Below are positions 1 to 64,000 of a stretch of 64,000 nt of DNA, one piece after another. Source of the DNA: Candidatus Sulfotelmatobacter sp. (GTDB taxonomy: Bacteria; Acidobacteriota; Terriglobia; Terriglobales; Acidobacteriaceae); contig JAOAPI010000151.1 in the NCBI GenBank assembly GCA_025462865.1, positions 62,001 through 126,000 of the forward strand, written 5' to 3'. The notes under the pieces are model-generated. The model made no database searches and was not told where the DNA came from. It saw nothing but the letters and a program-made list of their open reading frames with translations. How positions within the stretch are numbered: the stretch's first letter is position 1; each line of letters starts with the position of its first letter. A program made the translations under genes and the position numbers.

Positions 1-669
1 GAGACGATTTCGGTGGGGATTGGGCAAGGAGCGGTCGCAATCACGCCGGTGCAACTGATGCGAGCGATAGCGGCGATCTCGATGGGCGGCCGCATGGTGG
101 TTCCACACGTAGTCGAGCCTGAAGGGCTTCCCGCCGGATACGTGGAGACGAGCCACGTGTCCGAGACGAAGACCATTCCTATTGATCCGAACGGGTGGGC
201 CTTTATCACAGATGCGATGTCGCGGGTCCTTTTGCCGGAAGGCACAGCTCAATCGGCGCATATTCCGGGAATCGACATAGCCGGAAAGACGGGGTCGGCG
301 CAGGTTGTGTCGCTGGCCACACGGGCAAAGTTCAAGAACAGCGAGGCGTTGGCTCAGAATGGGTGGTTTGTGGGATTCACGCCGCGGCGCAATCCTGACG
401 TCATTGTTTGCGTGCTGTTTGAGGGCGGGGAGCACGGGAAACTGGCGGCGCGCCTCGCAACTCAGGTGCTTAAGGCCTACGTCGACAAACAGCGGCGCCT
501 ACCCAACAAACTGGTGGAGAAACCAAAGGGTGATGGCAAAGTGGATATGGGCGCTCTTTGGACGATGCCTGATGGCGACAAACTGGAAGGCGGGCGATTC
601 TCGGTGAAGTTGCCGAAGAAACCGCTGGCGGTGGCGGCGGCTGCACCGGGGATAATGGCTGCAAATTAG
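1..669 (+). CDS. mrdA: Penicillin-binding protein 2 (transpeptidase), C-terminal part
   Basis: Only the last 222 codons are in the window; the reading frame is open from base 1. The protein would be the cell-elongation DD-transpeptidase that cross-links peptidoglycan in the periplasm with RodA. The visible part is the end of the transpeptidase domain: the phrase SVGIGQG followed by TPVQL, typical of PBP2, and the third active-site motif KTGSAQ at about residue 96 of the fragment. The catalytic SxxK and SxN motifs would lie upstream, outside the window. The last 60 residues form a Lys/Pro/Ala-rich tail. rodA starts 57 bases downstream on the same strand, the usual mrdA-rodA order, which supports PBP2 over other class B PBPs. 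Confidence 0.88.
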   Translation, partial: ETISVGIGQGAVAITPVQLMRAIAAISMGGRMVVPHVVEPEGLPAGYVETSHVSETKTIPIDPNGWAFITDAMSRVLLPEGTAQSAHIPGIDIAGKTGSAQVVSLATRAKFKNSEALAQNGWFVGFTPRRNPDVIVCVLFEGGEHGKLAARLATQVLKAYVDKQRRLPNKLVEKPKGDGKVDMGALWTMPDGDKLEGGRFSVKLPKKPLAVAAAAPGIMAAN

Positions 670-675
670 CAACGT

Positions 676-696
676 GCGAGGGCGAGATGCCCTCGC
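676..696. repeat. Short REP-like hairpin between mrdA and rodA
   Basis: A perfect 8-bp inverted repeat (GCGAGGGC / GCCCTCGC) around the 5-base loop GAGAT lies in the 57-bp gap between the two genes. No T-run follows, so it is a poor terminator. It resembles the short dispersed palindromes common between genes of Acidobacteriota, but I cannot count other copies here. It may protect or process the mrdA-rodA mRNA. Confidence 0.4.
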
Positions 697-726
697 GACA
701 GCCGGCGCTACGCGGGAAGCTATTTT

Positions 727-1824
727 ATGTCACGTTACGTTTCATTCCGTGATTTTGACTGGCTGTTGCTGGTCTTTGTGCTCATGATCTCCGGGCTGGG
801 GGTGATGGAGATCCAGAGCGCCACGGTACACACGAAGTTTGCCGGCTCCCACATCCGGCAGATTTACTGGATATTGGGCGGGGTGGGGGCGATGTTTGTA
901 ATCAGCGCGGTAAATTACCAGGCGCTGTTGGACAGGATTCACTGGTTCTATATAGCGGCGGTTGCTTCCCTAATGGCTGTGCTGCTGTTTGGACAGAAGT
1001 ATCTGGGGGCGAAACGCTGGATCAAGATGCCCGGCGGCAACCATTTCCAGCCTTCCGAATGGGTGAAGCTGATCCTGATCCTGGCCGTGGCAAAGTATTT
1101 TGCCGACTTGCGGCATCGCGAGCTCTCGTGGCCGGACTTCATTAAGGCCGGGGCGATTGTCGGCATTCCTATGCTGATGGTAATGAAGCAGCCTGATTTA
1201 GGCACCGCCCTAACCTATGTTCCGATTGCGGTGATGGGAGTCTTTCTCGGCGGAATGCAATGGAAACAGGGGCTCGTAGTCGTGTTGCTGGCGGCAGTAG
1301 GAGTCGGAGCTGTCTTCTTTACGCCGCGAGTTCACGTTTTGAAGTCTTTCCAGAAGCAACGGCTCACCAGCTTTCTTGAGCCCGATGCCGATCCTCAGGG
1401 GTCGGGGTACCAAGTTACGCAATCCCTGATTGCGGTAGGTTCAGGAGGGCTATGGGGCGGTAAAGGCTCGCAAACACACGGGGCTTTCCTGCCGGTTCCG
1501 CAAACGGACTTCATTTTTGCCGCCTTTGCCGAGGAGCATGGATTCGTGGGCGCTCTGGGAGTTCTGCTGCTATACTTCATAGTGCTGATGCGTTTGACGC
1601 AGAACGCGCAAACAGCGCCCGACCGCGCTGGCACGTTCGTGGTGATGGGTGTGGTGGCTGTGCTTAGCTTCCATATTCTGGTCAATGTCGGCATGGTGGT
1701 TGGCTTTATGCCGGTCACCGGAATACCTTTGCCGCTTATGAGTTATGGCGGGTCATCCGTGTTGTTCATGTTCCTGGCGCTGGGAATGGTAATGAACGTT
1801 CGAATGCGCCGTTTTGTGAATTAG
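727..1824 (+). CDS. rodA: RodA, SEDS-family peptidoglycan glycosyltransferase
   Basis: This 365-residue polytopic membrane protein belongs to the SEDS family (RodA/FtsW/SpoVE), which polymerises lipid II into glycan strands and works with a class B PBP. Family motifs are visible: QPDLGTA in the middle, then QSLIAVGSGGLWGGKG, and near the C-terminus PVTGIPLPLMSYGGSS. About ten hydrophobic segments are present and the length is normal. The ATG at 727 is preceded by an A/T-rich stretch without a clear Shine-Dalgarno. Its place just behind the PBP2 gene identifies it as RodA, the elongation partner, rather than FtsW. Confidence 0.93.
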   Translation: MSRYVSFRDFDWLLLVFVLMISGLGVMEIQSATVHTKFAGSHIRQIYWILGGVGAMFVISAVNYQALLDRIHWFYIAAVASLMAVLLFGQKYLGAKRWIKMPGGNHFQPSEWVKLILILAVAKYFADLRHRELSWPDFIKAGAIVGIPMLMVMKQPDLGTALTYVPIAVMGVFLGGMQWKQGLVVVLLAAVGVGAVFFTPRVHVLKSFQKQRLTSFLEPDADPQGSGYQVTQSLIAVGSGGLWGGKGSQTHGAFLPVPQTDFIFAAFAEEHGFVGALGVLLLYFIVLMRLTQNAQTAPDRAGTFVVMGVVAVLSFHILVNVGMVVGFMPVTGIPLPLMSYGGSSVLFMFLALGMVMNVRMRRFVN

Positions 1825-2272
1825 CTGGCGGAGCCGGCTAAGTGAACAGGATTAAGTACCAGGTTGTAGGACTGGATTCTTAGCATAGGAAGACGGCAGT
1901 AAGCAGTTGCTGCGCCGACAGGCGCAGCCCCAAAAATATCGATCGCCCTCGCGTAAAGGGGGCATTTCACCGGCCAGTCGAGCAGTAGAAGGCCGGGCGG
2001 GATTGAAGCTATAAGTCTGCTGGCAGGGAAACGGCCCCCCGACCGGAAACGGTCTGAGAGTGCGGTCACAAACCCCGCAGATAAAAAGCGAAAAGTGCAG
2101 AAGATACCCAAGCTTGTGCAGCGGACTCGGCCCGGGAGAAACCTCTCCGGCCCCAGCCGTCCCCATGCGGGGCCAGCATCGCGATGCTCGATCCTCCCGT
2201 TTCCTTCCTCGCTCCGCCCCGATGAAGCCCGCCCGACTTCCTTAAATTAGTCAGGGTGGGACCGGAGTGTCC
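1825..2272. other. Gene-free leader region upstream of the RNase E/G gene
   Basis: This 448-bp stretch has no convincing gene. It contains a small hairpin with a GNRA-type loop (GACCG-GAAA-CGGTC, 2041-2054), a further short stem (GGAGA-aacc-TCTCC, near 2135-2152) and a perfect 14-bp palindrome (AGCATCGCGATGCT, 2175-2188). Short open frames here have no recognisable protein features. RNase E of E. coli controls itself through a long structured 5' leader; whether this leader does the same is a guess. Confidence 0.4.
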
Positions 2273-5197
2273 ATGAATAAGGAGTTGTTTGTCTCTTCAA
2301 CCCCCCACGAGACGAAAGTGGGCCTGGTCGAAGACGATCTGCTCGCGGAAATCTACCTCGAACGCGAAAATGAATACACCCTGGCAGGGTCTATCTACAA
2401 AGGCCGTGTAACCCGCGTGCTTCCTGGCATGCAGTCTGCCTTTGTTGACGTCGGGCTGGAGCGCGACGCCTTCCTCTATGTTTCCGACTTTATGGAGTTG
2501 GAAGAGCATGACGAGGATGTCACCGATATCGTGCCGGCGAACCGCGGGATTCAGGATATGCGCCCGCAACCTGCACGAGGCGAGTCTGAACCCGGCGAAC
2601 TGCAATCTTCCGGAGATAGCCACGCAAACGAGCCACAGGCAAGATTCGAAAGCGCTTCGAGCCATAATTCTGGCGGAACACAAGAACAATCTCAGAGTCA
2701 GACTTCTGAAGCAGCTCAGGCTGGGACGGACGCTTCAAGCGGAGGAAGTTCGCCCGACCGCGAGCGGGGAGGTTATCGCGGACGCCGCAGGCGCAGGGGC
2801 GGACGCCGCGATGAACGTGGCGATGGACGCGATAGGGGATCGGAGACGCGCTCGGCGCGGCCTTCTACGGAGGCTGCGGTTCCACCTCCGCCTGCTCCGC
2901 GTCCGCAGGAATCAGGACGAACGCAGCAGTTTGGGCCGCCGGCCGGATATCAACCAATCCTGCTTCCGGGAGAGTCAATTTCAAAGTACAAAGGGTTGTC
3001 GCATTCGAGTACGGTTCCGGAGAGGCATTCCGCGGATAGATCTGGGTCGGGGAACACTCGTCCCGATCCCTCGCCTGTAGAACCTGCGGCGGGAATCTTT
3101 CCGGACGATGAACCGTTTTTTGCGGGCGCGGCTCCTCAGGGTGGGGCGTCACGCGGGCGAGACGACGATTCGCACTATAACGAACAAGAGCAGTTCAACA
3201 CTGCTCCTGCTCCATCGACTGCGAGAACTACGACGGGATGGGAGCGTGAATTCCGGCAGCCGGAGCCGGCAGGCGCTGCCGCTAACCAAGAGTCCGAGAG
3301 GGCTGAACAACAGTCGGTCGAACGGGAGATCGTCGAACCCCAAGTTGCCGAACCACGGTTTGTGGAACAACAGTTTGTCGAAGAAGAACAGGAGCTTGTC
3401 GAACCTAGGTCTGAAGAACCCAGGTCTGAAGAACCTCGGTCTGAGGAGTCTCGATCTGAAGAGGCGCCCAGGCTTTCGTTCCCTGATCGCGAGAAGGAAA
3501 CCGCGATTTTTGCCGCTCCGGGAACGCTGGAGGAAGAGACCATTGACGAAGAGGAGGCGGATACGCTCCGTTTCCAGGGATCGTCTGACGCGGAATACGA
3601 CGAATTTGAAGAAGAGACGCGGGCTGCAGGTCAGCAAGGCCCGCAGGCGGGACGAAGTGAGTTTTCCGACGTGCGTGAGGCCGTTGCTGAGATACACATG
3701 TCGTCCTTAGCGGAGGCGGGTGTGAGCCCTGCTGCCGAAGGGAGTGCGGCAGAGGGCGAAGAAGATACCGAAGAGCTGGAACTGGAAGAGGCGCAGGCCG
3801 AAGCTGAGGCCATGCTGGACGCCGAAGCCAGCGGTACCGGAACGGTGGATGCGCGAGCGGAAGTTCGGGCTCCGGCGGGGACGGCTGGCTATACGCAGCG
3901 GGCACCGCGTCCGCGGCCCGGCTTCGACCGCCAACGCGGTGGACGGCGAGGTGGTGGTGGAGGACGCCGCTTTCCGCGGCGCGAGTCGCATGAAGTCCCA
4001 AAGATCAGCGACTTGCTAAAGGAAGGCCAGGAAATCCTGGTGCAGATTGCGAAAGAACCCATCGGCAAAAAGGGCGCGCGCATCACCAGCCACATCGCAC
4101 TGCCGGGACGGTTTCTGGTGTACATGCCGACGGTGAACCATACCGGAGTCTCGCGCAAGATCGCATCGGATGAGGAGCGGCAGCGGCTGAAGCGCATCGT
4201 GATGAGCGAGCGCGAAAACGGACATGGGGGCTTCATTGTCCGGACCGCGGCGCAGAATGCCAGCGAAGACGAACTGCGTGCGGATATTCGTTTCCTGAAA
4301 GGCTTGTGGAACGACATTAAAACGCGAGCCGAGGCCTCGAAACCACCAGCGCTGATCTACCACGATCTCAACGTTGTCGAGCGAGTGCTGCGCGATCAGG
4401 TGACTTCCGATTTTTCCGTGATCTGGGTTGATACCGAACCGGAATACGAGCGCATCTTGCGCTTCTTCAATCGGTTTCAGCCGGCGCTGGTGAAGCGGGT
4501 GAAGCTCTATACGAAGGAGACCCCGCTGTTCGAGCAGTTCGGCCTCGCCGAGGAGATGAACAAGGCGCTAAAGTCGAAGGTGTGGCTGAAGAGCGGCGGC
4601 TACATCGTGATTAACCAGACTGAGGCGCTGGTCGCAATCGACATCAACACCGGAAAATACGTCGGCAAGACCTCGCGCCTGGAAGATACGATCGTTAAGA
4701 CCAATGTGGATGCGATCAAAGAGATCGTGCGGCAGATCCGGCTGCGCGATCTGGGCGGCATCATCATCATCGACTTCATCGACATGGATGAGCGCCGCAA
4801 CCGCCAGCGCGTGATGCAGGCGCTGGAAGAAGAACTCCGTCATGACCGTGCGCCGTCAAAGGTGCTGCAGTTCAACGATTTCGGTTTGGTGGCGATTACC
4901 CGCAAGCGAGTGAAGCAATCGTTGGAACGGACCATTGGCGCGCCTTGTCCATATTGCCAATCGACTGGGTACGTAAAATCGCTGACCACGGTGGCGAACG
5001 AGATTTACGTGGAGATGCGCAAGATCGCCAAGCATCTGGAGCGAGAAGACGTGATGCTGCGTGTGCATCCCGATGTGGCCAAGGAGTTAAAGGCTACCAA
5101 CGGGCGGTTGTTGAACGAGATGGAAGAGCTCACGAAAAAGACGATTATTGTGAAAAGCGATCCGGCGCTGCATCAGGAGCAGTTCGACATTAACTGA
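2273..5197 (+). CDS. rng: RNase E/G family endoribonuclease with a large insertion in the S1 domain
   Basis: Single-strand endoribonuclease for mRNA decay and rRNA maturation, 974 residues. ATG 2273 is preferred over the in-frame GTG 2267 because GGAG lies 5 bases before it. Residues 1-85 are the first half of the S1 domain (GSIYKGRVTRVLPGMQSAFVD). It resumes at about 574 (SDLLKEGQEILVQIAKEP) after roughly 490 residues of low-complexity Arg/Gly-, Glu- and Pro-rich sequence with short tandem repeats. The DNase I-like catalytic domain follows with metal-binding Asp790 (AIDINTGKY) and Asp834 (IIDFIDM), then the zinc-link CPYC at 892-895. The C-terminal scaffold of E. coli RNase E is absent, so the catalytic core is RNase G-like; the inserted segment may play the scaffold role. 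The next gene lies beyond a terminator. Confidence 0.92.
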   Translation: MNKELFVSSTPHETKVGLVEDDLLAEIYLERENEYTLAGSIYKGRVTRVLPGMQSAFVDVGLERDAFLYVSDFMELEEHDEDVTDIVPANRGIQDMRPQPARGESEPGELQSSGDSHANEPQARFESASSHNSGGTQEQSQSQTSEAAQAGTDASSGGSSPDRERGGYRGRRRRRGGRRDERGDGRDRGSETRSARPSTEAAVPPPPAPRPQESGRTQQFGPPAGYQPILLPGESISKYKGLSHSSTVPERHSADRSGSGNTRPDPSPVEPAAGIFPDDEPFFAGAAPQGGASRGRDDDSHYNEQEQFNTAPAPSTARTTTGWEREFRQPEPAGAAANQESERAEQQSVEREIVEPQVAEPRFVEQQFVEEEQELVEPRSEEPRSEEPRSEESRSEEAPRLSFPDREKETAIFAAPGTLEEETIDEEEADTLRFQGSSDAEYDEFEEETRAAGQQGPQAGRSEFSDVREAVAEIHMSSLAEAGVSPAAEGSAAEGEEDTEELELEEAQAEAEAMLDAEASGTGTVDARAEVRAPAGTAGYTQRAPRPRPGFDRQRGGRRGGGGGRRFPRRESHEVPKISDLLKEGQEILVQIAKEPIGKKGARITSHIALPGRFLVYMPTVNHTGVSRKIASDEERQRLKRIVMSERENGHGGFIVRTAAQNASEDELRADIRFLKGLWNDIKTRAEASKPPALIYHDLNVVERVLRDQVTSDFSVIWVDTEPEYERILRFFNRFQPALVKRVKLYTKETPLFEQFGLAEEMNKALKSKVWLKSGGYIVINQTEALVAIDINTGKYVGKTSRLEDTIVKTNVDAIKEIVRQIRLRDLGGIIIIDFIDMDERRNRQRVMQALEEELRHDRAPSKVLQFNDFGLVAITRKRVKQSLERTIGAPCPYCQSTGYVKSLTTVANEIYVEMRKIAKHLEREDVMLRVHPDVAKELKATNGRLLNEMEELTKKTIIVKSDPALHQEQFDIN
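3407..3466 (+). repeat. Four 15-bp tandem repeats inside the RNase E/G insertion
   Basis: Four consecutive in-frame copies of a 15-bp unit (first copy aggtctgaagaaccc) encode repeats of Arg-Ser-Glu-Glu-Pro, the last two diverged. A looser Val-Glu-Pro/Val-Glu-Gln repeat lies just upstream. The unit is a multiple of three, so copy number can change without breaking the frame. The result is a strongly charged, surely disordered segment. Confidence 0.85.
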
Positions 5198-5231
5198 GTT
5201 TTTTTCGCCTCTCACATCAAGTTAAAAACTA

Positions 5232-5261
5232 AGGACGGGCTTATCGCCTGTCCTTTTTCTT
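5232..5261 (+). terminator. Rho-independent terminator after the RNase E/G gene
   Basis: An inverted repeat AGGACGGG / CCTGTCCT (one G-U pair) with a short loop is followed directly by TTTTTCTTT. It starts 34 bases after the stop codon and ends the transcript before the VapBC operator. Confidence 0.8.
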
Positions 5262-5290
5262 TGGATTTGGAATTCTACGTAAGGATCACG

Positions 5291-5319
5291 TACCATAAAT
5301 AATGGTAATTGTTATGGTA
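5291..5319. promoter_or_regulatory. Inverted-repeat operator upstream of vapB
   Basis: Three copies of the half-site TACCAT/ATGGTA lie at 5291-5296 (forward), 5302-5307 and 5314-5319 (reverse). The outer pair extends to a perfect 8-bp inverted repeat, TACCATAA / TTATGGTA. The last half-site ends two bases before the first ATG of the antitoxin gene. This position and symmetry fit the binding site by which a VapB-VapC complex represses its own operon. Binding itself is inferred. Confidence 0.6.
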
Positions 5320-5321
5320 AA

Positions 5322-5636
5322 ATGAATGCCATGACAATAACGCTAACCATCGATCGGGCGGGACGCCTGGTGTTGCCGAAGCCGGTGCGCGATGAACTTC
5401 AATTGTCTGCGGGAGATTCCCTGGAACTGGAGAGCTCAGAGGACCAAATTGTTTTGCGTCCGGTGAGGGGAACCGCGACCCTGCGGAAAAAACAGGGCGT
5501 GTGGGTGATGCGAACGGGCAAGCCCCTCTCCGCAAAAGTCGTCAACGAAACTATCCGCAAAGTTCGCAATGAACGCGGGCATATCGATGTCAGCTCTCTC
5601 CGAACCCCTCGCCGCCGCGCTGAGAAGACAAGTTGA
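5322..5636 (+). CDS. vapB: AbrB/MazE-type antitoxin (VapB)
   Basis: A 104-residue protein with an N-terminal swapped-hairpin AbrB/SpoVT DNA-binding domain: TITLTIDRAGRLVLPKPVRD, then a hydrophobic strand ending at VLRPV around residue 49. The remaining 55 residues are basic and would wrap the toxin. The family role is to neutralise the PIN-domain toxin encoded next and to repress the operon. ATG 5322 is given; the in-frame ATG at 5331 (MTITLTID) matches other family starts equally well, and neither has a strong ribosome-binding site. The stop codon overlaps the toxin's start, so the two are translationally coupled. The operator lies immediately upstream. Confidence 0.85.
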   Translation: MNAMTITLTIDRAGRLVLPKPVRDELQLSAGDSLELESSEDQIVLRPVRGTATLRKKQGVWVMRTGKPLSAKVVNETIRKVRNERGHIDVSSLRTPRRRAEKTS

Positions 5637-6058
5637 AATGGTTCTTTGACACCTCGGTGGTGGTTTCAGCATTTGTGGAAGACCATGCGGATCATGAGCG
5701 CTGTCTGGCCGTTTATGCTCCGTCTAACAAACGAGTCGCATGTTGCGCTGCTCACAGCCTGGCCGAGGTTTACGCGGCGGTCACGAGGTTGCCGGGCGAG
5801 TTTCGCGCCAGCCCGGAGCAAGCAGTTCTCTTCCTCACTGATATGGAGGAGCACCTCACAATAGTGTCGCTCGACAGTGCCGAATACTTCAGAGCGATTC
5901 GACAGGCAGCTTTAAACGGAATCGTGGGTGGAACGATTTACGATGCGCTCTTGGCGGCGTGCGCGATCAAAGCAAAAGCGGAAACTATCTACACCGACGA
6001 TGAAAGGCACTTTCGCATGTTGGGCCCGGACATTGCCAGCCGAGTGAGGAAGCCGTAG
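5633..6058 (+). CDS. vapC: PIN-domain toxin ribonuclease (VapC)
   Basis: A 141-residue single PIN domain. VapC toxins are Mg-dependent RNases that cut tRNA or rRNA when the antitoxin is lost. The acidic site is complete: Asp6 (KWFFDTS), Glu45 (SLAEVYA), Asp104 (TIYDALLAACA) and Asp122/123 (IYTDDERHF), so the toxin should be active. The start is TTG at 5633, overlapping the TGA of vapB within TTGA; the protein start MKWFFDT is typical of the family, which supports this unusual codon. It faces the molybdenum hydroxylase genes tail to tail. Confidence 0.88.
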   Translation: MKWFFDTSVVVSAFVEDHADHERCLAVYAPSNKRVACCAAHSLAEVYAAVTRLPGEFRASPEQAVLFLTDMEEHLTIVSLDSAEYFRAIRQAALNGIVGGTIYDALLAACAIKAKAETIYTDDERHFRMLGPDIASRVRKP

Positions 6059-6097
6059 CCGCCGCTTTAGTTGCGTCGAAGGCACGGCCTGCTTTTC

Positions 6098-8398
6098 TCA
6101 ACCGCGCGACGCCAGTGCCGCCTTCACGCGCTCGGGTGTGAATGGCACTTCCCGAAGCCGCGCGCCTGTGGCATCGAAAATCGCGTTGCCGATGGCTGCG
6201 GCCACCAGCGTGATTGCAGTTTCTCCGGCGCCCGTTGCTTTCTCTGACGGACGCTCCAGGAGCACGCACTCGATGGCTGGCACTTGGATTCCAAGCGGCA
6301 GCGTGTTGTAACTTTCCCAATCAATCGAAGTCACCTTACGATCGTCCCAGGTGATTTCCTCCCCGAGAGCGCGACTCATTCCCTGCAAAATTCCGCCCTC
6401 GATCTGGTTGCGCAAGCCGTCAGGATTGGAGATCGGTCCGCAATCGTGCGAGATGACAAACCGCTGCGCGTACACTTCGCCGCTCGCCTGATTCACTTCC
6501 ACCTCGGCAACGAGAGCAGCGTACCCGTTGTCGCCCTCGTAGGCAACGCAAGCGATACCGCGTCCTGTGACCTTACCGGTGCGTGCCGCTCCGGGTTTGG
6601 GTGACGGACGGGCGTCCCAGTTCGCAGCCTTGGCCGCGCCTTTCACGACGTCGATGATCCGAGTCTCGCGCAGATGCTGCAAGCGATAAGCGACAGGGTC
6701 GGCCTTAGCATGTGCGCTGATCTCGTCCATAAAACATTCGTGCGCGAAAGTGTTTTGCAGGCGTAACGGCGATCGCAATGGTCCGGTAAAGAAAGGAGAT
6801 TTCACGGAGTGCATCAGTACTCTCTCGCTGCGGATCGAACCTGCTCCGGCACATTTGTCGTTAACGCATCCGCGCATATAGGACGGGACGGCGTTGTTGC
6901 CGTTGCGCAGCTCTCCCGCAGGTTCGGCCGCGGCCCGCGGAGTAATCGTCTCAGGATCAAAGCCCGCCAGCATGCCCGTGATTACGTTTCCTGGCTTCTC
7001 ATATCCCGGCCTGCCGCCCAGCGACGCCACCCACGTTTCGCAGTCCCAAACCTCAATGGCGCCATTGGTATCGAGTACAGCGCGTTGTTCAATCACACAC
7101 GCGGAGCCGTAGTTCTCGGAAATGAATTCGTCCTGTCGAGTGAGTTGCACGCGAACCGGTTTGCCCACAGCCTGAGACATCAGCGCCGCGTCATAGGAAA
7201 CCGTGTCTGCCGCGTTCAATCCATAGCAGCCCGCGCCGCGAACAAAGACCACACGCACGCCATCGAGCGGCAAGCCTATGAGGGTGGATACGCCATGCTG
7301 GGTGGGATACACGGACTGCGTGGCCGACCAGACGGTGGCATGATCAGCCTGCACGTCGGCCACAGCACAAGAGGAACCGATCGAGCCGTGCGCCTGATAG
7401 GGATGCGAGTAAGTTGCGCCGAGAACTGGAGAAGCCGACTTCAGCTTGTCATCCACGTCGTTGGAATTCACGAGCATCGCATCGCGTGACGGTTGCGTCC
7501 GCATGTGGTCATAGAAGTTCCTTTGCGGCGGCAGTCCTGTGCCCGGCTTCCATATGACCTTCAAAGCTTTGGCGGCTTGTGCGGCTTGCCATTGCTGCTC
7601 CGCGACAACCCCGACGAAGTTATTTCGCACGACAATCTTAATCAGCCCAGAAATGTGCTGTACTGATTTTTCGTCAAGGCTTCCAACCGTTGCTCCGCTC
7701 TCCGGCGGGCGAACGACTCGCCCATGAAGCATTCCGGGCACGTGCACATTGTGGACGAATTCGAATGTGCCAGTCATAAGTGCAACTCTGTCCAAGGAAG
7801 GGACTGGTTTGCCCAATACTTTCCACTCGCCGGGCGATCTGCGTTTTGCCGCAGGGTTCACAGCCATGTTGAAATGCTTGCCCTGAATGAGTTCGCCATA
7901 ACTGACATGGCGACCGTCCTTTGCGCTGAAGACGCCATCCTCGATCGTGAGTTGGTCCGCAGGAACGCCTAGCCTCTGTGCTGCCATTCCGCCGAGAGCC
8001 TCGCGTGCGGTGGCCGCCGCCTGAGCCAGATTCCGGGTATTGAAGTTAGTGGGCGTGGATTGACTGCCCGACGTCGTCCCCTGATCCGGCGTCACAGAGG
8101 TATCGCACTGAACCAGTTTCACTTTATGGATCGGTATGCACAGTTCTTCAGCGACCAATTGTGTTTGCACGGTATACATGCCTTGTCCGAAATCGCATTT
8201 TCCCGTGTACGCGGTTACAGTGCCGTCGGATGCGACCGCGATCCACGAGTCGAGCTTGTCCGGATCAATATGCGACGGATGCGTATCGAAGGGGCCCTGC
8301 GCGATGGCGAGAGGATCTATGCACGCCGCTGCGCTGAAACAAACGACCAGAGCGCCGGTAGTCCTGAGAAAGTCGCGCCGGGAAATTCGCTTTTTCAT
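6098..8398 (-). CDS. Molybdopterin-binding subunit of a xanthine dehydrogenase/isoquinoline 1-oxidoreductase-type hydroxylase
   Basis: A 766-residue large subunit of a molybdenum hydroxylase, which hydroxylates aldehydes or N-heterocycles. The N-terminus has a Tat signal (Arg7-Arg8 in SRRDFLRTTG, then a hydrophobic stretch ending in Ala-Ala-Cys), so the folded enzyme is sent to the periplasm; this is the IorB style. Recognisable parts include the substrate-channel region (GSIGSSCAVADV), FVRGAGCYGLNAAD and the C-terminal GAGETAITLVAAAIGNAIFDATG, the cofactor-binding end of the family. Its ATG overlaps the stop of the iron-sulfur subunit gene by four bases. No FAD subunit is present, as usual for this type. 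The substrate cannot be told from the sequence. Confidence 0.88.
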   Translation of the reverse strand: MKKRISRRDFLRTTGALVVCFSAAACIDPLAIAQGPFDTHPSHIDPDKLDSWIAVASDGTVTAYTGKCDFGQGMYTVQTQLVAEELCIPIHKVKLVQCDTSVTPDQGTTSGSQSTPTNFNTRNLAQAAATAREALGGMAAQRLGVPADQLTIEDGVFSAKDGRHVSYGELIQGKHFNMAVNPAAKRRSPGEWKVLGKPVPSLDRVALMTGTFEFVHNVHVPGMLHGRVVRPPESGATVGSLDEKSVQHISGLIKIVVRNNFVGVVAEQQWQAAQAAKALKVIWKPGTGLPPQRNFYDHMRTQPSRDAMLVNSNDVDDKLKSASPVLGATYSHPYQAHGSIGSSCAVADVQADHATVWSATQSVYPTQHGVSTLIGLPLDGVRVVFVRGAGCYGLNAADTVSYDAALMSQAVGKPVRVQLTRQDEFISENYGSACVIEQRAVLDTNGAIEVWDCETWVASLGGRPGYEKPGNVITGMLAGFDPETITPRAAAEPAGELRNGNNAVPSYMRGCVNDKCAGAGSIRSERVLMHSVKSPFFTGPLRSPLRLQNTFAHECFMDEISAHAKADPVAYRLQHLRETRIIDVVKGAAKAANWDARPSPKPGAARTGKVTGRGIACVAYEGDNGYAALVAEVEVNQASGEVYAQRFVISHDCGPISNPDGLRNQIEGGILQGMSRALGEEITWDDRKVTSIDWESYNTLPLGIQVPAIECVLLERPSEKATGAGETAITLVAAAIGNAIFDATGARLREVPFTPERVKAALASRG

Positions 8399-8859
8399 GC
8401 GCGGCTCCTCTGGTAACGCTTAATCGCGCTTATCATCCGCGTATGCGCAAAGCAGCGGCATAAAATACTTCCGGTGGCGTCGCGAATGTCCTCGTCGGAG
8501 GCCTTCGGATTTTCGTCCAAAAGATTTTTTGCCGTGAGGATTACGCCGCTGAGGCAGAAGCCGCATTGGGCAGCGCCCTCATCGATAAATGCCTGCTGAA
8601 TCGCGTGCGGATGTTCCGGAGTTCCCAAGCCCTCCAGGGTTGTGACCTCCTGATCTCTCACGGCGCTGACGGGCATCACGCAGGAACGCCTGACCTCCCC
8701 ATGCACGAGGACCGTGCACGCTCCACATTGGGCCAGACCGCAGCCAAACTTAGGTCCGCGCAAGTGCAGTTCGTCGCTCAGTACGTACAGCAGCGGCGTT
8801 TGCGGATCGACGTCAACTGCGTGTACGTGACCGTTTACTCTTAAAGAAATAGCAGCCAT
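8395..8859 (-). CDS. (2Fe-2S)-binding small subunit of the molybdenum hydroxylase
   Basis: A 154-residue protein carrying two [2Fe-2S] clusters that pass electrons from the molybdenum site. The plant-ferredoxin-type cluster uses Cys40, Cys45, Cys48 and Cys60; the second cluster uses Cys99, Cys102, Cys134 and Cys136. After the last CRC the sequence reads FAHTRM where most relatives have a Gly-Thr/Asn-His pattern, a small local divergence. ATG 8859 was chosen over TTG 8871 because GGGAGGG lies just before it. The gene has no signal peptide, so it presumably rides out with the Tat-targeted large subunit, which it overlaps by ATGA. Confidence 0.9.
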   Translation of the reverse strand: MAAISLRVNGHVHAVDVDPQTPLLYVLSDELHLRGPKFGCGLAQCGACTVLVHGEVRRSCVMPVSAVRDQEVTTLEGLGTPEHPHAIQQAFIDEGAAQCGFCLSGVILTAKNLLDENPKASDEDIRDATGSILCRCFAHTRMISAIKRYQRSRA

Positions 8860-9056
8860 CAGCCCTCCCAACGCCCCTCAACAAAGCTTACAACGGTTCT
8901 TATCTGCTAAGCGAGAGCGAGTAAGGAGTGTTGTGTTCGGTTAGAACTTCGCGAGGTGGTTGAGAAGAGAAGAAGGTACGTACGGGGAGCATCACTAATC
9001 AGTAAAAGGAGTGGCGGCTGAAACTCGGAACGGCAGACTGAGAACTGCGACCTGTT

Positions 9057-10562
9057 CTAGCTTCCGGTGTAAGCCATGGCTTTCACAGCGAGGTCGGTAC
9101 GCATGCGAAGTTTCTGCGCGGTTTCGTCGATGGCTTCGGACCACGCGCCGTCCTCGCTTTTTTCAGCCATCTTGGCGACGCGGCCGGCATCTTCCGTTGT
9201 GGTGCTGGCAATGTCGAGCAGGACGACAAGCGCGTCGGCGTGAAGTTTCCACAACGAGGACATGCTTTGGCTGCGTTTGAGTTCTTCGAGTTCTGTGTTG
9301 ACCCGGGCTATGCAGGAAACGAGGCGGATGAGGGTGCGAGCGACATCCGCGCGCAGGCTTTTCTCCTCGAGAAAAGGCGCATTATAGGCCTCAGCTTCGG
9401 CGGCGGTGAGCGTTAGGTTGAAATAGCGCATGGGCACGACTTGGCGATATTTAGGATCGGCCACGCGTACAAAGACTCGAATCGATTCTTCCACCCGCCG
9501 TAGTTTGCCTTCTTCAGCCGAAATTTGCTGTGCGGTGACGACCGGAGCCTGGAATGCCTGAACCGGGACGGGCGCTTTGGCGCTGGCGGTCCGCGCCGGT
9601 TTCGCGGCGGCCGCGCTTTTCCTTGAGGATGGCAGGGCGTTGCCCGCGCTGGGCGCGAGCAGCGATTTGCGAATGGGCGGCCGCCGATCAAGTTCCTTCT
9701 TCAAGCGCGAGACCCGCCGAAATTTTTCCAGAGCGCTGCCGTAGTCGGCATCGAGCATTTCTTTCTGCTCGATGGCGGCCACGTGCTCGACCGTGACTTC
9801 CACGCCATCGACTGTGCTGAGGATGCTGCCCCCCATTTCGTCGAGAGCCTGCGCGAATTGTTTAATCTCTCCCAGCGCGCTGGTGAAGAGTTTGTCAAAG
9901 CGCTCGCCGAAGGCCGCATTGTGGGCGGCGACCGTGGCCAGCACGCCGGGATGATAGAAGGAGGAATCCAGCCAGCGTTTCAACTCGCGCACTCGCGAAA
10001 CAATGCCGGAGTCCATCAACGAGTTGAAATCGCGGTAGCGGGAAATCTCTTCGCGGAATGGGTCAAAGTTGCGAAGAAGTTGCACATGCTCTTCAGGAAG
10101 CGAAGGGACATCGGTATCGGCAAGAATTTCGATGAGCGCAATCTCGAACGGAGAAAGCGGTAATGACCCGTCCAGTCCGTAGCCGCGCTGCTGCCACTGG
10201 CCGGGAACGCGGGGATGGCGATAGAGAAAAGTTGAAATGAGATCGGTCTTGTCGCGATTAATTTCGCTGGGCTCGCGACGGCGCACAAAGTAGCGGAGCA
10301 GGGCCTCGGCGACTTCCGAGTCGGTTTCCGGCGTGAGCGCCTGGCGTAGCATTGCGGGGGTGATCGCCATGTCCAGCAAATGCAGCCAACGATACATCCG
10401 GGAAAGAGTCTCTGGAAGATTGCCCTCTGATTGACGCAGCGAGGCCTCATCGAGGCCGGCCGGAATAGGCACATCGCCGCCGAGCGAATCCCGCATCAGC
10501 TTCTGGTAAAAACCCTGGACTGTCGCCAGGATCGATAATTCAAATTTAAGGTCCTCGGCCAA
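9057..10562 (-). CDS. Unrecognised 501-residue cytoplasmic protein
   Basis: I do not recognise this family. It has no signal peptide and no membrane segment. The N-terminal 300 residues look mainly alpha-helical; residues about 300-345 are an Ala/Pro/Lys-rich linker (SSRKSAAAAKPARTASAKAP); the last 150 are again helical, with a phrase on PKYRQVVPMRYFNLTL and a long hydrophobic helix near LHADALVVLLDIA. The start is a TTG with GGGAG 8 bases upstream. It stands alone between the hydroxylase genes and purU with gaps of about 170-195 bp on each side. Coding is clear from length and codon pattern, but no function can be given. Confidence 0.75.
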   Translation of the reverse strand: MAEDLKFELSILATVQGFYQKLMRDSLGGDVPIPAGLDEASLRQSEGNLPETLSRMYRWLHLLDMAITPAMLRQALTPETDSEVAEALLRYFVRRREPSEINRDKTDLISTFLYRHPRVPGQWQQRGYGLDGSLPLSPFEIALIEILADTDVPSLPEEHVQLLRNFDPFREEISRYRDFNSLMDSGIVSRVRELKRWLDSSFYHPGVLATVAAHNAAFGERFDKLFTSALGEIKQFAQALDEMGGSILSTVDGVEVTVEHVAAIEQKEMLDADYGSALEKFRRVSRLKKELDRRPPIRKSLLAPSAGNALPSSRKSAAAAKPARTASAKAPVPVQAFQAPVVTAQQISAEEGKLRRVEESIRVFVRVADPKYRQVVPMRYFNLTLTAAEAEAYNAPFLEEKSLRADVARTLIRLVSCIARVNTELEELKRSQSMSSLWKLHADALVVLLDIASTTTEDAGRVAKMAEKSEDGAWSEAIDETAQKLRMRTDLAVKAMAYTGS

Positions 10563-10730
10563 GAAACACTCCCGCGAGTGAGATCTCCCCGTCGGTTGAG
10601 GGATTCCTTACTGCTGTCCAAGTAAAGACCAAAGTCACATCGGTCGCAAGTTACCAGTGGGTGTGAGGGGCTTATGGCGGGGGACGACTATTCGGAGGTG
10701 CATGGACTTCCGCGTGAAGACAGGGCGTGG

Positions 10731-11597
10731 TTAGAAGACTACGGTCTTGTTGCCGTAAAGAAGAACGCGGTTCTCGACGTGCCAGCGGACCGCGCGGGAG
10801 AGAACAACTTTTTCCAGGTCGCGACCTTTGCGGATGAGATCTTCAACGGTGTCGCGGTGGGAGACGCGGACCACATCTTGCTCGATGATGGGGCCGTCGT
10901 CGAGGACTTCAGTGACGTAGTGGCTGGTCGCGCCGATGAGCTTCACGCCGCGCTCGAAGGCTTGATGGTACGGGCGGGCTCCGATGAAGGCCGGCAGAAA
11001 TGAGTGGTGAATATTGATAATGCGTTGCGGATAGCGGTTGACGAAGTTGTTGGAGAGAATCTGCATGTAGCGGGCCAGCACCATAAAGTCGGCATGGTGC
11101 GCGTCGATCAGCGAATGGATTTGTTCTTCCGCCTGGTGCTTATTTTCTTTCGTGATCGAGATGATTCGGTAAGGAATTCTGTAAAAGTCGGCGACGGGCT
11201 GGTTGTCGGGGTGATTAGAAATGATCAGCGGGATTTCGCAGGCGAGTTCGCCGCTCTGATGACGATAGAGAAGATCGACCAGGCAGTGATCGTATTTCGA
11301 AACCAGAATGATCATGCTCGGGCGATGCGACGATAGCGCCAGTTGCCATTTCATCTGAAACTTTTCCGCGATGGGAGAGAAATGCTTGGCGAAGTCGGCG
11401 AGATTTTTGTCGGTAAGATCAATGTCGAAGTCTTTGGGATCGAACTCGACGCGCATCAGGAAGAGTCCGGATTCTTCGTCCGCGTGTTCATCGGCATGCA
11501 GGATGTTGCCGCCGTGGCGGTAGACGAAGTCGGCGATGGTAGCGACTTCGCCTTTCTGGTCGGGGCAGGAGATTAGGAGGATGGCGGAGGGTTTCAT
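10731..11597 (-). CDS. purU: Formyltetrahydrofolate deformylase
   Basis: PurU hydrolyses 10-formyl-THF to formate and THF, supplying formate for purine synthesis and balancing the one-carbon pool in the cytoplasm. The 288-residue protein has an N-terminal ACT domain (LLISCPDQKGEVATIADFVY) and a C-terminal formyltransferase domain with the catalytic set Asn-His (IISNHPDN), His (INIHHSFLPAFIGARPYHQA) and Asp (VTEVLDDGPIIEQD). ATG 11597 matches the family's N-terminus; an upstream in-frame TTG at 11645 would add 16 unconserved residues. Neither start has a strong Shine-Dalgarno. Confidence 0.93.
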   Translation of the reverse strand: MKPSAILLISCPDQKGEVATIADFVYRHGGNILHADEHADEESGLFLMRVEFDPKDFDIDLTDKNLADFAKHFSPIAEKFQMKWQLALSSHRPSMIILVSKYDHCLVDLLYRHQSGELACEIPLIISNHPDNQPVADFYRIPYRIISITKENKHQAEEQIHSLIDAHHADFMVLARYMQILSNNFVNRYPQRIINIHHSFLPAFIGARPYHQAFERGVKLIGATSHYVTEVLDDGPIIEQDVVRVSHRDTVEDLIRKGRDLEKVVLSRAVRWHVENRVLLYGNKTVVF

Positions 11598-11694
11598 AGT
11601 AGGGAAGGCAGTCTGGTCAGCGATGTGGAGTTCAACGGTGCCCAACCGGGCCGATGAGCGTAATCGCCTGTCCTCGTCAGTTGCGACGAGAGGG

Positions 11695-12489
11695 TCATTC
11701 CAGTTGATAAGTACCCCACGAGAAAGTAAGCGTGGGATCGCAACTCTTACCCTTTACCGACCACATTGTAGTACCGGACGTTTTCCCCAGAACGTTAGGC
11801 ATTGCCGCCGCAAAGTATGAACCGTCCGCCTCAGCCTTCGCAACGCCATGATTCTTTTCGCCGTAGCTCGCGCCTTCCATCGTCAATTCTTCATTTGGCT
11901 CGAAGCCGCTTCCTTGGATATAAGTCACTTCCCCTTTAGGGGTTCCGATGATGGATTCCAGCTTGCAGCCTCTATCGGTAACGGAGGTCGGGAAGGGGAT
12001 CACCTGAATAAAACCCTTTAGATGTGAATCGTCATTTGAGACTAATGACAGGCGCATAGGCTCAGATTTCCCGGCAAAGAAAACCAAATCGATCGGGCTG
12101 TTGGGGGTGGACCCGCTACAGGTACCCTTTCGGCCCGCGCATATGGCCCTTCCGTCTGAATCCAGCGTGACCCCGTCCATCTGCTTAAGAACTTTGCCGT
12201 TGATTTGAATTTTCAAAAGAGAGTATGTCAAATCCCTAGGCAATCCCGTCGCGTAAACTTCGTATTTCACAAGCGTGCGGTCCGAGGCCCTCCACCGACT
12301 GATCTCCTTGAGGGAGAGATCAACTCCGGGGCTGTTCATCTTCTTTCCGAAATTCTTCTGAAGATTCGCCAACTTCACCACCAGCGCTTTCTGCTCGGCG
12401 GTTAAGTCCTGATCGGTCGGCGAAGATTTTTGAACGGTCTGCCCTGAGGCGAAGATCGACAATAGCAGGATGGCAACAGTAATTCTCAT
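11695..12489 (-). CDS. Exported protein of unknown function
   Basis: A 264-residue protein starting with a short Sec signal peptide (RITVAILLLSIFASG, cut probably near residue 17). The mature part has no motif I recognise. It contains four cysteines, one pair within CAGRKGTC around residue 120, which suggests disulfides in the periplasm or outside the cell. The rest is strand-rich with many Gly/Ser turns and ends in LTFSWGTYQLE. It is 97 bases upstream of purU and 94 downstream of the FAD oxidoreductase, so it may be transcribed with them, though nothing links the functions. Confidence 0.65.
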   Translation of the reverse strand: MRITVAILLLSIFASGQTVQKSSPTDQDLTAEQKALVVKLANLQKNFGKKMNSPGVDLSLKEISRWRASDRTLVKYEVYATGLPRDLTYSLLKIQINGKVLKQMDGVTLDSDGRAICAGRKGTCSGSTPNSPIDLVFFAGKSEPMRLSLVSNDDSHLKGFIQVIPFPTSVTDRGCKLESIIGTPKGEVTYIQGSGFEPNEELTMEGASYGEKNHGVAKAEADGSYFAAAMPNVLGKTSGTTMWSVKGKSCDPTLTFSWGTYQLE

Positions 12490-12583
12490 ACTGTGCGAGA
12501 GTTTAGCTCATGGTGTGTAGCTGTTGCAAAATCGCCATTTCGCTCATTCACCTGGCTACCCCATCCAGCGCGAGTTGCCACCT

Positions 12584-14173
12584 TTAGCGCCTCAATTCCT
12601 TCAGTATTTCTCGCGCTGCATTGGCTCCGGAGCCTCCGGTCAAGCCTGCGCCGGGGTGCGTGCCGCTGCCGCACAAATACAAATTCTCGATCGGCGTTTT
12701 ATAGCGCGCCCAGTCCAGCAGCGGACGCATGGTGAAGAACTGATCGAGCGCAAGATCGCCGTGGAAGATTTGACCGCCTGTCATTCCATAAACTTCTTCG
12801 AGATCCAGGGGCGTAATGATCTGGTGAGTCAGAATCATCTCGGGCAGATTCGGCGAGTATTGCGCGAGCGTCTGTACAACGGTTTGGCCAAGCGCTTTGC
12901 GCTGCTCTTCCCAGTCGCCTTTGAGCTTATAAGGCGCGTACTGCATGTAGATCGACATCACGTGCTTACCTTCGGGAGCAAGCGTGGGATCGGTCAGTGA
13001 GGGAATCGTGGCTTCGAGGTAAGGCTGGCGCGAGAAGTTGCCGTATTTTGATTCGTCGAAGGCGCGTTCGAGGTAGTCGATTTCGGGGCCGATGTGGATG
13101 CGTCCCTTAAGCGCGGTGCTGTCCCCATTTTTCAGGGCAGTAAAGCTCGGTAGGCCGGAGAGTGCGAGGTTGACTTTCGCAACTGTGCCGTTTCCGCGAT
13201 AGTGCTGCAGCTTCTGCACAAAATCGGGAGAAAGATTCATCGGATCGGTCAGCTTTAGCAACGTGCGTTTGGGATCGGCGTTGGAGATGACGGCCTTGGC
13301 GCTGATTTCTTCGCCGGTGCCGAGCAACACTCCGATGGCTGCGCCGTCTTTCACGCGAATCTCGATGACGTCGGCTGAGGTGCGAATCTCGACGCCAGCG
13401 GCTATCGCGGCGGAAGCCATGGCTTGCGTGAGCGCGCCCATTCCTCCAGCGGCGAAGAACGCAGAGCCGGCGGGATGAGAATCGCCGGCGGCGCGGATCA
13501 GTAACTGCAGGCTGCTTCCGGCCGACCATGGTCCGAGGAAAGTTCCAAAGATTCCACGAGCAGCGATTACTGCTCGCAATAATTCAGTTTCGAAATATTC
13601 CGCAACCAAATCGGCGACTGCCATCGGACCCCAGCGCAGCACGCGGTACATATCCCGCTTGCCGAGGTTGCGAAGGGCGCGGCCGGTTTTGAGCATGCTC
13701 CACATATCGCTGCCGCTTGGGTGGTCGATATCTGGCGGAGTTGTGGCGAGGGCTTCTGCGATCACCTTGCTGATTTTGCCCAGGGATTTTTCGAACTCGG
13801 AATATTTGGCGGAGTCTTTTTGTGAGAAGGCGGCGATTGACTGCGCGGATTTATTTTCGTCCTGGTAGAGCGAAAGGGCGCGACCGTCGGGCGACAGCGC
13901 GGTAACGCAGGTCTCGGGCGTGATGAATCTCAAGCCGTGCTTTTCGAGTTGCATGTCACGGACGATGTCCGGACGGAGCGGGCCGGCGGTGTGCGCCAGC
14001 GTGGAGCAACGGAAGCCGGGATGAAACTCATCGGTGACGGCCGCGCCACCGACCTGTGCGCGGCGTTCGAGGACGAGGGGCTTGTATCCAGCTTTGGCCA
14101 GGTAGAACGCGGTCACGAGGCCGTTATGGCCGCCGCCGATGATGACGATGTCGCGTGTCGCGGTTGTGTTCAT
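12584..14173 (-). CDS. FAD-dependent oxidoreductase, PYROXD2/phytoene desaturase-like (copy 2)
   Basis: A 529-residue flavoprotein of the phytoene dehydrogenase/PYROXD2 group. The Rossmann FAD motif is at the N-terminus (DIVIIGGGHNGLVTAFYLAKAG), followed by VLERRAQVGGAAVTDE; the second FAD-binding stretch is near the C-terminus (NLYLCGSGTHPGAGLTGGSG). ATG 14173 was chosen because the FAD motif follows within seven residues; the open frame runs 37 residues further upstream without family-like sequence. A close relative lies directly upstream on the same strand. No carotenoid gene is nearby, so a desaturase role in carotenoid synthesis is not supported; the true substrate is unknown. Confidence 0.85.
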   Translation of the reverse strand: MNTTATRDIVIIGGGHNGLVTAFYLAKAGYKPLVLERRAQVGGAAVTDEFHPGFRCSTLAHTAGPLRPDIVRDMQLEKHGLRFITPETCVTALSPDGRALSLYQDENKSAQSIAAFSQKDSAKYSEFEKSLGKISKVIAEALATTPPDIDHPSGSDMWSMLKTGRALRNLGKRDMYRVLRWGPMAVADLVAEYFETELLRAVIAARGIFGTFLGPWSAGSSLQLLIRAAGDSHPAGSAFFAAGGMGALTQAMASAAIAAGVEIRTSADVIEIRVKDGAAIGVLLGTGEEISAKAVISNADPKRTLLKLTDPMNLSPDFVQKLQHYRGNGTVAKVNLALSGLPSFTALKNGDSTALKGRIHIGPEIDYLERAFDESKYGNFSRQPYLEATIPSLTDPTLAPEGKHVMSIYMQYAPYKLKGDWEEQRKALGQTVVQTLAQYSPNLPEMILTHQIITPLDLEEVYGMTGGQIFHGDLALDQFFTMRPLLDWARYKTPIENLYLCGSGTHPGAGLTGGSGANAAREILKELRR

Positions 14174-14240
14174 AGGTGGAATCTCGCGACTGCACGGGGA
14201 GAACGCCTTGAGACGGAAGGGTGCGGTTTGGAGTGCGGGG

Positions 14241-14305
14241 GTCCTTCGACTGCGGTTGTTCTTCGCGCTTGAGGCGCGAAGCACAATCCTCGCTCAGGAT
14301 GACAG
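14241..14305. repeat. Short intergenic palindromic element
   Basis: The gap between the two oxidoreductase genes holds a perfect 8-bp stem (CTTCGCGC / GCGCGAAG, loop TTGAG, 14261-14281) flanked by CCTTCGAC and CTCAGGATGACA. These flanks and the palindromic middle look like dispersed intergenic repeats seen in many bacterial genomes. Other copies are not visible in this window. Confidence 0.35.
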
Positions 14306-14318
14306 GGTGTGGGCATGG

Positions 14319-15911
14319 CTACGCGGCTCCTCCGAGGTCTTTCAGCATTTCAAGAGCGGCGAGACGGCCCGGCGCGCCCATGATGCCGCCGCCGGGATGC
14401 GTGGCTGAACCGCACATGTAAAGATTCTGAATGGGCGTGCGGAACCGTGCATATCCGGGCGCGGGACGAAGGAAGAAAAGCTGCTCGAGAGAAAGTTCGC
14501 CCTGGAAGATGTTGCCTTCGCTTAGTCCCCACTCGCGTTCGAGATCGAGCGGTGTGATCACTTGCCGGTGGAGGATGATGTCTTTGATGTTGGGGGCGTA
14601 CTCAGCGATGGTGTTCACCACCGTGTCGCCGAACGCTTCTTTCTGATCGTCCCAGTTGAGCCCAGGCCGCAGTTTGTAGGGCGCATACTGCACGAAGCAA
14701 GAGAGCACGTGTTTGCCCGGCGGCGCTACAGACGGATCAGTGAGCGAAGGAATCACCATGTCAATGTAGGGCTTGCGGGAGAAGTTTCCATACTTCGCAT
14801 CGTCGTAGGCGCGCTCCATGTATTCGACCGAGGGAGAGATCGAGATTGCTCCGCGCAGGTGAGCGCCGGGTCCGGGGATGGCTTTGAAGTTCGGCAGAGC
14901 ATCGAGCGCCATGTTGACTTTGCCGGAAGAGCCGCGATATTTAAAACGGTTGATGTCCTCAAGAAAGTCGGCGGGAAGATGCTCAGCTTCGATGAATTTG
15001 TTGAACGTTAGACGGGGATCGACACTTGATGAAATTGTGTCGGCGAAAATTTCGTCGCCATTGGTGAGGACGACGCCTTTGGCTCGGCCATCCTTAATGA
15101 TGATTTTCGCGATGGCGGCTTGGGTGCGAATCTCGACTCCGGCTTCGCGGGCCGCGTCGCCGATTGCGTTTGAGATTGCTCCGGTGCCGCCGCGCGCGAA
15201 TCCCCAGGCGCGGAACGCACCGTCGATCTCTCCCATGTAGTGATGCAGCAGAACGTACGCGGTGCCGGGTGAGCGCACGCCGAGGAATGTGCCAATGATT
15301 CCTGACGCGGACATTGTCGCTTTAAGGACATCGGTCTCGAACCATTGATCGAGAAAATCGATGGCGCTCATGGTCATGAGCTGGACCTGGTTGTATTTGT
15401 CGTAGCTCGACATGCCCTGGAAACGCTTGCCGATAAAGAGCAGTTTCATCAGCTCGCGAGGGTTCAGCGTGTTGGGATCCGGCGGCACCATACTGAGAAT
15501 CGGCTTTACGAAGCGGCACATGGCCTGCATGGCTTTGCCGAATTCGTCATAGGCTTCGGCGTCAACGCGCGAGTGGCGGGCGATTTCGCGATGAGTCTTG
15601 CCGTGGTCGTTCACGCGCCACAGATAATCGCCGCTGGGCATGGGTGTGAAAGTTCCGTCGAGCGGAAGAATTTCGAGCCCGTGGCGCGGGAGGTCGAGGT
15701 CGCGGATGATTTCCGGGCGCAGCAGTGAGACGACGTACGAGCACACCGAGAACTTGAAGCCGGGAAAGACTTCTTCGGTGCAGGCCGCGCCACCGAGAAT
15801 GTGGCGCCGTTCGAGCACGAGAACTTTTTTCCCCGCGCGCGCGAGATAGGCGGCGTTGACGAGTCCGTTGTGGCCTCCGCCGATTACGATGACATCGTAT
15901 GAGTTAGCCAT
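14319..15911 (-). CDS. FAD-dependent oxidoreductase, PYROXD2/phytoene desaturase-like (copy 1)
   Basis: A 530-residue paralogue of the next downstream protein. The FAD motif DVIVIGGGHNGLVNAAYLAR, then LERRHILGGAACTEE, and the C-terminal NLYMCGSATHPGGGIMGAPG are all intact. The two proteins align along the whole length, including the block around GIIGTFLG versus GIFGTFLG. They differ enough to be an old duplication rather than a recent one, so they may form a heterodimer or act on different substrates. ATG 15911 puts the dinucleotide-binding strand six residues in, as usual. Confidence 0.85.
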   Translation of the reverse strand: MANSYDVIVIGGGHNGLVNAAYLARAGKKVLVLERRHILGGAACTEEVFPGFKFSVCSYVVSLLRPEIIRDLDLPRHGLEILPLDGTFTPMPSGDYLWRVNDHGKTHREIARHSRVDAEAYDEFGKAMQAMCRFVKPILSMVPPDPNTLNPRELMKLLFIGKRFQGMSSYDKYNQVQLMTMSAIDFLDQWFETDVLKATMSASGIIGTFLGVRSPGTAYVLLHHYMGEIDGAFRAWGFARGGTGAISNAIGDAAREAGVEIRTQAAIAKIIIKDGRAKGVVLTNGDEIFADTISSSVDPRLTFNKFIEAEHLPADFLEDINRFKYRGSSGKVNMALDALPNFKAIPGPGAHLRGAISISPSVEYMERAYDDAKYGNFSRKPYIDMVIPSLTDPSVAPPGKHVLSCFVQYAPYKLRPGLNWDDQKEAFGDTVVNTIAEYAPNIKDIILHRQVITPLDLEREWGLSEGNIFQGELSLEQLFFLRPAPGYARFRTPIQNLYMCGSATHPGGGIMGAPGRLAALEMLKDLGGAA

Positions 15912-16244
15912 AGCTCTTAGCCTTTAGCTGTTAGCTTGCTGATTCAGGAATGGGACGAGGAATATTAGCGCAGTTTTGACGCGCGTGTATTAGAGCCCGC
16001 TGGGCAGAACGCTCCAGCTGCGGAGGACGTTCGATAGGAATGGTGTGAGTGAGTGCATGCTGGAGTCGAAGGGTCATTCTAACGGGAACCGGCGGTTTTG
16101 TCTGCAAGACTAGCCAAAAGAAAGGCGTCGTTCCGAAGCCCGGCGTTTTCTCCAGCGGTTTATGTTCATTCGTCACAGACGTTTGTTGTTGGTTTTGGTA
16201 GAACGGAACGATGCGACCGGCCCAAGCAGTTCCATGTTTACATC
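15912..16244. other. Gene-free region before the GIY-YIG remnant
   Basis: About 330 bp between the leftward oxidoreductase gene and the rightward GIY-YIG frame. It should contain the oxidoreductase promoter. Short open frames are present on both strands but show no family signature. I see no strong hairpin or clear promoter boxes. Confidence 0.4.
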
Positions 16245-16615
16245 ATGACGAATCGACAGCGTTCTCATGTCTTGTACACGGGAATCACGGGAAACCTCAC
16301 GCGACGCGTCTGGGAGCATAAGAATAAGACCGTTGATGGTTCACCAGCCGGTACAACTTAACTCGGCTGGTGTATTACGAGTGCTTCTTTTATCCCGACG
16401 CCGCGATCAATCGCGAGAAAGAGATTAAGGGATGGCGACGCAGCAAGAAGATCAAGCTCATCGAGTCTACGAATCCGCATTGGAATGATTTGGCGGAGGG
16501 GTGGCACGATGTCTACAAGCCCCGGCTCGCGGGAGATACGCGCGGGATCCCTCGCCCCGCTGGAGAAAACGCGGGGCTTCGGGATAACGCCTTTGATGAG
16601 GGTTCCGGCGTATAA
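16245..16615 (+). pseudogene. GIY-YIG nuclease family protein, frameshifted
   Basis: Two overlapping reading frames together make one small GIY-YIG endonuclease of the UvrC-like single-domain kind. The first frame gives HVYIMTNRQRSHVLYTGITG, NLTRRVWEHKNKTVDG, with the catalytic Tyr-Gly/Tyr and Arg positions; it stops at a TAA near 16361. The second frame, shifted by two bases, resumes at YNLTRLVYYECFFYPDAAIN and continues REKEIKGWRRSKKIKLI with the metal-binding Glu. In intact relatives the two pieces are continuous, and a few residues at the junction (around 16345-16352) are also missing. Either the gene is broken or the assembly has an indel there. Confidence 0.7.
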
Positions 16616-16651
16616 TCTCGCTTCGAGCTAATTCTTTTCGAGGCCACTTCT

Positions 16652-17848
16652 TTGCCCATTGGAACTGCGTTTCATGAGAGAACGTTTCCGCTTTGCCAGA
16701 GCTTGAATTACCGCGAGTGGTCGGGATACTACACGGTCAGCGTGTATGAGGTGCATCATGAGCACGAGTACAACGCCATCCGCAATGCGGCGGCGTTGAT
16801 TGATATTTCGCCGCTCTACAAATATCTGATTACGGGCAAAGATGCGACGCGGTTGGTAAACCGCGTGATCACGCGCGATATTAATAAAGTGAAAGTGGGG
16901 CAGGTGATTTATTGCTGCTGGTGCGATGAAGAGGGCAAGGTCATCGACGATGGAACGATCTCGCGGCTGGAGGAAAATGTTTATCGCTGGACGGCGGCCG
17001 ATCCGAGCCTGCGATGGTTCCGGCAGAACGGGCTGAACATGGATGTTCAGGTCGAAGATATTTCCGAAAAAGTTGCGGCGCTCGCCTTGCAGGGGCCGAC
17101 TTCGGCGAAGCTGTTAAAGTCCGTGGCAGAGGCCGACATTGCGAATCTAAAATATTTTCGCGTGACCCGCGGCAAGATTGCGGGAGTGCCCGTCGACATT
17201 TCTCGCACCGGGTACACCGGCGATCTGGGATATGAAATCTGGGTTCCTTGGAATGATGCGGTGAAAGTGTGGGATGCGCTGGCGGAAAAAGGGAAGCAGT
17301 TCGATCTGCATGCGGCAGGCATGTTGGCGCTGGATGTGGCACGCGTGGAAGCAGGGTTGCTGCTGATCGAAGTCGACTATTCAAGTTCGAAGAAGGCGCT
17401 GATTGCGTCACAGAAGTTTTCGCCATACGAGTTGGGCTTTGCCAAGATGGTTCATCTGGAAAAGGAAAACTTTATTGGCAAGCGGGCGCTGGAGCAGGAT
17501 GCCAAGAATGGCGTGCCACGGCAGTTTGTCGGCGTAGAAGTCGATTGGACTGATGTGGAAGCGTTGTATGAACGGTATGGCCTCACTCCGGCTGCCCCGA
17601 GTCAGGCTTCGCGTGTTGCGGTGCCGTTGTACTCCGGAGAAAAGCAGGTAGGGAAGGCGACGACTACGAGTTGGTCTCCTATCCTGAAAAAGATGATCGC
17701 GCTGGCCAGCGTGGAAACCGAGCATTCGAAGCTGGGGACGCAGTTGCAGATGGAGATTACGATTGAGGCGATCCGGCTGAAGACGAATGTAAAGGTGACA
17801 GCGATGCCGTTCTTTAATCCTTCGCGGAAGACGGCGACTCCGGTCTAG
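16652..17848 (+). CDS. GcvT-like aminomethyltransferase family protein
   Basis: A 398-residue folate-binding protein of the glycine-cleavage T family. N-terminal GcvT domain features are clear: EYNAIRNAAALIDISPLYKY, VNRVITRDI, VGQVIYCCWCDEEGKVIDDG and YTGDLGYEIWVP; the C-terminal barrel holds KATTTSWSPILKKMIALASV. True GcvT transfers the aminomethyl carbon from lipoyl-H protein to THF; no gcvH or gcvP is near, so this may be a dimethylglycine-dehydrogenase-like or other THF-dependent demethylase-type enzyme. The start is TTG 16652, with no closer ATG; the conserved opening PIGTAFHERT...CQSLNYREW supports it. Confidence 0.85.
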   Translation: MPIGTAFHERTFPLCQSLNYREWSGYYTVSVYEVHHEHEYNAIRNAAALIDISPLYKYLITGKDATRLVNRVITRDINKVKVGQVIYCCWCDEEGKVIDDGTISRLEENVYRWTAADPSLRWFRQNGLNMDVQVEDISEKVAALALQGPTSAKLLKSVAEADIANLKYFRVTRGKIAGVPVDISRTGYTGDLGYEIWVPWNDAVKVWDALAEKGKQFDLHAAGMLALDVARVEAGLLLIEVDYSSSKKALIASQKFSPYELGFAKMVHLEKENFIGKRALEQDAKNGVPRQFVGVEVDWTDVEALYERYGLTPAAPSQASRVAVPLYSGEKQVGKATTTSWSPILKKMIALASVETEHSKLGTQLQMEITIEAIRLKTNVKVTAMPFFNPSRKTATPV

Positions 17849-17911
17849 AGCGAAAGGGCTTTAACCACGAAGGACACGAAGGTCCACTAAGAAAACCTTG
17901 CTGCGCCCTCA

Positions 17912-18568
17912 TTAGCGCGGGATGTAATCATTCAGCAGCGGGCTGATGGCGGACGCAAACGGGAGAACGCGTTGCTGGGCAGCGTCCGGAGTTTCGCCGG
18001 GTAACATGTCCGTTGCAATGCGAACCAGCGCGCCGTCGCTGCGATTCAGGCGAATCGAGTCTTTCACCAGATAGTACTTAGCCCAGTATTCGCTGGCCAC
18101 TCCACGATCGTGAGCCCAATACCAGTACAGCACCAGTTTCCGCGCGTCAGCTTTGGCGATGACGTAGCGGTTTGCTGGGAAAGGGCCGTGCCCTGGCAGC
18201 AGAAGTGTGATGCGGTCGTTTTGTTCAGGATTCCATCCCGAACCGGGCAGGCAGTGCTGCGGAGAGTGGATGGTGTCTCCGGCGCGCTGGCTGGGAAAAT
18301 ACGCCAGGAAGAGATCTACGGCCGGCAACTTTTCGGACGGACTCTGATAGACGCGTTCCATGAAGTCGCCAGCGCCCAGGATCGCAAGAGTATCTTTGTC
18401 CAACTGAATTTCAGTGCTGACGTCCCATTTGCCAAGTTGCGCCGGAAAAGAAGAGAGCGGCACGCGATTAGGAATGATTTCACTGCGTCCCCGCGCTTGT
18501 AGCAGGACGGCCGCGAGGGCAATTAAGAAGACAGCGAGCGCAAATCGCAGCGCGGCGGAGGACTTCAT
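17912..18568 (-). CDS. epsI: EpsI-family exosortase-associated protein
   Basis: A 218-residue protein anchored by one N-terminal membrane segment (residues about 6-25), with the rest in the periplasm. EpsI proteins accompany or are fused to exosortases and are thought to help polysaccharide or PEP-CTERM export; their exact activity is not known. The family signature HSPQHCLPGSGW is at residues 101-112, followed by YVIAKADARKLVLYWYWAHDRGVASEYWAKYYL, split here as LVLYWYWAHDRG and SEYWAKYYLV. The start ATG overlaps the stop of the exosortase gene by ATGA, so the two are coupled. Confidence 0.9.
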   Translation of the reverse strand: MKSSAALRFALAVFLIALAAVLLQARGRSEIIPNRVPLSSFPAQLGKWDVSTEIQLDKDTLAILGAGDFMERVYQSPSEKLPAVDLFLAYFPSQRAGDTIHSPQHCLPGSGWNPEQNDRITLLLPGHGPFPANRYVIAKADARKLVLYWYWAHDRGVASEYWAKYYLVKDSIRLNRSDGALVRIATDMLPGETPDAAQQRVLPFASAISPLLNDYIPR

Positions 18569-19500
18569 ATTTCAGCGGCCTCCTCCTCGTGCGAGAACAC
18601 GCGAATCGCTTGATGCAACAAATAAAGCATGAGCAGGGAAACAACGAAAATCAACCATCCGGAAAATTCATGAAAGAACCCCTGAGCTTTATCCGGATCC
18701 CAGTACTGCACCAGCAGGCCCGTCCCCACGATGCGCAGGCTATTGGCTGCAACCGCAATGGGGACCGATGCCACGGCTAATAGGACTCGCACTCCGACTC
18801 TTCGTTCCATGAGGAATCCATAAATCACTGCGAGGGTGGTGAGGGACATCAGCGAACGGATACCGCTGCAGGCTTCAGCAACTTCCAATGCCATGGCAGG
18901 AAGGACGATTACGTTTCCTTCGCGCAAAACAGGAACGCCCATCCAGGGCAGGGTGGTGCTGGCGACTTTGGAGGCCAAAAGTTGCAGAGGAAAGGTGATC
19001 TGGTTGAGAACGATTGCCGGAACCGGAATCATGAGGAGCAGGAACGCCCACGGAAACAGGAGTGCGCGGAAAAAGTTCCATCCAAGGAAAAGCACGAGCA
19101 GGCCGGCCAGCACGATCAAGAACGATAAGCGGGAAAAAAAGAGCTCGGCGCCCATCTGACCGACGATGAGCATGCACAATCCGCATCCCAGGAACAACAG
19201 TCCGGACCACGACGGCCGCGGAGTCAGCGGTGCGAGCCGGGTTCGGTCCTGCCAGACGACGAATGCGGAAAACAGAGGGACGAAAAATCCGTGGGAAAAA
19301 TTAGGATCATTCCACCATTGCGCGGCCAAGTGAGCCAACGTCGGCGTGTAAAGCCACAACAACAGCGCGGCAATGATCGCGGCTTTCCACCAGGATGGGC
19401 GCACCGCGTCCGCAACGGATGCGCGGCCCGCTAGATGCTCGGATTGCAGCACTTGGTTCACTGGAATTTTGGTCTTGCTACCGGGGGGTGCCTTCAGCAT
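18565..19500 (-). CDS. xrtA: Exosortase (XrtA/EpsH-type cysteine transpeptidase)
   Basis: An integral membrane protein of 311 residues with about eight membrane segments. Exosortases cut PEP-CTERM-type tails and attach the protein to a lipid or polysaccharide. The catalytic triad is intact: Cys211 (VAEACSGIRS), Arg256 (NSLRIVGTG) and His277 (FFHEFSGW); the DPNFSHGFFVP motif near residue 65-74 is also typical. ATG 19500 is used; an in-frame TTG at 19524 would add eight residues. The gene heads a two-gene unit with epsI, divergent from the exopolysaccharide operon. No PEP-CTERM substrate is seen in the window. Confidence 0.9.
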   Translation of the reverse strand: MLKAPPGSKTKIPVNQVLQSEHLAGRASVADAVRPSWWKAAIIAALLLWLYTPTLAHLAAQWWNDPNFSHGFFVPLFSAFVVWQDRTRLAPLTPRPSWSGLLFLGCGLCMLIVGQMGAELFFSRLSFLIVLAGLLVLFLGWNFFRALLFPWAFLLLMIPVPAIVLNQITFPLQLLASKVASTTLPWMGVPVLREGNVIVLPAMALEVAEACSGIRSLMSLTTLAVIYGFLMERRVGVRVLLAVASVPIAVAANSLRIVGTGLLVQYWDPDKAQGFFHEFSGWLIFVVSLLMLYLLHQAIRVFSHEEEAAEI

Positions 19501-19969
19501 AGCGAAAGCGAGCGGCTCCCGCAATCAAAAGCCTGACTGCAGGTAATCATTAGAATGCCTTCCCGGCGAAGGTTGTGTGCAGATTTTCGGTACGAAGTTC
19601 GGCCGGACGCGGGGCACCCAGGTAGTTAATCCAAGTCACATTTTTAGGAGAGCGCTCGAGGTCGCGCATGCTATTGACGGAGAAAGGGTTGGGCTGGAAG
19701 TGCTCTTTTGGAGGACTGGCAAAGGGAAAACTGGTTACTCTGGGTTGGGCAAATACTTTCCCTTTTGGGCGGAAAAGTGTAGGTTTATGTCTGCAGTTTT
19801 TATCCCTCCTATGCCAAGTTCTGGCTCATATACTTTTGAAAACATGGCGGTAAAGGTGGAATGCGATCTTCTCCCGCGAGGGTGCCTGATGGTATTTGCC
19901 GTGCTATTACAAGGGTTCTGATATCTACCGGATTTTGACATTCTAGCGCCACGAGAAAAGGACCTTTTG
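19501..19969. other. Divergent control region between the exosortase and exopolysaccharide operons
   Basis: A 469-bp region with no convincing gene; it must hold the promoters of both divergent units. A -24/-12-like element is listed separately at 19890-19905. The rest is relatively A/T-rich compared with the flanking genes. A small open frame at 19577-19921 has no family signature and an unconvincing start. Confidence 0.5.
19890..19905 (+). promoter_or_regulatory. Possible sigma-54-type promoter before the regulator gene
   Basis: TGGTATTTGCCGTGCT places GG and GC exactly ten bases apart, the -24/-12 spacing, and matches the consensus TGG-N10-TGC core. It would start transcription about 50 bases before the regulator's ATG. 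Such a core is expected by chance once or twice in a region of this size, so this is only a candidate. Confidence 0.3.
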
Positions 19970-20938
19970 ATGGAATCGCATGCCCGTGGAGGCGTGGAAA
20001 TTGGGCCGACGGCAATGATTCGCGAGCTCATGAGGTCGGACTTCGTGGAAGGTGCGAGTCCCAGCATGAGGAGCGTGGAAGCCGTGATGCGCGAGGTGGC
20101 GCAGAGCGAAGTTCCGGTGCTGCTGCTGGCGGAACGAGGGGTGGGGAAGAAGGCGACGGCCCGGAGGATCCATGACCTCTCCCGGCGCGGCAAGCAGGCG
20201 TTTCGCGTGATTTCTTGTGCCCAGTTGGGGGCAGAGAAGTTTAGGGACTCGGCGGAGCCGATCGGCTTAATAGGTCCCGGTACGGTATTTCTGGAAGAAG
20301 TGGGGGAACTGAGCGGGCAAGGTCAGGAGTGGCTGCTGAAGGCCCTGCTCAAGCGCGGGGAAAATGGGAATGGAAGCCGAGTCCAAGCTCTGGCACGCCT
20401 GATCTGCGGAAGCGCCCGTGACCTGGAGGCGGAAGTAAGTGCGGGGAACCTTCGCGAGGATCTGTATTACCGCATCAGCGGAGTCTGTTTGCGGCTGCCG
20501 CCGTTGCGCCAACGCCGGGAAGATATCCCAGTGCTGATGGAGCATTTTTTGCGGAAGTACGGCCGCGATTTCCAGCGCCCTGTTCCGGCACTCAGCGACG
20601 AAACCTATCGCTTGTTTGTGGAGTATTCGTGGCCGGGCAATGTGAAGGAACTGGAGAATGCCGCCAAAGCTATTGTGGTCCTGGGAGATGAAACTGTCGC
20701 GATGGGTGGGCTACGCGCCATGCTGCTGCGGCCTGACCTGGGGAACAACGGCGGCCGGGTATCGCTGAAACAGGTGGCACGTGCGGCCTCCCGTGAAGCG
20801 GAGAAAGAAATCATCTTGCGTGCGCTAACCCGCACCCGCTGGAACCGGAGACGCGCCGCACAGGATTTGCAGATCAGTTACAAGGCGTTATTGTACAAGC
20901 TTAAGCAAATGGGATGCTCGGAATATGGGGCAACCTAG
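19970..20938 (+). CDS. AAA+ regulator of the sigma-54-activator family lacking the GAFTGA loop
   Basis: A 322-residue protein with an AAA+ domain and a C-terminal Fis-type helix-turn-helix (RRRAAQDLQISYKALLYKLK). Walker A is AERGVGKK (54-61), Walker B TVFLEE (105-110, Glu for the usual Asp), and the arginine-finger region LREDLYYRIS (161-170) and WPGNVKELENA are present. The segment that should hold the GAFTGA loop between CAQLGAEKF and GTVFLEE is missing. Without that loop the protein should not open sigma-54 complexes, so it may act as a repressor or a sigma-70 regulator, like TyrR. There is no receiver domain. ATG 19970 follows AAGGA by 7 bases. It heads the exopolysaccharide run. Confidence 0.85.
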   Translation: MESHARGGVEIGPTAMIRELMRSDFVEGASPSMRSVEAVMREVAQSEVPVLLLAERGVGKKATARRIHDLSRRGKQAFRVISCAQLGAEKFRDSAEPIGLIGPGTVFLEEVGELSGQGQEWLLKALLKRGENGNGSRVQALARLICGSARDLEAEVSAGNLREDLYYRISGVCLRLPPLRQRREDIPVLMEHFLRKYGRDFQRPVPALSDETYRLFVEYSWPGNVKELENAAKAIVVLGDETVAMGGLRAMLLRPDLGNNGGRVSLKQVARAASREAEKEIILRALTRTRWNRRRAAQDLQISYKALLYKLKQMGCSEYGAT

Positions 20939-20954
20939 CTCCACAGGAGAGCGC

Positions 20955-21581
20955 ATGAAGAGCGTAATGAAGCTGGCGTGCTGGGCGCTGTTGGGGTTTG
21001 TAACGATCGGCATAAGGGCGCAGGACGCCACTGGGGATGCGAGCAAGGGATCGAAAGCCGCTCCGCCAGAAGTGCAGGCGTCGAGTGCTGGCGTGCCAGC
21101 GGATTACATGATTGGCGCGGACGATACTTTGCACATCACGGTCTGGAAGGAACCAGACATGAGCGTCAGTCTGCCGGTGCGGCCTGATGGAAAAATTTCG
21201 ATGCCGTTGCTGGACGATGTGCAAGCCGCAGGTTTGACTCCCATGCAACTGGGCATGGCAATCCGAGACAAGTTAAAAAAATACATCGCTGATCCGCGCG
21301 TGACCGTGGTAGTTACGGCGATGAACAGCCAGCGAATTTTCGTGCTTGGCGAAGTGGTTCATAGCGGGCCGATGTCTCTGCTTCCCCACATGACCATGTT
21401 GCAGGCGCTATCGAGTGCTGGGTTCACACAGTTTTCTAATCTCAAAGCGATCTATCTGTTGCGCATGCAGGATGGTGGTCAGCAAACAAAAATTCCGTTC
21501 AACTACAAGGAAGCCATCAAGGGACGGGGTGTGCAGCAGAATATCGTCCTGAAACCTGGAGACACGATCGTTGTTCCGTAG
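20955..21581 (+). CDS. Wza-like polysaccharide export protein
   Basis: A 208-residue periplasmic protein with a Sec signal peptide (residues 1-22, LLGFVTIGIRAQ). The Poly_export domain follows: YMIGADDTLHITVWKEPDMS and PVRPDGKISMPLLDDVQAAG, then an SLBB-type repeat (IFVLGEVVHSGPMSLLPHMT). Wza-family proteins form the export channel through the periplasm and outer membrane. The chain is shorter than E. coli Wza, has no lipobox and lacks the C-terminal amphipathic helix, as in exosortase loci where a separate barrel may complete the pore. ATG 20955 follows AGGAGA; the gene begins 16 bases after the regulator. Confidence 0.88.
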   Translation: MKSVMKLACWALLGFVTIGIRAQDATGDASKGSKAAPPEVQASSAGVPADYMIGADDTLHITVWKEPDMSVSLPVRPDGKISMPLLDDVQAAGLTPMQLGMAIRDKLKKYIADPRVTVVVTAMNSQRIFVLGEVVHSGPMSLLPHMTMLQALSSAGFTQFSNLKAIYLLRMQDGGQQTKIPFNYKEAIKGRGVQQNIVLKPGDTIVVP

Positions 21582-21621
21582 GTTTGTTCTTTGTTCAATG
21601 CAGAGTGGAAGAGGAATTCGG

Positions 21622-23163
21622 ATGAAAAAAGGCCACATCATTTTGACCCTAACGCTGAGCCTGTACACGGCCGGCGCGGCCTGGGCGCAGGGCGACGAGC
21701 CTGCCGCGCCTCCCCCGGCGCCCGCCTTCGGACAGGAGAGTCCCGCACCTACCGTAAGCGAAAATCCGCCAATTTCCGGTATCGACCAGCCTGGGCTGGA
21801 GCCGCATGCGGCCCCCGAAAGTTTCCTGTTGCCCGGATTGCATTTCAGTGAGTCAGTCGATTCCAATGTCAGCAATACGCTAGGCACGTCTAACGTGAGT
21901 CCAGTAACGCGGGGTTTGGGAAGTTTGACTCTGCAGAAGCTTTGGAAGAACTACGCCGTCGCGATGGATTATATCGGCGGCGTTGTCTATTACGACCGGA
22001 CGGGAGTCGGACTGCAGCAACTGCACCAGTTCGATATCGACAATCGAATTAGCTGGAAGCGCGGGCAGTTGGCGCTTCGCGATTCGTTCAGCTACCTGCC
22101 CGAAGGCACTTTCGGTTTCCAAGCCTACGGTGGAAGTGGAGCCTACAACTCGAGCATTGGGGGAACGGGTTCGAGCATGTTAGGAGCCTCCGCATTCGGC
22201 GGGCAGACCAGTTCTTTCTACGGCGGATCAGGCGTTTCCGTCGGCGAAGTGCCGCGCCTGACGAATCTGGCGCTGGCTGATGTCGTCGAGAACCTCACTC
22301 CCAAGTCGTCGGTGACTCTCACCGCGGGGTACGGAATCGTTCATTTCTATGGCAATCTGACTTCCGTAACCGGCGCGCCTGCTAACGTTTCCTTTATTGG
22401 CAGCAGTGAAGAGACCGTGCAGTTCGGGTACGACCGCACTCTGAACCCGAAGGATCAGATCGCGTTCAGTTATGGCTATCAAGGATTTACCTTTTCCACC
22501 GTCGGCACGGCGATGCACTCTCACGTTTTGCAGGCCATGTACGGGCACCGCATTTCCGGGCGAATGGATTTTACGATCTCGGCAGGACCGCAGTTTACCC
22601 ATATTAGTGACGTTGCGACGGTTTGCACCTTTTTCGGATTTCCAGTGAATGTACCTACAACTGACTGTCTGGCGTTGGGAGGGACGTTCGTGGTTTTTCC
22701 TCAGAGCAGCAACCAAATCAGTGCCGCAGGGCGCGTTTCGCTCAGGTACCGGTTCCCTAAAACTTCAGTCTCACTGGAATATAGCCGGTTTAACACTTCC
22801 GGATCAGGATTGTTTGCAGGCTCACGCAGCGATACTGCGGTAGCCAATGCGCAACGGCCGTTGACGCGGATCTGGGATGTGTTCGGCGACGTCGGATACT
22901 CCCGGAACAGCCGGTTGCAGGCTGGCGGGTCGAGTGTCGCAGCCAACAATTTCAGTTATATCTATGCCGGGGTGGGGCTTCACCGGCAGTTTGGGCGGAC
23001 TCTGAAGGGATACGTGAGCTATCAATTCAACGACTTGTCTTTCGATTCAGCATGTCCCGTGCCCGCGACTGCGGTGAGTTCTGGCACATGCAGCAACCGG
23101 TCGCAGAGGCATGTGGGTTCGATTGGACTGGATTGGACTCCCCGGCCAATCCGGCTTGACTAA
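21622..23163 (+). CDS. Probable outer-membrane beta-barrel protein of the exopolysaccharide locus
   Basis: A 513-residue exported protein. The signal peptide ends near residue 23 (TAGAAWAQ) and is followed by a Pro/Ala-rich linker. From about residue 70 on, the sequence alternates polar and hydrophobic residues with many Tyr/Phe/Gly turns and ends in VGSIGLDWTPRPIRLD, fitting a beta-barrel. A Gly/Ser-rich stretch is near 170-205. Similar barrels sit between Wza and Wzz genes in exosortase loci and may provide the outer-membrane exit. ATG 21622 with GAGGA just upstream is preferred to earlier in-frame starts. I call the fold from pattern only. Confidence 0.7.
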   Translation: MKKGHIILTLTLSLYTAGAAWAQGDEPAAPPPAPAFGQESPAPTVSENPPISGIDQPGLEPHAAPESFLLPGLHFSESVDSNVSNTLGTSNVSPVTRGLGSLTLQKLWKNYAVAMDYIGGVVYYDRTGVGLQQLHQFDIDNRISWKRGQLALRDSFSYLPEGTFGFQAYGGSGAYNSSIGGTGSSMLGASAFGGQTSSFYGGSGVSVGEVPRLTNLALADVVENLTPKSSVTLTAGYGIVHFYGNLTSVTGAPANVSFIGSSEETVQFGYDRTLNPKDQIAFSYGYQGFTFSTVGTAMHSHVLQAMYGHRISGRMDFTISAGPQFTHISDVATVCTFFGFPVNVPTTDCLALGGTFVVFPQSSNQISAAGRVSLRYRFPKTSVSLEYSRFNTSGSGLFAGSRSDTAVANAQRPLTRIWDVFGDVGYSRNSRLQAGGSSVAANNFSYIYAGVGLHRQFGRTLKGYVSYQFNDLSFDSACPVPATAVSSGTCSNRSQRHVGSIGLDWTPRPIRLD

Positions 23164-23208
23164 TTCTTAGGCCGGTCTAAAAGAGCCGGCGGAACGGGTA
23201 TTACAAAT

Positions 23209-24765
23209 ATGGAAAACCGTGAACTGACTGTTGACGATTATCTAGCGATGTTTCGCCGCCGGATGAAGGTGATTCTGATTCCGGCGTTGCTCGCCCCGCT
23301 GGCCGGATTCTTGGTCTCATATGCCTTCTCGCCTAAATACACTTCACAATCTCTGGTGCTGGTGGAGGCGCCGAAGATTCCGGATGCGGTGGTGCAGCAG
23401 GTGTTCACCGAGGATCTAACGCAGCACATTGCGACGATCGAGCAGCAGGTTCTGAGTCCGAGCCGCCTGCGGCCCATGGTGGATCGGTGGGGCCTGGTCA
23501 AAGGAAGCCAGAACGTTGACGATGTAATGGAAAATATCCGGCTCAACATGACGATCCAGCCGGTGATTACGGATCTCTCGCAGTTTGGAGCGGGCGGCAA
23601 GAAACGGCCCGGTCAGAGCAGCCCGGTACCCGGTTTCAGTGTGAACTACACCGCGTCAACCGCGCGCGAAGCGCAGCAGATATGCACCGATCTGACTTCC
23701 ATGCTGCTCGAGGAAGATCTGAAATCGAGGCAGGACGCGACTCAAGGCACAACGCTTTTTCTCACCAAGCAGGTGGAAGACGCCAAGCAGAATCTCGACG
23801 ATCTGGATAAGAAACTAGCGGCTTTCAAAAACCAGCACATGGGACAGCTTCCGGGAGACGAAGACAACAATCTTAAGATCCTTATGGGACTGAATTCGCA
23901 GCTTGAGGCGAATACGCAGAGCCTGAACCGAGCTACGCAAGACAAGGCCTATACCGAGTCGATGTTGGCGCAGCAGTTGGCAGCGTGGAAAAGCTCACAG
24001 TCCGCCAGCAATCCTCAAACCTTGCAGACACAGCTCTCGGCGCTCCAGGCACAGCTCATCGATCTGCAAGGGCGCTATACGGAAGATCATCCCGATGTCA
24101 TCAAGACCAAGGGAGACATCGCGGAAGTGAAGAAGCAACTGGCGGCGATCAACGACTCATCGGAGCAGGCCACCGACCCTGGTAAGGAGAAAAGGTCGGC
24201 AACGGAGCCGCCGGAAATCCGCCAACTGCGGCTGCAGATTCATCAATATCAGGACATGATTACGCAGACCACTCGCGATCAGAAAAGATTGCAGCAGGAA
24301 ATCGCGGTGTATCAGGGCCGGGTTTCGTCGAGCCCCGCAGTCGAAGGGGAGTACAAAGCGCTGGCTCGCGATTACGACAATGCGCAGAAAGTTTACCAGG
24401 ACGACCTGGCCAAGCAGAGCACGTCGAAGATGGCGACGCAGGCTCAGCAACAGCAACAAGGGGAACAGATGGCGCTACTGAACCCCGCGAACCTTCCGGA
24501 TTCGCCGAGTTTTCCGAACCGTCTCCTGTTCGCTGGTGGAGGATTGGGTGCCGGGTTGGTGTTGGGTCTTGGCCTGACACTGTGGCTTGAGTTGCGCGAC
24601 AAGAGCATTCGCACCGAGGAGGACGCTGAAGCCGCCGTCGGACTTCCGCTTCTCGTGTCGATTCCGTGGGTCGGCGAGACCGCGGTGGCAAACGGCAATG
24701 GCAAAGGCCGCTTCTGGAGCCGGAAAAAGGGCACGGAGGAAACACAGGAAGCAACCAGGTTCTAA
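23209..24765 (+). CDS. Wzz/GumC-like polysaccharide chain-length determinant
   Basis: A 518-residue inner-membrane protein with two membrane segments, near residues 23-42 and 440-463, and a long periplasmic part with heptad-rich coiled coils (about 170-260 and 270-400). The N-terminal Wzz domain starts LTVDDYLAMFRRRMKVILIP. The family controls chain length and couples polymerisation to the export channel; this is the form found in exosortase loci (XrtA-associated). There is no fused kinase domain: the tyrosine kinase is encoded two genes later. A Gln-run is present near residue 413. Confidence 0.88.
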   Translation: MENRELTVDDYLAMFRRRMKVILIPALLAPLAGFLVSYAFSPKYTSQSLVLVEAPKIPDAVVQQVFTEDLTQHIATIEQQVLSPSRLRPMVDRWGLVKGSQNVDDVMENIRLNMTIQPVITDLSQFGAGGKKRPGQSSPVPGFSVNYTASTAREAQQICTDLTSMLLEEDLKSRQDATQGTTLFLTKQVEDAKQNLDDLDKKLAAFKNQHMGQLPGDEDNNLKILMGLNSQLEANTQSLNRATQDKAYTESMLAQQLAAWKSSQSASNPQTLQTQLSALQAQLIDLQGRYTEDHPDVIKTKGDIAEVKKQLAAINDSSEQATDPGKEKRSATEPPEIRQLRLQIHQYQDMITQTTRDQKRLQQEIAVYQGRVSSSPAVEGEYKALARDYDNAQKVYQDDLAKQSTSKMATQAQQQQQGEQMALLNPANLPDSPSFPNRLLFAGGGLGAGLVLGLGLTLWLELRDKSIRTEEDAEAAVGLPLLVSIPWVGETAVANGNGKGRFWSRKKGTEETQEATRF

Positions 24766-24800
24766 GCGGGTGTTTACGGAAGAATTATAGGCAACGAGAC

Positions 24801-25757
24801 ATGTACAAAGATTTTTATGGACTGCGGGCGAACCCGTTCAACGTCAACCCCGATCCGCGTTATCTCTTTTTAACGCGGCATACGGAGGAAGCTCTGGCAT
24901 GTCTGACGTACGGCATCCAGAGTCGAAAAGGTTTTGTGCTGCTGACGGGGGAAGTAGGGACGGGCAAGACCACGCTCATCAACAAGCTGCTGGAGTGGTT
25001 GCGCCTGCAGCAAGTGGCGACCGCTTTTATCTTCAACTCGCGCTTGAATACCCCGCAGTTTCTCGATTACATGATGGCGGACTTCGGCATTCCGTGTGAT
25101 TCGAAGGCCAAGAGCCAGATCCTGCTGCGACTCTACAACTGGCTGCTCGATCGCTACCGCGCCGGGGAGACTGCGGTGCTCATCGTCGATGAAGCGCAAA
25201 ACCTGTCTGACGAGGTGCTGGAAGAGATTCGGATGTTGACGAATCTGGAAACGTTTACCGAAAAGTTGCTCCAGATAGTGCTCGTGGGCCAGCCAGAACT
25301 GGAGCAGAAGTTAAAGCAGCCACAACTTCGACAGTTGCGGCAGAGGCTGACGCTACGCGCCAAGACTCATCCACTCACACTGGATGAGACGAAAGCCTAC
25401 GTCCAACAGCGGCTTCGGATAGCCGGTTCCAACGGCCATGAAATTTTCGATCCCGAGTCGCTTGTCGCCATTCATCGCTACGCCAACGGCATTCCACGGG
25501 TGATCAACCTGCTGTGCGAGCACTGTCTGGTGAGCGCATTTGTCGATCAGCAAAAGGTAATCGCACCCCCTGTGGTGGACGGCGTTGCAAGGGATTTCGA
25601 TCTGGGCGATGGGACGGCAGCAGGAGTAATGACACCGCCACCGCCGGCACCAGGCGTGGAGAAATTTGATTTAGTGGAAGCTTTACGGTCGCTGGCCACC
25701 ATAGCCGATCGCCTGCGAGATGAAGAAAAAGACCTCCCCAAGGAAGGCAAATTATGA
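24801..25757 (+). CDS. ExeA-like AAA ATPase of the exosortase locus
   Basis: A 318-residue ATPase of the ExeA/GspA-like group regularly found in exosortase exopolysaccharide loci. Opening MYKDFYGLRANPFNVNPDPR is characteristic. Walker A GEVGTGKTT is at about 50-58, Walker B VLIVDEAQNL at about 126-135, and the second-region motif LRQRLTLRAKTHPL and GIPRVINLLCEHCL follow. No membrane segment is seen. Its job is not established; a link between energy and export is a common guess. ATG 24801 has a weak GAG upstream. The end overlaps the kinase start by ATGA. Confidence 0.9.
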   Translation: MYKDFYGLRANPFNVNPDPRYLFLTRHTEEALACLTYGIQSRKGFVLLTGEVGTGKTTLINKLLEWLRLQQVATAFIFNSRLNTPQFLDYMMADFGIPCDSKAKSQILLRLYNWLLDRYRAGETAVLIVDEAQNLSDEVLEEIRMLTNLETFTEKLLQIVLVGQPELEQKLKQPQLRQLRQRLTLRAKTHPLTLDETKAYVQQRLRIAGSNGHEIFDPESLVAIHRYANGIPRVINLLCEHCLVSAFVDQQKVIAPPVVDGVARDFDLGDGTAAGVMTPPPPAPGVEKFDLVEALRSLATIADRLRDEEKDLPKEGKL

Positions 25758-26719
25758 GCAGAATCCACGAAGCGTTAAAAAAAGCTGAACAGGAACGGGC
25801 CGTGTCGCAGGGAGGTTCGGCACAGCCTGGTTACGCGCCGACGGAGACGTCCGAGCCGGCCGTGAGGACGATTCAGCAAGAGCCGGCCGTAACTGTGACA
25901 GCCGGAATGCCCGCTGCTGGCGGGGTTCCACTCACTTCCGGAATGCCATCGTTTGGCAGTCCTTTCAGCCTTGACGCACTGCTGGCGCGCTGCCCGCAGT
26001 TGGAATGGAAGCCCGATGAGAAAACGATGCTGTTTTTCAACGGCGACGATTCTTCCCGGGGCACTGAGGAATTCCGAACGCTGCGCTCCCGTCTCTATCA
26101 CACCCGTGAAAAGATGACGCTCAAAAAGCTGCTGGTGACCAGTGCGCTGCCCAAGGAAGGTAAATCGTTCACGGCGGCAAATCTGGCACAGGTATTAGTG
26201 CGGCAGCATGGACGCCGCGTGTTGCTGATCGATGCCGACCTGCGCGGTCCACGGCTCCATCTAATGCTGGGTACGAGCTCGTCTCCCGGACTTTCCGACT
26301 ACCTGCAGGGGAGCAACGACGAATTTTCAATTATGCAGCGCGGACCCATGGATAACCTGTTCCTGATTCCGAGCGGCGACGAAATCTCCGATCCCGCCGA
26401 ACTCGTGGCTAATGGACGGTTGAAGTTCCTGCTGCAGCGGGTGGAAGCTTTGTTTGACTGGATCATCATTGATTCGCCGCCGGCAGTGCCGGTCTCAGAC
26501 GCCAGCGTTCTGGCGAAGACCTGTGACGGTGTGCTGATGGTGGTGCGTTCCAATTCCACACCTGTCGACTTAGCGCGCCGGGCACGAGAACAATTTCCAG
26601 ACCAGGCCCTGGTAGGGGTGGTGTTGAACGGCACGGATGGCGAATCCGTTCCTTACTCGCGTTACTACTATGCGGCATATGGAAAGAATGTGACCGACTC
26701 CAAGGCCCCAGGGAAATAG
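25754..26719 (+). CDS. CpsD-like tyrosine autokinase (BY-kinase)
   Basis: A 321-residue cytoplasmic P-loop kinase of the bacterial tyrosine kinase family, the partner of the Wzz-like protein. It starts SRIHEALKKAEQERA, typical for exosortase loci. Walker A is SALPKEGKSFTAAN (about residue 130), Walker A' LLIDADLRGPRLH (about 157) and Walker B IIIDSPPAVPVSDAS (about 238). A tyrosine cluster for autophosphorylation is near the end (YSRYYYAAYG). Phosphorylation cycles of such kinases control polymer length. The low-Mr phosphatase encoded near 47 kb is the likely counterpart. Confidence 0.9.
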   Translation: MSRIHEALKKAEQERAVSQGGSAQPGYAPTETSEPAVRTIQQEPAVTVTAGMPAAGGVPLTSGMPSFGSPFSLDALLARCPQLEWKPDEKTMLFFNGDDSSRGTEEFRTLRSRLYHTREKMTLKKLLVTSALPKEGKSFTAANLAQVLVRQHGRRVLLIDADLRGPRLHLMLGTSSSPGLSDYLQGSNDEFSIMQRGPMDNLFLIPSGDEISDPAELVANGRLKFLLQRVEALFDWIIIDSPPAVPVSDASVLAKTCDGVLMVVRSNSTPVDLARRAREQFPDQALVGVVLNGTDGESVPYSRYYYAAYGKNVTDSKAPGK

Positions 26720-26725
26720 GAAAAC

Positions 26726-28102
26726 GTGATCCGGCTGTTCAAAGTTTATTATCCGTTGCGCACGCTGATCCTTCTGGTAGGCGAAGCCATGATTGTGTGG
26801 CTTTCGTTCGTCACGGGAATGATGTTGCAGAACCGCGAGGACAGCTGGCTTCTGCTCAATGTAGAAAACGGCTATATAAAGATTCTTGCGGTCACTTGCG
26901 TGGTGCTGCTGTTCTCGCATTGGTTCGATCTCTACGATTCATCCAATCTCGGCGCGAAATGGGACCAGATATTTCGCCTGTTGCTGGTGCTTGGGTTCGT
27001 GGCACTGGCGCTGTCAGCTGTCGGTTTTCTTTATCCGAGTATTCTGCCGGGAAATGGTTCCGCGTTGGCCGGACTCATTATTCTTACCTTCACCTTGCTG
27101 GGCTGGCGCGCTGCTTATTCCTGGATGGTGAAACAGCCCTTTCTGCGCGAGCGGGTTTACGTGCTGGGTACCGGCGAACGAGCGCAGCGCCTGGTGACCG
27201 GTCTGCGTGAGCGTTCCGCTTTAGGAATTGAAGTTGTGGGATGGACCGGGGATGTTGAGGGGGAGCTAACTCGCGACATGGTGGCCTCGCACCTTATGGG
27301 GTTGGCGAAGGGAGAAAAAGGTGTTCATCGCGTGATTGTGGCCATGCCGAACCGCCGCGGCACTTTGCCCGTGGAAGAACTACTGGACCTGCGCCTCGGA
27401 GGCGTCAAGGTGGAAGAGGCGACCTCGTGGCTGGAGAAGATCACGGGAAGAATTGAAGTCGAGCAACTGTATCCAAGTTGGCTGATTTTTGCTGAAGGTT
27501 TTCGCTTCAGCAGCACGTTCAAGATACTGCGCCGCTTACTGCATTTCTCAGTGGCACTGGTTGGATTGTTGCTCGCGCTGCCGCTGCTTCCCTTGATTGT
27601 GCTGGCGATCCGGTTGGACTCTCGCGGTTCCGTTCTTTACCGGCAGCAGCGGGTGGGCAGGCGCGGAGTAGTTTTTTATTGCTACAAGTTCCGCACCATG
27701 CGGATGGACGCGGAGGTCGATACCGGGGCAACCTGGGCAACCGACGATGATCCGCGGATCACCTATGTAGGCAAGTTTCTACGATCCTCGCGGCTGGATG
27801 AGATTCCCCAGTTGTGGTGCGTGCTGAAGGGCGACATGCATTTTGTGGGGCCACGCCCGGAGCGCCCGGAATTCGTTCAATGGCTGAGCAAAGAGATTCC
27901 CTACTACGGTGTGCGTCACATGGTGCGTCCCGGAATTACCGGCTGGGCGCAGGTGCAGTATAAGTATGGAAACACTCTGGCCGACGCTCGCGAAAAACTT
28001 CAGTACGATCTGTTCTATATCAAGAATGCCTCTCTCGGTCTCGACCTGCTGATTATGTTTCAGACCATCAAGATTGTGCTGCTGGGACGGGGAGCGCAAT
28101 GA
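26726..28102 (+). CDS. Initiating undecaprenyl-phosphate sugar-phosphate transferase
   Basis: A 458-residue polyisoprenyl-phosphate hexose-1-phosphate transferase of the WbaP/WcaJ type that places the first sugar of the repeat on the lipid carrier. The N-terminal half has four to five membrane segments and a CoA-binding-like domain (VYVLGTGERAQRLVTGLRE). The catalytic C-terminal part shows YRQQRVGRRGVVFYCYKFRTM, LDEIPQLWCVLKGDMHFVGP and RPERPEFV. It matches the exosortase-associated subgroup. The start is GTG 26726, preceded by AGG, and six bases separate it from the kinase gene. It overlaps the next gene by ATGA. Confidence 0.92.
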   Translation: MIRLFKVYYPLRTLILLVGEAMIVWLSFVTGMMLQNREDSWLLLNVENGYIKILAVTCVVLLFSHWFDLYDSSNLGAKWDQIFRLLLVLGFVALALSAVGFLYPSILPGNGSALAGLIILTFTLLGWRAAYSWMVKQPFLRERVYVLGTGERAQRLVTGLRERSALGIEVVGWTGDVEGELTRDMVASHLMGLAKGEKGVHRVIVAMPNRRGTLPVEELLDLRLGGVKVEEATSWLEKITGRIEVEQLYPSWLIFAEGFRFSSTFKILRRLLHFSVALVGLLLALPLLPLIVLAIRLDSRGSVLYRQQRVGRRGVVFYCYKFRTMRMDAEVDTGATWATDDDPRITYVGKFLRSSRLDEIPQLWCVLKGDMHFVGPRPERPEFVQWLSKEIPYYGVRHMVRPGITGWAQVQYKYGNTLADAREKLQYDLFYIKNASLGLDLLIMFQTIKIVLLGRGAQ

Positions 28103-29220
28103 CGTGGGTATTCTGGGGATCGGCCATGCTGATTGCTTATTCCTACGTTGGTTATGCAGGTTGGTTATGGCTGCGGGTCCGTCTTCGGCCCTGGCCCATC
28201 CTTCGCGGACCACAAGAACCCTACGCGTCGATCGCGATGGTTGTGCGGAATGAAGAGAGGTGGCTCGAGAGCAAGATGGAGAATCTCCTGGCACTGGATT
28301 ACCCCCAATCCCTTTATCAGATTGTGGTGGTCTCCGATGGATCGACTGATCGCACGGATGTCATTCTCCGTCAATATGCGGACAACCCGCGAGTAACGTT
28401 ATTGATGAACCAGTTGCCTAGAGGGAAGGCCGCGGGGGTGAACGATGCTATTTCCTTAGCTGCCGGAGAAATCGTCATTCTTACCGATGCCCGCCAAAAA
28501 ATTGAGAGCGGTGCGATACGTTTGTTAGTGGAAAATTTTGCCGATCCGCAAGTCGGTTGCGTGAGTGGGGCGCTGATGCTCGGAGATCCTGAATCAGGAG
28601 AAGCGCTTAAGGGAATGGGACTCTACTGGAGGATCGAGAAAAAGATTCGAGAATTGGAGTCGGAGTCGGGTTCGGTGGTTGGAGCGACGGGAGCGTTGTA
28701 CGCGGTGCGGAAGGAATTGCTGACTCCGGTACCGGAAGGAACGATTCTCGACGACGTTTACATTCCACTCCAGGTGGCCCGGCAGAAAAAACGTGTGGTC
28801 TTTGAGCCCCGAGCCAGAGTCTGGGATGATCCAGACCTGGGAGCAGAGCGCGAGTTCGCCCGGAAGGTTCGGACGTTGAGCGGTAACTACCAACTGGTGC
28901 AGCTGGCGCCGTGGCTGTTGAAGAGTGAGAATCCGCTTCGTTTTGAATTTATCAGCCACAAGTTGCTCAGACTGGTCGTGCCGTTTGCTTTGGCAGCCCT
29001 ATTGGTTGGATCGATCGTTCTTACTGGTCCGGTTTACCGGAGTGCGCTGGCGTTGCAGACGGCATTTTATGGTTTGGGTTTACTGGCGGGACTTCGTGTG
29101 AGTCGCGGACCATTGGCGCGTATGTCGGATGCGGCGCTCACATTTGTGATGTTGAACGGCGCCGCAGCCGTGGCGTTTGTGAATTTCGTGACAGGCCGTA
29201 AGGCGGCCTGGATTCGCTAA
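28099..29220 (+). CDS. Membrane glycosyltransferase, family 2
   Basis: A 373-residue GT2 enzyme with an N-terminal membrane segment, a GT-A domain and two or three C-terminal membrane segments. Visible motifs are IAMVVRNEERWLESKMENLL, IVVVSDGSTDRTD (nucleotide binding), RGKAAGVNDAI, EIVILTDARQ (the metal-binding DxD position is Asp-Ala-Arg) and TILDDVYIPLQVARQ (catalytic ED equivalent). It should extend the lipid-linked sugar at the inner membrane. ATG 28099 overlaps the stop of the initiating transferase gene. Confidence 0.88.
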   Translation: MTWVFWGSAMLIAYSYVGYAGWLWLRVRLRPWPILRGPQEPYASIAMVVRNEERWLESKMENLLALDYPQSLYQIVVVSDGSTDRTDVILRQYADNPRVTLLMNQLPRGKAAGVNDAISLAAGEIVILTDARQKIESGAIRLLVENFADPQVGCVSGALMLGDPESGEALKGMGLYWRIEKKIRELESESGSVVGATGALYAVRKELLTPVPEGTILDDVYIPLQVARQKKRVVFEPRARVWDDPDLGAEREFARKVRTLSGNYQLVQLAPWLLKSENPLRFEFISHKLLRLVVPFALAALLVGSIVLTGPVYRSALALQTAFYGLGLLAGLRVSRGPLARMSDAALTFVMLNGAAAVAFVNFVTGRKAAWIR

Positions 29221-29264
29221 TCGGTAAGTTATTACGCGGTCGCAATTCCGCGGATGGAACTCTA

Positions 29265-30608
29265 GTGCCTTTGACTAACGAGGATCAAAAAATCGCGCGG
29301 CGTTCGCTTGATTTGCCACAGGCAAGCCCTTCCTTGAATGGTCCTTTTTTCTGGCTCAGCGCCTTTTACATCGTCTACTGCACTCGCCCAGAGGACTGGA
29401 TCCCCGGGCTCGCCTACATTCCACTTGCCAAGATTACCGGCGTATTTGCACTCCTGGCATTGCTGAGCAGTATCGGCAGGACGCAGCGCAAATTCCGCGA
29501 TCTCCCGCGGGAGTCGAATTACCTGCTGGCCATGATCGGGATGCTGTTCTTATCGGCATTGCTGTCACCCGTCTGGAAAGGAGGAGCCCTAACCAGTACG
29601 CTGGATTTTGCGAAGGTCTGGATTGTCTGGATCCTGACGTTCATGTTGGTTACTAATTTCGTAAGGCTTCGACGCGTCATCTACATCCAGTCTGTTTCTG
29701 TGGCAGTAATCAGCGTAGTATCGCTCGTTTTCGCGCGCAACCAGCCCAGGCTGGAGGGTCTTCTCGGGGGCATCTATTCAAATTCCAACGATCTGGCGTT
29801 CGCGATCGTGCTTACGTTGCCATTCGCACTGGCGTTTCTCTTGACCACGAAGAGAATATTCATCAGACTGTGCTGGAGCGCCACCATCCTGATGATGACT
29901 CTCACCCTATTGAAGACGGCGTCGCGCGCTGGATTTATCAGTCTGATGATTTCAGGGGTCGTCTGCTTATGGTATTTCGGAGTCAAAGGGCGCCGACTCT
30001 ATCTACTTGTGACGAGCGTTTTTGTCCTGGTTATATTGCTGGCCGTTGCAGGGGGGCCAGTGGTCGATCGCATATTTGCCATTGGCGGGAATGTGAGCAC
30101 TAAGGAGGAGGCGAGAGCGTACGGATCGTATCAGGAGCGCAAATACCTGATCGACAAGTCGATAGAAGGTATCATGCGGTACCCGATCTTAGGTGTGGGG
30201 GTGCGTAATTTCGAAACTTACTCAGGTGTTTGGAAAGACGTGCATGTAACCTACCTTCAGATCGCTGTTGAAGGAGGTCTCCCATCCTTAATCCTGTATT
30301 TGCTGTTCCTCGGCAGCGCATTCAGTAATCTCCGGAAGTTGCGACGCAGGCAGGACCTTGATGGTTCCACGCGACTGTTTGTTGATGCGTTGCAGAGCTC
30401 TTTGATTGGGTTTGTTGTCGGGGCCATGTTTGCACCAGTGGCTTATCAGTTCTTTCCTTACTTTACCGTCGCGTACACGGCGGCTCTGCTGGCGACGACG
30501 CAGGAAAATGAACCGGCCTCCGAACCCTCCCTCTCGGTAAGACCGTGGCGATTGCGGCTTGACGCGGGCTTCCCGGCCAAAAGAAATCGTGTGACACGCT
30601 CCACCTGA
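29265..30608 (+). CDS. O-antigen ligase/polymerase-type membrane protein (Wzy/WaaL-like)
   Basis: A 447-residue polytopic protein with ten or more hydrophobic segments and a periplasmic loop that holds the conserved phrase GVGVRNFETYSGVWKDVHVT; this matches the Wzy_C/O-antigen ligase pattern with its HxxY-like region near HVTYLQIAVEGGLPSLILY. Members either polymerise the repeat units or ligate glycan to an acceptor; in exosortase loci this is sometimes called an exosortase-associated O-glycosylation ligase. Which of the two it does cannot be read from sequence. The start is GTG 29265. Confidence 0.82.
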   Translation: MPLTNEDQKIARRSLDLPQASPSLNGPFFWLSAFYIVYCTRPEDWIPGLAYIPLAKITGVFALLALLSSIGRTQRKFRDLPRESNYLLAMIGMLFLSALLSPVWKGGALTSTLDFAKVWIVWILTFMLVTNFVRLRRVIYIQSVSVAVISVVSLVFARNQPRLEGLLGGIYSNSNDLAFAIVLTLPFALAFLLTTKRIFIRLCWSATILMMTLTLLKTASRAGFISLMISGVVCLWYFGVKGRRLYLLVTSVFVLVILLAVAGGPVVDRIFAIGGNVSTKEEARAYGSYQERKYLIDKSIEGIMRYPILGVGVRNFETYSGVWKDVHVTYLQIAVEGGLPSLILYLLFLGSAFSNLRKLRRRQDLDGSTRLFVDALQSSLIGFVVGAMFAPVAYQFFPYFTVAYTAALLATTQENEPASEPSLSVRPWRLRLDAGFPAKRNRVTRST

Positions 30609-30698
30609 GTCGAAGCACCATGTTATTGAATTCGAAGCTTCAGTAGCTGATGAGTATCACGAGACGTCTGAGAGTATTCGTCCGGTCATTACTTTATT

Positions 30699-32102
30699 AT
30701 GCTTTTCGATACGCCGATCTTTTTCTGCTTTTTGTGCTTGGTGGTCGTTGCGTACTGGTGTCTCGACTTCCGCAATCAGAACCGCTTCCTTCTGGTGGCA
30801 AGTTATTTCTTTTACGGATGGTGGGATTGGCGTTTTCTCTGCCTGATGATCGCATCCACGGTCATCGATTATTTTGTTGCCATCAAGATCGAGGACACAA
30901 GCGATCCAGGGGTCCGGCGATTCTTGCTTGTGCTGTCGCTCGTAATCAATTTCTCAATCCTCGGATTCTTTAAATATTTCAACTTCTTTGCAGATTCGGC
31001 TGCAAGCGCATTATCCGTCTTAAAAGTCCCCGCATCACTGCCTTTCTTGCGTATTATCCTGCCTCCGGGGATTTCGTTCTATACCTTCCAGGAAGTGGCT
31101 TACATCGTCGATGTCTATCAGAAACGCCTGCCTGCTTCGCGGTCGTTTGTCGACTACGGTTTGTTCATCACACTATTCCCGCACTTGATTGCCGGTCCGA
31201 TTCAGCGTCCCAGTCACCTGCTTCCCCAAGTTCAAGCGCCCAGGAAAGCGGATTCCGAAAAAGTGTTCCACGGGATGCTGCTGATCTTGGAAGGATTGTT
31301 CCGCAAATGCGTGATTGCCGATAATTGCGCCCTGATTGCGAACGCTGCTTTTTCCGGGTCGTTCGGCCGTCCGAGCATTCCGGTATTGCTTTTAGGGACC
31401 TATGCTTTCGCCTGGCAGATTTACGGGGATTTCAGCGGGTACAGCAACATCGCGCGAGGATGCGCGCAATTAATGGGATTTCATTTCATGGTGAACTTTC
31501 GCCAACCGTACCTGGCGGACAGCATCCAGGATTTCTGGCGGCGCTGGCACATCAGTTTAAGCACATGGCTGCGTGATTATCTTTATATCCCGCTGGGTGG
31601 AAATCGCCATGGTGAACGGCAGACTTACCGCAACCTGCTGCTGACCATGTTGCTGGGTGGTTTATGGCACGGCGCAAACTGGACTTACGTATTTTGGGGC
31701 GGACTCCACGGCGCTGGACTGGCCGTCGAGCGGAAGCTCACGCCCCCGACAATCACTCCTCAATGGCAACTTCCCAGATGGTTGAAACGAATTCTCATCT
31801 TCCACTTCGTGTGTTTGACTTGGATTTTCTTCCGTGCGCAATCCATGCAGGCCGCGTGGGTTATGTTGAAGGGGATTGGAAGTTGGACTTGGCGGTCGGA
31901 ATTTCCCGCGGCACTTATTTTTCTCGCAATGTTCTCTGTACCGCTTCTAATGATTGATCTTTATTTGGAAAAGTCCGGCGAAGAATATTGCTTTGAATCG
32001 GCAACCGTGCCTGCGCGAGTGGTCTTTGGCGCGGCATGCGCGCTGATAGTGGCGTTGTGGGGAGCGAATCAGGCAAATGCATTCATCTACTTCCAATTCT
32101 GA
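30699..32102 (+). CDS. MBOAT-family O-acyltransferase (AlgI-like)
   Basis: A 467-residue membrane-bound O-acyltransferase. Family features are FFYGWWDWRF, PPGISFYTFQ, FPHLIAGPI, QIYGDFSGYSNIARG, FWRRWHISLSTWLRDYLYIP and the catalytic histidine in LLGGLWHGANW (His near residue 324). Such proteins move acetyl or similar groups across the inner membrane for polysaccharide O-acylation, as AlgI does for alginate. The next gene overlaps it by 26 bases and encodes an SGNH-type partner, the pair arrangement known from AlgI/AlgJ. ATG 30699 has no clear Shine-Dalgarno. Confidence 0.92.
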   Translation: MLFDTPIFFCFLCLVVVAYWCLDFRNQNRFLLVASYFFYGWWDWRFLCLMIASTVIDYFVAIKIEDTSDPGVRRFLLVLSLVINFSILGFFKYFNFFADSAASALSVLKVPASLPFLRIILPPGISFYTFQEVAYIVDVYQKRLPASRSFVDYGLFITLFPHLIAGPIQRPSHLLPQVQAPRKADSEKVFHGMLLILEGLFRKCVIADNCALIANAAFSGSFGRPSIPVLLLGTYAFAWQIYGDFSGYSNIARGCAQLMGFHFMVNFRQPYLADSIQDFWRRWHISLSTWLRDYLYIPLGGNRHGERQTYRNLLLTMLLGGLWHGANWTYVFWGGLHGAGLAVERKLTPPTITPQWQLPRWLKRILIFHFVCLTWIFFRAQSMQAAWVMLKGIGSWTWRSEFPAALIFLAMFSVPLLMIDLYLEKSGEEYCFESATVPARVVFGAACALIVALWGANQANAFIYFQF

Positions 32103-33111
32103 AGGAGCGGGGGCAGTGGCCTCTCAGTCGGGCGCTCGCGGCGTGACCGCGCGAACCGGTATCATCGCTTTATGCGTTGTGCTTGCACTAGTCTGGATTG
32201 CATTGGAGCTGAGCGCCCCCATCATGCTGAAGCGTTTCAGCCGGATTGAACGGCGAATCGAGGGCGAAACCAAGGAGGCACTCGCGCTGCGTTCCTTCAC
32301 TCCTGATGGCCGCCCTACGGTGCTTCTGGTTGGAAACTCACTGTTGCTCGAAGGCGTTCAGCTGGATGCTCTGCAGAATCGTCTAGCGCCTCAGTGCGCC
32401 GTCAGCCGGCTCGGTATCGACCAGACGCGGTACCTTGATTGGTATTTTGGATTGCGCAGCCTTTTAGAACAGGGATCTCGTCCCAGTATGATCGTCCTGA
32501 GTCTGGCGACTGACCAACTGGCGTCCCAGTACAGCCTCGAAGAGGCCTTCGCTCATCGACAGATGAGCGCCCGCGATTTGCCCCTGTTGGTTCGGGAGGC
32601 GAAACTGGACAAGACCCAGGCGACTTCATACTTTTTTGCCCACTGGAGCAACTGGCTGGGCGATAAACGTTTCATCCGCCAGGATATTCTTATCCTGACG
32701 GTGCCGAATTTCCGCGAACTGGCCGGCCGCGTAGCCCCACATGGTGCGCGCGTTTTTGATCCGTCCATATTGTTGGGGATGGCGCAGGAGAGGCTGCCGG
32801 AGCTACGAGATCTAGCCCATTCCTATGGCCTCAAGATCGTCGTGCTTGTGCCACCGAACCTGCGTGAGGATTATTCATTGCAGATTCAGCAGATCGGCAA
32901 CAAAGTGGGCATTCCGGTATGGGTACCCTCGCCTCCCGGAGAATTTTCCCGCGATTTATATCGCGACGGTTTTCATTTGAACGACCAAGGTTCAGAGATT
33001 TTCACCACTCGACTTGCGAACCAAATTCGTACCGAGATCGGTGAGATTTCGCATTCGTCATTGAACCTGGGAACACCGGCGCAGAAAGTTGCGGCGGCAG
33101 GCGACAGGTAA
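32077..33111 (+). CDS. SGNH-like acyltransferase partner of the MBOAT protein
   Basis: A 344-residue protein with one N-terminal membrane segment (about residues 29-52) and a periplasmic domain. A GNS motif puts Ser88 where SGNH/AlgJ-type enzymes have the nucleophile (VLLVGNSLLLEGV), and Asp297 and His300 in RDGFHLNDQG complete a triad. Asn and Gly blocks are less clear. It likely takes the acyl group from the MBOAT protein and puts it on the polysaccharide. The start overlaps the MBOAT gene by 26 bases, so translation is coupled. Overall resemblance to named families is weak, so the role rests on the motif and the neighbour. Confidence 0.7.
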   Translation: MHSSTSNSEGAGAVASQSGARGVTARTGIIALCVVLALVWIALELSAPIMLKRFSRIERRIEGETKEALALRSFTPDGRPTVLLVGNSLLLEGVQLDALQNRLAPQCAVSRLGIDQTRYLDWYFGLRSLLEQGSRPSMIVLSLATDQLASQYSLEEAFAHRQMSARDLPLLVREAKLDKTQATSYFFAHWSNWLGDKRFIRQDILILTVPNFRELAGRVAPHGARVFDPSILLGMAQERLPELRDLAHSYGLKIVVLVPPNLREDYSLQIQQIGNKVGIPVWVPSPPGEFSRDLYRDGFHLNDQGSEIFTTRLANQIRTEIGEISHSSLNLGTPAQKVAAAGDR

Positions 33112-33188
33112 TTTGTAAGAAATGGCTCGAGAACGGCAGATAGATTTGAGCGACACTCGCATAACGGCGAGGGGGAGAGGATAAGGCG

Positions 33189-35126
33189 ATGTGTGGAATT
33201 GCGGGCATTGTCAGCGCCGCACCGGGTGATCGAATCGATGTTTTCACGATTCATCGCATGTGCCAGGCGATCGTGCATCGCGGCCCGGATGACGAAGGAA
33301 TTTTCGTCAAAGATGGTACGGGGCTTGGTATGCGCCGCCTCAGCATCATCGATCTGGTGGGTGGCCATCAACCCGTTTTTAACGAAGACCGGTCGGTCTG
33401 GGTTGTTTTCAATGGCGAGATTTACAATTTTCCGGAACTTCGCGCCGAGCTTCTGACTCGTGGCCATCGCCTGGCCACGCACAGTGATACGGAAGTGATC
33501 GTCCACCTCTACGAGGAAATGGGCGCGGACTGCGTCAATAAGCTGCGCGGCATGTTTGCCTTCGCCTTGTACGATGAGCGCCGGCGGAAGTTGCTGATTG
33601 CGCGCGACCGATTTGGCAAAAAGCCGCTTCACTACGCCCTCGCGAATCAGCGACTGTATTTTGGGTCTGAAATCAAAGCCATCCACGCAGTGGCGCCGGA
33701 ACTGGCCGAGGTAAACAACGAAGCGCTTCTGCAATACATGTATTTCGGTTATGTTCCGGATCCGCTCACAGCGTTTGTCCCCATCAAGAAACTTCCGCCC
33801 GGCCATCTTCTCGAATTCCAGGATGGGGCCATCCAGGTTCGTCAGTATTGGGACCTGCCTCGGTACGGCACGCATCAGCCCAGCAGCGAGGAAGAATGCC
33901 TGGAGGAACTGGAGCGGAGGCTGGCCGAAGCGGTCAAGATCCGCCTGATCTCCGACGTTCCCCTTGGCGCTTTGCTTAGCGGCGGGATCGACTCTTCCAC
34001 GGTGGTCGCCTTGATGGCCCGCGCCAGTTCGAAGCCGGTGCAGACTTTCTCAATTGGATTCAGCCACGACGATTTCAACGAGTCGCATTATGCCCGAATC
34101 GTCGCAAAACGTTTTGGCACCGATCATCACGAACTGGTATTGGAACCAAATGTCGTCGAGACGATTGAGACCCTGACCAGTTCGCTGGAAGAACCGTTCG
34201 GCGACTCGTCGATGCTTCCGACCTATTATGTCTCGTGCATGGCGCGAAAGTACGTGACTGTCGCCTTGTCGGGAGATGGCGGAGACGAGATTTTTGCGGG
34301 TTACGATCGCTATGGGGTTCATCTCCGCCGGAAGAACTTCGAGCTGATTCCACAATGGGTATGGCGCTTATACCGTGAGCGGATCTATTCTCGATTGCCG
34401 CATAATCTGCGAGGAAAAAAATTCTCTTACAACGTTTCCTTGCCGTGGCGGGAACGATATGTGGACGGCATCTCTTTCGTCCCTTCTTTCGAGAGAGACA
34501 TGCCTCTGTGGTCAACCGAGTTTCGCGAAACTCTGAAGGGCAGCGCAAAACCCGAAGATGTCATGCACGGATATTTTGATCGTGCTCCGGCCGACGACCC
34601 TATCAGCCAAATGCTGTACGTGGACACGAAAACCTATATGGTGGCTGATATTCTGACGAAAGTGGATCGAATGAGTATGGCCACCTCACTCGAAGTCCGC
34701 GTACCGATCCTCGACCATCTTTTTGTGGAGTGGGCAACGGGTCTGCCTTCCGAGTGGAAGCTTCGCGGCCGATCTCAAAAATATCTCCTAGGCAAACTCG
34801 CCGAACGAGTCGGAGTGCCGAGGGAAGCCATTTATCGCCCGAAGCGGGGATTTTCTCTGCCGCTGGTCCACTGGATGCGGAATGAATTGAAAGATCTGAT
34901 CATGACGGTTCTTCTCGAGCCGAAGACCATGCAGCGTGGATACTTTGATCCGCGTGGCGTGCATCAATTGCTGGATGAGCACTTCCGTGGCCGCCGCGAT
35001 CAATCCGGGCGAATCTGGCGATTGCTGATGTTCGAAATGTGGCATCGCAATTACCTCGAGAGAATTCCGGAGTCTGGTGTTGAAACGGACCTACCTGTCC
35101 CCGGCCTTGCCGGGAATCTGGAATGA
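33189..35126 (+). CDS. asnB: Asparagine synthase-like amidotransferase, exosortase-locus type (first copy)
   Basis: A 645-residue glutamine-dependent amidotransferase. The class II glutaminase domain begins right after the initiator with Cys2 (MCGIAGIV) and has RRLSIIDLVGG and VFNGEIYNF. The ATP-pyrophosphatase domain has the PP-loop LLSGGIDSSTV near residue 262 and VALSGDGGDEIFAGYDRY. True AsnB makes asparagine from aspartate; copies inside exosortase exopolysaccharide loci are a separate subgroup thought to amidate a sugar acid or other envelope substrate. GGGGAGAGGATAAGG precedes the ATG. It overlaps the next gene by ATGA. Confidence 0.88.
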   Translation: MCGIAGIVSAAPGDRIDVFTIHRMCQAIVHRGPDDEGIFVKDGTGLGMRRLSIIDLVGGHQPVFNEDRSVWVVFNGEIYNFPELRAELLTRGHRLATHSDTEVIVHLYEEMGADCVNKLRGMFAFALYDERRRKLLIARDRFGKKPLHYALANQRLYFGSEIKAIHAVAPELAEVNNEALLQYMYFGYVPDPLTAFVPIKKLPPGHLLEFQDGAIQVRQYWDLPRYGTHQPSSEEECLEELERRLAEAVKIRLISDVPLGALLSGGIDSSTVVALMARASSKPVQTFSIGFSHDDFNESHYARIVAKRFGTDHHELVLEPNVVETIETLTSSLEEPFGDSSMLPTYYVSCMARKYVTVALSGDGGDEIFAGYDRYGVHLRRKNFELIPQWVWRLYRERIYSRLPHNLRGKKFSYNVSLPWRERYVDGISFVPSFERDMPLWSTEFRETLKGSAKPEDVMHGYFDRAPADDPISQMLYVDTKTYMVADILTKVDRMSMATSLEVRVPILDHLFVEWATGLPSEWKLRGRSQKYLLGKLAERVGVPREAIYRPKRGFSLPLVHWMRNELKDLIMTVLLEPKTMQRGYFDPRGVHQLLDEHFRGRRDQSGRIWRLLMFEMWHRNYLERIPESGVETDLPVPGLAGNLE

Positions 35127-37465
35127 ATTTGTTCGAGCAATCGCATACCGATGAAGAAGCGAATCAAGCTGTCCTTCAGGCGCACACACCTCTTTCGCCG
35201 CCGGCCGCTTCGATAAGTCCTGTTTTTTTACTGATAAATAGTTTCGAGACCGGAGGGACCGAGCGGCAGTTCGTTCAACTGGCCCGTTCCCTGCAATCCG
35301 CTCACTTGGAGGTTCATCTCGGTTGCTTGCAAAAGAAGGGGCGGCTGTCGGAAGGTTTGGAGAATGTGCAGGCTTTTGAGCTGGGTGGAAGCTTGTACGG
35401 CGTGCAATCGATGCGAAGCCGCTGGGCCCTCGCGAGATACTTGCGGAAGTCGCGCGTCCAAGTAGCCCACGCATTCGATTTCTACAGCAATTTGACATTG
35501 ATTCCCGCAGCCAGGCTGGCGCGAACGCCATTAGTTGTAGGCAGCCATCGCCAGCTGGGTGATTTGCTCACTCCGGCACAATTCCGCGCCCAGTTGGCAA
35601 TGTTTCGCTGGTGTGATCGAGTGGTTTGCAATTCGCGCGCGGCAGCCGACCGCCTGCTCCAGGCTGGACTCTCCGAAAGCAAAGTGGTTGTGATCGGCAA
35701 TGCCTTGCCCGCAGAAGCGTTTGCAGCACGCCCCGCCATGAAGGCTGATTCGGTCGCCACTCTCCGAATCGGGATGATTGCCCGCATGAACGCCGCGTAC
35801 AAAAATCATCACCTGTTCATGGCTGCCGCGGCCCGGTTGAGCAGCAAGTTTCCCGGCCTCCAGTTTCTCTTGATCGGCGATGGCCCTTTGCGCCCGCAAC
35901 TGGAGCGGCAGGCGGCCGATTTAGGCTTGCGGGATCGCATCCAGTTTCTGGGGGACCGGGAAGACATCCCCACTGTGCTCGCAAACATGGATCTATCCGT
36001 AGTTCCTTCGGCTTCGGAAAGCCTTTCCAACGTAATGCTGGAATCGATGGCTGCGGGGGTTCCGGTGGTGGCCACAGACGTCGGCGGAAATTCAGAACTG
36101 GCGCGCGGCGGCAGAGCTGTGCTGGTGGCTCCTAATAATGTGGAAGCCCTTGAGTCAGGAATGGAGCGCCTGCTGCTGCAACCAGAGTTGCGATCTTCCA
36201 TGTCGAGCAAAGCGCGAGAGTTTGCGCAGGCGAATTTTAGTGTAGAGCGCATTCGCAGCCAGTATTGCTCGTTGTACTCAGATGCACTGGCGAGCCGTAG
36301 GCGCGGTCTCCAAGGAACTGGCGCAGAATCTGGCGGTGCGGAATCTCGTATCCGCGTTGCCTTTGTTGCTCCCAGTCTGCGCTACGTCGGAGGCCAGGCG
36401 GTGCAGGCCGATTTGTTGATGCGTAATTGGAAATGGGATAAAAGCGTCCTGGCAAGCTTTATTCCGGTCGATCCACGGTTGCCGTATGGTCTCCGGTGGA
36501 TTGAATGGATTCCGTTCCTGCGCACTTCGGTCCGCGAGCCGCTTTATCTTTTCAAGCTCTGTTGGAATTTAAGAGACGTCGATCTTGCTCATATTTTTTC
36601 CGCTTCGTATTCCTCATTCTTGCTGGCTCCACTGCCGGCCTCGGTGGTGGCGCGCATGTTGGGAAAGCCGGCGTTGATTAATTATCGGAGTGGAGAGTGC
36701 CGCGACCATTTAAAACGATCGGCAATTGCGCGCAATGCGCTAAGAAAAGCGGACCGCCTGATCGTTCCTTCCGGGCACTTGGTCAAAGTTATGCGCGAAT
36801 TTGATCTGGACGCGCAGATTGTCCCGAATATTGTGGATCTTTCCCAGTTTTCCTTTCGTCTGCGCAGTCCCTTGCGTCCGCATCTCATCTGCACGCGCGG
36901 CTTCCATCCCTACTACGGAATCGATGTAGTCATTCGAGCCTTCGCGGAAGTGCAAAAGTCATGGCCCGGGGCACAACTCGATCTGGTTGGAGGAGGTGGA
37001 TTGGAACATGAAATGAAAAATCTGGTCCGACAGTTAGGTCTGTCCAGAGTTAATTTCCTGGGAGTCGCCTCGCGCCTGGAAATCGGGAAATTTTACGATC
37101 AAGCGGACATTTTTATTAACGCTTCCAACCTCGACAACATGCCAGTTTCAGTGTTGGAAGCGTTTGCCTGTGGCACTCCGGTGGTGACCACTGCTCCGGA
37201 GGGTATGTCACATATTGTCGACCATGGCCGCACGGGATTGCTCTCCGAGCCCGGGGATCCCGCTGCATTGGCGGCGAGTGTCCAGAATTTGCTCAATGAC
37301 CCGGAGCTTGCCACGCGCTTGGCTCGCAACGCATTTGCGGAGTCCAGCCGGTACACCTGGGAATCTGTCCGCGAACAATGGCTGAAGGTTTATCGAGGAC
37401 TCGTCCCGCACCTCGCAAAAACGGAAGAAATCGTGCCCGATGCAGTTTCAAATTCACAGTGGTAA
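35123..37465 (+). CDS. Fusion of two family-4 glycosyltransferases
   Basis: A 780-residue protein, twice the usual GT4 length. The first GT-B unit is about residues 30-395: FLLINSFETGGTERQ at its start and the donor-site E-x7-E in SASESLSNVMLESMAAGVPV near 296. A Gly/Ala/Ser linker (about 395-412) leads to the second unit, 412-770, which starts RVAFVAPSLRYVGGQAVQAD and has its own E-x7-E equivalent in ASNLDNMPVSVLEAFACGTP near 667; here the first Glu is replaced by Asp. Both halves thus look able to bind nucleotide sugar. They probably add two successive sugars. The gene ends the rightward run and faces the leftward genes 65 bases away. Confidence 0.88.
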   Translation: MNLFEQSHTDEEANQAVLQAHTPLSPPAASISPVFLLINSFETGGTERQFVQLARSLQSAHLEVHLGCLQKKGRLSEGLENVQAFELGGSLYGVQSMRSRWALARYLRKSRVQVAHAFDFYSNLTLIPAARLARTPLVVGSHRQLGDLLTPAQFRAQLAMFRWCDRVVCNSRAAADRLLQAGLSESKVVVIGNALPAEAFAARPAMKADSVATLRIGMIARMNAAYKNHHLFMAAAARLSSKFPGLQFLLIGDGPLRPQLERQAADLGLRDRIQFLGDREDIPTVLANMDLSVVPSASESLSNVMLESMAAGVPVVATDVGGNSELARGGRAVLVAPNNVEALESGMERLLLQPELRSSMSSKAREFAQANFSVERIRSQYCSLYSDALASRRRGLQGTGAESGGAESRIRVAFVAPSLRYVGGQAVQADLLMRNWKWDKSVLASFIPVDPRLPYGLRWIEWIPFLRTSVREPLYLFKLCWNLRDVDLAHIFSASYSSFLLAPLPASVVARMLGKPALINYRSGECRDHLKRSAIARNALRKADRLIVPSGHLVKVMREFDLDAQIVPNIVDLSQFSFRLRSPLRPHLICTRGFHPYYGIDVVIRAFAEVQKSWPGAQLDLVGGGGLEHEMKNLVRQLGLSRVNFLGVASRLEIGKFYDQADIFINASNLDNMPVSVLEAFACGTPVVTTAPEGMSHIVDHGRTGLLSEPGDPAALAASVQNLLNDPELATRLARNAFAESSRYTWESVREQWLKVYRGLVPHLAKTEEIVPDAVSNSQW

Positions 37466-37530
37466 GAAAAATGGCGGTGGCCTGTTCACAAAAATCATGG
37501 TTTTGCTGATCTGAATCCCACCTCACAAGG

Positions 37531-39462
37531 CTAATCAGAGGAGCCCGGCCATTCCCGAGAATCTCCTTCCAGACATACACGGTGCCACAATTCCAGATTA
37601 AGCAAGCGCCAGATGCGGTCGTAGTGGTCGCGATATTTGGCGCGGTGCTCGCGAAAGAGCTCTTCCACCGCAGCGCGTTTGAAAAATCCCCGGTTCATGC
37701 TGCGGGGTTCCAACAACAATTGTTCGATGGAGTCGAGTTGGGCGCCCGCGAGCCAGCCACTCCAAGGCGTAGGAAATCCCAGCTTTGGCCGGTAAATGAT
37801 GGAGTGCGGAAGTAAATTCTCCATCGCTTTCTTCAGTATCTGCTTGCCCGCGCCGTGACGGATTTGAATGCTGGCTGGAACCCGGGTCGCCCACTCCACG
37901 AGAGCATGATCGAGAAATGGTACGCGACTTTCGATTGAGGCGGCCATGCTCATGTTGTCTTGCTTCATCAAAAGCTCGACCAGATATGTTTTGATGTCGG
38001 TGTAAAGCAGTCGCTGAAGAAGTTCTCCCGAAGACCGGTTCCAGAATCCGAGCACACTGCGATAGGCGCACCCGGAAGCGATTGCATCGTGAAATTCATC
38101 GGTCAGCAAATCGCCTTGATCTTTTTGATTGAACGCAGAGAAGAAATTGTCGAAATAAAACGAAGCCCACGATTCTCCGTCAAGGCCAAGGAAAGTGTGC
38201 GAAAGCTTGCGGCGGGCCGTGGCCCCGATCGCCGTGGAATTTGCAATCAGATCACGTAGATGACGGCGAATGCCGCTGGGAACCAGCCCGCGGTAAACGC
38301 GGTCGAAAGCCAAATTCTTCAGTGTGAAGGCATAACGCGAATATCCGCCGAGAGTTTCATCGCTTCCTTCGCCCGTAAGAACCACTTTGACGCGCTCGCG
38401 AGCGAGTTGCGCCACGAAAAAAAGCGATACGCTGGAGGGCCAGACGATCGGTTCGTCTTCATGCCAGATTAGTTTCGGAAGCGCGCCAAAAAAATCCTGC
38501 CGGCTGACGAAAACTTCGTGATGCACCGAATTCAAATGCTGTGCTACAGTTCGGGCATAGGGCAGTTCGCTGTAGGTCGCTTCCGGGTAGCCGACTGAGA
38601 AAGTTTCTACGGGCTCGCGCCTGATTTTCGTCATCAAGGCCGCGACGGCGCTTGAATCGAGTCCTCCGCTGAGAAACACGCCGAGAGGAACATCACTCAT
38701 CAAGTGACTGTTGACGGCCTCTTCAAGCAGTTCGCGGTAGGTCTCAACGTAGTAATGCTCGTCCTGAATCGTGTCTTCAGAAGTCTGCGGCAAATCCCAA
38801 TATTGGTCTACCTGTAAGTTGCCGTGCTCATCTATTTCCATTCTGTGCCCCGGCATCAACTTACGGACGCCGTTGTAAAACGTTTCATCTCCTGAAAGGT
38901 AGCCGAAGGCGAGGAACTCAGGTAGAGCGGCACGATTGAACTCGCGATTTATGCCCGGATACGTGAGTAAAACTTTGATCTCAGAACCAAAGATAAAATT
39001 CTGCGCCGTGAGCCGATAGTAAAGGGGTTTAATGCCAAGCCGGTCGCGAGCAATGAAAAGAGACTTCCGCTTGTCATCCCAAATGGCGAAGGCAAACATG
39101 CCGCGCAGATGCTGGACGCAATCCCTTCCATACTCTTCGTAGAGGTGAACGATGGTTTCGGTATCGCTTTGAGTGCGATAGCGATGGCCTCGGCTAACCA
39201 GTTGCTCGCGCAGCGCCTTGTGATTGTAAATTTCTCCATTGAACACGATCCAGATGGAACCGTCTTCGTTGCTAATGGGCTGGTTTCCAGTGGATAGATC
39301 GATGATGCTGAGACGGCGCATGCCGAGGCCGACACCACCCTGAATAAAAAATCCGTCGTCGTCCGGACCCCGATGAGTGATGACGTCGCACATACTCCGG
39401 AGAACTGCGGAGTCGATGTGCGCGTCTTTCCCGAACTCTACTATTCCCGCAATCCCACACAT
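37531..39462 (-). CDS. asnB: Asparagine synthase-like amidotransferase (second copy)
   Basis: A 643-residue paralogue of the protein encoded at 33.2 kb. Cys2 (MCGIAGIVEF), RRLSIIDLSTG, VFNGEIYNH and the PP-loop FLSGGLDSSAV (about residue 260) are intact, as is VVLTGEGSDETLGGYSRY. It aligns with the first copy over its full length but is clearly diverged, so the two likely act on different substrates or acceptors. It is the last gene of the leftward run that starts with the tyrosine phosphatase. Housekeeping asparagine synthesis is possible for one of the two but less likely given the setting. Confidence 0.85.
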   Translation of the reverse strand: MCGIAGIVEFGKDAHIDSAVLRSMCDVITHRGPDDDGFFIQGGVGLGMRRLSIIDLSTGNQPISNEDGSIWIVFNGEIYNHKALREQLVSRGHRYRTQSDTETIVHLYEEYGRDCVQHLRGMFAFAIWDDKRKSLFIARDRLGIKPLYYRLTAQNFIFGSEIKVLLTYPGINREFNRAALPEFLAFGYLSGDETFYNGVRKLMPGHRMEIDEHGNLQVDQYWDLPQTSEDTIQDEHYYVETYRELLEEAVNSHLMSDVPLGVFLSGGLDSSAVAALMTKIRREPVETFSVGYPEATYSELPYARTVAQHLNSVHHEVFVSRQDFFGALPKLIWHEDEPIVWPSSVSLFFVAQLARERVKVVLTGEGSDETLGGYSRYAFTLKNLAFDRVYRGLVPSGIRRHLRDLIANSTAIGATARRKLSHTFLGLDGESWASFYFDNFFSAFNQKDQGDLLTDEFHDAIASGCAYRSVLGFWNRSSGELLQRLLYTDIKTYLVELLMKQDNMSMAASIESRVPFLDHALVEWATRVPASIQIRHGAGKQILKKAMENLLPHSIIYRPKLGFPTPWSGWLAGAQLDSIEQLLLEPRSMNRGFFKRAAVEELFREHRAKYRDHYDRIWRLLNLELWHRVCLEGDSREWPGSSD

Positions 39463-39499
39463 ATTGTTTTCTTATCTGCTTGCGCTACCGGGCATCGTC

Positions 39500-41860
39500 T
39501 CAGGAGACTGGGTCGAAGACGGCGAAGTCCTTGATCACTGAATCATCGACGCCGGCACTGGAATCTGATTTCGATCTCGCGGCGCTTGTCCACTCGAATA
39601 TTTGCGAACGCGACGGATTAGAAACGAAACGTTTGCCGCGCCACTCGCCGAAACTGCCAGAAACCATAATAACGTGCTGCAGTCGCCCGCCTTCCAGTTT
39701 GCAAAAGAGCAGATTTGCATCGCTGCGCCACGAACCGCAAGTCCAGGAGGAGTTTCCAGTCGCGAAAAATATGATTTCCGCAGCTTGAAGCGTCGTGTAC
39801 CGATAACCTCGAACTCTCGCGTCAGATTCTTCGCCGCCCAGGGCAGAAAAAGCGCCGACATTTGCAGAGTCGGTGATCGGCAATAGCAGAACTCCGCAAT
39901 CCTTCGCCTGTGGGGCTTTCGCACTGATCCGCAGAACTGGCGCAGCTTGTTTTAAGCCGTACGCGGGTGCCACCAGGCCTTCCGTAAGTTCTGACGTCCA
40001 CATGGAAGCGGGATCCATGAGTAAAGCCATCCGGGTAGGCGGTTTTGTCGAGTGCGTTGAAGACTCAGCGAAAATAGTTTCTCCCTCCCTTTTCACTTCG
40101 ATGCCTGGAGCGAAATGCCAGAAGGTCTCGAGCAAGTGGTCGCCTTCACCTTCCACGACGTCGCGGATAAGCCACAACCCGCCCTTCACGTGAAACACAA
40201 ATCGGCGATGCAGCACAGGCTGAGGAAGCCGTCGGTACCCGTCGTGGCTGCCTACAAAAAAATCGAAAGTCTCGCCATTCAACCAAGTCTCGGCTTCTAC
40301 GTTGGGAATCGAAAGCCATGCAAATGGCCCATCGGGAACAGCCTGATCAAGGCTGTCGATTCTTAGAGTGTTGTGAGCAGATGTGCCGCGGAACTGGTTA
40401 CGTTCGTCTCCAGCGGAGATGTAACAGTAAGTTCCCGGATCGATGAGAAAGCGCTCTCTGTCGAGCGAGAAGTGGATACTCAGCGCATCGGCATGGCCGT
40501 GGCCCGAGTTGCCTGTGCCTTGCGGGCCAGCGTCGATCATGAGCTGCTGCCGGTTCGGTGCATCATCGTTCATAAGAAAGATGCCGCCGTCTGGAAAAGA
40601 GTTCGACGACGCCGTTGTTGGAGTGTCTTGCGTGTCGAGAACCTGGAGGGCTTTATCGCCGAATATCCAAAGAGCTTCTTCGGTCAGGCGTGAGGAAGGG
40701 TACCGATCGGGATCGTAGAGGATTGCGCCGAGTGCCAAAGGATCGCGCATGCACTCGACGCGATTCCGCTGCGGATTGAAGAGCCGGCCTCCATCGTCAT
40801 CGCCGAAGCCTTCCGGCGCGCCGGCCTCAGAAAGCCGCTGCACCACGTCCAGCATTTTTCTCAGCACATTGTCGAATTGTTCCGGAATTGCGACCCCATT
40901 CTTGCTCGCAAGAATTCGCGCATGTAGAAAAAAGTCGAGTGCATATACGTGATAGTAGAGCGATTGCTCGAAGTAAACTCCATCCGGACGAACCTGCCGT
41001 TGCGATTCTTGCAGAATGATCGTCCAGCCTTTTGCTTGCCAGCGCTGCCCTGCGGGAATCTCTGGGCATAAAGTTCCGATGAAAAAAAGCGCGACAGCTT
41101 CGCCGATGAGGTGAGTATTGGGTGAAAAGTAAGTCGATAGATAGCGTTCAATGTACCGGCCGTTTGTCTGTAGAGCGAGAAGAAGATCGGTGTGAAAGTT
41201 GGCGGGCAGCTCGGGAAATCCGGCTAAAAGACGGTCAACCCAGATCCAGGACAAACTACGGAATGCCACTTCCAAAGAACTTGCCCAGTTGATGCCAAGC
41301 GGATGCGGATTGGCATTCCGCCAGGAATCGAGCTGCATCGTAATTTCGGTCACATAGGCGCTATTCGCGCTCAACAGCGCTGCTTTGGCGAGCGTCACCA
41401 GGTGTTGGTGGCGGTTGAGTTCCCAGATGATTTTATGGTCGCCAACGGTTGCGAAATCCAGAAAACTAAGCTTGAACCAGGGAGCCAAGGGGCTTCGCTT
41501 CCCATGGACCGCATCGGAATGCCAGTCGATATTTGCGCCATAGTCGATCTTCCCGAAACCCAGAAGATGAAACTGGTGTCGGCAAATGTTATCGGCCTCC
41601 TGAAGGATTGCCTCGGCTTCGTCTGGCAGATGACTGCGGAGGAGTGAGGCGAGGTGTGCAGTCTCGTGTTTACCGGTTGGGAAAAAGAAACTCGCGTTCG
41701 CAGCCTCCCGCGGCTGAATGCGCCCCGTGCGGGGTTCGAGGCCCAGACGATAACGCAAGAGATCGGCACGTTTTGAAAATTCCTGACTGAGCCTGGTGCG
41801 CAGTTCTTGCCACTCCATGCGGCGCAGGCGCGACCATTTGTTTTGCCTTACGGATCCCAC
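39500..41860 (-). CDS. Heparinase II/III-family polysaccharide lyase
   Basis: A 786-residue protein with an alpha/alpha-toroid N-terminal half (SWIWVDRLLAGFPELP, NTHLIGEAVALFFIGTL, YFEQSLYYHVYALDFFLHAR) and a beta-sandwich C-terminal half carrying the heparinase II/III core SGHGHADALSIHFS and RFLIDPGTYCYISAG. The Asn-Thr-His, Tyr and His positions used for beta-elimination are present. Such lyases cut uronate-containing polymers; in biosynthetic loci they trim or clear the product. No signal peptide is seen, as is frequent for these locus-encoded members. GTG 41860 is used since the RLRRM-x-WQELR start region is conserved; ATG 41818 is the alternative. Confidence 0.85.
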   Translation of the reverse strand: MGSVRQNKWSRLRRMEWQELRTRLSQEFSKRADLLRYRLGLEPRTGRIQPREAANASFFFPTGKHETAHLASLLRSHLPDEAEAILQEADNICRHQFHLLGFGKIDYGANIDWHSDAVHGKRSPLAPWFKLSFLDFATVGDHKIIWELNRHQHLVTLAKAALLSANSAYVTEITMQLDSWRNANPHPLGINWASSLEVAFRSLSWIWVDRLLAGFPELPANFHTDLLLALQTNGRYIERYLSTYFSPNTHLIGEAVALFFIGTLCPEIPAGQRWQAKGWTIILQESQRQVRPDGVYFEQSLYYHVYALDFFLHARILASKNGVAIPEQFDNVLRKMLDVVQRLSEAGAPEGFGDDDGGRLFNPQRNRVECMRDPLALGAILYDPDRYPSSRLTEEALWIFGDKALQVLDTQDTPTTASSNSFPDGGIFLMNDDAPNRQQLMIDAGPQGTGNSGHGHADALSIHFSLDRERFLIDPGTYCYISAGDERNQFRGTSAHNTLRIDSLDQAVPDGPFAWLSIPNVEAETWLNGETFDFFVGSHDGYRRLPQPVLHRRFVFHVKGGLWLIRDVVEGEGDHLLETFWHFAPGIEVKREGETIFAESSTHSTKPPTRMALLMDPASMWTSELTEGLVAPAYGLKQAAPVLRISAKAPQAKDCGVLLLPITDSANVGAFSALGGEESDARVRGYRYTTLQAAEIIFFATGNSSWTCGSWRSDANLLFCKLEGGRLQHVIMVSGSFGEWRGKRFVSNPSRSQIFEWTSAARSKSDSSAGVDDSVIKDFAVFDPVS

Positions 41861-41988
41861 AGATGCATGTTACCGTGCCGGGACGAAGCCTTGGAGAAGA
41901 ACTGTTAGCATTTCGATTACCATCGCCCGGGCACGCCGGAGTGGGGCATAAACGGCCGGCGGCGCCTGCGACAGGGCACGAAAACAAA

Positions 41989-42798
41989 TCATAAGTGGTG
42001 CGATTCAGAGCTCGATTTGCGGTTGCGGCCAAGCATCAAAGCGCGCAGCGAATCGTAAGCCGAGTTGCCGACGACGCTTTTGATTGCGTCCCTGACTTTT
42101 TCCTGCAACTGTGTTCGTAGCAAGCCTTGGCCGCGGCATGCGCGCATCAATACGTCCATCGAAGTATTTTCGAGCACTGCAAAGCGAGCGAGCGCGAAAG
42201 GATTTGTTCCGGCTAAGTTCACGCCCGTGCGGCTTGTGGCCATCGTTTTGAATCCGGACGCTTTTACTGCATCGACGACGCTCTGATTCCATCGTCCGCC
42301 AGGGCACGAAAAATGACCAACGCCGGCGCCAATGATCTGCTCCAGACGGTCTTTCGCTCCCTTAGTCTCCTCCTGGAGTTGGCGATGGTTGATATCGGTG
42401 AGATAAGGATGGGTCATCGAATGGCATCCGATCTCAAACCCGAGGGCATTCAGATCGCGAAGTTGCGATTCAGATAGATAGCCGGGTTTACCGACGAAAC
42501 CAGCAGTGATGTAAAAAGTTGCCTTGAAGTCCACATGTTCTAAAGCTGGCGCCGCGTATAGAAGATCCGACTCACTGCCATCGTCAAACGTGATGCACAC
42601 GCTTTTACCGTCGAAAGACTGCATTGCCTGGGAAACGGTTTTGCCCGTCCAGCCCTGCCGGGCAAGCCTTTCCATCTGCTTCCCAAACTCTGCGGCTGGC
42701 ACAACGTAGCGCGTGTAACCTGCGTCAGCGTTGCACAAAGCTCGCCCGGGATCGGCCAATTCGTGATACATCAGGAAAACAGTGCCGGCTTCTGCCAT
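41989..42798 (-). CDS. Polysaccharide deacetylase (NodB-type)
   Basis: A 269-residue carbohydrate esterase family 4 protein that removes N- or O-acetyl groups from polysaccharide. The metal-binding motif 1 ITFDDG is at 69-74 and motif 2 HSMTHP at 126-131; SCPGGRWN is motif 3. An N-terminal FLMYHELADPG matches the opening of deacetylases from exopolysaccharide loci. There is no signal peptide, so it may act inside the cell on the lipid-linked intermediate. It is nine bases from the ATP-grasp gene and clearly in the same unit. Confidence 0.88.
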   Translation of the reverse strand: MAEAGTVFLMYHELADPGRALCNADAGYTRYVVPAAEFGKQMERLARQGWTGKTVSQAMQSFDGKSVCITFDDGSESDLLYAAPALEHVDFKATFYITAGFVGKPGYLSESQLRDLNALGFEIGCHSMTHPYLTDINHRQLQEETKGAKDRLEQIIGAGVGHFSCPGGRWNQSVVDAVKASGFKTMATSRTGVNLAGTNPFALARFAVLENTSMDVLMRACRGQGLLRTQLQEKVRDAIKSVVGNSAYDSLRALMLGRNRKSSSESHHL

Positions 42799-42807
42799 CA
42801 GAAAATC

Positions 42808-44040
42808 CTAAACAATTCCGTCATTTTCTCTTCTTCTTCTTTTTTTCTTGTTCTCTTCGAAGATGCGTTCGAGAAAGCTGAGCCAGTCGCCCAGTTCCGG
42901 TAGCGGATCTCGCCACTGAAAGTTATCGTGGAAAGTTCCAGGTACCGGCGTCATTACGGCCAGCAATGTACTCAATCGTCCGGGGTACGCTTTAGGATAG
43001 CCCGGGGGCGCGCCACGCCAGACTTCGGCCAGATGACGACAGTCTCCCAGCAACCAGCGGCACAAAACGCCGGTTTTGAACTGCCCCACCGCGTCCACGT
43101 CTCCTCTTTCCGCCAGTTGTGCCAACCAGACCGGAAAATCCGCACCGGCGTAACAGGCGAGGGGCAGGGAATTCCAAAGACGCCCGTTCACCTCCATGAA
43201 AATGGGCGAACCTCCGGGCGCCTGCCTGAACTCAACCATGGCAGCGCCATGCCAATCCAGGGCTCGTAGAATTGCGAGCGAATATCCGCGTATCTGCGGG
43301 TCCGGTTCGACGCTGACACGAAGCGCGCTGCCCGATCCGGTGGGATGTACATCCCGAATGCGGCGGTGCGCAAATTCCGCTCGTAATTCACCGTGCCGCA
43401 TCAGAGCGAAGTACCCCGTGCCTTCGCCTTCCACAAACTCTTGCACCAGAACGTGCGAGCATGTATTTTTCATCTTCAGAAACGCCGACATCAGTTCCTC
43501 GGCATTTTTGGCATACAGTGGCCTACCCGTTGCCCGCACCGCGCCATCAGGGCCCGTTTCCACTGAATTTCGCGGCTTGAGAACCGCCGGAAACCTTGTG
43601 TTTCGGCTCGTCTCGAGAGCTTGCTGCGCATCACGGATAATCGAGGTCTTTGGAACCGGCACGCCGAGCGAAGCAGCCAGGCGCACCGTTTCTTCTTTAT
43701 TGAATGCCAGAAGCACGTTGGCGTGCGAGGGCAACACCAGTTTTGCGCCGGTTGCAAAAATCTGATCCCGCTGCGCCGATAACGGAAGGGTCGTCGCTTC
43801 TGTCATGGGTAGGATTAGCGTGCCGGGTTTCTGTCCCGCGACTTCGGCCACTCTCGCGAGAAAGCCTGCTGTGTCTTCTTGCGGAGAGGGATATTGGAAT
43901 GTGCTCTCGCAAGAACGGGACCAGCCTGCCTTAGACCACGCGCTGGATTCGCCAACCAGCACCTGATGACCCGCATTCGCCAGTGAGCGCACGCTGGCCA
44001 CCGCCTGATTCTGGTTGCCATCGAGTACAAGGATTCTCAT
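42808..44040 (-). CDS. ATP-grasp carboxylate-amine ligase-like protein
   Basis: A 410-residue ATP-grasp enzyme, of the group that joins a carboxylate to an amine or thiol through an acyl phosphate. The N-terminal preATP-grasp part reads RILVLDGNQNQAVASVRSLA; the grasp core shows FPAVLKPRNSVET, VLVQEFVEGEGTGYFALM and metal-binding FMEVNGRLWNSLPLA. The C-terminus is a Lys/Arg-rich tail (ENKKKRRRRE) encoded by a purine-rich tract. It overlaps the glycosyltransferase gene by ATGA. Its substrate is unknown; amide decoration of a uronic acid is one guess that fits the AlgD-like gene upstream. Confidence 0.78.
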   Translation of the reverse strand: MRILVLDGNQNQAVASVRSLANAGHQVLVGESSAWSKAGWSRSCESTFQYPSPQEDTAGFLARVAEVAGQKPGTLILPMTEATTLPLSAQRDQIFATGAKLVLPSHANVLLAFNKEETVRLAASLGVPVPKTSIIRDAQQALETSRNTRFPAVLKPRNSVETGPDGAVRATGRPLYAKNAEELMSAFLKMKNTCSHVLVQEFVEGEGTGYFALMRHGELRAEFAHRRIRDVHPTGSGSALRVSVEPDPQIRGYSLAILRALDWHGAAMVEFRQAPGGSPIFMEVNGRLWNSLPLACYAGADFPVWLAQLAERGDVDAVGQFKTGVLCRWLLGDCRHLAEVWRGAPPGYPKAYPGRLSTLLAVMTPVPGTFHDNFQWRDPLPELGDWLSFLERIFEENKKKRRRRENDGIV

Positions 44041-45284
44041 GGCTGTGACAGCAACGCCGCAGTTTTCTCGGGGCGCTGCCCGTCGCGAAAGTTCGCCGCG
44101 GCTTCACGAAGCACGTCCGCAAAACGGCGTGCGATCTGCGACCAATCGTAGCGTGCCGCTCGCGCTGCCGCCGCTTGTTCGTAGCTTCGGCGCAGCTCCG
44201 GGTCACGCAGCAGTCGTATGATGCTGTCGGCAAATAGTCGCGCATCGTCGGCGATCAGCAAATCTCGTCCGTTCGTGACGTCGAGCCCTTCCGCGCCAAT
44301 GGAGGTGGAAACGATTGCCTTTCCCAGCGCCATCGCTTCGAAAATCTTGAGCCGAGTGCCGCCCCCGGCGCGCAGAGGAACGATGACCACCGTGGCGCTG
44401 CGCAAGTGATTGATGACGGAAGGCACCGTTCCGGTTACGTCGACCGAGGCCGATGCCAGCCGCCGCACTCGCGCGTTCGGATTTCGACCGACGATTTGAA
44501 ATCTGGCGTCCGGGTAGTCCGCCAGAACCAACGGCCATATCTCGTTGCAAAAATATTCCATGGCGTCGATGTTGGGTTCCCAATCCATGGATCCCGTGAA
44601 CACAACCAGGGGCGGGATACCCGGGGCCGACGGCTCTACTTTATATTGCTCCGTGTCCACACCCGTAGGGACAACTGTGATTGGACAGTGGGGAGACAAC
44701 TTGACCATGATCTCGCGATCGTTTTCAGAAACCGCAATGATGTGCTGAAACCGCTGCAGCGACCTGGCCTCGTAGCGCTCCATCTTTCGAGCTTCGATTC
44801 CGTAAGAAAGCTTTCGGAGAGGATTTGTTTCCGTGGTGGCCATGCGCCGCCACAGCATGGTTTCCACGTTGTGCTGAAAGAGAACTGTAGGAATCGGCGA
44901 ATGGCTGGGAAAATTCAACGACGCGGAGAGAAAATCGCATACCGCCACATCCAGAGTGCCCGCGCTCAGCCAGTGTTTCACGGCTGTGCGTATCTTGTGA
45001 TGAGAGAACTTTTTTACGGCATATGGAGCGGGTGAAGGAAGCCGAAACACGTAGTCGAAAGATTGAGCCAAACTGCCGTTGGGCCCGTTGATGTGCAGGG
45101 GATGGGCTCCCGGAAACTGCTGCTTGATCTCCGCTTCGTAGATTGGATCCTGGGCGCCGCTGTAGTAGGAGAGAAAAACGATCTCGTGCTCTCGCGCGAG
45201 GTGTCGAAGTATGTTGAAGGAACGAATCTTGCCCCCGGTGTCGACCGGCAAGATTTTTCCCGCCTTGACCCAGAGTATTTTCAT
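44037..45284 (-). CDS. Glycosyltransferase family 4, exosortase-locus type
   Basis: A 415-residue GT-B glycosyltransferase. It starts MKILWVKAGKILPVDTGGKIR, split across the glycine loop of GT4 enzymes, and has HNVETMLWRRM, VVFTGSMDWEPNIDAMEYF and the donor-site region VPLRAGGGTRLKIFEAMALG where E-x7-E is partly replaced by the Arg/Gly form common in this subgroup. It resembles sugar transferases regularly found in exosortase (EpsH) loci. It lies between the AlgD-like gene (nine bases upstream) and the ATP-grasp gene, with which it overlaps. Confidence 0.88.
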   Translation of the reverse strand: MKILWVKAGKILPVDTGGKIRSFNILRHLAREHEIVFLSYYSGAQDPIYEAEIKQQFPGAHPLHINGPNGSLAQSFDYVFRLPSPAPYAVKKFSHHKIRTAVKHWLSAGTLDVAVCDFLSASLNFPSHSPIPTVLFQHNVETMLWRRMATTETNPLRKLSYGIEARKMERYEARSLQRFQHIIAVSENDREIMVKLSPHCPITVVPTGVDTEQYKVEPSAPGIPPLVVFTGSMDWEPNIDAMEYFCNEIWPLVLADYPDARFQIVGRNPNARVRRLASASVDVTGTVPSVINHLRSATVVIVPLRAGGGTRLKIFEAMALGKAIVSTSIGAEGLDVTNGRDLLIADDARLFADSIIRLLRDPELRRSYEQAAAARAARYDWSQIARRFADVLREAAANFRDGQRPEKTAALLSQP

Positions 45285-45293
45285 GCCAGTTGA

Positions 45294-46619
45294 CTACCAG
45301 CACATCCCTTCATACGGCATGTTGGGGGCTGGACGACGCGATTTCTCAAGATTCACCAGGTCCACCACGAAGTGACTTGGACGAAGATGCGAGATCAGGG
45401 TTTCCCGGCTGATTCCGCGCGTTCCGATTACCACCACTTCCGCCTGCCCAAGTACTTCTTCCAGGCTGGAACTGAGGAGTTGGCCGATATGGGGAATCAC
45501 TTCTTCAATGTATTGCCGGTTCGACCCGATCAGTCGTCCCAAAGACACGTTATCATCCCAAATTTTCAGCGAACAACCTTCGCCGATTAAGCGCTTAACC
45601 AGTTGCACTTGCGGACTCTCGCGCAAATCGTCGGTGGCTGCCTTAAAACTCAATCCCAGCATGGCGATCTTTTTCTTGCCAGTGTTGAGGACAAGTTCGA
45701 GCGCACGATCTAAATGCGCTTCGTTGCTGGGCAGAATGGATTGAAAAAGAGGTAATTCGAGATCGAGTTCTCTGGTGCGGTAGTTCAGGGCGCGAACGTC
45801 TTTCGGCAGGCACGAACCACCGAATGCAAAACCCGGCTTAAGATAGCTCGGCGAGATGTTCAACTTGGTGTCGGCGGAGAAAATTTCGATTACCGCTTCT
45901 GCGTCTACCCCCAGTTCCTTCGCCATCGTGCCGACTTCGTTGGCAAATGAGATCTTCACTGCATGCCACGCGTTGCAGACGTACTTCACCATTTCGGCGG
46001 AGCGGAATGAGGTTTCGAAAACTTGCCCCGGCAGGTTGGCATACACCTGCCGGAGCATGTGACTGTGTTCCGAATCCGCCGCGCCGATGACAGTAATTGC
46101 GGGCTGTAGAAAGTCCGCCACCGCCGTACCTTCGCGCATGAATTCCGGGTTTACGCAGACCCCAAAATCTTTGCCCATCTTTTTGCCGCTAGCTTTTTCC
46201 AAAGTTGGAACGACAAGAGTCTCGGCGGTACCCGGAAGCACCGTGCTGCGCAATACCACCAGATGAAAGCTGTCTTTTTTTCGGAGGGCTTCACCAATTT
46301 CCTGGCAGACGGGTCCAATATGGCCTAAATCCAGCTTGCCGTTACGCATGCTTGGAGTTCCCACGCAGAGAAATGAGATCTCAGTATCGAGGACAGCCTT
46401 TTTAGCGTCGCTGGTGGCATCCAGCCTGGAGGCCTGCCGCGAATCTGAGATCAAATCCGCAACACCAGGCTCAACAATGGGGCTGCGACCCGTTTTTAGG
46501 GCCTCTACCTTGGCAGCGCTAAGGTCGACCCCAATCACGCGATTGCCTTGATGCGCCAGGCACGCAGCCGTCACTGTTCCTACATAACCCAACCCAAAAA
46601 TGCTGATTGCCCGGCTCAT
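45294..46619 (-). CDS. algD: GDP-mannose 6-dehydrogenase-like nucleotide-sugar dehydrogenase
   Basis: A 441-residue NAD-dependent dehydrogenase that oxidises a nucleotide sugar twice to the uronic acid. The Rossmann motif is SIFGLGYVGTVTAACLA; ILRSTVLPGT-like VVLRSTVLPGTAE, CVNPEFMREGTAVADF and the catalytic Cys270 in FAFGGSCLPKDVRAL are all present. The phrase NAWHAVKISFANEVG points to the GDP-mannose rather than the UDP-glucose branch. Its product, GDP-mannuronate, would make the polymer acidic and suits the heparinase-type lyase downstream. ATG 46619 is used; the open frame extends 43 residues upstream without conserved sequence. Confidence 0.87.
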   Translation of the reverse strand: MSRAISIFGLGYVGTVTAACLAHQGNRVIGVDLSAAKVEALKTGRSPIVEPGVADLISDSRQASRLDATSDAKKAVLDTEISFLCVGTPSMRNGKLDLGHIGPVCQEIGEALRKKDSFHLVVLRSTVLPGTAETLVVPTLEKASGKKMGKDFGVCVNPEFMREGTAVADFLQPAITVIGAADSEHSHMLRQVYANLPGQVFETSFRSAEMVKYVCNAWHAVKISFANEVGTMAKELGVDAEAVIEIFSADTKLNISPSYLKPGFAFGGSCLPKDVRALNYRTRELDLELPLFQSILPSNEAHLDRALELVLNTGKKKIAMLGLSFKAATDDLRESPQVQLVKRLIGEGCSLKIWDDNVSLGRLIGSNRQYIEEVIPHIGQLLSSSLEEVLGQAEVVVIGTRGISRETLISHLRPSHFVVDLVNLEKSRRPAPNMPYEGMCW

Positions 46620-46710
46620 TTTCGCAGTCTTTCCCCTTCCCCCGCGTTCCAGAGTCAACGATAGTCGAGTGTGCAACTTCCGGCAATTGCCACGCTGTGT
46701 AACCGGAACG

Positions 46711-47412
46711 TCAAGGATTGGCCGGCAATGTTTGCTCACTGGAAGCACGAGACGGAAACATCGAGGTCATCAAATTTCTGACGCAGATCTCCAGCTGCCG
46801 GGCACATGCGTCCGTGGTTTCAAGATCAGCCATATAGGGATCCGCAATCTCCCGGCCGATCCAGGGAGCCTCTCCATACGCGCTGAGCATAAAGATTTTC
46901 TCCTGGGATTCTGGATAGAGCGTGAGCAGTTCGGCCTTATTTTGAAAGTCCATGGCAAAGATGCAGTCTGACAAAGCGACCATGTCTGACGTCAGCAATC
47001 GGGCGCGATGCTCTGCCATCGAAAGACCCAGATTCGCAGACGCCTCTTGCGCCCAAGGATGGGCTTCGCGGCCGGGATTCGCGTGCAGGCCTGCCGATAC
47101 AACTTGAACTTCATTTTGCCGCCCGGCTTCGGTGAGCGCGCGCTTCATCAAGGACTCCGCCATCGCGCTGCGCATGATATTGCCAAAGCATACAAAGAGA
47201 AGTGATCTCACCGGAGCTGGCGCCCGGCGCTGGTTAGGCTCGCGAATTCCGAGCGCATCGAGCAAACACAATTTCGCATAAGTGCCACCGGCTTGGACTC
47301 CTAGATTTGAGACCAGACTGCGCTGTTTTAGCAGAAAATCGGGGACGTATTTGCGCAGGATCTCCTTTGCCGACGTCGCATTCGCCTGCTCTGGACCCGG
47401 CCTCACCCGCAT
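46711..47412 (-). CDS. Low-molecular-weight protein tyrosine phosphatase with N-terminal extension
   Basis: A 233-residue protein, longer than the usual 150. The C-terminal part is a low-Mr tyrosine phosphatase: the P-loop C-x5-R-S is Cys75 to Arg81 (LLFVCFGNIMRSAMAE), with Met where most have Cys, and the general acid is Asp191 (IADPYMAD). The first 68 residues are basic and hydrophobic (RKYVPDFLLKQRSLVSNLG) and not part of the phosphatase fold; they may bind membrane or partner. It probably dephosphorylates the CpsD-like kinase encoded 20 kb away. Its gene leads the leftward polysaccharide unit. Confidence 0.85.
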   Translation of the reverse strand: MRVRPGPEQANATSAKEILRKYVPDFLLKQRSLVSNLGVQAGGTYAKLCLLDALGIREPNQRRAPAPVRSLLFVCFGNIMRSAMAESLMKRALTEAGRQNEVQVVSAGLHANPGREAHPWAQEASANLGLSMAEHRARLLTSDMVALSDCIFAMDFQNKAELLTLYPESQEKIFMLSAYGEAPWIGREIADPYMADLETTDACARQLEICVRNLMTSMFPSRASSEQTLPANP

Positions 47413-47574
47413 AGCCCTCGGTGGAAAAACGACCGTGTCGGCTCGGCCAGCTCAGAATTGTATTCGGAGCGCTGAAGACTGCATTGAAATGCACCACAAC
47501 AGCAGGGAATTGCTATCATCACATGGTCCCCGTATGGCTGCCGTTGAAGCATACAGAAGGTGCAGACTCACTCA

Positions 47575-48627
47575 ATGTTGAGGCAATTGCGGCGCGCAGC
47601 CCTGACTATTCTAAAGAGAAGCGGCTCGTTTGAGCTGGTTAAAAACAGCAACTGGCGCCAGCAAAAGCTATTGATTTTATGCTATCACGGGGTTTCTGTG
47701 GAGGATGAAGACCAGTGGCGGCCTTACCTCTACATGACCGCAGAGCAACTGGACCGGCGTTTGAACATTCTTAGAGACGGCCGCTATGCGGTCCTGCCTT
47801 TGGCGGAAGCCCTGCAACGCCTTTACCGGAAAGACCTGCCGCCGCGGAGCGTCGCCCTGACCTTTGACGACGGCGGTTACGATTTTTATAAACGAGCCTG
47901 GCCGGCGCTAAAGCAGTATGACTTTCCCGCGACCGTTTACTTAACTACGTATTACAGTGCGGCGCAACGTCCCATATTCAATTTGATTGTCTCTTACCTG
48001 CTGTGGAAGGGGCAATACGCGGCGAGAGTTGACCTAGCTGAGTATGGAATTGATTTTCCAACGGACTTGCGTTCCGGAGAGTCTCGAGAGCAGATCGTCA
48101 GCCGGATGTTGGAATGGACGGAGCGCCGAAGTCTAAGCGGGAAAGAAAAAGATCAAACTGCCGCCTCATTAGCCTCGAGACTAGGAATCGACTACGAGAC
48201 ACTGTGCCGGAAACGTATTCTGCAAATCATGAATTCAAACGAGGTGAAGCAACTCACCTCCGAGGGCGTCGATTTTCAACTACACACTCACCGTCACCGA
48301 ACCCCTGCGACAGAAGAACTATTCCGGCGGGAAATTCGGGATAACCGGGAGTGGATCATAAACCTGATCGGAGGCGGAAGAGAGCATTTTTGCTATCCCA
48401 GCGGCGCCTACCGGCCGGAATTTCTGAGCTGGCTGGCCAAGGAGAAAGTCGTTTCCGCTACGACTTGCGACACCGGGCTCGCGACGCATGCCAGCAATCC
48501 TCTACTGTTGCCGCGGCTGATCGATACCAGCATGCGGACAGATCTCGAATTCGAAAGCTGGCTCAGCGGAGTCGGCCATTTTCTTTCGAGGCGAAGTCCC
48601 GGAGCCTTTGCCTACGTGGCCGACTGA
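47575..48627 (+). CDS. Polysaccharide deacetylase family protein (second)
   Basis: A 350-residue CE4-type protein. LILCYHGVS opens the domain, motif 1 is ALTFDDGGYDFY (TFDDG at 96-100), motif 2 HTHRHRTP lies near residue 233 and motif 3 is HFCYPSGAYRPEF. A helical insert of about 90 residues between motifs 1 and 2 distinguishes it from the 42-kb deacetylase. ATG 47575 is used; GTG 47560 in frame would add five residues. It is transcribed away from the phosphatase gene, with which it shares a 160-bp divergent control region, and stands alone on the plus strand. Confidence 0.85.
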   Translation: MLRQLRRAALTILKRSGSFELVKNSNWRQQKLLILCYHGVSVEDEDQWRPYLYMTAEQLDRRLNILRDGRYAVLPLAEALQRLYRKDLPPRSVALTFDDGGYDFYKRAWPALKQYDFPATVYLTTYYSAAQRPIFNLIVSYLLWKGQYAARVDLAEYGIDFPTDLRSGESREQIVSRMLEWTERRSLSGKEKDQTAASLASRLGIDYETLCRKRILQIMNSNEVKQLTSEGVDFQLHTHRHRTPATEELFRREIRDNREWIINLIGGGREHFCYPSGAYRPEFLSWLAKEKVVSATTCDTGLATHASNPLLLPRLIDTSMRTDLEFESWLSGVGHFLSRRSPGAFAYVAD

Positions 48628-48665
48628 AATTCGGACCCCGGAGCGGCCGATGATCGTGTGCTTAC

Positions 48666-49403
48666 TTATTTTGTAATCTGATAATAAATGCGGTGCCCCA
48701 GAATGCGATTGAGCAGGGGGGTATAGGAAATTTTTTCCAGTGGCATGAAAATGCTTGGCGCTTTATAAAATACCCGCCACACGATTGGAAACACCGCGCT
48801 TCGCACTTTCACGATTCGGCAACCATCACCAATCACATACCGCGCTTCCCACGGTAACGTTCCTCGTTCATCCCGAAAAAACCTTTTGAACAGGCCCACC
48901 ACGCCAAGGCCGTTGAGTGCGTTATCGAACTCCAGCACAATTGTTCCGCCGGGCTTCGTCACGCGTTTCATTTCCGCGATCATCTCACGTTGGGTTTCGA
49001 GGGAAAATAGATGCAAGAAGTTGAGTGTAATCACGACGTCAAAAGAGTTACTGGCAAACGGAAGTTGTTGAGCGTAGGAATTAGCCAGCGACCAACTGGG
49101 GGTCGTGCTTAGCTTGCGCGCTGTGACGCCGAGCATGTCCTTAGAGGCGTCACATCCAACGGCAAATTTCGATTCCGGTGCGAGTTCGACAAGGCCGCGG
49201 CCAGAGCCACAACCCACGTCGAGAATGCGTTTGCCTTTCAGCGAACCGATAAGATCTCGGTACGCCCTCGACATTACGGTCTGCCGGTATTCCGCTGGAG
49301 CACCGGTGTAACGGTGATCGTAGGTGGCGACGTCACGGTATCCCTCCGCCCCAACCTCGTAATCCACCACCTCGAGATTCGGCTTTTCACCGACGTCTAC
49401 CAT
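48666..49403 (-). CDS. Class I SAM-dependent methyltransferase
   Basis: A 245-residue methyltransferase. The SAM-binding motif I is RILDVGCGSGRGLVEL, followed by AVGCDASKDML and motif IV-like FDVVITLNFLHLFS; MKRVTKPGGTIVLEF is motif V/VI. The C-terminal 70 residues are the variable substrate part and hydrophobic near the end. Target unknown; a sugar or lipid-linked intermediate would fit the locus. ATG 49403 has GGAG and AAGAG upstream; the open frame continues 27 residues further but overlaps the preceding gene. Confidence 0.85.
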   Translation of the reverse strand: MVDVGEKPNLEVVDYEVGAEGYRDVATYDHRYTGAPAEYRQTVMSRAYRDLIGSLKGKRILDVGCGSGRGLVELAPESKFAVGCDASKDMLGVTARKLSTTPSWSLANSYAQQLPFASNSFDVVITLNFLHLFSLETQREMIAEMKRVTKPGGTIVLEFDNALNGLGVVGLFKRFFRDERGTLPWEARYVIGDGCRIVKVRSAVFPIVWRVFYKAPSIFMPLEKISYTPLLNRILGHRIYYQITK

Positions 49404-49464
49404 GCGCTCTTTTCTCCGGAACCTAATTGAACTGTTTGGGGAATGACGGCTGATCTTGACGATA

Positions 49465-50460
49465 TCAAACTGAACTCGATCCAACCAACTGCTTTAGACG
49501 AGTGCTTAGCATCCAAATGTTGCCCACCCGACTCCAGTGCTTTGAAAAGGATACCCCGTCAGAAAGGATGCGCACAGCACCTTTTAGCGTGAATGCGCTC
49601 AGAAGGGCCTGATCGATCGTGTAGTCGCCCACGTATCCGGCAAGAAAACCGTCGCGAGCAGCGTTCAGCGCCCGTGGTGAGTAGGGAACTCGTGCCCCCA
49701 GGACCAAGAGATAGCCAAGAAACATCCCCAAGTCTTCGTAGACAGGCTCTCGTTCCGTGAACCCCTCGAAATCCACAACCCCCACCCCAGCCCTCTCCAC
49801 CAGGATGTTCTGAGGTATAAAGTCACCGTGTTTGGCTGCTGCTGGTACGAACTTACCATCGAAACCGGCAGAGCCTTGCGACGCGCTCTGCAGTATGTCG
49901 CGCGTGACAGCGGCCGTAAATCCTTTTTGTTGCAATTTCGCCAGCCGAAATTCGAGATCGGCGAGAAAAGCCTCGATACTGAATGCAACGGGTTCTGCTC
50001 TGGTTGCACTTTGAAAGTTCCGCAACCAATCTCCAACGCGTTGAGCCGGTCCACGAAGCCGGCTTGTGCGAAATGGACCGGCAAGGCGATTTGCATATTT
50101 TTTCAGGACGTTTGTAAGCGGGTCTCCATCAACTTTGCTGGTGACGAGAAGTCCTGATTTTGGAATGGCCAACAAAGGTTCCGGAATGGTTTGCGCCAAA
50201 GGGGGTTCCAGAATCTCTTTGAGGCGCTTTAAGTTGGAATATTCGCTAAGCGTCGCTCGCTCGGCCCAGGGACCCGCGAACTGTCGCTTGATAATGATCG
50301 ACTTCCGCACCTCGCTGGAACCGAACTCATATTCGAGTAAATGAGAGTGCCGAGCGGAAACTTTTCTGGAAAACGTCAGAGTACCACCCGCGAAAGCGGG
50401 CTGTGACAGAATTTCTCTCTCGATTTCAAGGCAGAGTGTTAATTCCGCTCGTGGTTGCAT
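49465..50460 (-). CDS. Aminoglycoside phosphotransferase-like small-molecule kinase
   Basis: A 331-residue protein with the APH/choline-kinase fold. The catalytic loop is KHGDFIPQNILVE, the HGD-x4-N motif, followed by the metal-binding VVDFEGF and the acidic EPVYEDLGMFLGY. N-lobe features are weak: a Lys in SIIIKRQF and a Glu in SEYSNLKRLKEI. Enzymes of this kind phosphorylate sugars, aminoglycosides or membrane-lipid headgroups; here a sugar or polyol of the polymer is more likely than an antibiotic. ATG 50460 is used, TTG 50472 being possible. It is 61 bases upstream of the methyltransferase. Confidence 0.75.
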   Translation of the reverse strand: MQPRAELTLCLEIEREILSQPAFAGGTLTFSRKVSARHSHLLEYEFGSSEVRKSIIIKRQFAGPWAERATLSEYSNLKRLKEILEPPLAQTIPEPLLAIPKSGLLVTSKVDGDPLTNVLKKYANRLAGPFRTSRLRGPAQRVGDWLRNFQSATRAEPVAFSIEAFLADLEFRLAKLQQKGFTAAVTRDILQSASQGSAGFDGKFVPAAAKHGDFIPQNILVERAGVGVVDFEGFTEREPVYEDLGMFLGYLLVLGARVPYSPRALNAARDGFLAGYVGDYTIDQALLSAFTLKGAVRILSDGVSFSKHWSRVGNIWMLSTRLKQLVGSSSV

Positions 50461-50534
50461 CCAGATCGTCAAAACAGACGATCTTACATTCTACGCTGCG
50501 TCTCTTACAGATGGCACAACAGCTCTCCGAGGTC

Positions 50535-51635
50535 CTAGGCCTGCCGGAGGTCGGTGGTGTTCTGATGTTGTTGCAGCTTCTCTGTCGGTGGAGGATCCGT
50601 TCTAATCTCAATGTGCCCCAGTTGAATCAACTTTCTGAGCGGGGTGTTCTGCCTTGCCCATCGCTTCGATTCAAACAACGAAAAATAGGTGCCCCGAAGA
50701 CGCAGCGCACGCAGGCTCCATCGTTTTGGGGATTCCACCGGATATTGCAGTTCCCTCAGGAAATCGCCAACAACGAGTTCGAAATCGGCAGCCTCTTCAG
50801 AAGACAACTTGGTCTTCCATCTTCCCACCGGATTAAACCCTTTGACCGGTTCGTCTTTGAAGGAAGAGTTGGGTTGGCTGACTGAACCAATTGCAACATT
50901 TCGAATGCGATCCGGATCGAGGTCCTGCTCAATAAATTCGCTAAGCTGCGACAATGTTCCCTGGGGATGATCTACTAAGTCTTCGAAGCGGACTTCCTGA
51001 TAGTCCAAACCTAAAGCTTTCCCTTGTTCTCGCCCTTGGCGGACCATCCATTCCCAGTACAATCCTGCAACCGCCAGATGCTCCTGTCGGTCCCATGGGA
51101 GCGGGTGCGACCAACCTTGCTTAACATAGGAAAGGGCAACGTCGCGAGCGTCGCGAATAATGTGAATGAATAGTGCGTCCGGCAGTTGTTGTTTGATCTC
51201 TTCCATGTACAGCAAATGTTCCGGCGTACAATCTGCCCAGCGCGGGACATTCTGCGTCCCGGCGATCGCTTCCATCACAAGGCGCAAGAAATCTCCCGGG
51301 CCACGACACTCTTCGATGATTGATTGCTCGATTTGCCGGGCATCAAGTCCCGATCTCCGAAATAGCATGCTTCCGAGCCAATATTGCATCAGCTGTCGTC
51401 GATCGCTTTCCGAACGCATTCCACCAAAACGCGGCGCGAGTAGATTGAAAACGTTCGATTCGGTGCGGTATACCGCGAATCCTCCCGCCGATAGCAGCAT
51501 GTGGTACAGAAGAGTGGTTCCCGATCGCGGACATCCCAGCACGAAGACGGGTGCCTTTCCTCTGTTATATCCGGCAGAGGTAATCGCACTCAGCTTGTTA
51601 TCTGAAATCTTGTTATCCAAAATTTTGACCGGCAT
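50535..51635 (-). CDS. PAPS-dependent sulfotransferase
   Basis: A 366-residue sulfotransferase. The 5'-phosphosulfate loop is VLGCPRSGTTLLYHML (residues about 32-47) and the 3'-phosphate motif is IIRDARDVALSYVKQG. The conserved ADCTPEHLLYMEEIK between them also fits. It would move sulfate from PAPS to a carbohydrate or other envelope acceptor. The genes for sulfate activation (Sat/CysC) and for PAP removal (CysQ-like) are 8-11 kb away on the same strand. ATG 51635 follows an AGG; the frame runs 43 residues upstream without conserved sequence. It heads a unit with the kinase and the methyltransferase. Confidence 0.88.
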   Translation of the reverse strand: MPVKILDNKISDNKLSAITSAGYNRGKAPVFVLGCPRSGTTLLYHMLLSAGGFAVYRTESNVFNLLAPRFGGMRSESDRRQLMQYWLGSMLFRRSGLDARQIEQSIIEECRGPGDFLRLVMEAIAGTQNVPRWADCTPEHLLYMEEIKQQLPDALFIHIIRDARDVALSYVKQGWSHPLPWDRQEHLAVAGLYWEWMVRQGREQGKALGLDYQEVRFEDLVDHPQGTLSQLSEFIEQDLDPDRIRNVAIGSVSQPNSSFKDEPVKGFNPVGRWKTKLSSEEAADFELVVGDFLRELQYPVESPKRWSLRALRLRGTYFSLFESKRWARQNTPLRKLIQLGHIEIRTDPPPTEKLQQHQNTTDLRQA

Positions 51636-51815
51636 GGGGAACCTGACCGAAGACGAGAAAAGGGCTTCAAAGCAGGGGAAAGCCCGACTTTCATTACCCG
51701 ATGAGCTTGGCCGATGAGGGTTTACGGGAGATGAACAGAAGGTAAAAAGAAGGTTAATTAACACGCAGGAAACGCTACCAGTTGCGCGAAATACCCCATC
51801 GAGGCTTATCCGCCT

Positions 51816-53627
51816 CTAATCCACGCCGGCAGTAGCTCCCAGAATCGCGTTCACGTCTGCTCCCAGGTCTTTGCCATCCGTTCCTTTGCCTCGGTAGGGA
51901 CTCGACGGTTGCAGGCGATAATCACCATTTTTCCCGCCGTTGTAATTCACGAATTTAACCGCGGCGGCCGAGGCGGGAAAGAAATTGTTGGGCGGCCACG
52001 GGCCGGCAGGCGCGCCAATAATGACGTTCGTTGAAAAGTTAGAATTGACGAAACAAGCGGTCCATGTGGTCAGAGGCGAATCGTGAAAGGCGCAATTCGC
52101 TGGGCCGCCGCCGGTGGACCATACAGGATAGGTCCCCACGCTAAAAATATTGTTCGTGAAGACCACATTCTTCATCTGCTGACTCGTTGCAACCACATCC
52201 CCGACAATCAGCAAATGCTTCGTCGGGAATGCCGTGACGTGATTGATGGTTACATTTTGCAGGAGCGGGGCTCCTGCGGTTACCGACAATTGTGCGAATT
52301 CACCATCGCCGATATATTTGACCGAATCCATATCATCGATGGTGATGTCATGGATGCTGTAGCGCTGACCGCCGCGCGCGGCCGCGCCATAGTCCGACAA
52401 TGCATTGGCAATCTGCAATCCGGCGCCAACGTGGAGGATGCTGTTATACCGGATGGTCACATCAGTAACCTGGCAAACTGAGCATTGGCTTGTCCTTCCG
52501 GGATTTTTCGGGGTAAGCACGATCGCAAAGCCCACCTGCGAGAAACCGCCCCACGTATTTTCCATGATGTTGCCTTCGACTAAGATCCGCTGGGCATTCT
52601 TAAGTTCCAGGAGATTCTTGACGATAAACGGATTTCCGTCCGCGCCGCCCACGTAACCCGGCTGACCCTTCAGCCAGCTCAAGGGCTTGAACATATGATT
52701 TCGGCTGATTTGAATATCGGCCGGGGTCGCACCGGCCCCGCCACCTCCGAGCATAAAGTTCTCTCCGGAAGCTTCGAGAAAATTGTTTACGATCTTGTAA
52801 GGGCCCATCGGATCATCGCCAAGGCCCCCGGCGATTGCTTGCGCGTCCCCGCACGAGCCTGTTCTGCTGACGCAATGGAAGTCCGTGAAAAACGAATCCA
52901 CAACAGCGACATAACGGGTCGCGCCCAACAGGATGCCCCTGACCGTCTCTGAGTGTGCGGTTCCGTGAAACCACAACCGATCGAATATCAGGTGATCCGC
53001 TTTTCCCATGAACTGGACCAGATCGTACACAGCGCCCGCGGTTTCGTTCCGAGTGAGTTCCAGCCCAATCAGCCTGTAATGATTGGCTCCCGGGGCGAAC
53101 AGCAGGGGCCCTATACTGCCCGTACCTTCTATCTTTGCCATAACATTCGTGGCAGACGCGCAAACCCACGGAGGTCGGCCAGGCAGAGATGACACTCCTG
53201 CGTAACAGGGTGTCAGCCGCAACCCTTCCTTCGGCAAAGCGGAATCGGGTGCGCTCGTACGAAGAATGATCCAATGCGAGTCATCGCAATTCTTGGCGGG
53301 AAGCACGAACTTACCTGCAAAGGTGGCCCCAGCCTGTAATTGAAGAATATCGCCGCATGCCGCGTCAGCCAGGCTTTTCTCGAGAGCCTTTGCGGATTGT
53401 ACTGTCCAAGTTTTACCTGCCGCGGGAGTGTCTCGAATAGAGCTTTTCACATATTCGCGCGGCAGCTCTGCCGGACCATCGAAATTGTTCGTATTCGGTG
53501 GTGAGGAAGAGTGATCTAAAGCGTGAAGAGCGGGCAGAATAAAGAACAAAACAACAACTTGGATAACGGCCGTGCAAATGGTGAAAAGCTTGGCCGTCAG
53601 TGTTGTTCTCTCAAGGATGATCTTCAC
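51816..53627 (-). CDS. Secreted right-handed parallel beta-helix protein (short paralogue)
   Basis: A 603-residue exported protein; the signal segment is residues about 13-36 (VVLFFILPALHAL). The mature part repeats Asn/Ile/Val-rich turns such as VEGNIMENTWGGFSQVGFAIVL and DVTIRYNSILHVGAGLQIAN, typical of pectate-lyase-like parallel beta-helices that bind or cut polysaccharides. It aligns with residues 256-818 of the next upstream protein almost throughout, and both end in GTDGKDLGADVNAIL/GADLNAIL followed by ATAGV. The catalytic type cannot be assigned. Eight cysteines suggest disulfides. Position beside the flippase and sulfotransferase genes suggests work on the exported polymer. Confidence 0.78.
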   Translation of the reverse strand: MKIILERTTLTAKLFTICTAVIQVVVLFFILPALHALDHSSSPPNTNNFDGPAELPREYVKSSIRDTPAAGKTWTVQSAKALEKSLADAACGDILQLQAGATFAGKFVLPAKNCDDSHWIILRTSAPDSALPKEGLRLTPCYAGVSSLPGRPPWVCASATNVMAKIEGTGSIGPLLFAPGANHYRLIGLELTRNETAGAVYDLVQFMGKADHLIFDRLWFHGTAHSETVRGILLGATRYVAVVDSFFTDFHCVSRTGSCGDAQAIAGGLGDDPMGPYKIVNNFLEASGENFMLGGGGAGATPADIQISRNHMFKPLSWLKGQPGYVGGADGNPFIVKNLLELKNAQRILVEGNIMENTWGGFSQVGFAIVLTPKNPGRTSQCSVCQVTDVTIRYNSILHVGAGLQIANALSDYGAAARGGQRYSIHDITIDDMDSVKYIGDGEFAQLSVTAGAPLLQNVTINHVTAFPTKHLLIVGDVVATSQQMKNVVFTNNIFSVGTYPVWSTGGGPANCAFHDSPLTTWTACFVNSNFSTNVIIGAPAGPWPPNNFFPASAAAVKFVNYNGGKNGDYRLQPSSPYRGKGTDGKDLGADVNAILGATAGVD

Positions 53628-53705
53628 GGGAGAAGTGGTTGTTGGAGTTACGATAGACCGTGCTGGGGCTGAAGAGCAAGCAGTCTTGGAAGGGTTTGAA
53701 AGTTC

Positions 53706-53731
53706 GCGGCCGCCGGAACACCGGCGGCCGC
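53706..53731. repeat. Perfect GC-rich hairpin between the two beta-helix genes
   Basis: An 11-bp perfect inverted repeat (GCGGCCGCCGG / CCGGCGGCCGC) with the loop AACA sits 18 bases after the stop codon of the upstream, longer beta-helix gene. In the direction of those genes the T-rich stretch precedes rather than follows the stem, so it is not a classic terminator. It may block 3'-exonucleases or attenuate read-through into the second paralogue. Confidence 0.6.
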
Positions 53732-53748
53732 AAGAAAAAGGCTTATCT

Positions 53749-56205
53749 CTACTGGACGCCGGCGGTAGCAGCGAGAATTGCGTTCAAGTCCGCTCCCAGA
53801 TCCTTGCCGTCGGTTCCTTTCCCTCGATAGGGACTGGAGGATTGCAGTTGGTAGTTCCCGCCATTTCCGCCCTTGTAGTTGACGAATTGCACGACGTCGG
53901 CCGAAGCGGGAAAGAAATTATTTTTAGGCCACGCGGAAACAGGATAGTTGGAGCCTGGCGCCATGATCGCGTTGTTTATGAAGCTGTAATTGCTGAAACA
54001 ACCGGTCACGGTGGTCAAAGGTAAATCAGCAATGGCGCAATTGCCAGTTCCACCAGTGGACCAGATCGGGTAAATTCCGGCATACGAGATGCTGTTGGTG
54101 AAGACAAAATTCTTCATCGGCCCACTGGTTGCGACCATGTCACCAATAATAAATAGATCGTTCGCCGGGAAGGCGGTAATGTGGTTAATGGTCACATTCT
54201 GAAGGAGCGGGGCGCCTGCGCTTACAGAAACCTGTGCGAATTCGCTGGGGCCGTTGTATTTCACTCCATCGATGTCGTCAACAGTGATGTCATGAATGCT
54301 GTAACGCTGGCCGTCGAGTGCGCCGGTTCCATTGTCCGACAAGGCGTTAGCGATTTGCAGTCCTGAGCCGACATGGCTGATGGTGTTATACCGTATGGTC
54401 ACGTCGGAAACCTGGCAGACTGGGCAGGGGCTTGTGCCACCGGGATTCTTTGGAGTGAGCACAATGCCAAATCCGACTTGAGAGAAGCCACCCCAGGTGT
54501 CTTCCATAATGTTGCCTTCGATTAAGACGCGCTGAGCGTTCTTCAGTTCGAGGAGGTTCTTCACGCTGAACGGATTTCCGTTCGCGCCGCCGACGTATCC
54601 GGGCTGCCCCTTCATCCAGGTCAAGGGTTTGAACATGTGGTTCTGGCTGATCTGAATATCAGCCGGGGTGGTTGTGCCGGAGTCTCCTCCGAAGATTATG
54701 TTTTCTCCGGAAGCCTCGAGGAAGTTACCCGCAATCTTGTAAGGTCCACCGGGACTGGTACCGATGCCGCCGGAAATTGCCTGCGCATCGGTGCAGGAAC
54801 CCGAGACTGAAATGCAGTGGAAGTCCGTAAAGAAAGAATCCACGATTGAGATGTAAGTTCCGCCCGCAAGGGCTACGCCGCGGGTAGTCTCGTCCTGGGC
54901 GGTTCCATGCAGCCAAACCCGATCAAAGATCAGGTTATTGGCAGTACCGCCACTCGCGATAAAGGCGAGTGCATTGACCGCACCCGTTCCCGCGGGACGA
55001 GTGATTTCGAGACCGACAAGGCGGTAGTAGTTCGCCCCCGCGGCGAACGTGACGGGACCATTATTGGTCGCGGTCAACATCAGTTTCGCCAGGACGTTGG
55101 TCACGGAAGCGCAGTGAAAGGATGGACGGCCGGGCAGCGAAGAAACTCCCGCGTAACAGGGCGTAAGACGGCTGCCCTCCGGAGGCAACAAGGAATCGTC
55201 GGCGCTGGTACGCACAACAATCCAATGATTTTCGTCGCAATTTTTCGCTGGAAAAGTGAACACGCCCGTAAAAGTTGCGCCGGCTTGCAGGTGAATGGTG
55301 TCACCACACTGGGCGCTGTTGAGTGCGGACTGGAAATTCCCGCCGGCGTTCACCGTGACTATGTTGCCGGCAGCCGGGGTGTTTGACATCCCAGTCTGAA
55401 TCAGAATGCGAGGTAATTCGGCCGGACCGTCAAATCCGCTGGCCGAAACAGGCGACACCGTCAAGCTCAGTCCGGCGGTCGCGGTGTGTCCCGCGGCATC
55501 GGTCACTTTGGCCGTAATAGGATAAGATCCGGAAAACGCGGTGGTTCCCGAAATCACGCCGCTGCTGCCTTCCAGCTGAATTCCTGATGGCAATGCCCCA
55601 TTCGCGAGATTCCAGCGATACGGCTTCACGCCCCCGGTTGCAGCGAGTGTGGCGCTATAAGAGACTGTGGTTTCGGCTGCCGGCAGGGCAGAGGTTGAGA
55701 CTGCGAACGTGGTGGGAGCGGTTACGATCACCGTAGACGATGCGGACGAAGATCCGCCACTGGTTGGCGTGTTTTTTCCGGTGGTTGGATTGTCGGTAGA
55801 ATGGTTCCCATCCCCAACTCTAGTCGGCACAGGCTGCGAAGGACTTGTGACGGTAACGGTAACCGGCGTGTTGCTGGCGACATTGGGTGCCGTGAAAATT
55901 CCGTCGCTCGAAATGGTTCCTGCGGTGGTTGACCAGGTGACCGTCGTGTTCGAACTTCCGCTGACGCGGGCGACAAACTGTAGCTTGTCCAAGGACGCGA
56001 CAGTCGCTGTGTCGGGTGAGAGAGTGAGCCTAGGCGAGGACCCGTTTGCCGAGCTGGACGCCGCATTCTGCGAGGACGATAAGGAACCGCATCCAACCGT
56101 CAGCCCGGTAAGGCAGAGTAAGGTCGACACGAAGATAACAATCGAAATTAGAAATTTATCATCGCGGGTGTGTTTCACCACATCCAAGCTCGCGAACTTC
56201 TGCAT
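53749..56205 (-). CDS. Lipoprotein with Ig-like domains and a parallel beta-helix (long paralogue)
   Basis: An 818-residue exported protein. A hydrophobic segment (about 19-37) ends in LTVGC, so Cys39 may be lipidated, although Thr at -3 is unusual. Then come a Ser-rich stretch, a bacterial Ig-like domain (about 60-120, LTLSPDTATVASLDKLQFVA), a low-complexity spacer and a putative-Ig (He_PIG) domain (about 165-252, PSGIQLEGSSGVISGT). From 256 on it is a parallel beta-helix closely similar to the downstream paralogue. The added Ig part suggests surface display of the helix. Start ATG 56205 has GAGG upstream, and a run of eight C lies 25 bases before the start. Confidence 0.8.
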   Translation of the reverse strand: MQKFASLDVVKHTRDDKFLISIVIFVSTLLCLTGLTVGCGSLSSSQNAASSSANGSSPRLTLSPDTATVASLDKLQFVARVSGSSNTTVTWSTTAGTISSDGIFTAPNVASNTPVTVTVTSPSQPVPTRVGDGNHSTDNPTTGKNTPTSGGSSSASSTVIVTAPTTFAVSTSALPAAETTVSYSATLAATGGVKPYRWNLANGALPSGIQLEGSSGVISGTTAFSGSYPITAKVTDAAGHTATAGLSLTVSPVSASGFDGPAELPRILIQTGMSNTPAAGNIVTVNAGGNFQSALNSAQCGDTIHLQAGATFTGVFTFPAKNCDENHWIVVRTSADDSLLPPEGSRLTPCYAGVSSLPGRPSFHCASVTNVLAKLMLTATNNGPVTFAAGANYYRLVGLEITRPAGTGAVNALAFIASGGTANNLIFDRVWLHGTAQDETTRGVALAGGTYISIVDSFFTDFHCISVSGSCTDAQAISGGIGTSPGGPYKIAGNFLEASGENIIFGGDSGTTTPADIQISQNHMFKPLTWMKGQPGYVGGANGNPFSVKNLLELKNAQRVLIEGNIMEDTWGGFSQVGFGIVLTPKNPGGTSPCPVCQVSDVTIRYNTISHVGSGLQIANALSDNGTGALDGQRYSIHDITVDDIDGVKYNGPSEFAQVSVSAGAPLLQNVTINHITAFPANDLFIIGDMVATSGPMKNFVFTNSISYAGIYPIWSTGGTGNCAIADLPLTTVTGCFSNYSFINNAIMAPGSNYPVSAWPKNNFFPASADVVQFVNYKGGNGGNYQLQSSSPYRGKGTDGKDLGADLNAILAATAGVQ

Positions 56206-56229
56206 TTGGGATAACCTCGTAACAGAGTT

Positions 56230-56237
56230 GGGGGGGG
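56230..56237 (-). repeat. C8 homopolymer upstream of the beta-helix lipoprotein gene
   Basis: Eight consecutive C on the minus strand (G8 on the plus strand), ending 25 bases before the start codon of the lipoprotein gene. Such tracts change length by slippage. It lies in the leader or promoter, not in a coding frame. A regulatory role is speculative. Confidence 0.5.
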
Positions 56238-56426
56238 ACCGTGTTCGAGCCCTCTGATAGCACTCTAGAGAAGGGAAGCCTTAACGACGAGATTACTCAG
56301 GGACACGTCCAACAAGAGCACACTAGTACATCACTAATGTGCAATGCACTTCCGGGTTTGATACAGGCGGTTGTGTGCCCGGAGAACAGTGCAACAGACT
56401 TGAAATTTCCGCTGTTGCGGATTTGC

Positions 56427-57989
56427 CTACGTTTGTTCCTGCTGATAAGTATCGATCAGTCCCACTGCAACCTGATTGGCTGCATCCTGGTCATGGATTC
56501 CTTCGACCTGCCACGCCTTGCGCGTCCAAGTCGCCCACAGAAGCCCTGCGCCATACACGGCCGACCCTACCAAGAGGTGAATTGTTAGTTGGAGATAATT
56601 ATGCGGTACAAACCAACTGCGCATCAGCAGCAAGACCGCAACCAGCGGCGCACAAAGTAAGGTTGGCAGCAAGAATGCCTCACGCAGGTAAATCCCCAGG
56701 CTGAGGTTAAGAACTCGGCAAAGGTGCCGCGGCAGAAAAAAGAGAGTCGTACACAGCAGTGGTATGGCAGTTCCCGCAGCATCTCCTAAAATACCAAAAC
56801 GCTTGACGAGAAATATACTCAAGAACACATTCGCTCCACCCTCCAGCAGTGTCACAATTGCGAGTGATTTATGTTTAGCCATTCCGAAAAGCACTCGATT
56901 GGAAGCGGATTGCGCCAGCATCAACGTGGATGGAACCACTAAAACCAGCAGGATGGGATAGCTAGCGGCTACGTAACGCACGCCTACCCATGCTTCAATC
57001 ACTGACTTACCCAAGATGATGAGGATCGCGGCCATGGGAAAAATGATGAAAGCACAGGCTCGGTTTCCCGCCAAATAGATTTTTCTCAATCCAGCCAAAT
57101 CCCCGGTCGCATCCGATTTGCTCGACATGGGAACGAAGACTTGAGCCAACCCACTGACCACTTCTCCCGCGTAGTCCACCAGCCGCGATCCAATGGTGAA
57201 GTAGGTAATTGCCGCCGCGGAAAGAAATCTGCCAATGATCATGGCATCAGTCTTAAAGCGCAGACGGCTCGCAACGATGATGATAAAGGTCGAACTGCTG
57301 TAGGTTGCGATACTGCGAATGCTGTCACGATTGAAATTGTTAATGCGCAGCCGCAAAGGCAGGATTCGCAGAACCGCGGCGGCATTGATCAGGCCGGATA
57401 GAAGCGGCATCCCTACTGTAATCGCGGCGACCGTCAGAAGGCCCCTGCCATGCCGCAAAGCAAAAACGATTGCACCCGCCCGTAGCAGCGTTGCTCCGAT
57501 GCTGGTAAAGTTCAGCAGATAGAAACGCTGCAACCCTTCAAGCACACCTCCAAAAACTCCCAACGGAAAGGCCAGAGCCACCGCGAAGCCGACGATCAAG
57601 AAAAGCCAGCGCGCGGTCGAAAGAAAATCGGGCTCGATTTTCGCAATCGTACCCAGATAATAACTTCCGAGCCAAGTCAGCAGGATGGCCATCAAACCGA
57701 TGCCGCTGTAAGTGAGTAACGCTGTACTGATAAGCCGGTCCATCTCGCCGCTCTCGGCGTTGGCTGAGTATTTAGCGACATAACGAATGATGGAAGACCG
57801 TATTCCCAGATCGAACAGCCCGTAATATCCGGTGATGGAAAAGATCAAGACCCACAGTCCGAAGGCGCTGTCCCCCAAATGATGAAGGATGTACGGGGAG
57901 AGAAAAATTCCCACCAGAATATTGACTCCCAGGGCAAACCAACTGGAGCCGACATTCTTGAAGAGCGATAGCTGATCCAGCTTCTTCAT
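56427..57989 (-). CDS. Wzx-type polysaccharide flippase
   Basis: A 520-residue polytopic protein with twelve to fourteen membrane segments, of the MOP exporter superfamily. It opens LSLFKNVGSSWFALGVNILVG and LSPYILHHLGDSAFGLWVLI, and has the flippase-type LGIRSSIIRYVAKYSA motif. It should turn the lipid-linked repeat unit to the periplasmic side, feeding the Wzy-like enzyme at 29 kb. ATG 57989 is used; a TTG at 58013 in frame is the alternative. The gene follows the beta-propeller gene by about 40 bases and is probably cotranscribed with it. Confidence 0.9.
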   Translation of the reverse strand: MKKLDQLSLFKNVGSSWFALGVNILVGIFLSPYILHHLGDSAFGLWVLIFSITGYYGLFDLGIRSSIIRYVAKYSANAESGEMDRLISTALLTYSGIGLMAILLTWLGSYYLGTIAKIEPDFLSTARWLFLIVGFAVALAFPLGVFGGVLEGLQRFYLLNFTSIGATLLRAGAIVFALRHGRGLLTVAAITVGMPLLSGLINAAAVLRILPLRLRINNFNRDSIRSIATYSSSTFIIIVASRLRFKTDAMIIGRFLSAAAITYFTIGSRLVDYAGEVVSGLAQVFVPMSSKSDATGDLAGLRKIYLAGNRACAFIIFPMAAILIILGKSVIEAWVGVRYVAASYPILLVLVVPSTLMLAQSASNRVLFGMAKHKSLAIVTLLEGGANVFLSIFLVKRFGILGDAAGTAIPLLCTTLFFLPRHLCRVLNLSLGIYLREAFLLPTLLCAPLVAVLLLMRSWFVPHNYLQLTIHLLVGSAVYGAGLLWATWTRKAWQVEGIHDQDAANQVAVGLIDTYQQEQT

Positions 57990-58028
57990 TAGAAATGGCC
58001 AGTGAATCCGCAAAGTAGATGTCGCCCG

Positions 58029-59021
58029 CTAAGGAATGGCGGGGTAAATGCCAAAAATTACATTCATCCCAAAGCCTTCAAGATCAATCTCCCGCAAACA
58101 TACTTTCTTTTCGATATCGTACAGTGCGATATGCGTGGGGCTTTCTTTCTCCCGGAAAGCGTGCTTGATCCATAAAACATTTTCGGTGAACTTGGTTTTG
58201 CGAACTCTTGTGAAACCTACCCAGACCCTGCGGTCATCGACAGGAAGAATTCCGCGGCACCAACCCAGCAAAACCTCCTGTTGATGCTCAGACCGGTGAA
58301 TCTCGTTAAGATCGATGATCTGGTCGATTGCGAGCGAGTGGCGGTTCGCGATAACCACTCTACCGTCGACAGTAGTGAAATAGATTCTGTCACCCCAAAC
58401 CAGCCCATCGTGAGGACGTTGCACTTCTATGTTAATCCGCTTACCGGGGGTGCTCAGGCAAATCGCGTCCTTCTGTGTGAGCCGAGTCACCCATACTTCT
58501 TCGCCCAGTTGAAACACCCCGTTCGGGTGAGCGAGGTGCGGCTTCGTGCTTTCCACCCGGCGATAGTCCACGTGCCTCGAAAAACGAGACCATGGATCGC
58601 CCCCTAACACATCCCATTCGGACAGGATTCGTCCCTCGGGCGTAAACAATACCACCATATCCAGTCCTGTATTGGCCGCCAGCAGATTTCCGTCCGCGGT
58701 AGGAGTCACATGATGCAGATCGTTAAAACATGGGAGTGAAATGTAGCCAATGCGTTTGAATCCCGGTAATTCAAAGATCAGAACCTCGGTCGAGGTGCAC
58801 GCATAGAGCTTGTTTCCGACCAGCGATGCCGATTTGAACGAATGCGATGATTCGTCGCTGGCGCGCGCCTCAGGAGGGGTTTTATATTCAAGCTCAACAG
58901 TGGCATCACCGGTCGAAGGGCTGAGAATCAGAATGATGGCAGCTTCGTAGAGGCGCTGCTCTTCTTCATTCTTGAAAAGTGATTTGCGCTGCCGTCCTCC
59001 GAGGAGGTAAAGGGAACTCAT
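58029..59021 (-). CDS. Unnamed protein, probably a beta-propeller
   Basis: A 330-residue protein without signal peptide or membrane segment. It shows five or six strand-rich repeats ending in patterns such as VGNKLYACTSTEVLIFELP, NLLAANTGLDMVVLFTPEGR and WGDRIYFTTVDGRVVIANR, as expected for an NHL/SMP-30-like propeller. A His-rich phrase, LPCFNDLHHVTPTADGNLL, and PHLAHPNGVFQLGEEVW could hold a metal or ligand. I cannot name a family. ATG 59021 lies 6 bases after GGAGG-like sequence. It stands directly before the flippase gene, hinting at a role in the same process. Confidence 0.65.
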   Translation of the reverse strand: MSSLYLLGGRQRKSLFKNEEEQRLYEAAIILILSPSTGDATVELEYKTPPEARASDESSHSFKSASLVGNKLYACTSTEVLIFELPGFKRIGYISLPCFNDLHHVTPTADGNLLAANTGLDMVVLFTPEGRILSEWDVLGGDPWSRFSRHVDYRRVESTKPHLAHPNGVFQLGEEVWVTRLTQKDAICLSTPGKRINIEVQRPHDGLVWGDRIYFTTVDGRVVIANRHSLAIDQIIDLNEIHRSEHQQEVLLGWCRGILPVDDRRVWVGFTRVRKTKFTENVLWIKHAFREKESPTHIALYDIEKKVCLREIDLEGFGMNVIFGIYPAIP

Positions 59022-59191
59022 CAGAGGAATACCCTTCCTGAAATCTATTCATTCGCTGGAAAATTATTCATGGTTCGCACCCAAAACTTGTGCAAAGGGT
59101 AACGCGAACACGAAGATTTATCGTATTGGATAACGAACATCTTTGACCAGCACACTCGGGTTCAAGCTGCAAGCAAGTAATCTTGACAGGC

Positions 59192-60001
59192 CTATATTTT
59201 GTTCGCAGCCATCTGCGTGTGCGGTTCCACCAGAGCAAGCAATAGTTCTCTCAAAAACGGCCCGCAAGCCAGCAATCCCGACAAAAGCGGATCGCGTCGG
59301 TTGGCTGTCAAATTCGTTTTCTCCAGCGTGCTGACAAATCCGCCGGAACTTTGCACCAGGGCGGCTCCTCCCACTACGTCCCACTCATTTTTAGGAGTGA
59401 GAGTGAAAGTAACGTCTGCCAGCCCAGCCGAGACCAGGGCGAGTTTGTATGCTACTGAACCCATCGGGCGGATCTTGAACCCAGCATTCTCGAAAGGCTT
59501 CCATTCGCCCCGCTTCACCTCGCTGCGGCTGGCCAATACCAAGGCACCGTCGAGGCTCTTTCGCTGGCTAGGCTGGGAAGGCTTTCCGTTATAAGTGACG
59601 CCGGCGCCGATTGATCCCAGAAAGGTTTCGCCTGTTGCTGGATTGTAAATTCCGCCAGCTACGGGACGGCCGTCTTCGACGTATCCGATCGAAACGCAAA
59701 ATTCGGGAATGCCCTTCACGAATTCACGGGTGCCGTCGAGAGGATCGACCACCCAAACCCGCGAGCGCTGCAGGCGGACAGGATCGTCAACGCTTTCTTC
59801 GGAAAGCCAACCTTCTCCTTCGCGCAAGAGTTCCTGGCGAAGCACGGCGTCGAGCGCGCGATCTGCTTCCGTAACTGGATCGTGTCCTACCTTGTATTCG
59901 GTCTCAATCGCTCCTGGGGTGAACCGGGCAAATACCGCGCGAGACGCTTCCAGCGCAGCGTGAATGCGTTCGAGTATAGGGCCGTAAGAATTTGAGTGCA
60001 T
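59192..60001 (-). CDS. cysQ: CysQ-like 3'(2'),5'-bisphosphate nucleotidase (inositol monophosphatase family)
   Basis: A 269-residue Mg-dependent phosphatase. The metal-binding set is intact: Asp in DPVTEADRALDAVL, Glu in WLSEESVDD, and the core WVVDPLDGTREFVKG; the C-terminal Asp is in NEWDVVGGAALVQSSGG. CysQ removes the 3'-phosphate of PAP, the by-product of sulfotransfer and of PAPS reduction. An inositol or histidinol phosphatase role is possible from sequence alone, but the nearby sat-cysC and sulfotransferase genes favour CysQ. ATG 60001. Confidence 0.82.
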   Translation of the reverse strand: MHSNSYGPILERIHAALEASRAVFARFTPGAIETEYKVGHDPVTEADRALDAVLRQELLREGEGWLSEESVDDPVRLQRSRVWVVDPLDGTREFVKGIPEFCVSIGYVEDGRPVAGGIYNPATGETFLGSIGAGVTYNGKPSQPSQRKSLDGALVLASRSEVKRGEWKPFENAGFKIRPMGSVAYKLALVSAGLADVTFTLTPKNEWDVVGGAALVQSSGGFVSTLEKTNLTANRRDPLLSGLLACGPFLRELLLALVEPHTQMAANKI

Positions 60002-60065
60002 ACTCTTTCAGTATTTTAAGTTGATCGAACAGCAGGGTTCGGACCCACTTCAAATCATTCCCAAA

Positions 60066-60833
60066 TCAAGCCATTAACATGCGCGCGCCCGTCGTCAGCA
60101 AAACTGCGCACAGGATACGTCTCAACCAGGGGACCGGAACCCTCGTGCTCAGGTAAGAACCCATCAGTCCTCCTGGAATCGAGCCGATTAATAAGGCACC
60201 GACCAGGTTCATGTCTACATTATGCATTCGGAAATGCAGAAGACTAGTAACGCCGGTCAAGATCAATGCGTGCACAATATCGGTTCCCACCATGACCTTT
60301 GGCTGGAAGCTGTAAAAGAGCAAAAGCATCATCATCACGATACTGCCCGAGCCTACCGAAGTGATGCCGACCAGAAATCCCGCCACCAGGCCGATGAGCC
60401 ACATCCAGGCGAATGATTTCATCGTCGGCGGACGCACTGCTGCCCGGTCCTCGATTTTCTTTTGAAAGAAAAGGAAAGTCGGAATGCAAATCAGAAGCAC
60501 CCCAACCGCGACGGTAATGAAGTGATTGACGCCGTTGCCGTAAAGATTCCGCAGGTGGATCAGGTAGCTTACGCCGAGATAAGATCCGGGAGCGCTGCCG
60601 GCCGCCAATGCCAAAACAACTTTGCGGCGAACGGTGCCCTTGCGCAAGTGCACCCAACTGGCGCCGATCTTGGTAACAAAATTGAATAGCGCGTCGGAAC
60701 CGACGGCGCGAATTGCGGGCACGTGCAAACCGAAAATCAGGATCGGAAGCAGCAAAACGCCGCCCCCGAGTCCCGTCATTCCAATAAGGGTCCCGACTCC
60801 AAAACCTACCAGGATCTTGATCAGTAAATCCAT
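60066..60833 (-). CDS. TauE/SafE-family anion permease
   Basis: A 255-residue inner-membrane protein with about eight membrane segments and the two family halves GVGTLIGMTGLGGGVLLLPILI and GLVAGFLVGITSVGSGSIVMM. TauE/SafE proteins carry sulfite, sulfonates or sulfate-like organic anions. Between cysQ and sat-cysC it may bring in sulfate or release sulfite, but the direction is not known from sequence. 47 bases separate it from the sat-cysC stop codon, and all three genes likely share a transcript. Confidence 0.85.
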   Translation of the reverse strand: MDLLIKILVGFGVGTLIGMTGLGGGVLLLPILIFGLHVPAIRAVGSDALFNFVTKIGASWVHLRKGTVRRKVVLALAAGSAPGSYLGVSYLIHLRNLYGNGVNHFITVAVGVLLICIPTFLFFQKKIEDRAAVRPPTMKSFAWMWLIGLVAGFLVGITSVGSGSIVMMMLLLFYSFQPKVMVGTDIVHALILTGVTSLLHFRMHNVDMNLVGALLIGSIPGGLMGSYLSTRVPVPWLRRILCAVLLTTGARMLMA

Positions 60834-60880
60834 GCCAGTATTGGCTTCAGCCTCCTGAGTTACTGGCCTCAGCCGGAGAA

Positions 60881-62626
60881 CTAGACAGACTCCGCCGCCG
60901 TTCCGATGAAACCCTCCCTCTCCAGATGCAGAATGATTTCCTGAGCTGCTTCCTCGGGAGACAGTTCGCCGGTGTTGATGGTGACTTCGGCGTCGGCCGG
61001 CGCTTCGTATGGATCGGAGATGCCGGTGAACTCTTTGAGAATTCCGGCGCGGGCCTTCGCGTACAAGCCTTTGCGATCTCGTTGTTCGCAGACTTCGACG
61101 GAGGTTGCGATGTGCACCAGAATGAATCCTCCGTACGGCTCAATTAACTGGCGAACATATTTGCGGGTGGCGTCATAGGGCGCGATTGGCGCGCAAATGG
61201 CGATACCGCCGTTCTTGGTAATTTCCGACGCAACGTAGCCGATGCGGCGGATGTTGATGTCACGATGCTCCTTGGAGAATCCGAGTTCGGAAGATAAATT
61301 TTTGCGAACCAGGTCGCCATCCAGCAGCGTGACCGGACGCCCGCCAGTTTCCAGGAATTTCGTGAGCAGCACATTCGCAATCGTCGACTTGCCGGAACCG
61401 GATAGTCCGGTAAAGAAGATGGTCACGCCTTGCTTATGACGAGGCGGGAAGCTGCGGCGCAACTCGGCCACAACTTCGGGATAAGTAAACCATGCGGGAA
61501 TATCGCGGCCCTCGTTCAGACGCTGCCGAAGCTCCGTGCCGGAAATATTCAGTACACGGTCGCCCTTCTTCACTTCGTCGTCAGGAACATATTTGTCCTG
61601 GTCTTCGAGATAGACCATCATGTTGAAAGGAACCATGGTGACGCCGATGTCGGCTTCGTGCTTTTTGAAAACTTCTTGCGCTTCGTAGGGACCGTAGAAG
61701 GGCCTGCCGTCCGTGTCTTTGCCCGGACCCGCGTGGTCGCGGCCCACGATGAAATGGGTGCAGCCGTGATTCTTGCGGATGAGAGCGTGCCAGATAGCCT
61801 CCCGTGGTCCGCCCATGCGCATGGCGAGAGGCAGCAGGGAAAGCTTCGCGGTTGACTGCGGAAACTTGGAAAGCAGCAGTTGATAGCAGCGCACGCGCGT
61901 GTAGTAGTCAACATCGCCGGGCTTGGTCATGCCGACCACGGGATGTATCAGCAGGTTGGCTTCGACTTGCTTCGCAGCGCGGAAAGCCAACTCGACATGG
62001 GCGCGGTGCATGGGGTTGCGAGTCTGGAATGCGACCACTCGCCGCCAGCCGACGCGGGCAAATTCGGCGCGCAACTCACTCGGAGTCAAACGAAGATTGC
62101 GAAAATCGTAATGGGATGGAATCTGGAGACCTTCCAGCTTGCCTCCGACGTACCAGGGATTCGCCTTGTTCATGGCGTAATCCGAACCGGGATGCGCGGC
62201 GCTGGTGCTGCCGAAAACTGCCTTGGCTTCCGCTTTGCGGTCGGGCAGCCAGACTTCTTCCACATTCAACACGGCTAACATCACGCCTTCGGGATCGCGG
62301 AGGGCGATCTTGCTGGTGCCTGGCGAAAGTTTTTTGGCAAATTCCTCGGTCACGTCGAGTGTGACCGGCATGGGCCAAAGTGTTCCGTCGGCTAAACGCA
62401 TGTTGTGGCAAACGCCGTCGTAGTCGGCGCGCGTCATGAATCCGCGCAGCGGAGAAAAGCCGCCACTGAGCAGCAACTCAAGATCGCAAAGCTGGCGGCC
62501 TGTCAGGTCCCAGGAGGGCCACTCTTTGGAGTGAGCTTTCAATTCGGCAGTTTTTTCTGGCTGAGCGATAAGTTGGATAAGTTCTCCGCCATGGGGCGGA
62601 ATGAGATGGCTGGTCGAAGCTGTCAA
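60881..62626 (-). CDS. sat-cysC: Bifunctional ATP sulfurylase / APS kinase
   Basis: A 581-residue fusion that makes PAPS from sulfate in two steps. Residues about 1-400 are ATP sulfurylase: the active-site phrases AFQTRNPMHRAHVELA and FIVGRDHAGPGKDT, and SGTELRQRLNEG at the end of the domain. Residues about 405-581 are APS kinase: P-loop FTGLSGSGKSTIAN, LLDGDLVRKNLSSELGFS and GLYAKARAGILKEFTGISDPYE. The kinase active-site residues are intact, unlike the dead domain of fungal enzymes. No cysN/cysD or PAPS reductase gene is near, so the PAPS may be meant for sulfation. ATG 62626. Confidence 0.93.
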   Translation of the reverse strand: MTASTSHLIPPHGGELIQLIAQPEKTAELKAHSKEWPSWDLTGRQLCDLELLLSGGFSPLRGFMTRADYDGVCHNMRLADGTLWPMPVTLDVTEEFAKKLSPGTSKIALRDPEGVMLAVLNVEEVWLPDRKAEAKAVFGSTSAAHPGSDYAMNKANPWYVGGKLEGLQIPSHYDFRNLRLTPSELRAEFARVGWRRVVAFQTRNPMHRAHVELAFRAAKQVEANLLIHPVVGMTKPGDVDYYTRVRCYQLLLSKFPQSTAKLSLLPLAMRMGGPREAIWHALIRKNHGCTHFIVGRDHAGPGKDTDGRPFYGPYEAQEVFKKHEADIGVTMVPFNMMVYLEDQDKYVPDDEVKKGDRVLNISGTELRQRLNEGRDIPAWFTYPEVVAELRRSFPPRHKQGVTIFFTGLSGSGKSTIANVLLTKFLETGGRPVTLLDGDLVRKNLSSELGFSKEHRDINIRRIGYVASEITKNGGIAICAPIAPYDATRKYVRQLIEPYGGFILVHIATSVEVCEQRDRKGLYAKARAGILKEFTGISDPYEAPADAEVTINTGELSPEEAAQEIILHLEREGFIGTAAESV

Positions 62627-62987
62627 GTGCTACGCCTCCTGCGTACGATGATTGTGATGTCTACTACGTTTATTGTCTTTGACTGGATTGCTTCCCAGGT
62701 TTCAACTGGGTTCGAACGATGTCAGGTTGCAGATTCTTAAGGGAGGACAATCCCGAAACGTTACAGGACAGATTAACACTTCCGGCCAGCGCTGAGAAAG
62801 CTCACTTTACTCTCTGCGGTCGCCGTGAAGATGGACACCCGACAGGCCTTCGCATGCAACCTTCAGCTGGCTAAGTATATGAAACCAATGTCGTAGAGCA
62901 GTATTGGAACTTTACAGCCGAGGTTCGAATCCGCTGGATTGGTAGAGCCTTTTCACCTTAACGGGGTCAGGCGTGAAACCGAAGCGG
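62627..62987. other. Gene-free region upstream of sat-cysC
   Basis: About 360 bp containing the promoter side of sat-cysC and the 3' side of the phosphopantetheinyl transferase gene. It holds GGTTCGAATCC (62922-62932), a tRNA T-loop-like string, but no tRNA fold can be built around it. I see no riboswitch or terminator I can support. Confidence 0.4.
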
Positions 62988-63749
62988 TCAGCCCTGAGCG
63001 CGCGACCAGTCCTTTAAGTGCCAGCCGCGCCCGTGCGCGCACAAAGCAGCCGCATAACCTGGACCCACAGGTATTTCCCGGAGAGACCAGAGCGTAGCTT
63101 CGGAAGCGTCAGGCCGGGTCGCAAGCAAGGCGTCTCTGTCCTCGGCTGCAACGGATACATCGAACTGATGCAAGGGCAGCGACAACCCGTCGCCGGTCGC
63201 CTTGATGTAGGCCTCCTTGCGGGTCCAGCAGCGGAAGAAGGCCTCAAACTTTTCCCCGTCCGGCAGAGCCGCAAGATGTTCACGTTCGTGTGCTGAAAAG
63301 AAGCGGCGGGCAATGGCCTCGACGTCAAAATCCTGTCGCACTTGTTCCACATCGACACCGATCTCTCGTCGCCGCGCGAAAGCGAGTAGCGCGACTCCTC
63401 CGGAATGCGAAATATTGAAAGTCATGCCGCTGGCTGCATAATCCGGTCCCAGAGAAGGCTTTTCTTTTTTCGAATAGGAGAAGCTCAAATGCTTTGGATT
63501 CTCTGCCAGGTAACCCGCCAGAATTATTCTCAACAGGGCCCGCGCCGCCGCGAAGCGCTGACGGTCGGTGGGAAAATGAAAGCGGGAAGCGCGGGTCGAT
63601 TCGTCCGGTGAGAGTATTTCTTGCCAACGGGATTCGTTGTCGCGAATCGCCTCGAGATCGACACGCCAGAGTTGCACTTCTTCCTCGGCGAGCGTGAGAG
63701 GCTCCTCGATCTGGAAGTCCGGATCGGCGATATTCATGGTCTGATTCAT
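62988..63749 (-). CDS. 4'-Phosphopantetheinyl transferase (Sfp type)
   Basis: A 253-residue enzyme that moves phosphopantetheine from CoA to a carrier-protein serine. The family motifs are REIGVDVEQV (Mg-binding Asp and Glu) and FFRCWTRKEAYIKATGDGL (W-x2-KEA); the N-terminal half carries FNISHSGGVALLAFA and RFAAARALLRIIL. The length is that of Sfp-type, two-subdomain enzymes, used for polyketide, nonribosomal peptide or fatty-acid carriers. No carrier protein gene is in the window. ATG 63749, with a second in-frame ATG at 63737. Confidence 0.9.
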   Translation of the reverse strand: MNQTMNIADPDFQIEEPLTLAEEEVQLWRVDLEAIRDNESRWQEILSPDESTRASRFHFPTDRQRFAAARALLRIILAGYLAENPKHLSFSYSKKEKPSLGPDYAASGMTFNISHSGGVALLAFARRREIGVDVEQVRQDFDVEAIARRFFSAHEREHLAALPDGEKFEAFFRCWTRKEAYIKATGDGLSLPLHQFDVSVAAEDRDALLATRPDASEATLWSLREIPVGPGYAAALCAHGRGWHLKDWSRAQG

Positions 63750-63834
63750 GACTGCGGTTGAATACCGGCTTTTGGCGGCCCACGATCGCTGCTCTTCTTC
63801 TCAGCTCGCGTCTTGGCTCTTGACCAGCTGATCC

Positions 63835-64000
63835 CTATTTCGCGGGAGGGATTTCGCCGTGAGTTGTCCGAGCCCCGAGCGCTGAGGAATCAACCGACAC
63901 TGCATTTGTTTTCGGCGCAACTGCCGGTTCGGTAATGCAGTACTTCAGCAGACACCAGAGGGCCCGCACTCCATCCTTCCATTGGATCTTCTTGCCCTCT
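63835..64000 (-). CDS. Glycosyltransferase family 2, C-terminal end (partial)
   Basis: The last 54 codons of a gene entering from the right edge. The fragment begins EGKKIQWKDGVRALWCLLKY, which matches the end of dolichol-phosphate mannose synthase-like GT2 proteins (Gly-Lys-Lys-Ile-x-Trp-x-Asp-Gly-x-Arg-Ala). A further 34 polar residues follow before the TAG. The family call relies on this short stretch only. It lies 86 bases upstream of the phosphopantetheinyl transferase gene on the same strand. Confidence 0.65.
   Translation of the reverse strand, partial: EGKKIQWKDGVRALWCLLKYCITEPAVAPKTNAVSVDSSALGARTTHGEIPPAK

Follow-up and report, generated by a model that had tools for sequence, protein, structure and literature searches.

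The question raised by this locus is why genes for sulfate activation and sulfate transfer adjoin an exosortase-A polysaccharide locus in an acidobacterium of the Candidatus Sulfotelmatobacter group, and whether the exported polymer is sulfated. The Acidobacteriota are an abundant phylum in soils, and few sulfated polymers have been described from bacteria other than cyanobacteria and marine lineages. In the available text of two reports, sulfation of bacterial polysaccharides is said to be confined to cyanobacteria or uncommon outside them (PMC8205485, PMC13390465); marine cases, again from the accessible portions of the papers, are Cobetia (PMC11766843) and Pontiella (PMC7356697), and the acidobacterial genus was described from peat (PMC6018796). 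We favour the reading, with a probability of roughly 0.68, that a fused ATP sulfurylase–APS kinase (Sat-CysC), a TauE permease and a CysQ-like phosphatase form a shared PAPS supply-and-recycling unit embedded in a sulfated-polymer locus, an arrangement like that of the Cobetia capsule genes. If so, polymer sulfation would extend to the acidobacterial phylum and to a genus-wide locus that has in or beside it the only sulfate-activating enzyme found, sulfate use would be tied to the extracellular matrix, and the locus would supply candidate sulfotransferases and lyases for testing.

The named genes of the set are all intact open reading frames on the minus strand, at positions 50,535–62,626 of the window, the stretch of 64,000 nt analysed as a whole. 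Sat-CysC, a predicted PAPS synthetase (60,881–62,626), is followed by the TauE/SafE permease (60,066–60,833), the CysQ-like phosphatase (59,192–60,001), a conserved protein without Pfam match or assigned function (58,029–59,021), a Wzx-type flippase (56,427–58,013; PF13440, E 4.7e-14; WZX_like 51.9 bits, below the cut-off of 300), two paralogues (53,749–56,205 and 51,816–53,627) and a sulfotransferase (50,535–51,764). The preliminary description had placed the sulfotransferase, phosphatase, permease and Sat-CysC on one strand with the flippase between them, an arrangement that the reading frames and the Pfam and NCBIfam matches bear out. Also on the minus strand, a 4'-phosphopantetheinyl transferase (62,988–63,749; PF01648, E 1.1e-21) is a frequent upstream neighbour, with about 1.1 kb between it and Sat-CysC in many relatives. 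Gaps of 361, 170, 221 and 121 bp between genes do not suggest one tight operon, and since a scan for promoter- and terminator-like sites returned numbers (5 and 16) close to those in shuffled sequence (7.6 and 16.8), no operon map was drawn.

The adjoining locus includes Exosortase A (18,565–19,524, minus strand; PF09721), which scores 221.7 bits against a cut-off of 208 for TIGR03109. Its core, on the plus strand at 19,967–37,465, encodes by Pfam and NCBIfam matches a regulator, export, chain-length, ATPase and tyrosine-kinase proteins, together with a priming transferase, glycosyltransferases, a Wzy_C ligase-type protein, an MBOAT protein and an amidotransferase. The remainder (37,531–50,472, minus strand except for one polysaccharide deacetylase at 47,560–48,627 on the plus strand) carries, on the same kinds of match, an amidotransferase, a heparinase II/III-type protein, polysaccharide deacetylases, an ATP-grasp protein, a glycosyltransferase, a UDP-sugar dehydrogenase, an LMW phosphatase, a methyltransferase and an APH-type kinase. 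The locus resembles exosortase-A (XrtA) loci in that Exosortase A and the priming transferase (TIGR03013, 449.3 against 393.35) exceed their cut-offs; it differs in that the other XrtA marker models fall below theirs, so that the chain-length (TIGR03007, 199.8 against 278.85), ATPase (TIGR03015, 300.2 against 324.5), tyrosine-kinase (TIGR03018, 152.2 against 230.65) and amidotransferase (TIGR03108, 696 against 816.9) proteins are best described as related to these models.

The sulfotransferase belongs to the Sulfotransfer_3 family (PF13469, 96.1 bits against a cut-off of 27, E 4.7e-27; PF00685, E 4.9e-8) and contains the loops CPRSGTT and RDARD, which we take to be PAPS-binding; RSGT and RD.RD are conserved in at least 95% of 29 window-type homologues. 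In most strong matches from relatives homology starts at residues 58–70 of the window protein, and with an in-frame ATG at residue 44 the true start is probably the ATG at position 51,635. A structural model predicted without an alignment was unusable (mean pLDDT 38.6).

The phosphatase (PF00459, E 1.7e-46) finds its best NCBIfam match in CysQ at 125.9 bits, below the equivalog cut-off of 228.8, and among proteins of solved structure inositol monophosphatases are its best relatives; the name CysQ-like is therefore given from superfamily and gene context, and the product is a probable 3'-phosphoadenosine 5'-phosphate (PAP) phosphatase. The permease has a clear match to TauE/SafE (PF01925, 159.1 bits against 32.6, E 1.9e-46), a family formerly called DUF81. 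Since a DUF81 protein is the sulfate importer in Corynebacterium, according to the available text of PMC1266029, sulfate import appears more likely for the permease than export of a by-product.

Sat-CysC itself is assigned with ease, scoring 932.3 bits against the NF004040 equivalog cut-off of 669 and possessing both domains (PF01747 and PF01583). A genome-wide search returned it as the only ATP sulfurylase match, and no CysD was seen in the genome (CysN lay outside the direct search). Because it is the sole sulfurylase found and CysD was not seen, the gene content implies that Sat-CysC also feeds cysteine synthesis and is not private to sulfation. Matches to PF01507 (PAPS/APS reductase, one gene in the genome) and PF01077 (sulfite reductase) occur on contig C140 alone, and Sat-CysC resides on C62; hence neither family is present in the window, as had been noted at the outset, or elsewhere on C62, and the activation genes are not linked to cysH and cysI as in an assimilatory sulfate reduction operon. 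A second sat beside cysH and cysI, which the preliminary description had proposed to look for, was not found. The cysH gene is on a different contig from Sat-CysC in all 13 genus genomes in which both were located, these being draft contigs. The three genes sat, cysH and cysC can be neighbours in a different family of the order, as in G027:C9.

Which substrate this CysH would take bears directly on the fate of PAPS. The CC...CxxC signature of APS reductases is present in CysH from 14 of 14 genus loci, and the protein aligns with the solved APS reductase 2goy. Its scores lie below both the TIGR02055 (224.7 against 235.3) and the PAPS-type TIGR02057 (203.8 against 254.2) cut-offs and above that of the general CysH model PRK02090 (271.1 against 154), so that the models alone cannot decide between APS and PAPS type; moreover, the CysH of B. 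subtilis is reported, in the accessible part of PMC1266029, to accept APS as well as PAPS. Given the APS-reductase motif, PAPS production is the only evident use for the APS-kinase half, and a CysC domain and a PAP phosphatase would serve little purpose if CysH takes APS and PAPS has no user. The preliminary description had held that a Sat-CysC that is the only route of sulfate assimilation, with cysH elsewhere, would speak against sulfation; that is the arrangement found, yet the idea survives it because the CysH motif leaves the CysC half for PAPS. What stands is that the formation of PAPS, sulfate transfer and the removal of PAP appear to be encoded; the notion of a private, dedicated module does not, given the sole sulfurylase and the persistence of the block where neither a polysaccharide locus nor a sulfotransferase is nearby.

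The block is strongly conserved across the genus: where a genus contig extends 3 kb or more downstream, TauE lies beside Sat-CysC in 31 of 31 cases and the CysQ-like gene directly after TauE in 30 of 31. In many genus genomes the Sat-CysC unit is found in or beside an exosortase-A locus whose sulfotransferases number one to four and come from two families, so the same combination, which had been suggested as a check, does recur in relatives. Twelve of 22 long contigs (at least 20 kb of flank, both sides summed; sulfotransferases counted within 30 kb) carry a polysaccharide locus and a sulfotransferase, two (G004 and G046) have polysaccharide genes with no sulfotransferase found in the available flank, one (G050) has three sulfotransferases and few polysaccharide markers, and seven (G003, G007, G010, G048, G055, G057 and G059) have neither, with at most two kinds of polysaccharide core gene; as flank length varies by contig, a locus scored absent may lie beyond it. 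These counts, like those for the linked loci and for the sulfotransferases near Sat-CysC given below, are made without G003:C38 (Sat fragments), and G009, with Sat-CysC split over two small contigs, is unmapped. In G010 a sulfotransferase-bearing locus is on another contig than the block. Both sulfotransferase types occur in nine of the 12 linked loci; in G013 and G014 Sulfotransfer_1 genes directly adjoin CysQ at the place of the 58,029–59,021 protein, and the G014 locus has this type without the window type.

Could the position of the block then be an old accident, the block being the genus's assimilatory sulfate-activation unit from which the sulfotransferase borrows PAPS? The sole sulfurylase, the location of cysH and cysI on another contig and the seven long contigs of 22 with the block and neither locus nor sulfotransferase nearby all fit this account, as does the Sat-CysC tree, on which linked and unlinked genomes are mixed, well-supported branches force at least four changes and clustering is weak (26 of 500 shuffles as low); here the labels were set by hand, with 17 genomes linked (16 on the tree), eight apart (G001, G007, G010, G015, G048, G055, G057 and G059) and the rest unlabelled. 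Against it stands the density of sulfotransferases. The flanks of Sat-CysC on 40 genus contigs (1.118 Mb in all) carry 37 sulfotransferase genes at a distance of 30 kb or less, where the genus-wide density of Pfam family matches predicts at most 1.94. Because the genomes share ancestry, the comparison gives a ratio rather than a probability; the queries for the observed number were drawn from these loci, and the expectation uses Pfam family totals per genome and rounded genome sizes. A hand count among the matches listed gives at least 38 family matches within the same distance, in 16 of 41 genomes. Pure accident of neighbourhood is disfavoured by this density, and the separation of cysH in 13 of 13 genomes (on draft contigs), its possible union with sat and cysC in the other family, and the near-purposeless CysC and PAP phosphatase that would follow if CysH takes APS and PAPS is unused, also make an assimilatory unit lodged there by chance improbable. 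Against the favoured reading, further sulfotransferases elsewhere in the genus genomes are other possible users of PAPS.

The acceptor, which is not readable from sequence, is the point at which a different account diverges, with genuine sulfotransferases acting on a lipid, a PEP-CTERM protein or a small molecule in place of the polymer. The known exosortase substrates are proteins, and the best solved relatives of the window enzyme by sequence are polyketide sulfotransferases (4gbm, CurM, E 1.2e-6; 4gox, E 2.3e-6). Nevertheless, 26 of the 29 window-type sulfotransferases lie within 15 kb of polysaccharide markers of two or more kinds, in a set that includes some contigs because of such a match and leaves a further strong match, G023:C298, outside, and the closest published locus of like make-up, on the available text, belongs to a capsule in which sulfate has been demonstrated (PMC11766843). 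We consider a non-polymer acceptor unlikely.

Sulfate activation, the CysQ-like phosphatase, the permease and the sulfotransferase thus lie together in or beside a polysaccharide locus, and because many relatives keep these genes together there, the exported sugar polymer is probably sulfated. From the genes, their families, the conserved block, its linkage, the single sulfurylase and the CysH motif, all features of the sequence itself, we infer each enzymatic step, the direction of transport and the polymer, as opposed to a lipid or small molecule, as acceptor. TauE would import sulfate and the Sat half convert it to APS, which could either pass to the unlinked APS-reductase-type CysH and on to cysteine or be converted to PAPS by the CysC half. 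A cytosolic sulfotransferase would then transfer sulfate from PAPS to the sugar repeat unit, or to the lipid-linked form of that unit, after which the flippase would export it; the CysQ-like enzyme would clear PAP.

Several known systems share parts of this make-up; the comparisons draw on the available portions of the respective papers. The capsule cluster of Cobetia marina KMM 1449 likewise unites ATP sulfurylase, APS kinase, cysQ, a sulfate permease and sulfotransferases with polysaccharide genes, and its polymer structure shows sulfate; it differs in belonging to a marine gammaproteobacterium, in an ABC-type capsule, in having cysNC and cysD instead of Sat-CysC, and in that the accessible text does not mention exosortase (PMC11766843). 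The wps-1 cluster of Actinoplanes missouriensis is of Wzx/Wzy type, encodes two sulfotransferases that belong to separate families and adjoins a Sat/APS-kinase-family gene, AMIS_7390, whose deletion severely disturbed sporangia, the mutants looking normal on agar. By contrast, it stems from an actinomycete, exosortase goes unmentioned in the accessible text, AMIS_7390 does not share the activation of the cluster, sporangia looked normal in one of the two sulfotransferase mutants and sulfation itself was not measured (PMC13390465). Synechan of Synechocystis is made by a Wzx/Wzy-type locus (xss) with two sulfotransferases and its sulfation was measured; here the organism is a cyanobacterium, and PAPS and exosortase are absent from the main text as available (PMC8205485). 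In Pontiella, glycosaminoglycan-like polymers, N-sulfated by measurement, are linked to a polysaccharide cluster with a putative sulfotransferase, and a supplement title names PF13469; these are marine anaerobes, and the available main text contains neither exosortase, heparinase nor PAPS (PMC7356697). A literature search combining exosortase and sulfotransferase matched the synechan paper (PMC8205485), with its exosortase-free main text, and PMC8776678, both as far as accessible.

Beyond the genus, sulfotransferases also occur less than 10 kb from Sat-CysC in other phyla; ten of the distant candidates were checked by Pfam and L132 was checked as well, with L139, L142, L151 and L172 outside these checks. 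Among the 80 named loci TauE was matched beside Sat-CysC in close relatives only (L126–L129, L131–L133, L153 and L163), and not in L130, which likewise counts against the favoured reading.

The remaining genes invite a more specific view of the product, namely a glycosaminoglycan-like sulfated polymer containing uronic acid and deacetylated amino sugars and trimmed by lyases, which we regard as a doubtful proposition. The UDP-sugar dehydrogenase would provide the uronic acid, up to two families of sulfotransferase would sulfate the chain, and the heparinase II/III-type enzyme and PL6-like beta-helix lyases would trim it; if true, an acidobacterial genus would build a heparan- or chondroitin-like matrix via exosortase-type export. 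The 51,816–53,627 protein returned no match in a Pfam search, and a Foldseek search with its low-confidence model (mean pLDDT 51.3) found PL6 lyases and chondroitinase B as matches (best E 5.8e-6), a weak lead to a possible beta-helix polysaccharide lyase of PL6 type. As the heparinase-type gene and the dehydrogenase also occur in two loci without sulfotransferase, the gene set is in itself no proof of such a polymer. All 12 linked loci carry the heparinase-type gene, the UDP-sugar dehydrogenase and a deacetylase are each present in 11, and at least one of the two beta-helix paralogues, which are 65% identical, with an extra Ig-like domain (He_PIG, 25.6 bits, cut-off 24) in the 53,749–56,205 copy, is matched in all 12.

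The window covers bases 62001-126000 of contig C62 in a draft genome (6.08 Mb in 189 contigs, 98.45% complete). It carries, intact and on the minus strand, all the sulfation genes named in the preliminary description. The gene order on this strand comprises a sulfotransferase (50535-51764), two paralogous proteins (51816-53627 and 53749-56205), a flippase (56427-58013), an uncharacterised protein, a CysQ-like phosphatase (59192-60001), a TauE/SafE permease (60066-60833), Sat-CysC (60881-62626) and a phosphopantetheinyl transferase (62988-63749). The five best named full-length matches of Sat-CysC (L126-L130) are 87-90% identical to it and bear the titles Candidatus Sulfotelmatobacter (three), Acidobacteria and Terriglobia. 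Next to these genes stands a locus of exosortase-A type, in which exosortase A and an XrtA-type priming transferase score above their cut-offs and four further XrtA markers below their own. A second exosortase gene resides elsewhere in the genome (contig C57, 10005-10784; L125).

The system probably operates as follows. Sulfate would enter via TauE and perhaps also via a SulP protein, for which the genome holds one full match (PF00916), and would be converted to APS. Part of the APS would be reduced by CysH and part phosphorylated to PAPS. A cytosolic sulfotransferase would then use PAPS to modify the repeat unit ahead of export, and the CysQ-like enzyme would remove the resulting PAP. The phosphopantetheinyl transferase reaction also yields PAP, which a PAP phosphatase could likewise clear; in relatives, too, the transferase gene often lies next to Sat-CysC on its upstream side.

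The division of APS bears directly on what the block is for. Sat-CysC is the single ATP sulfurylase match (PF01747) in the genome, and the single match to PF01507, which covers both CysH and CysD, is a CysH on contig C140, where the sulfite reductase matches are also found; a second sat beside these genes was looked for and is absent from the genome-wide matches. As the only sulfate-activation enzyme found, Sat-CysC must serve assimilation, a situation that the preliminary description had named as counting against its proposal. A role of the block in sulfation alone is thereby not sustained, while sulfation itself stays compatible with these data. The cysteine pairs CC and CxxC are present in CysH from all 14 genus loci examined, and the same cysteines recur in 2goy, a solved APS reductase, and in 7lhr, to both of which the protein aligns. 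Going by the title of a 2002 paper, an iron-sulfur cluster reportedly divides APS-using from PAPS-using organisms in assimilation. Should APS be the substrate of CysH, cysteine synthesis would not call for the APS-kinase half, and PAPS would have to serve some other purpose. The CysH family models leave the choice between APS and PAPS type undecided, and Bacillus subtilis CysH reportedly accepts APS as well as PAPS (PMC1266029). Elsewhere in the order, sat, cysH and cysC can occur together (contig C9 of G027, from another family).

Sat-CysC is present in 41 of the 45 genus genomes searched, including all 20 with completeness of 90% or more and contamination of 5% or less. One contig from each of 40 Sat-CysC genomes was mapped; where at least 3 kb was available downstream, TauE follows in 31/31 and CysQ in 30/31. 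In G010, G015 and G057 the next mapped gene past CysQ encodes an XrtA-type ATPase, and in G045 a tyrosine-kinase gene precedes the ATPase. Linkage was scored within 30 kb of Sat-CysC on the 22 contigs whose flanks, both sides summed, come to 20 kb or more. Of these, 14 show three or more kinds of polysaccharide core genes, 13 a sulfotransferase and 12 both. In G004 and G046 the covered flank contains polysaccharide genes and no sulfotransferase. The contigs of eight genomes (G003, G007, G010, G048, G050, G055, G057 and G059) have fewer than three polysaccharide markers; among these, G050 has three sulfotransferases. Linked and unlinked genomes are intermixed in the Sat-CysC tree, where well-supported branches force at least four changes. 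G004 has a second, divergent Sat-like gene (36% identity) directly adjoining a PF13469 sulfotransferase (contig C67, 4308-6232). On contig C38 of G003 (L310), Sat-CysC pieces stand next to phosphopantetheinyl transferase, TauE and flippase homologues and look like the remains of a further, decayed block.

The tandem paralogues are 65% identical, and most of their length is assigned to no Pfam family. Matches to one or both were recovered in all 12 linked loci, i.e. contigs with Sat-CysC, polysaccharide locus and sulfotransferase together. Their predicted model (mean pLDDT 51.3) matches PL6 lyases and chondroitinase B weakly. This match and the gene content would accommodate a glycosaminoglycan-like polymer as the product of the locus, which we regard as unlikely.

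Beyond the genus, the best 80 named Sat-CysC loci, which are best matches and not a planned sample, include 23 with a CysQ-family gene and 11 with polysaccharide markers of two or more kinds (several being close relatives); TauE was matched in close relatives only. All ten candidate sulfotransferases checked from outside loci pass a Pfam sulfotransferase cut-off, among them that of a planctomycete (L166) whose locus also matches a priming transferase, a tyrosine kinase and, weakly, an exosortase. The set of parts is that of the Cobetia capsule: within that cluster cysNC, cysD, cysQ and a sulfate permease gene form a PAPS operon, and the polymer structure shows sulfate (PMC11766843). There is also a resemblance to Actinoplanes wps-1, where a Sat/APS-kinase gene adjoins the cluster; this gene is not co-activated with wps-1, and its deletion severely disturbed the sporangia of mutants that looked normal on agar (PMC13390465). 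The available portions of the open-licence literature on exosortase plus sulfotransferase, Sulfotelmatobacter polysaccharide, Acidobacteria sulfated polysaccharide and Acidobacteria exosortase exopolysaccharide yielded no description of this arrangement, which we rate as a variation, not previously described in the literature searched, on an already known kind of system.

Sulfotransferases are concentrated near Sat-CysC: 37 lie within 30 kb of it over 1.118 Mb of flank, against an expectation of at most 1.94 from 417 family matches in 240.9 Mb genus-wide, a number that is an overcount because the two sulfotransferase families overlap. Further sulfotransferases are located elsewhere in genus genomes. 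The window type (Sulfotransfer_3, PF13469) has 29 members, window copy included, among the contigs retrieved for comparison; 26 have two or more kinds of polysaccharide marker within 15 kb, and the remaining three (G009:C443, G002:C87 and G016:C275) have none within that distance. A second type (Sulfotransfer_1, PF00685) directly adjoins CysQ in G014, is in tandem there in G013, and occurs in other linked loci. The window type is found in 11 of the 12 linked contigs, the second type in 10 and both in nine; the window's own locus has the window type only. On G013:C13, G014:C172 and G018:C16 the two families have matches a few kb apart. The study genome has two more sulfotransferase matches at the start of contig C98 (139-1746; L004, L006, L120), and a sulfotransferase fragment at the edge of contig C7 (1-10000; L121) has distantly related counterparts of the priming transferase, the XrtA ATPase and the export gene a few kb away, perhaps a second polysaccharide locus.
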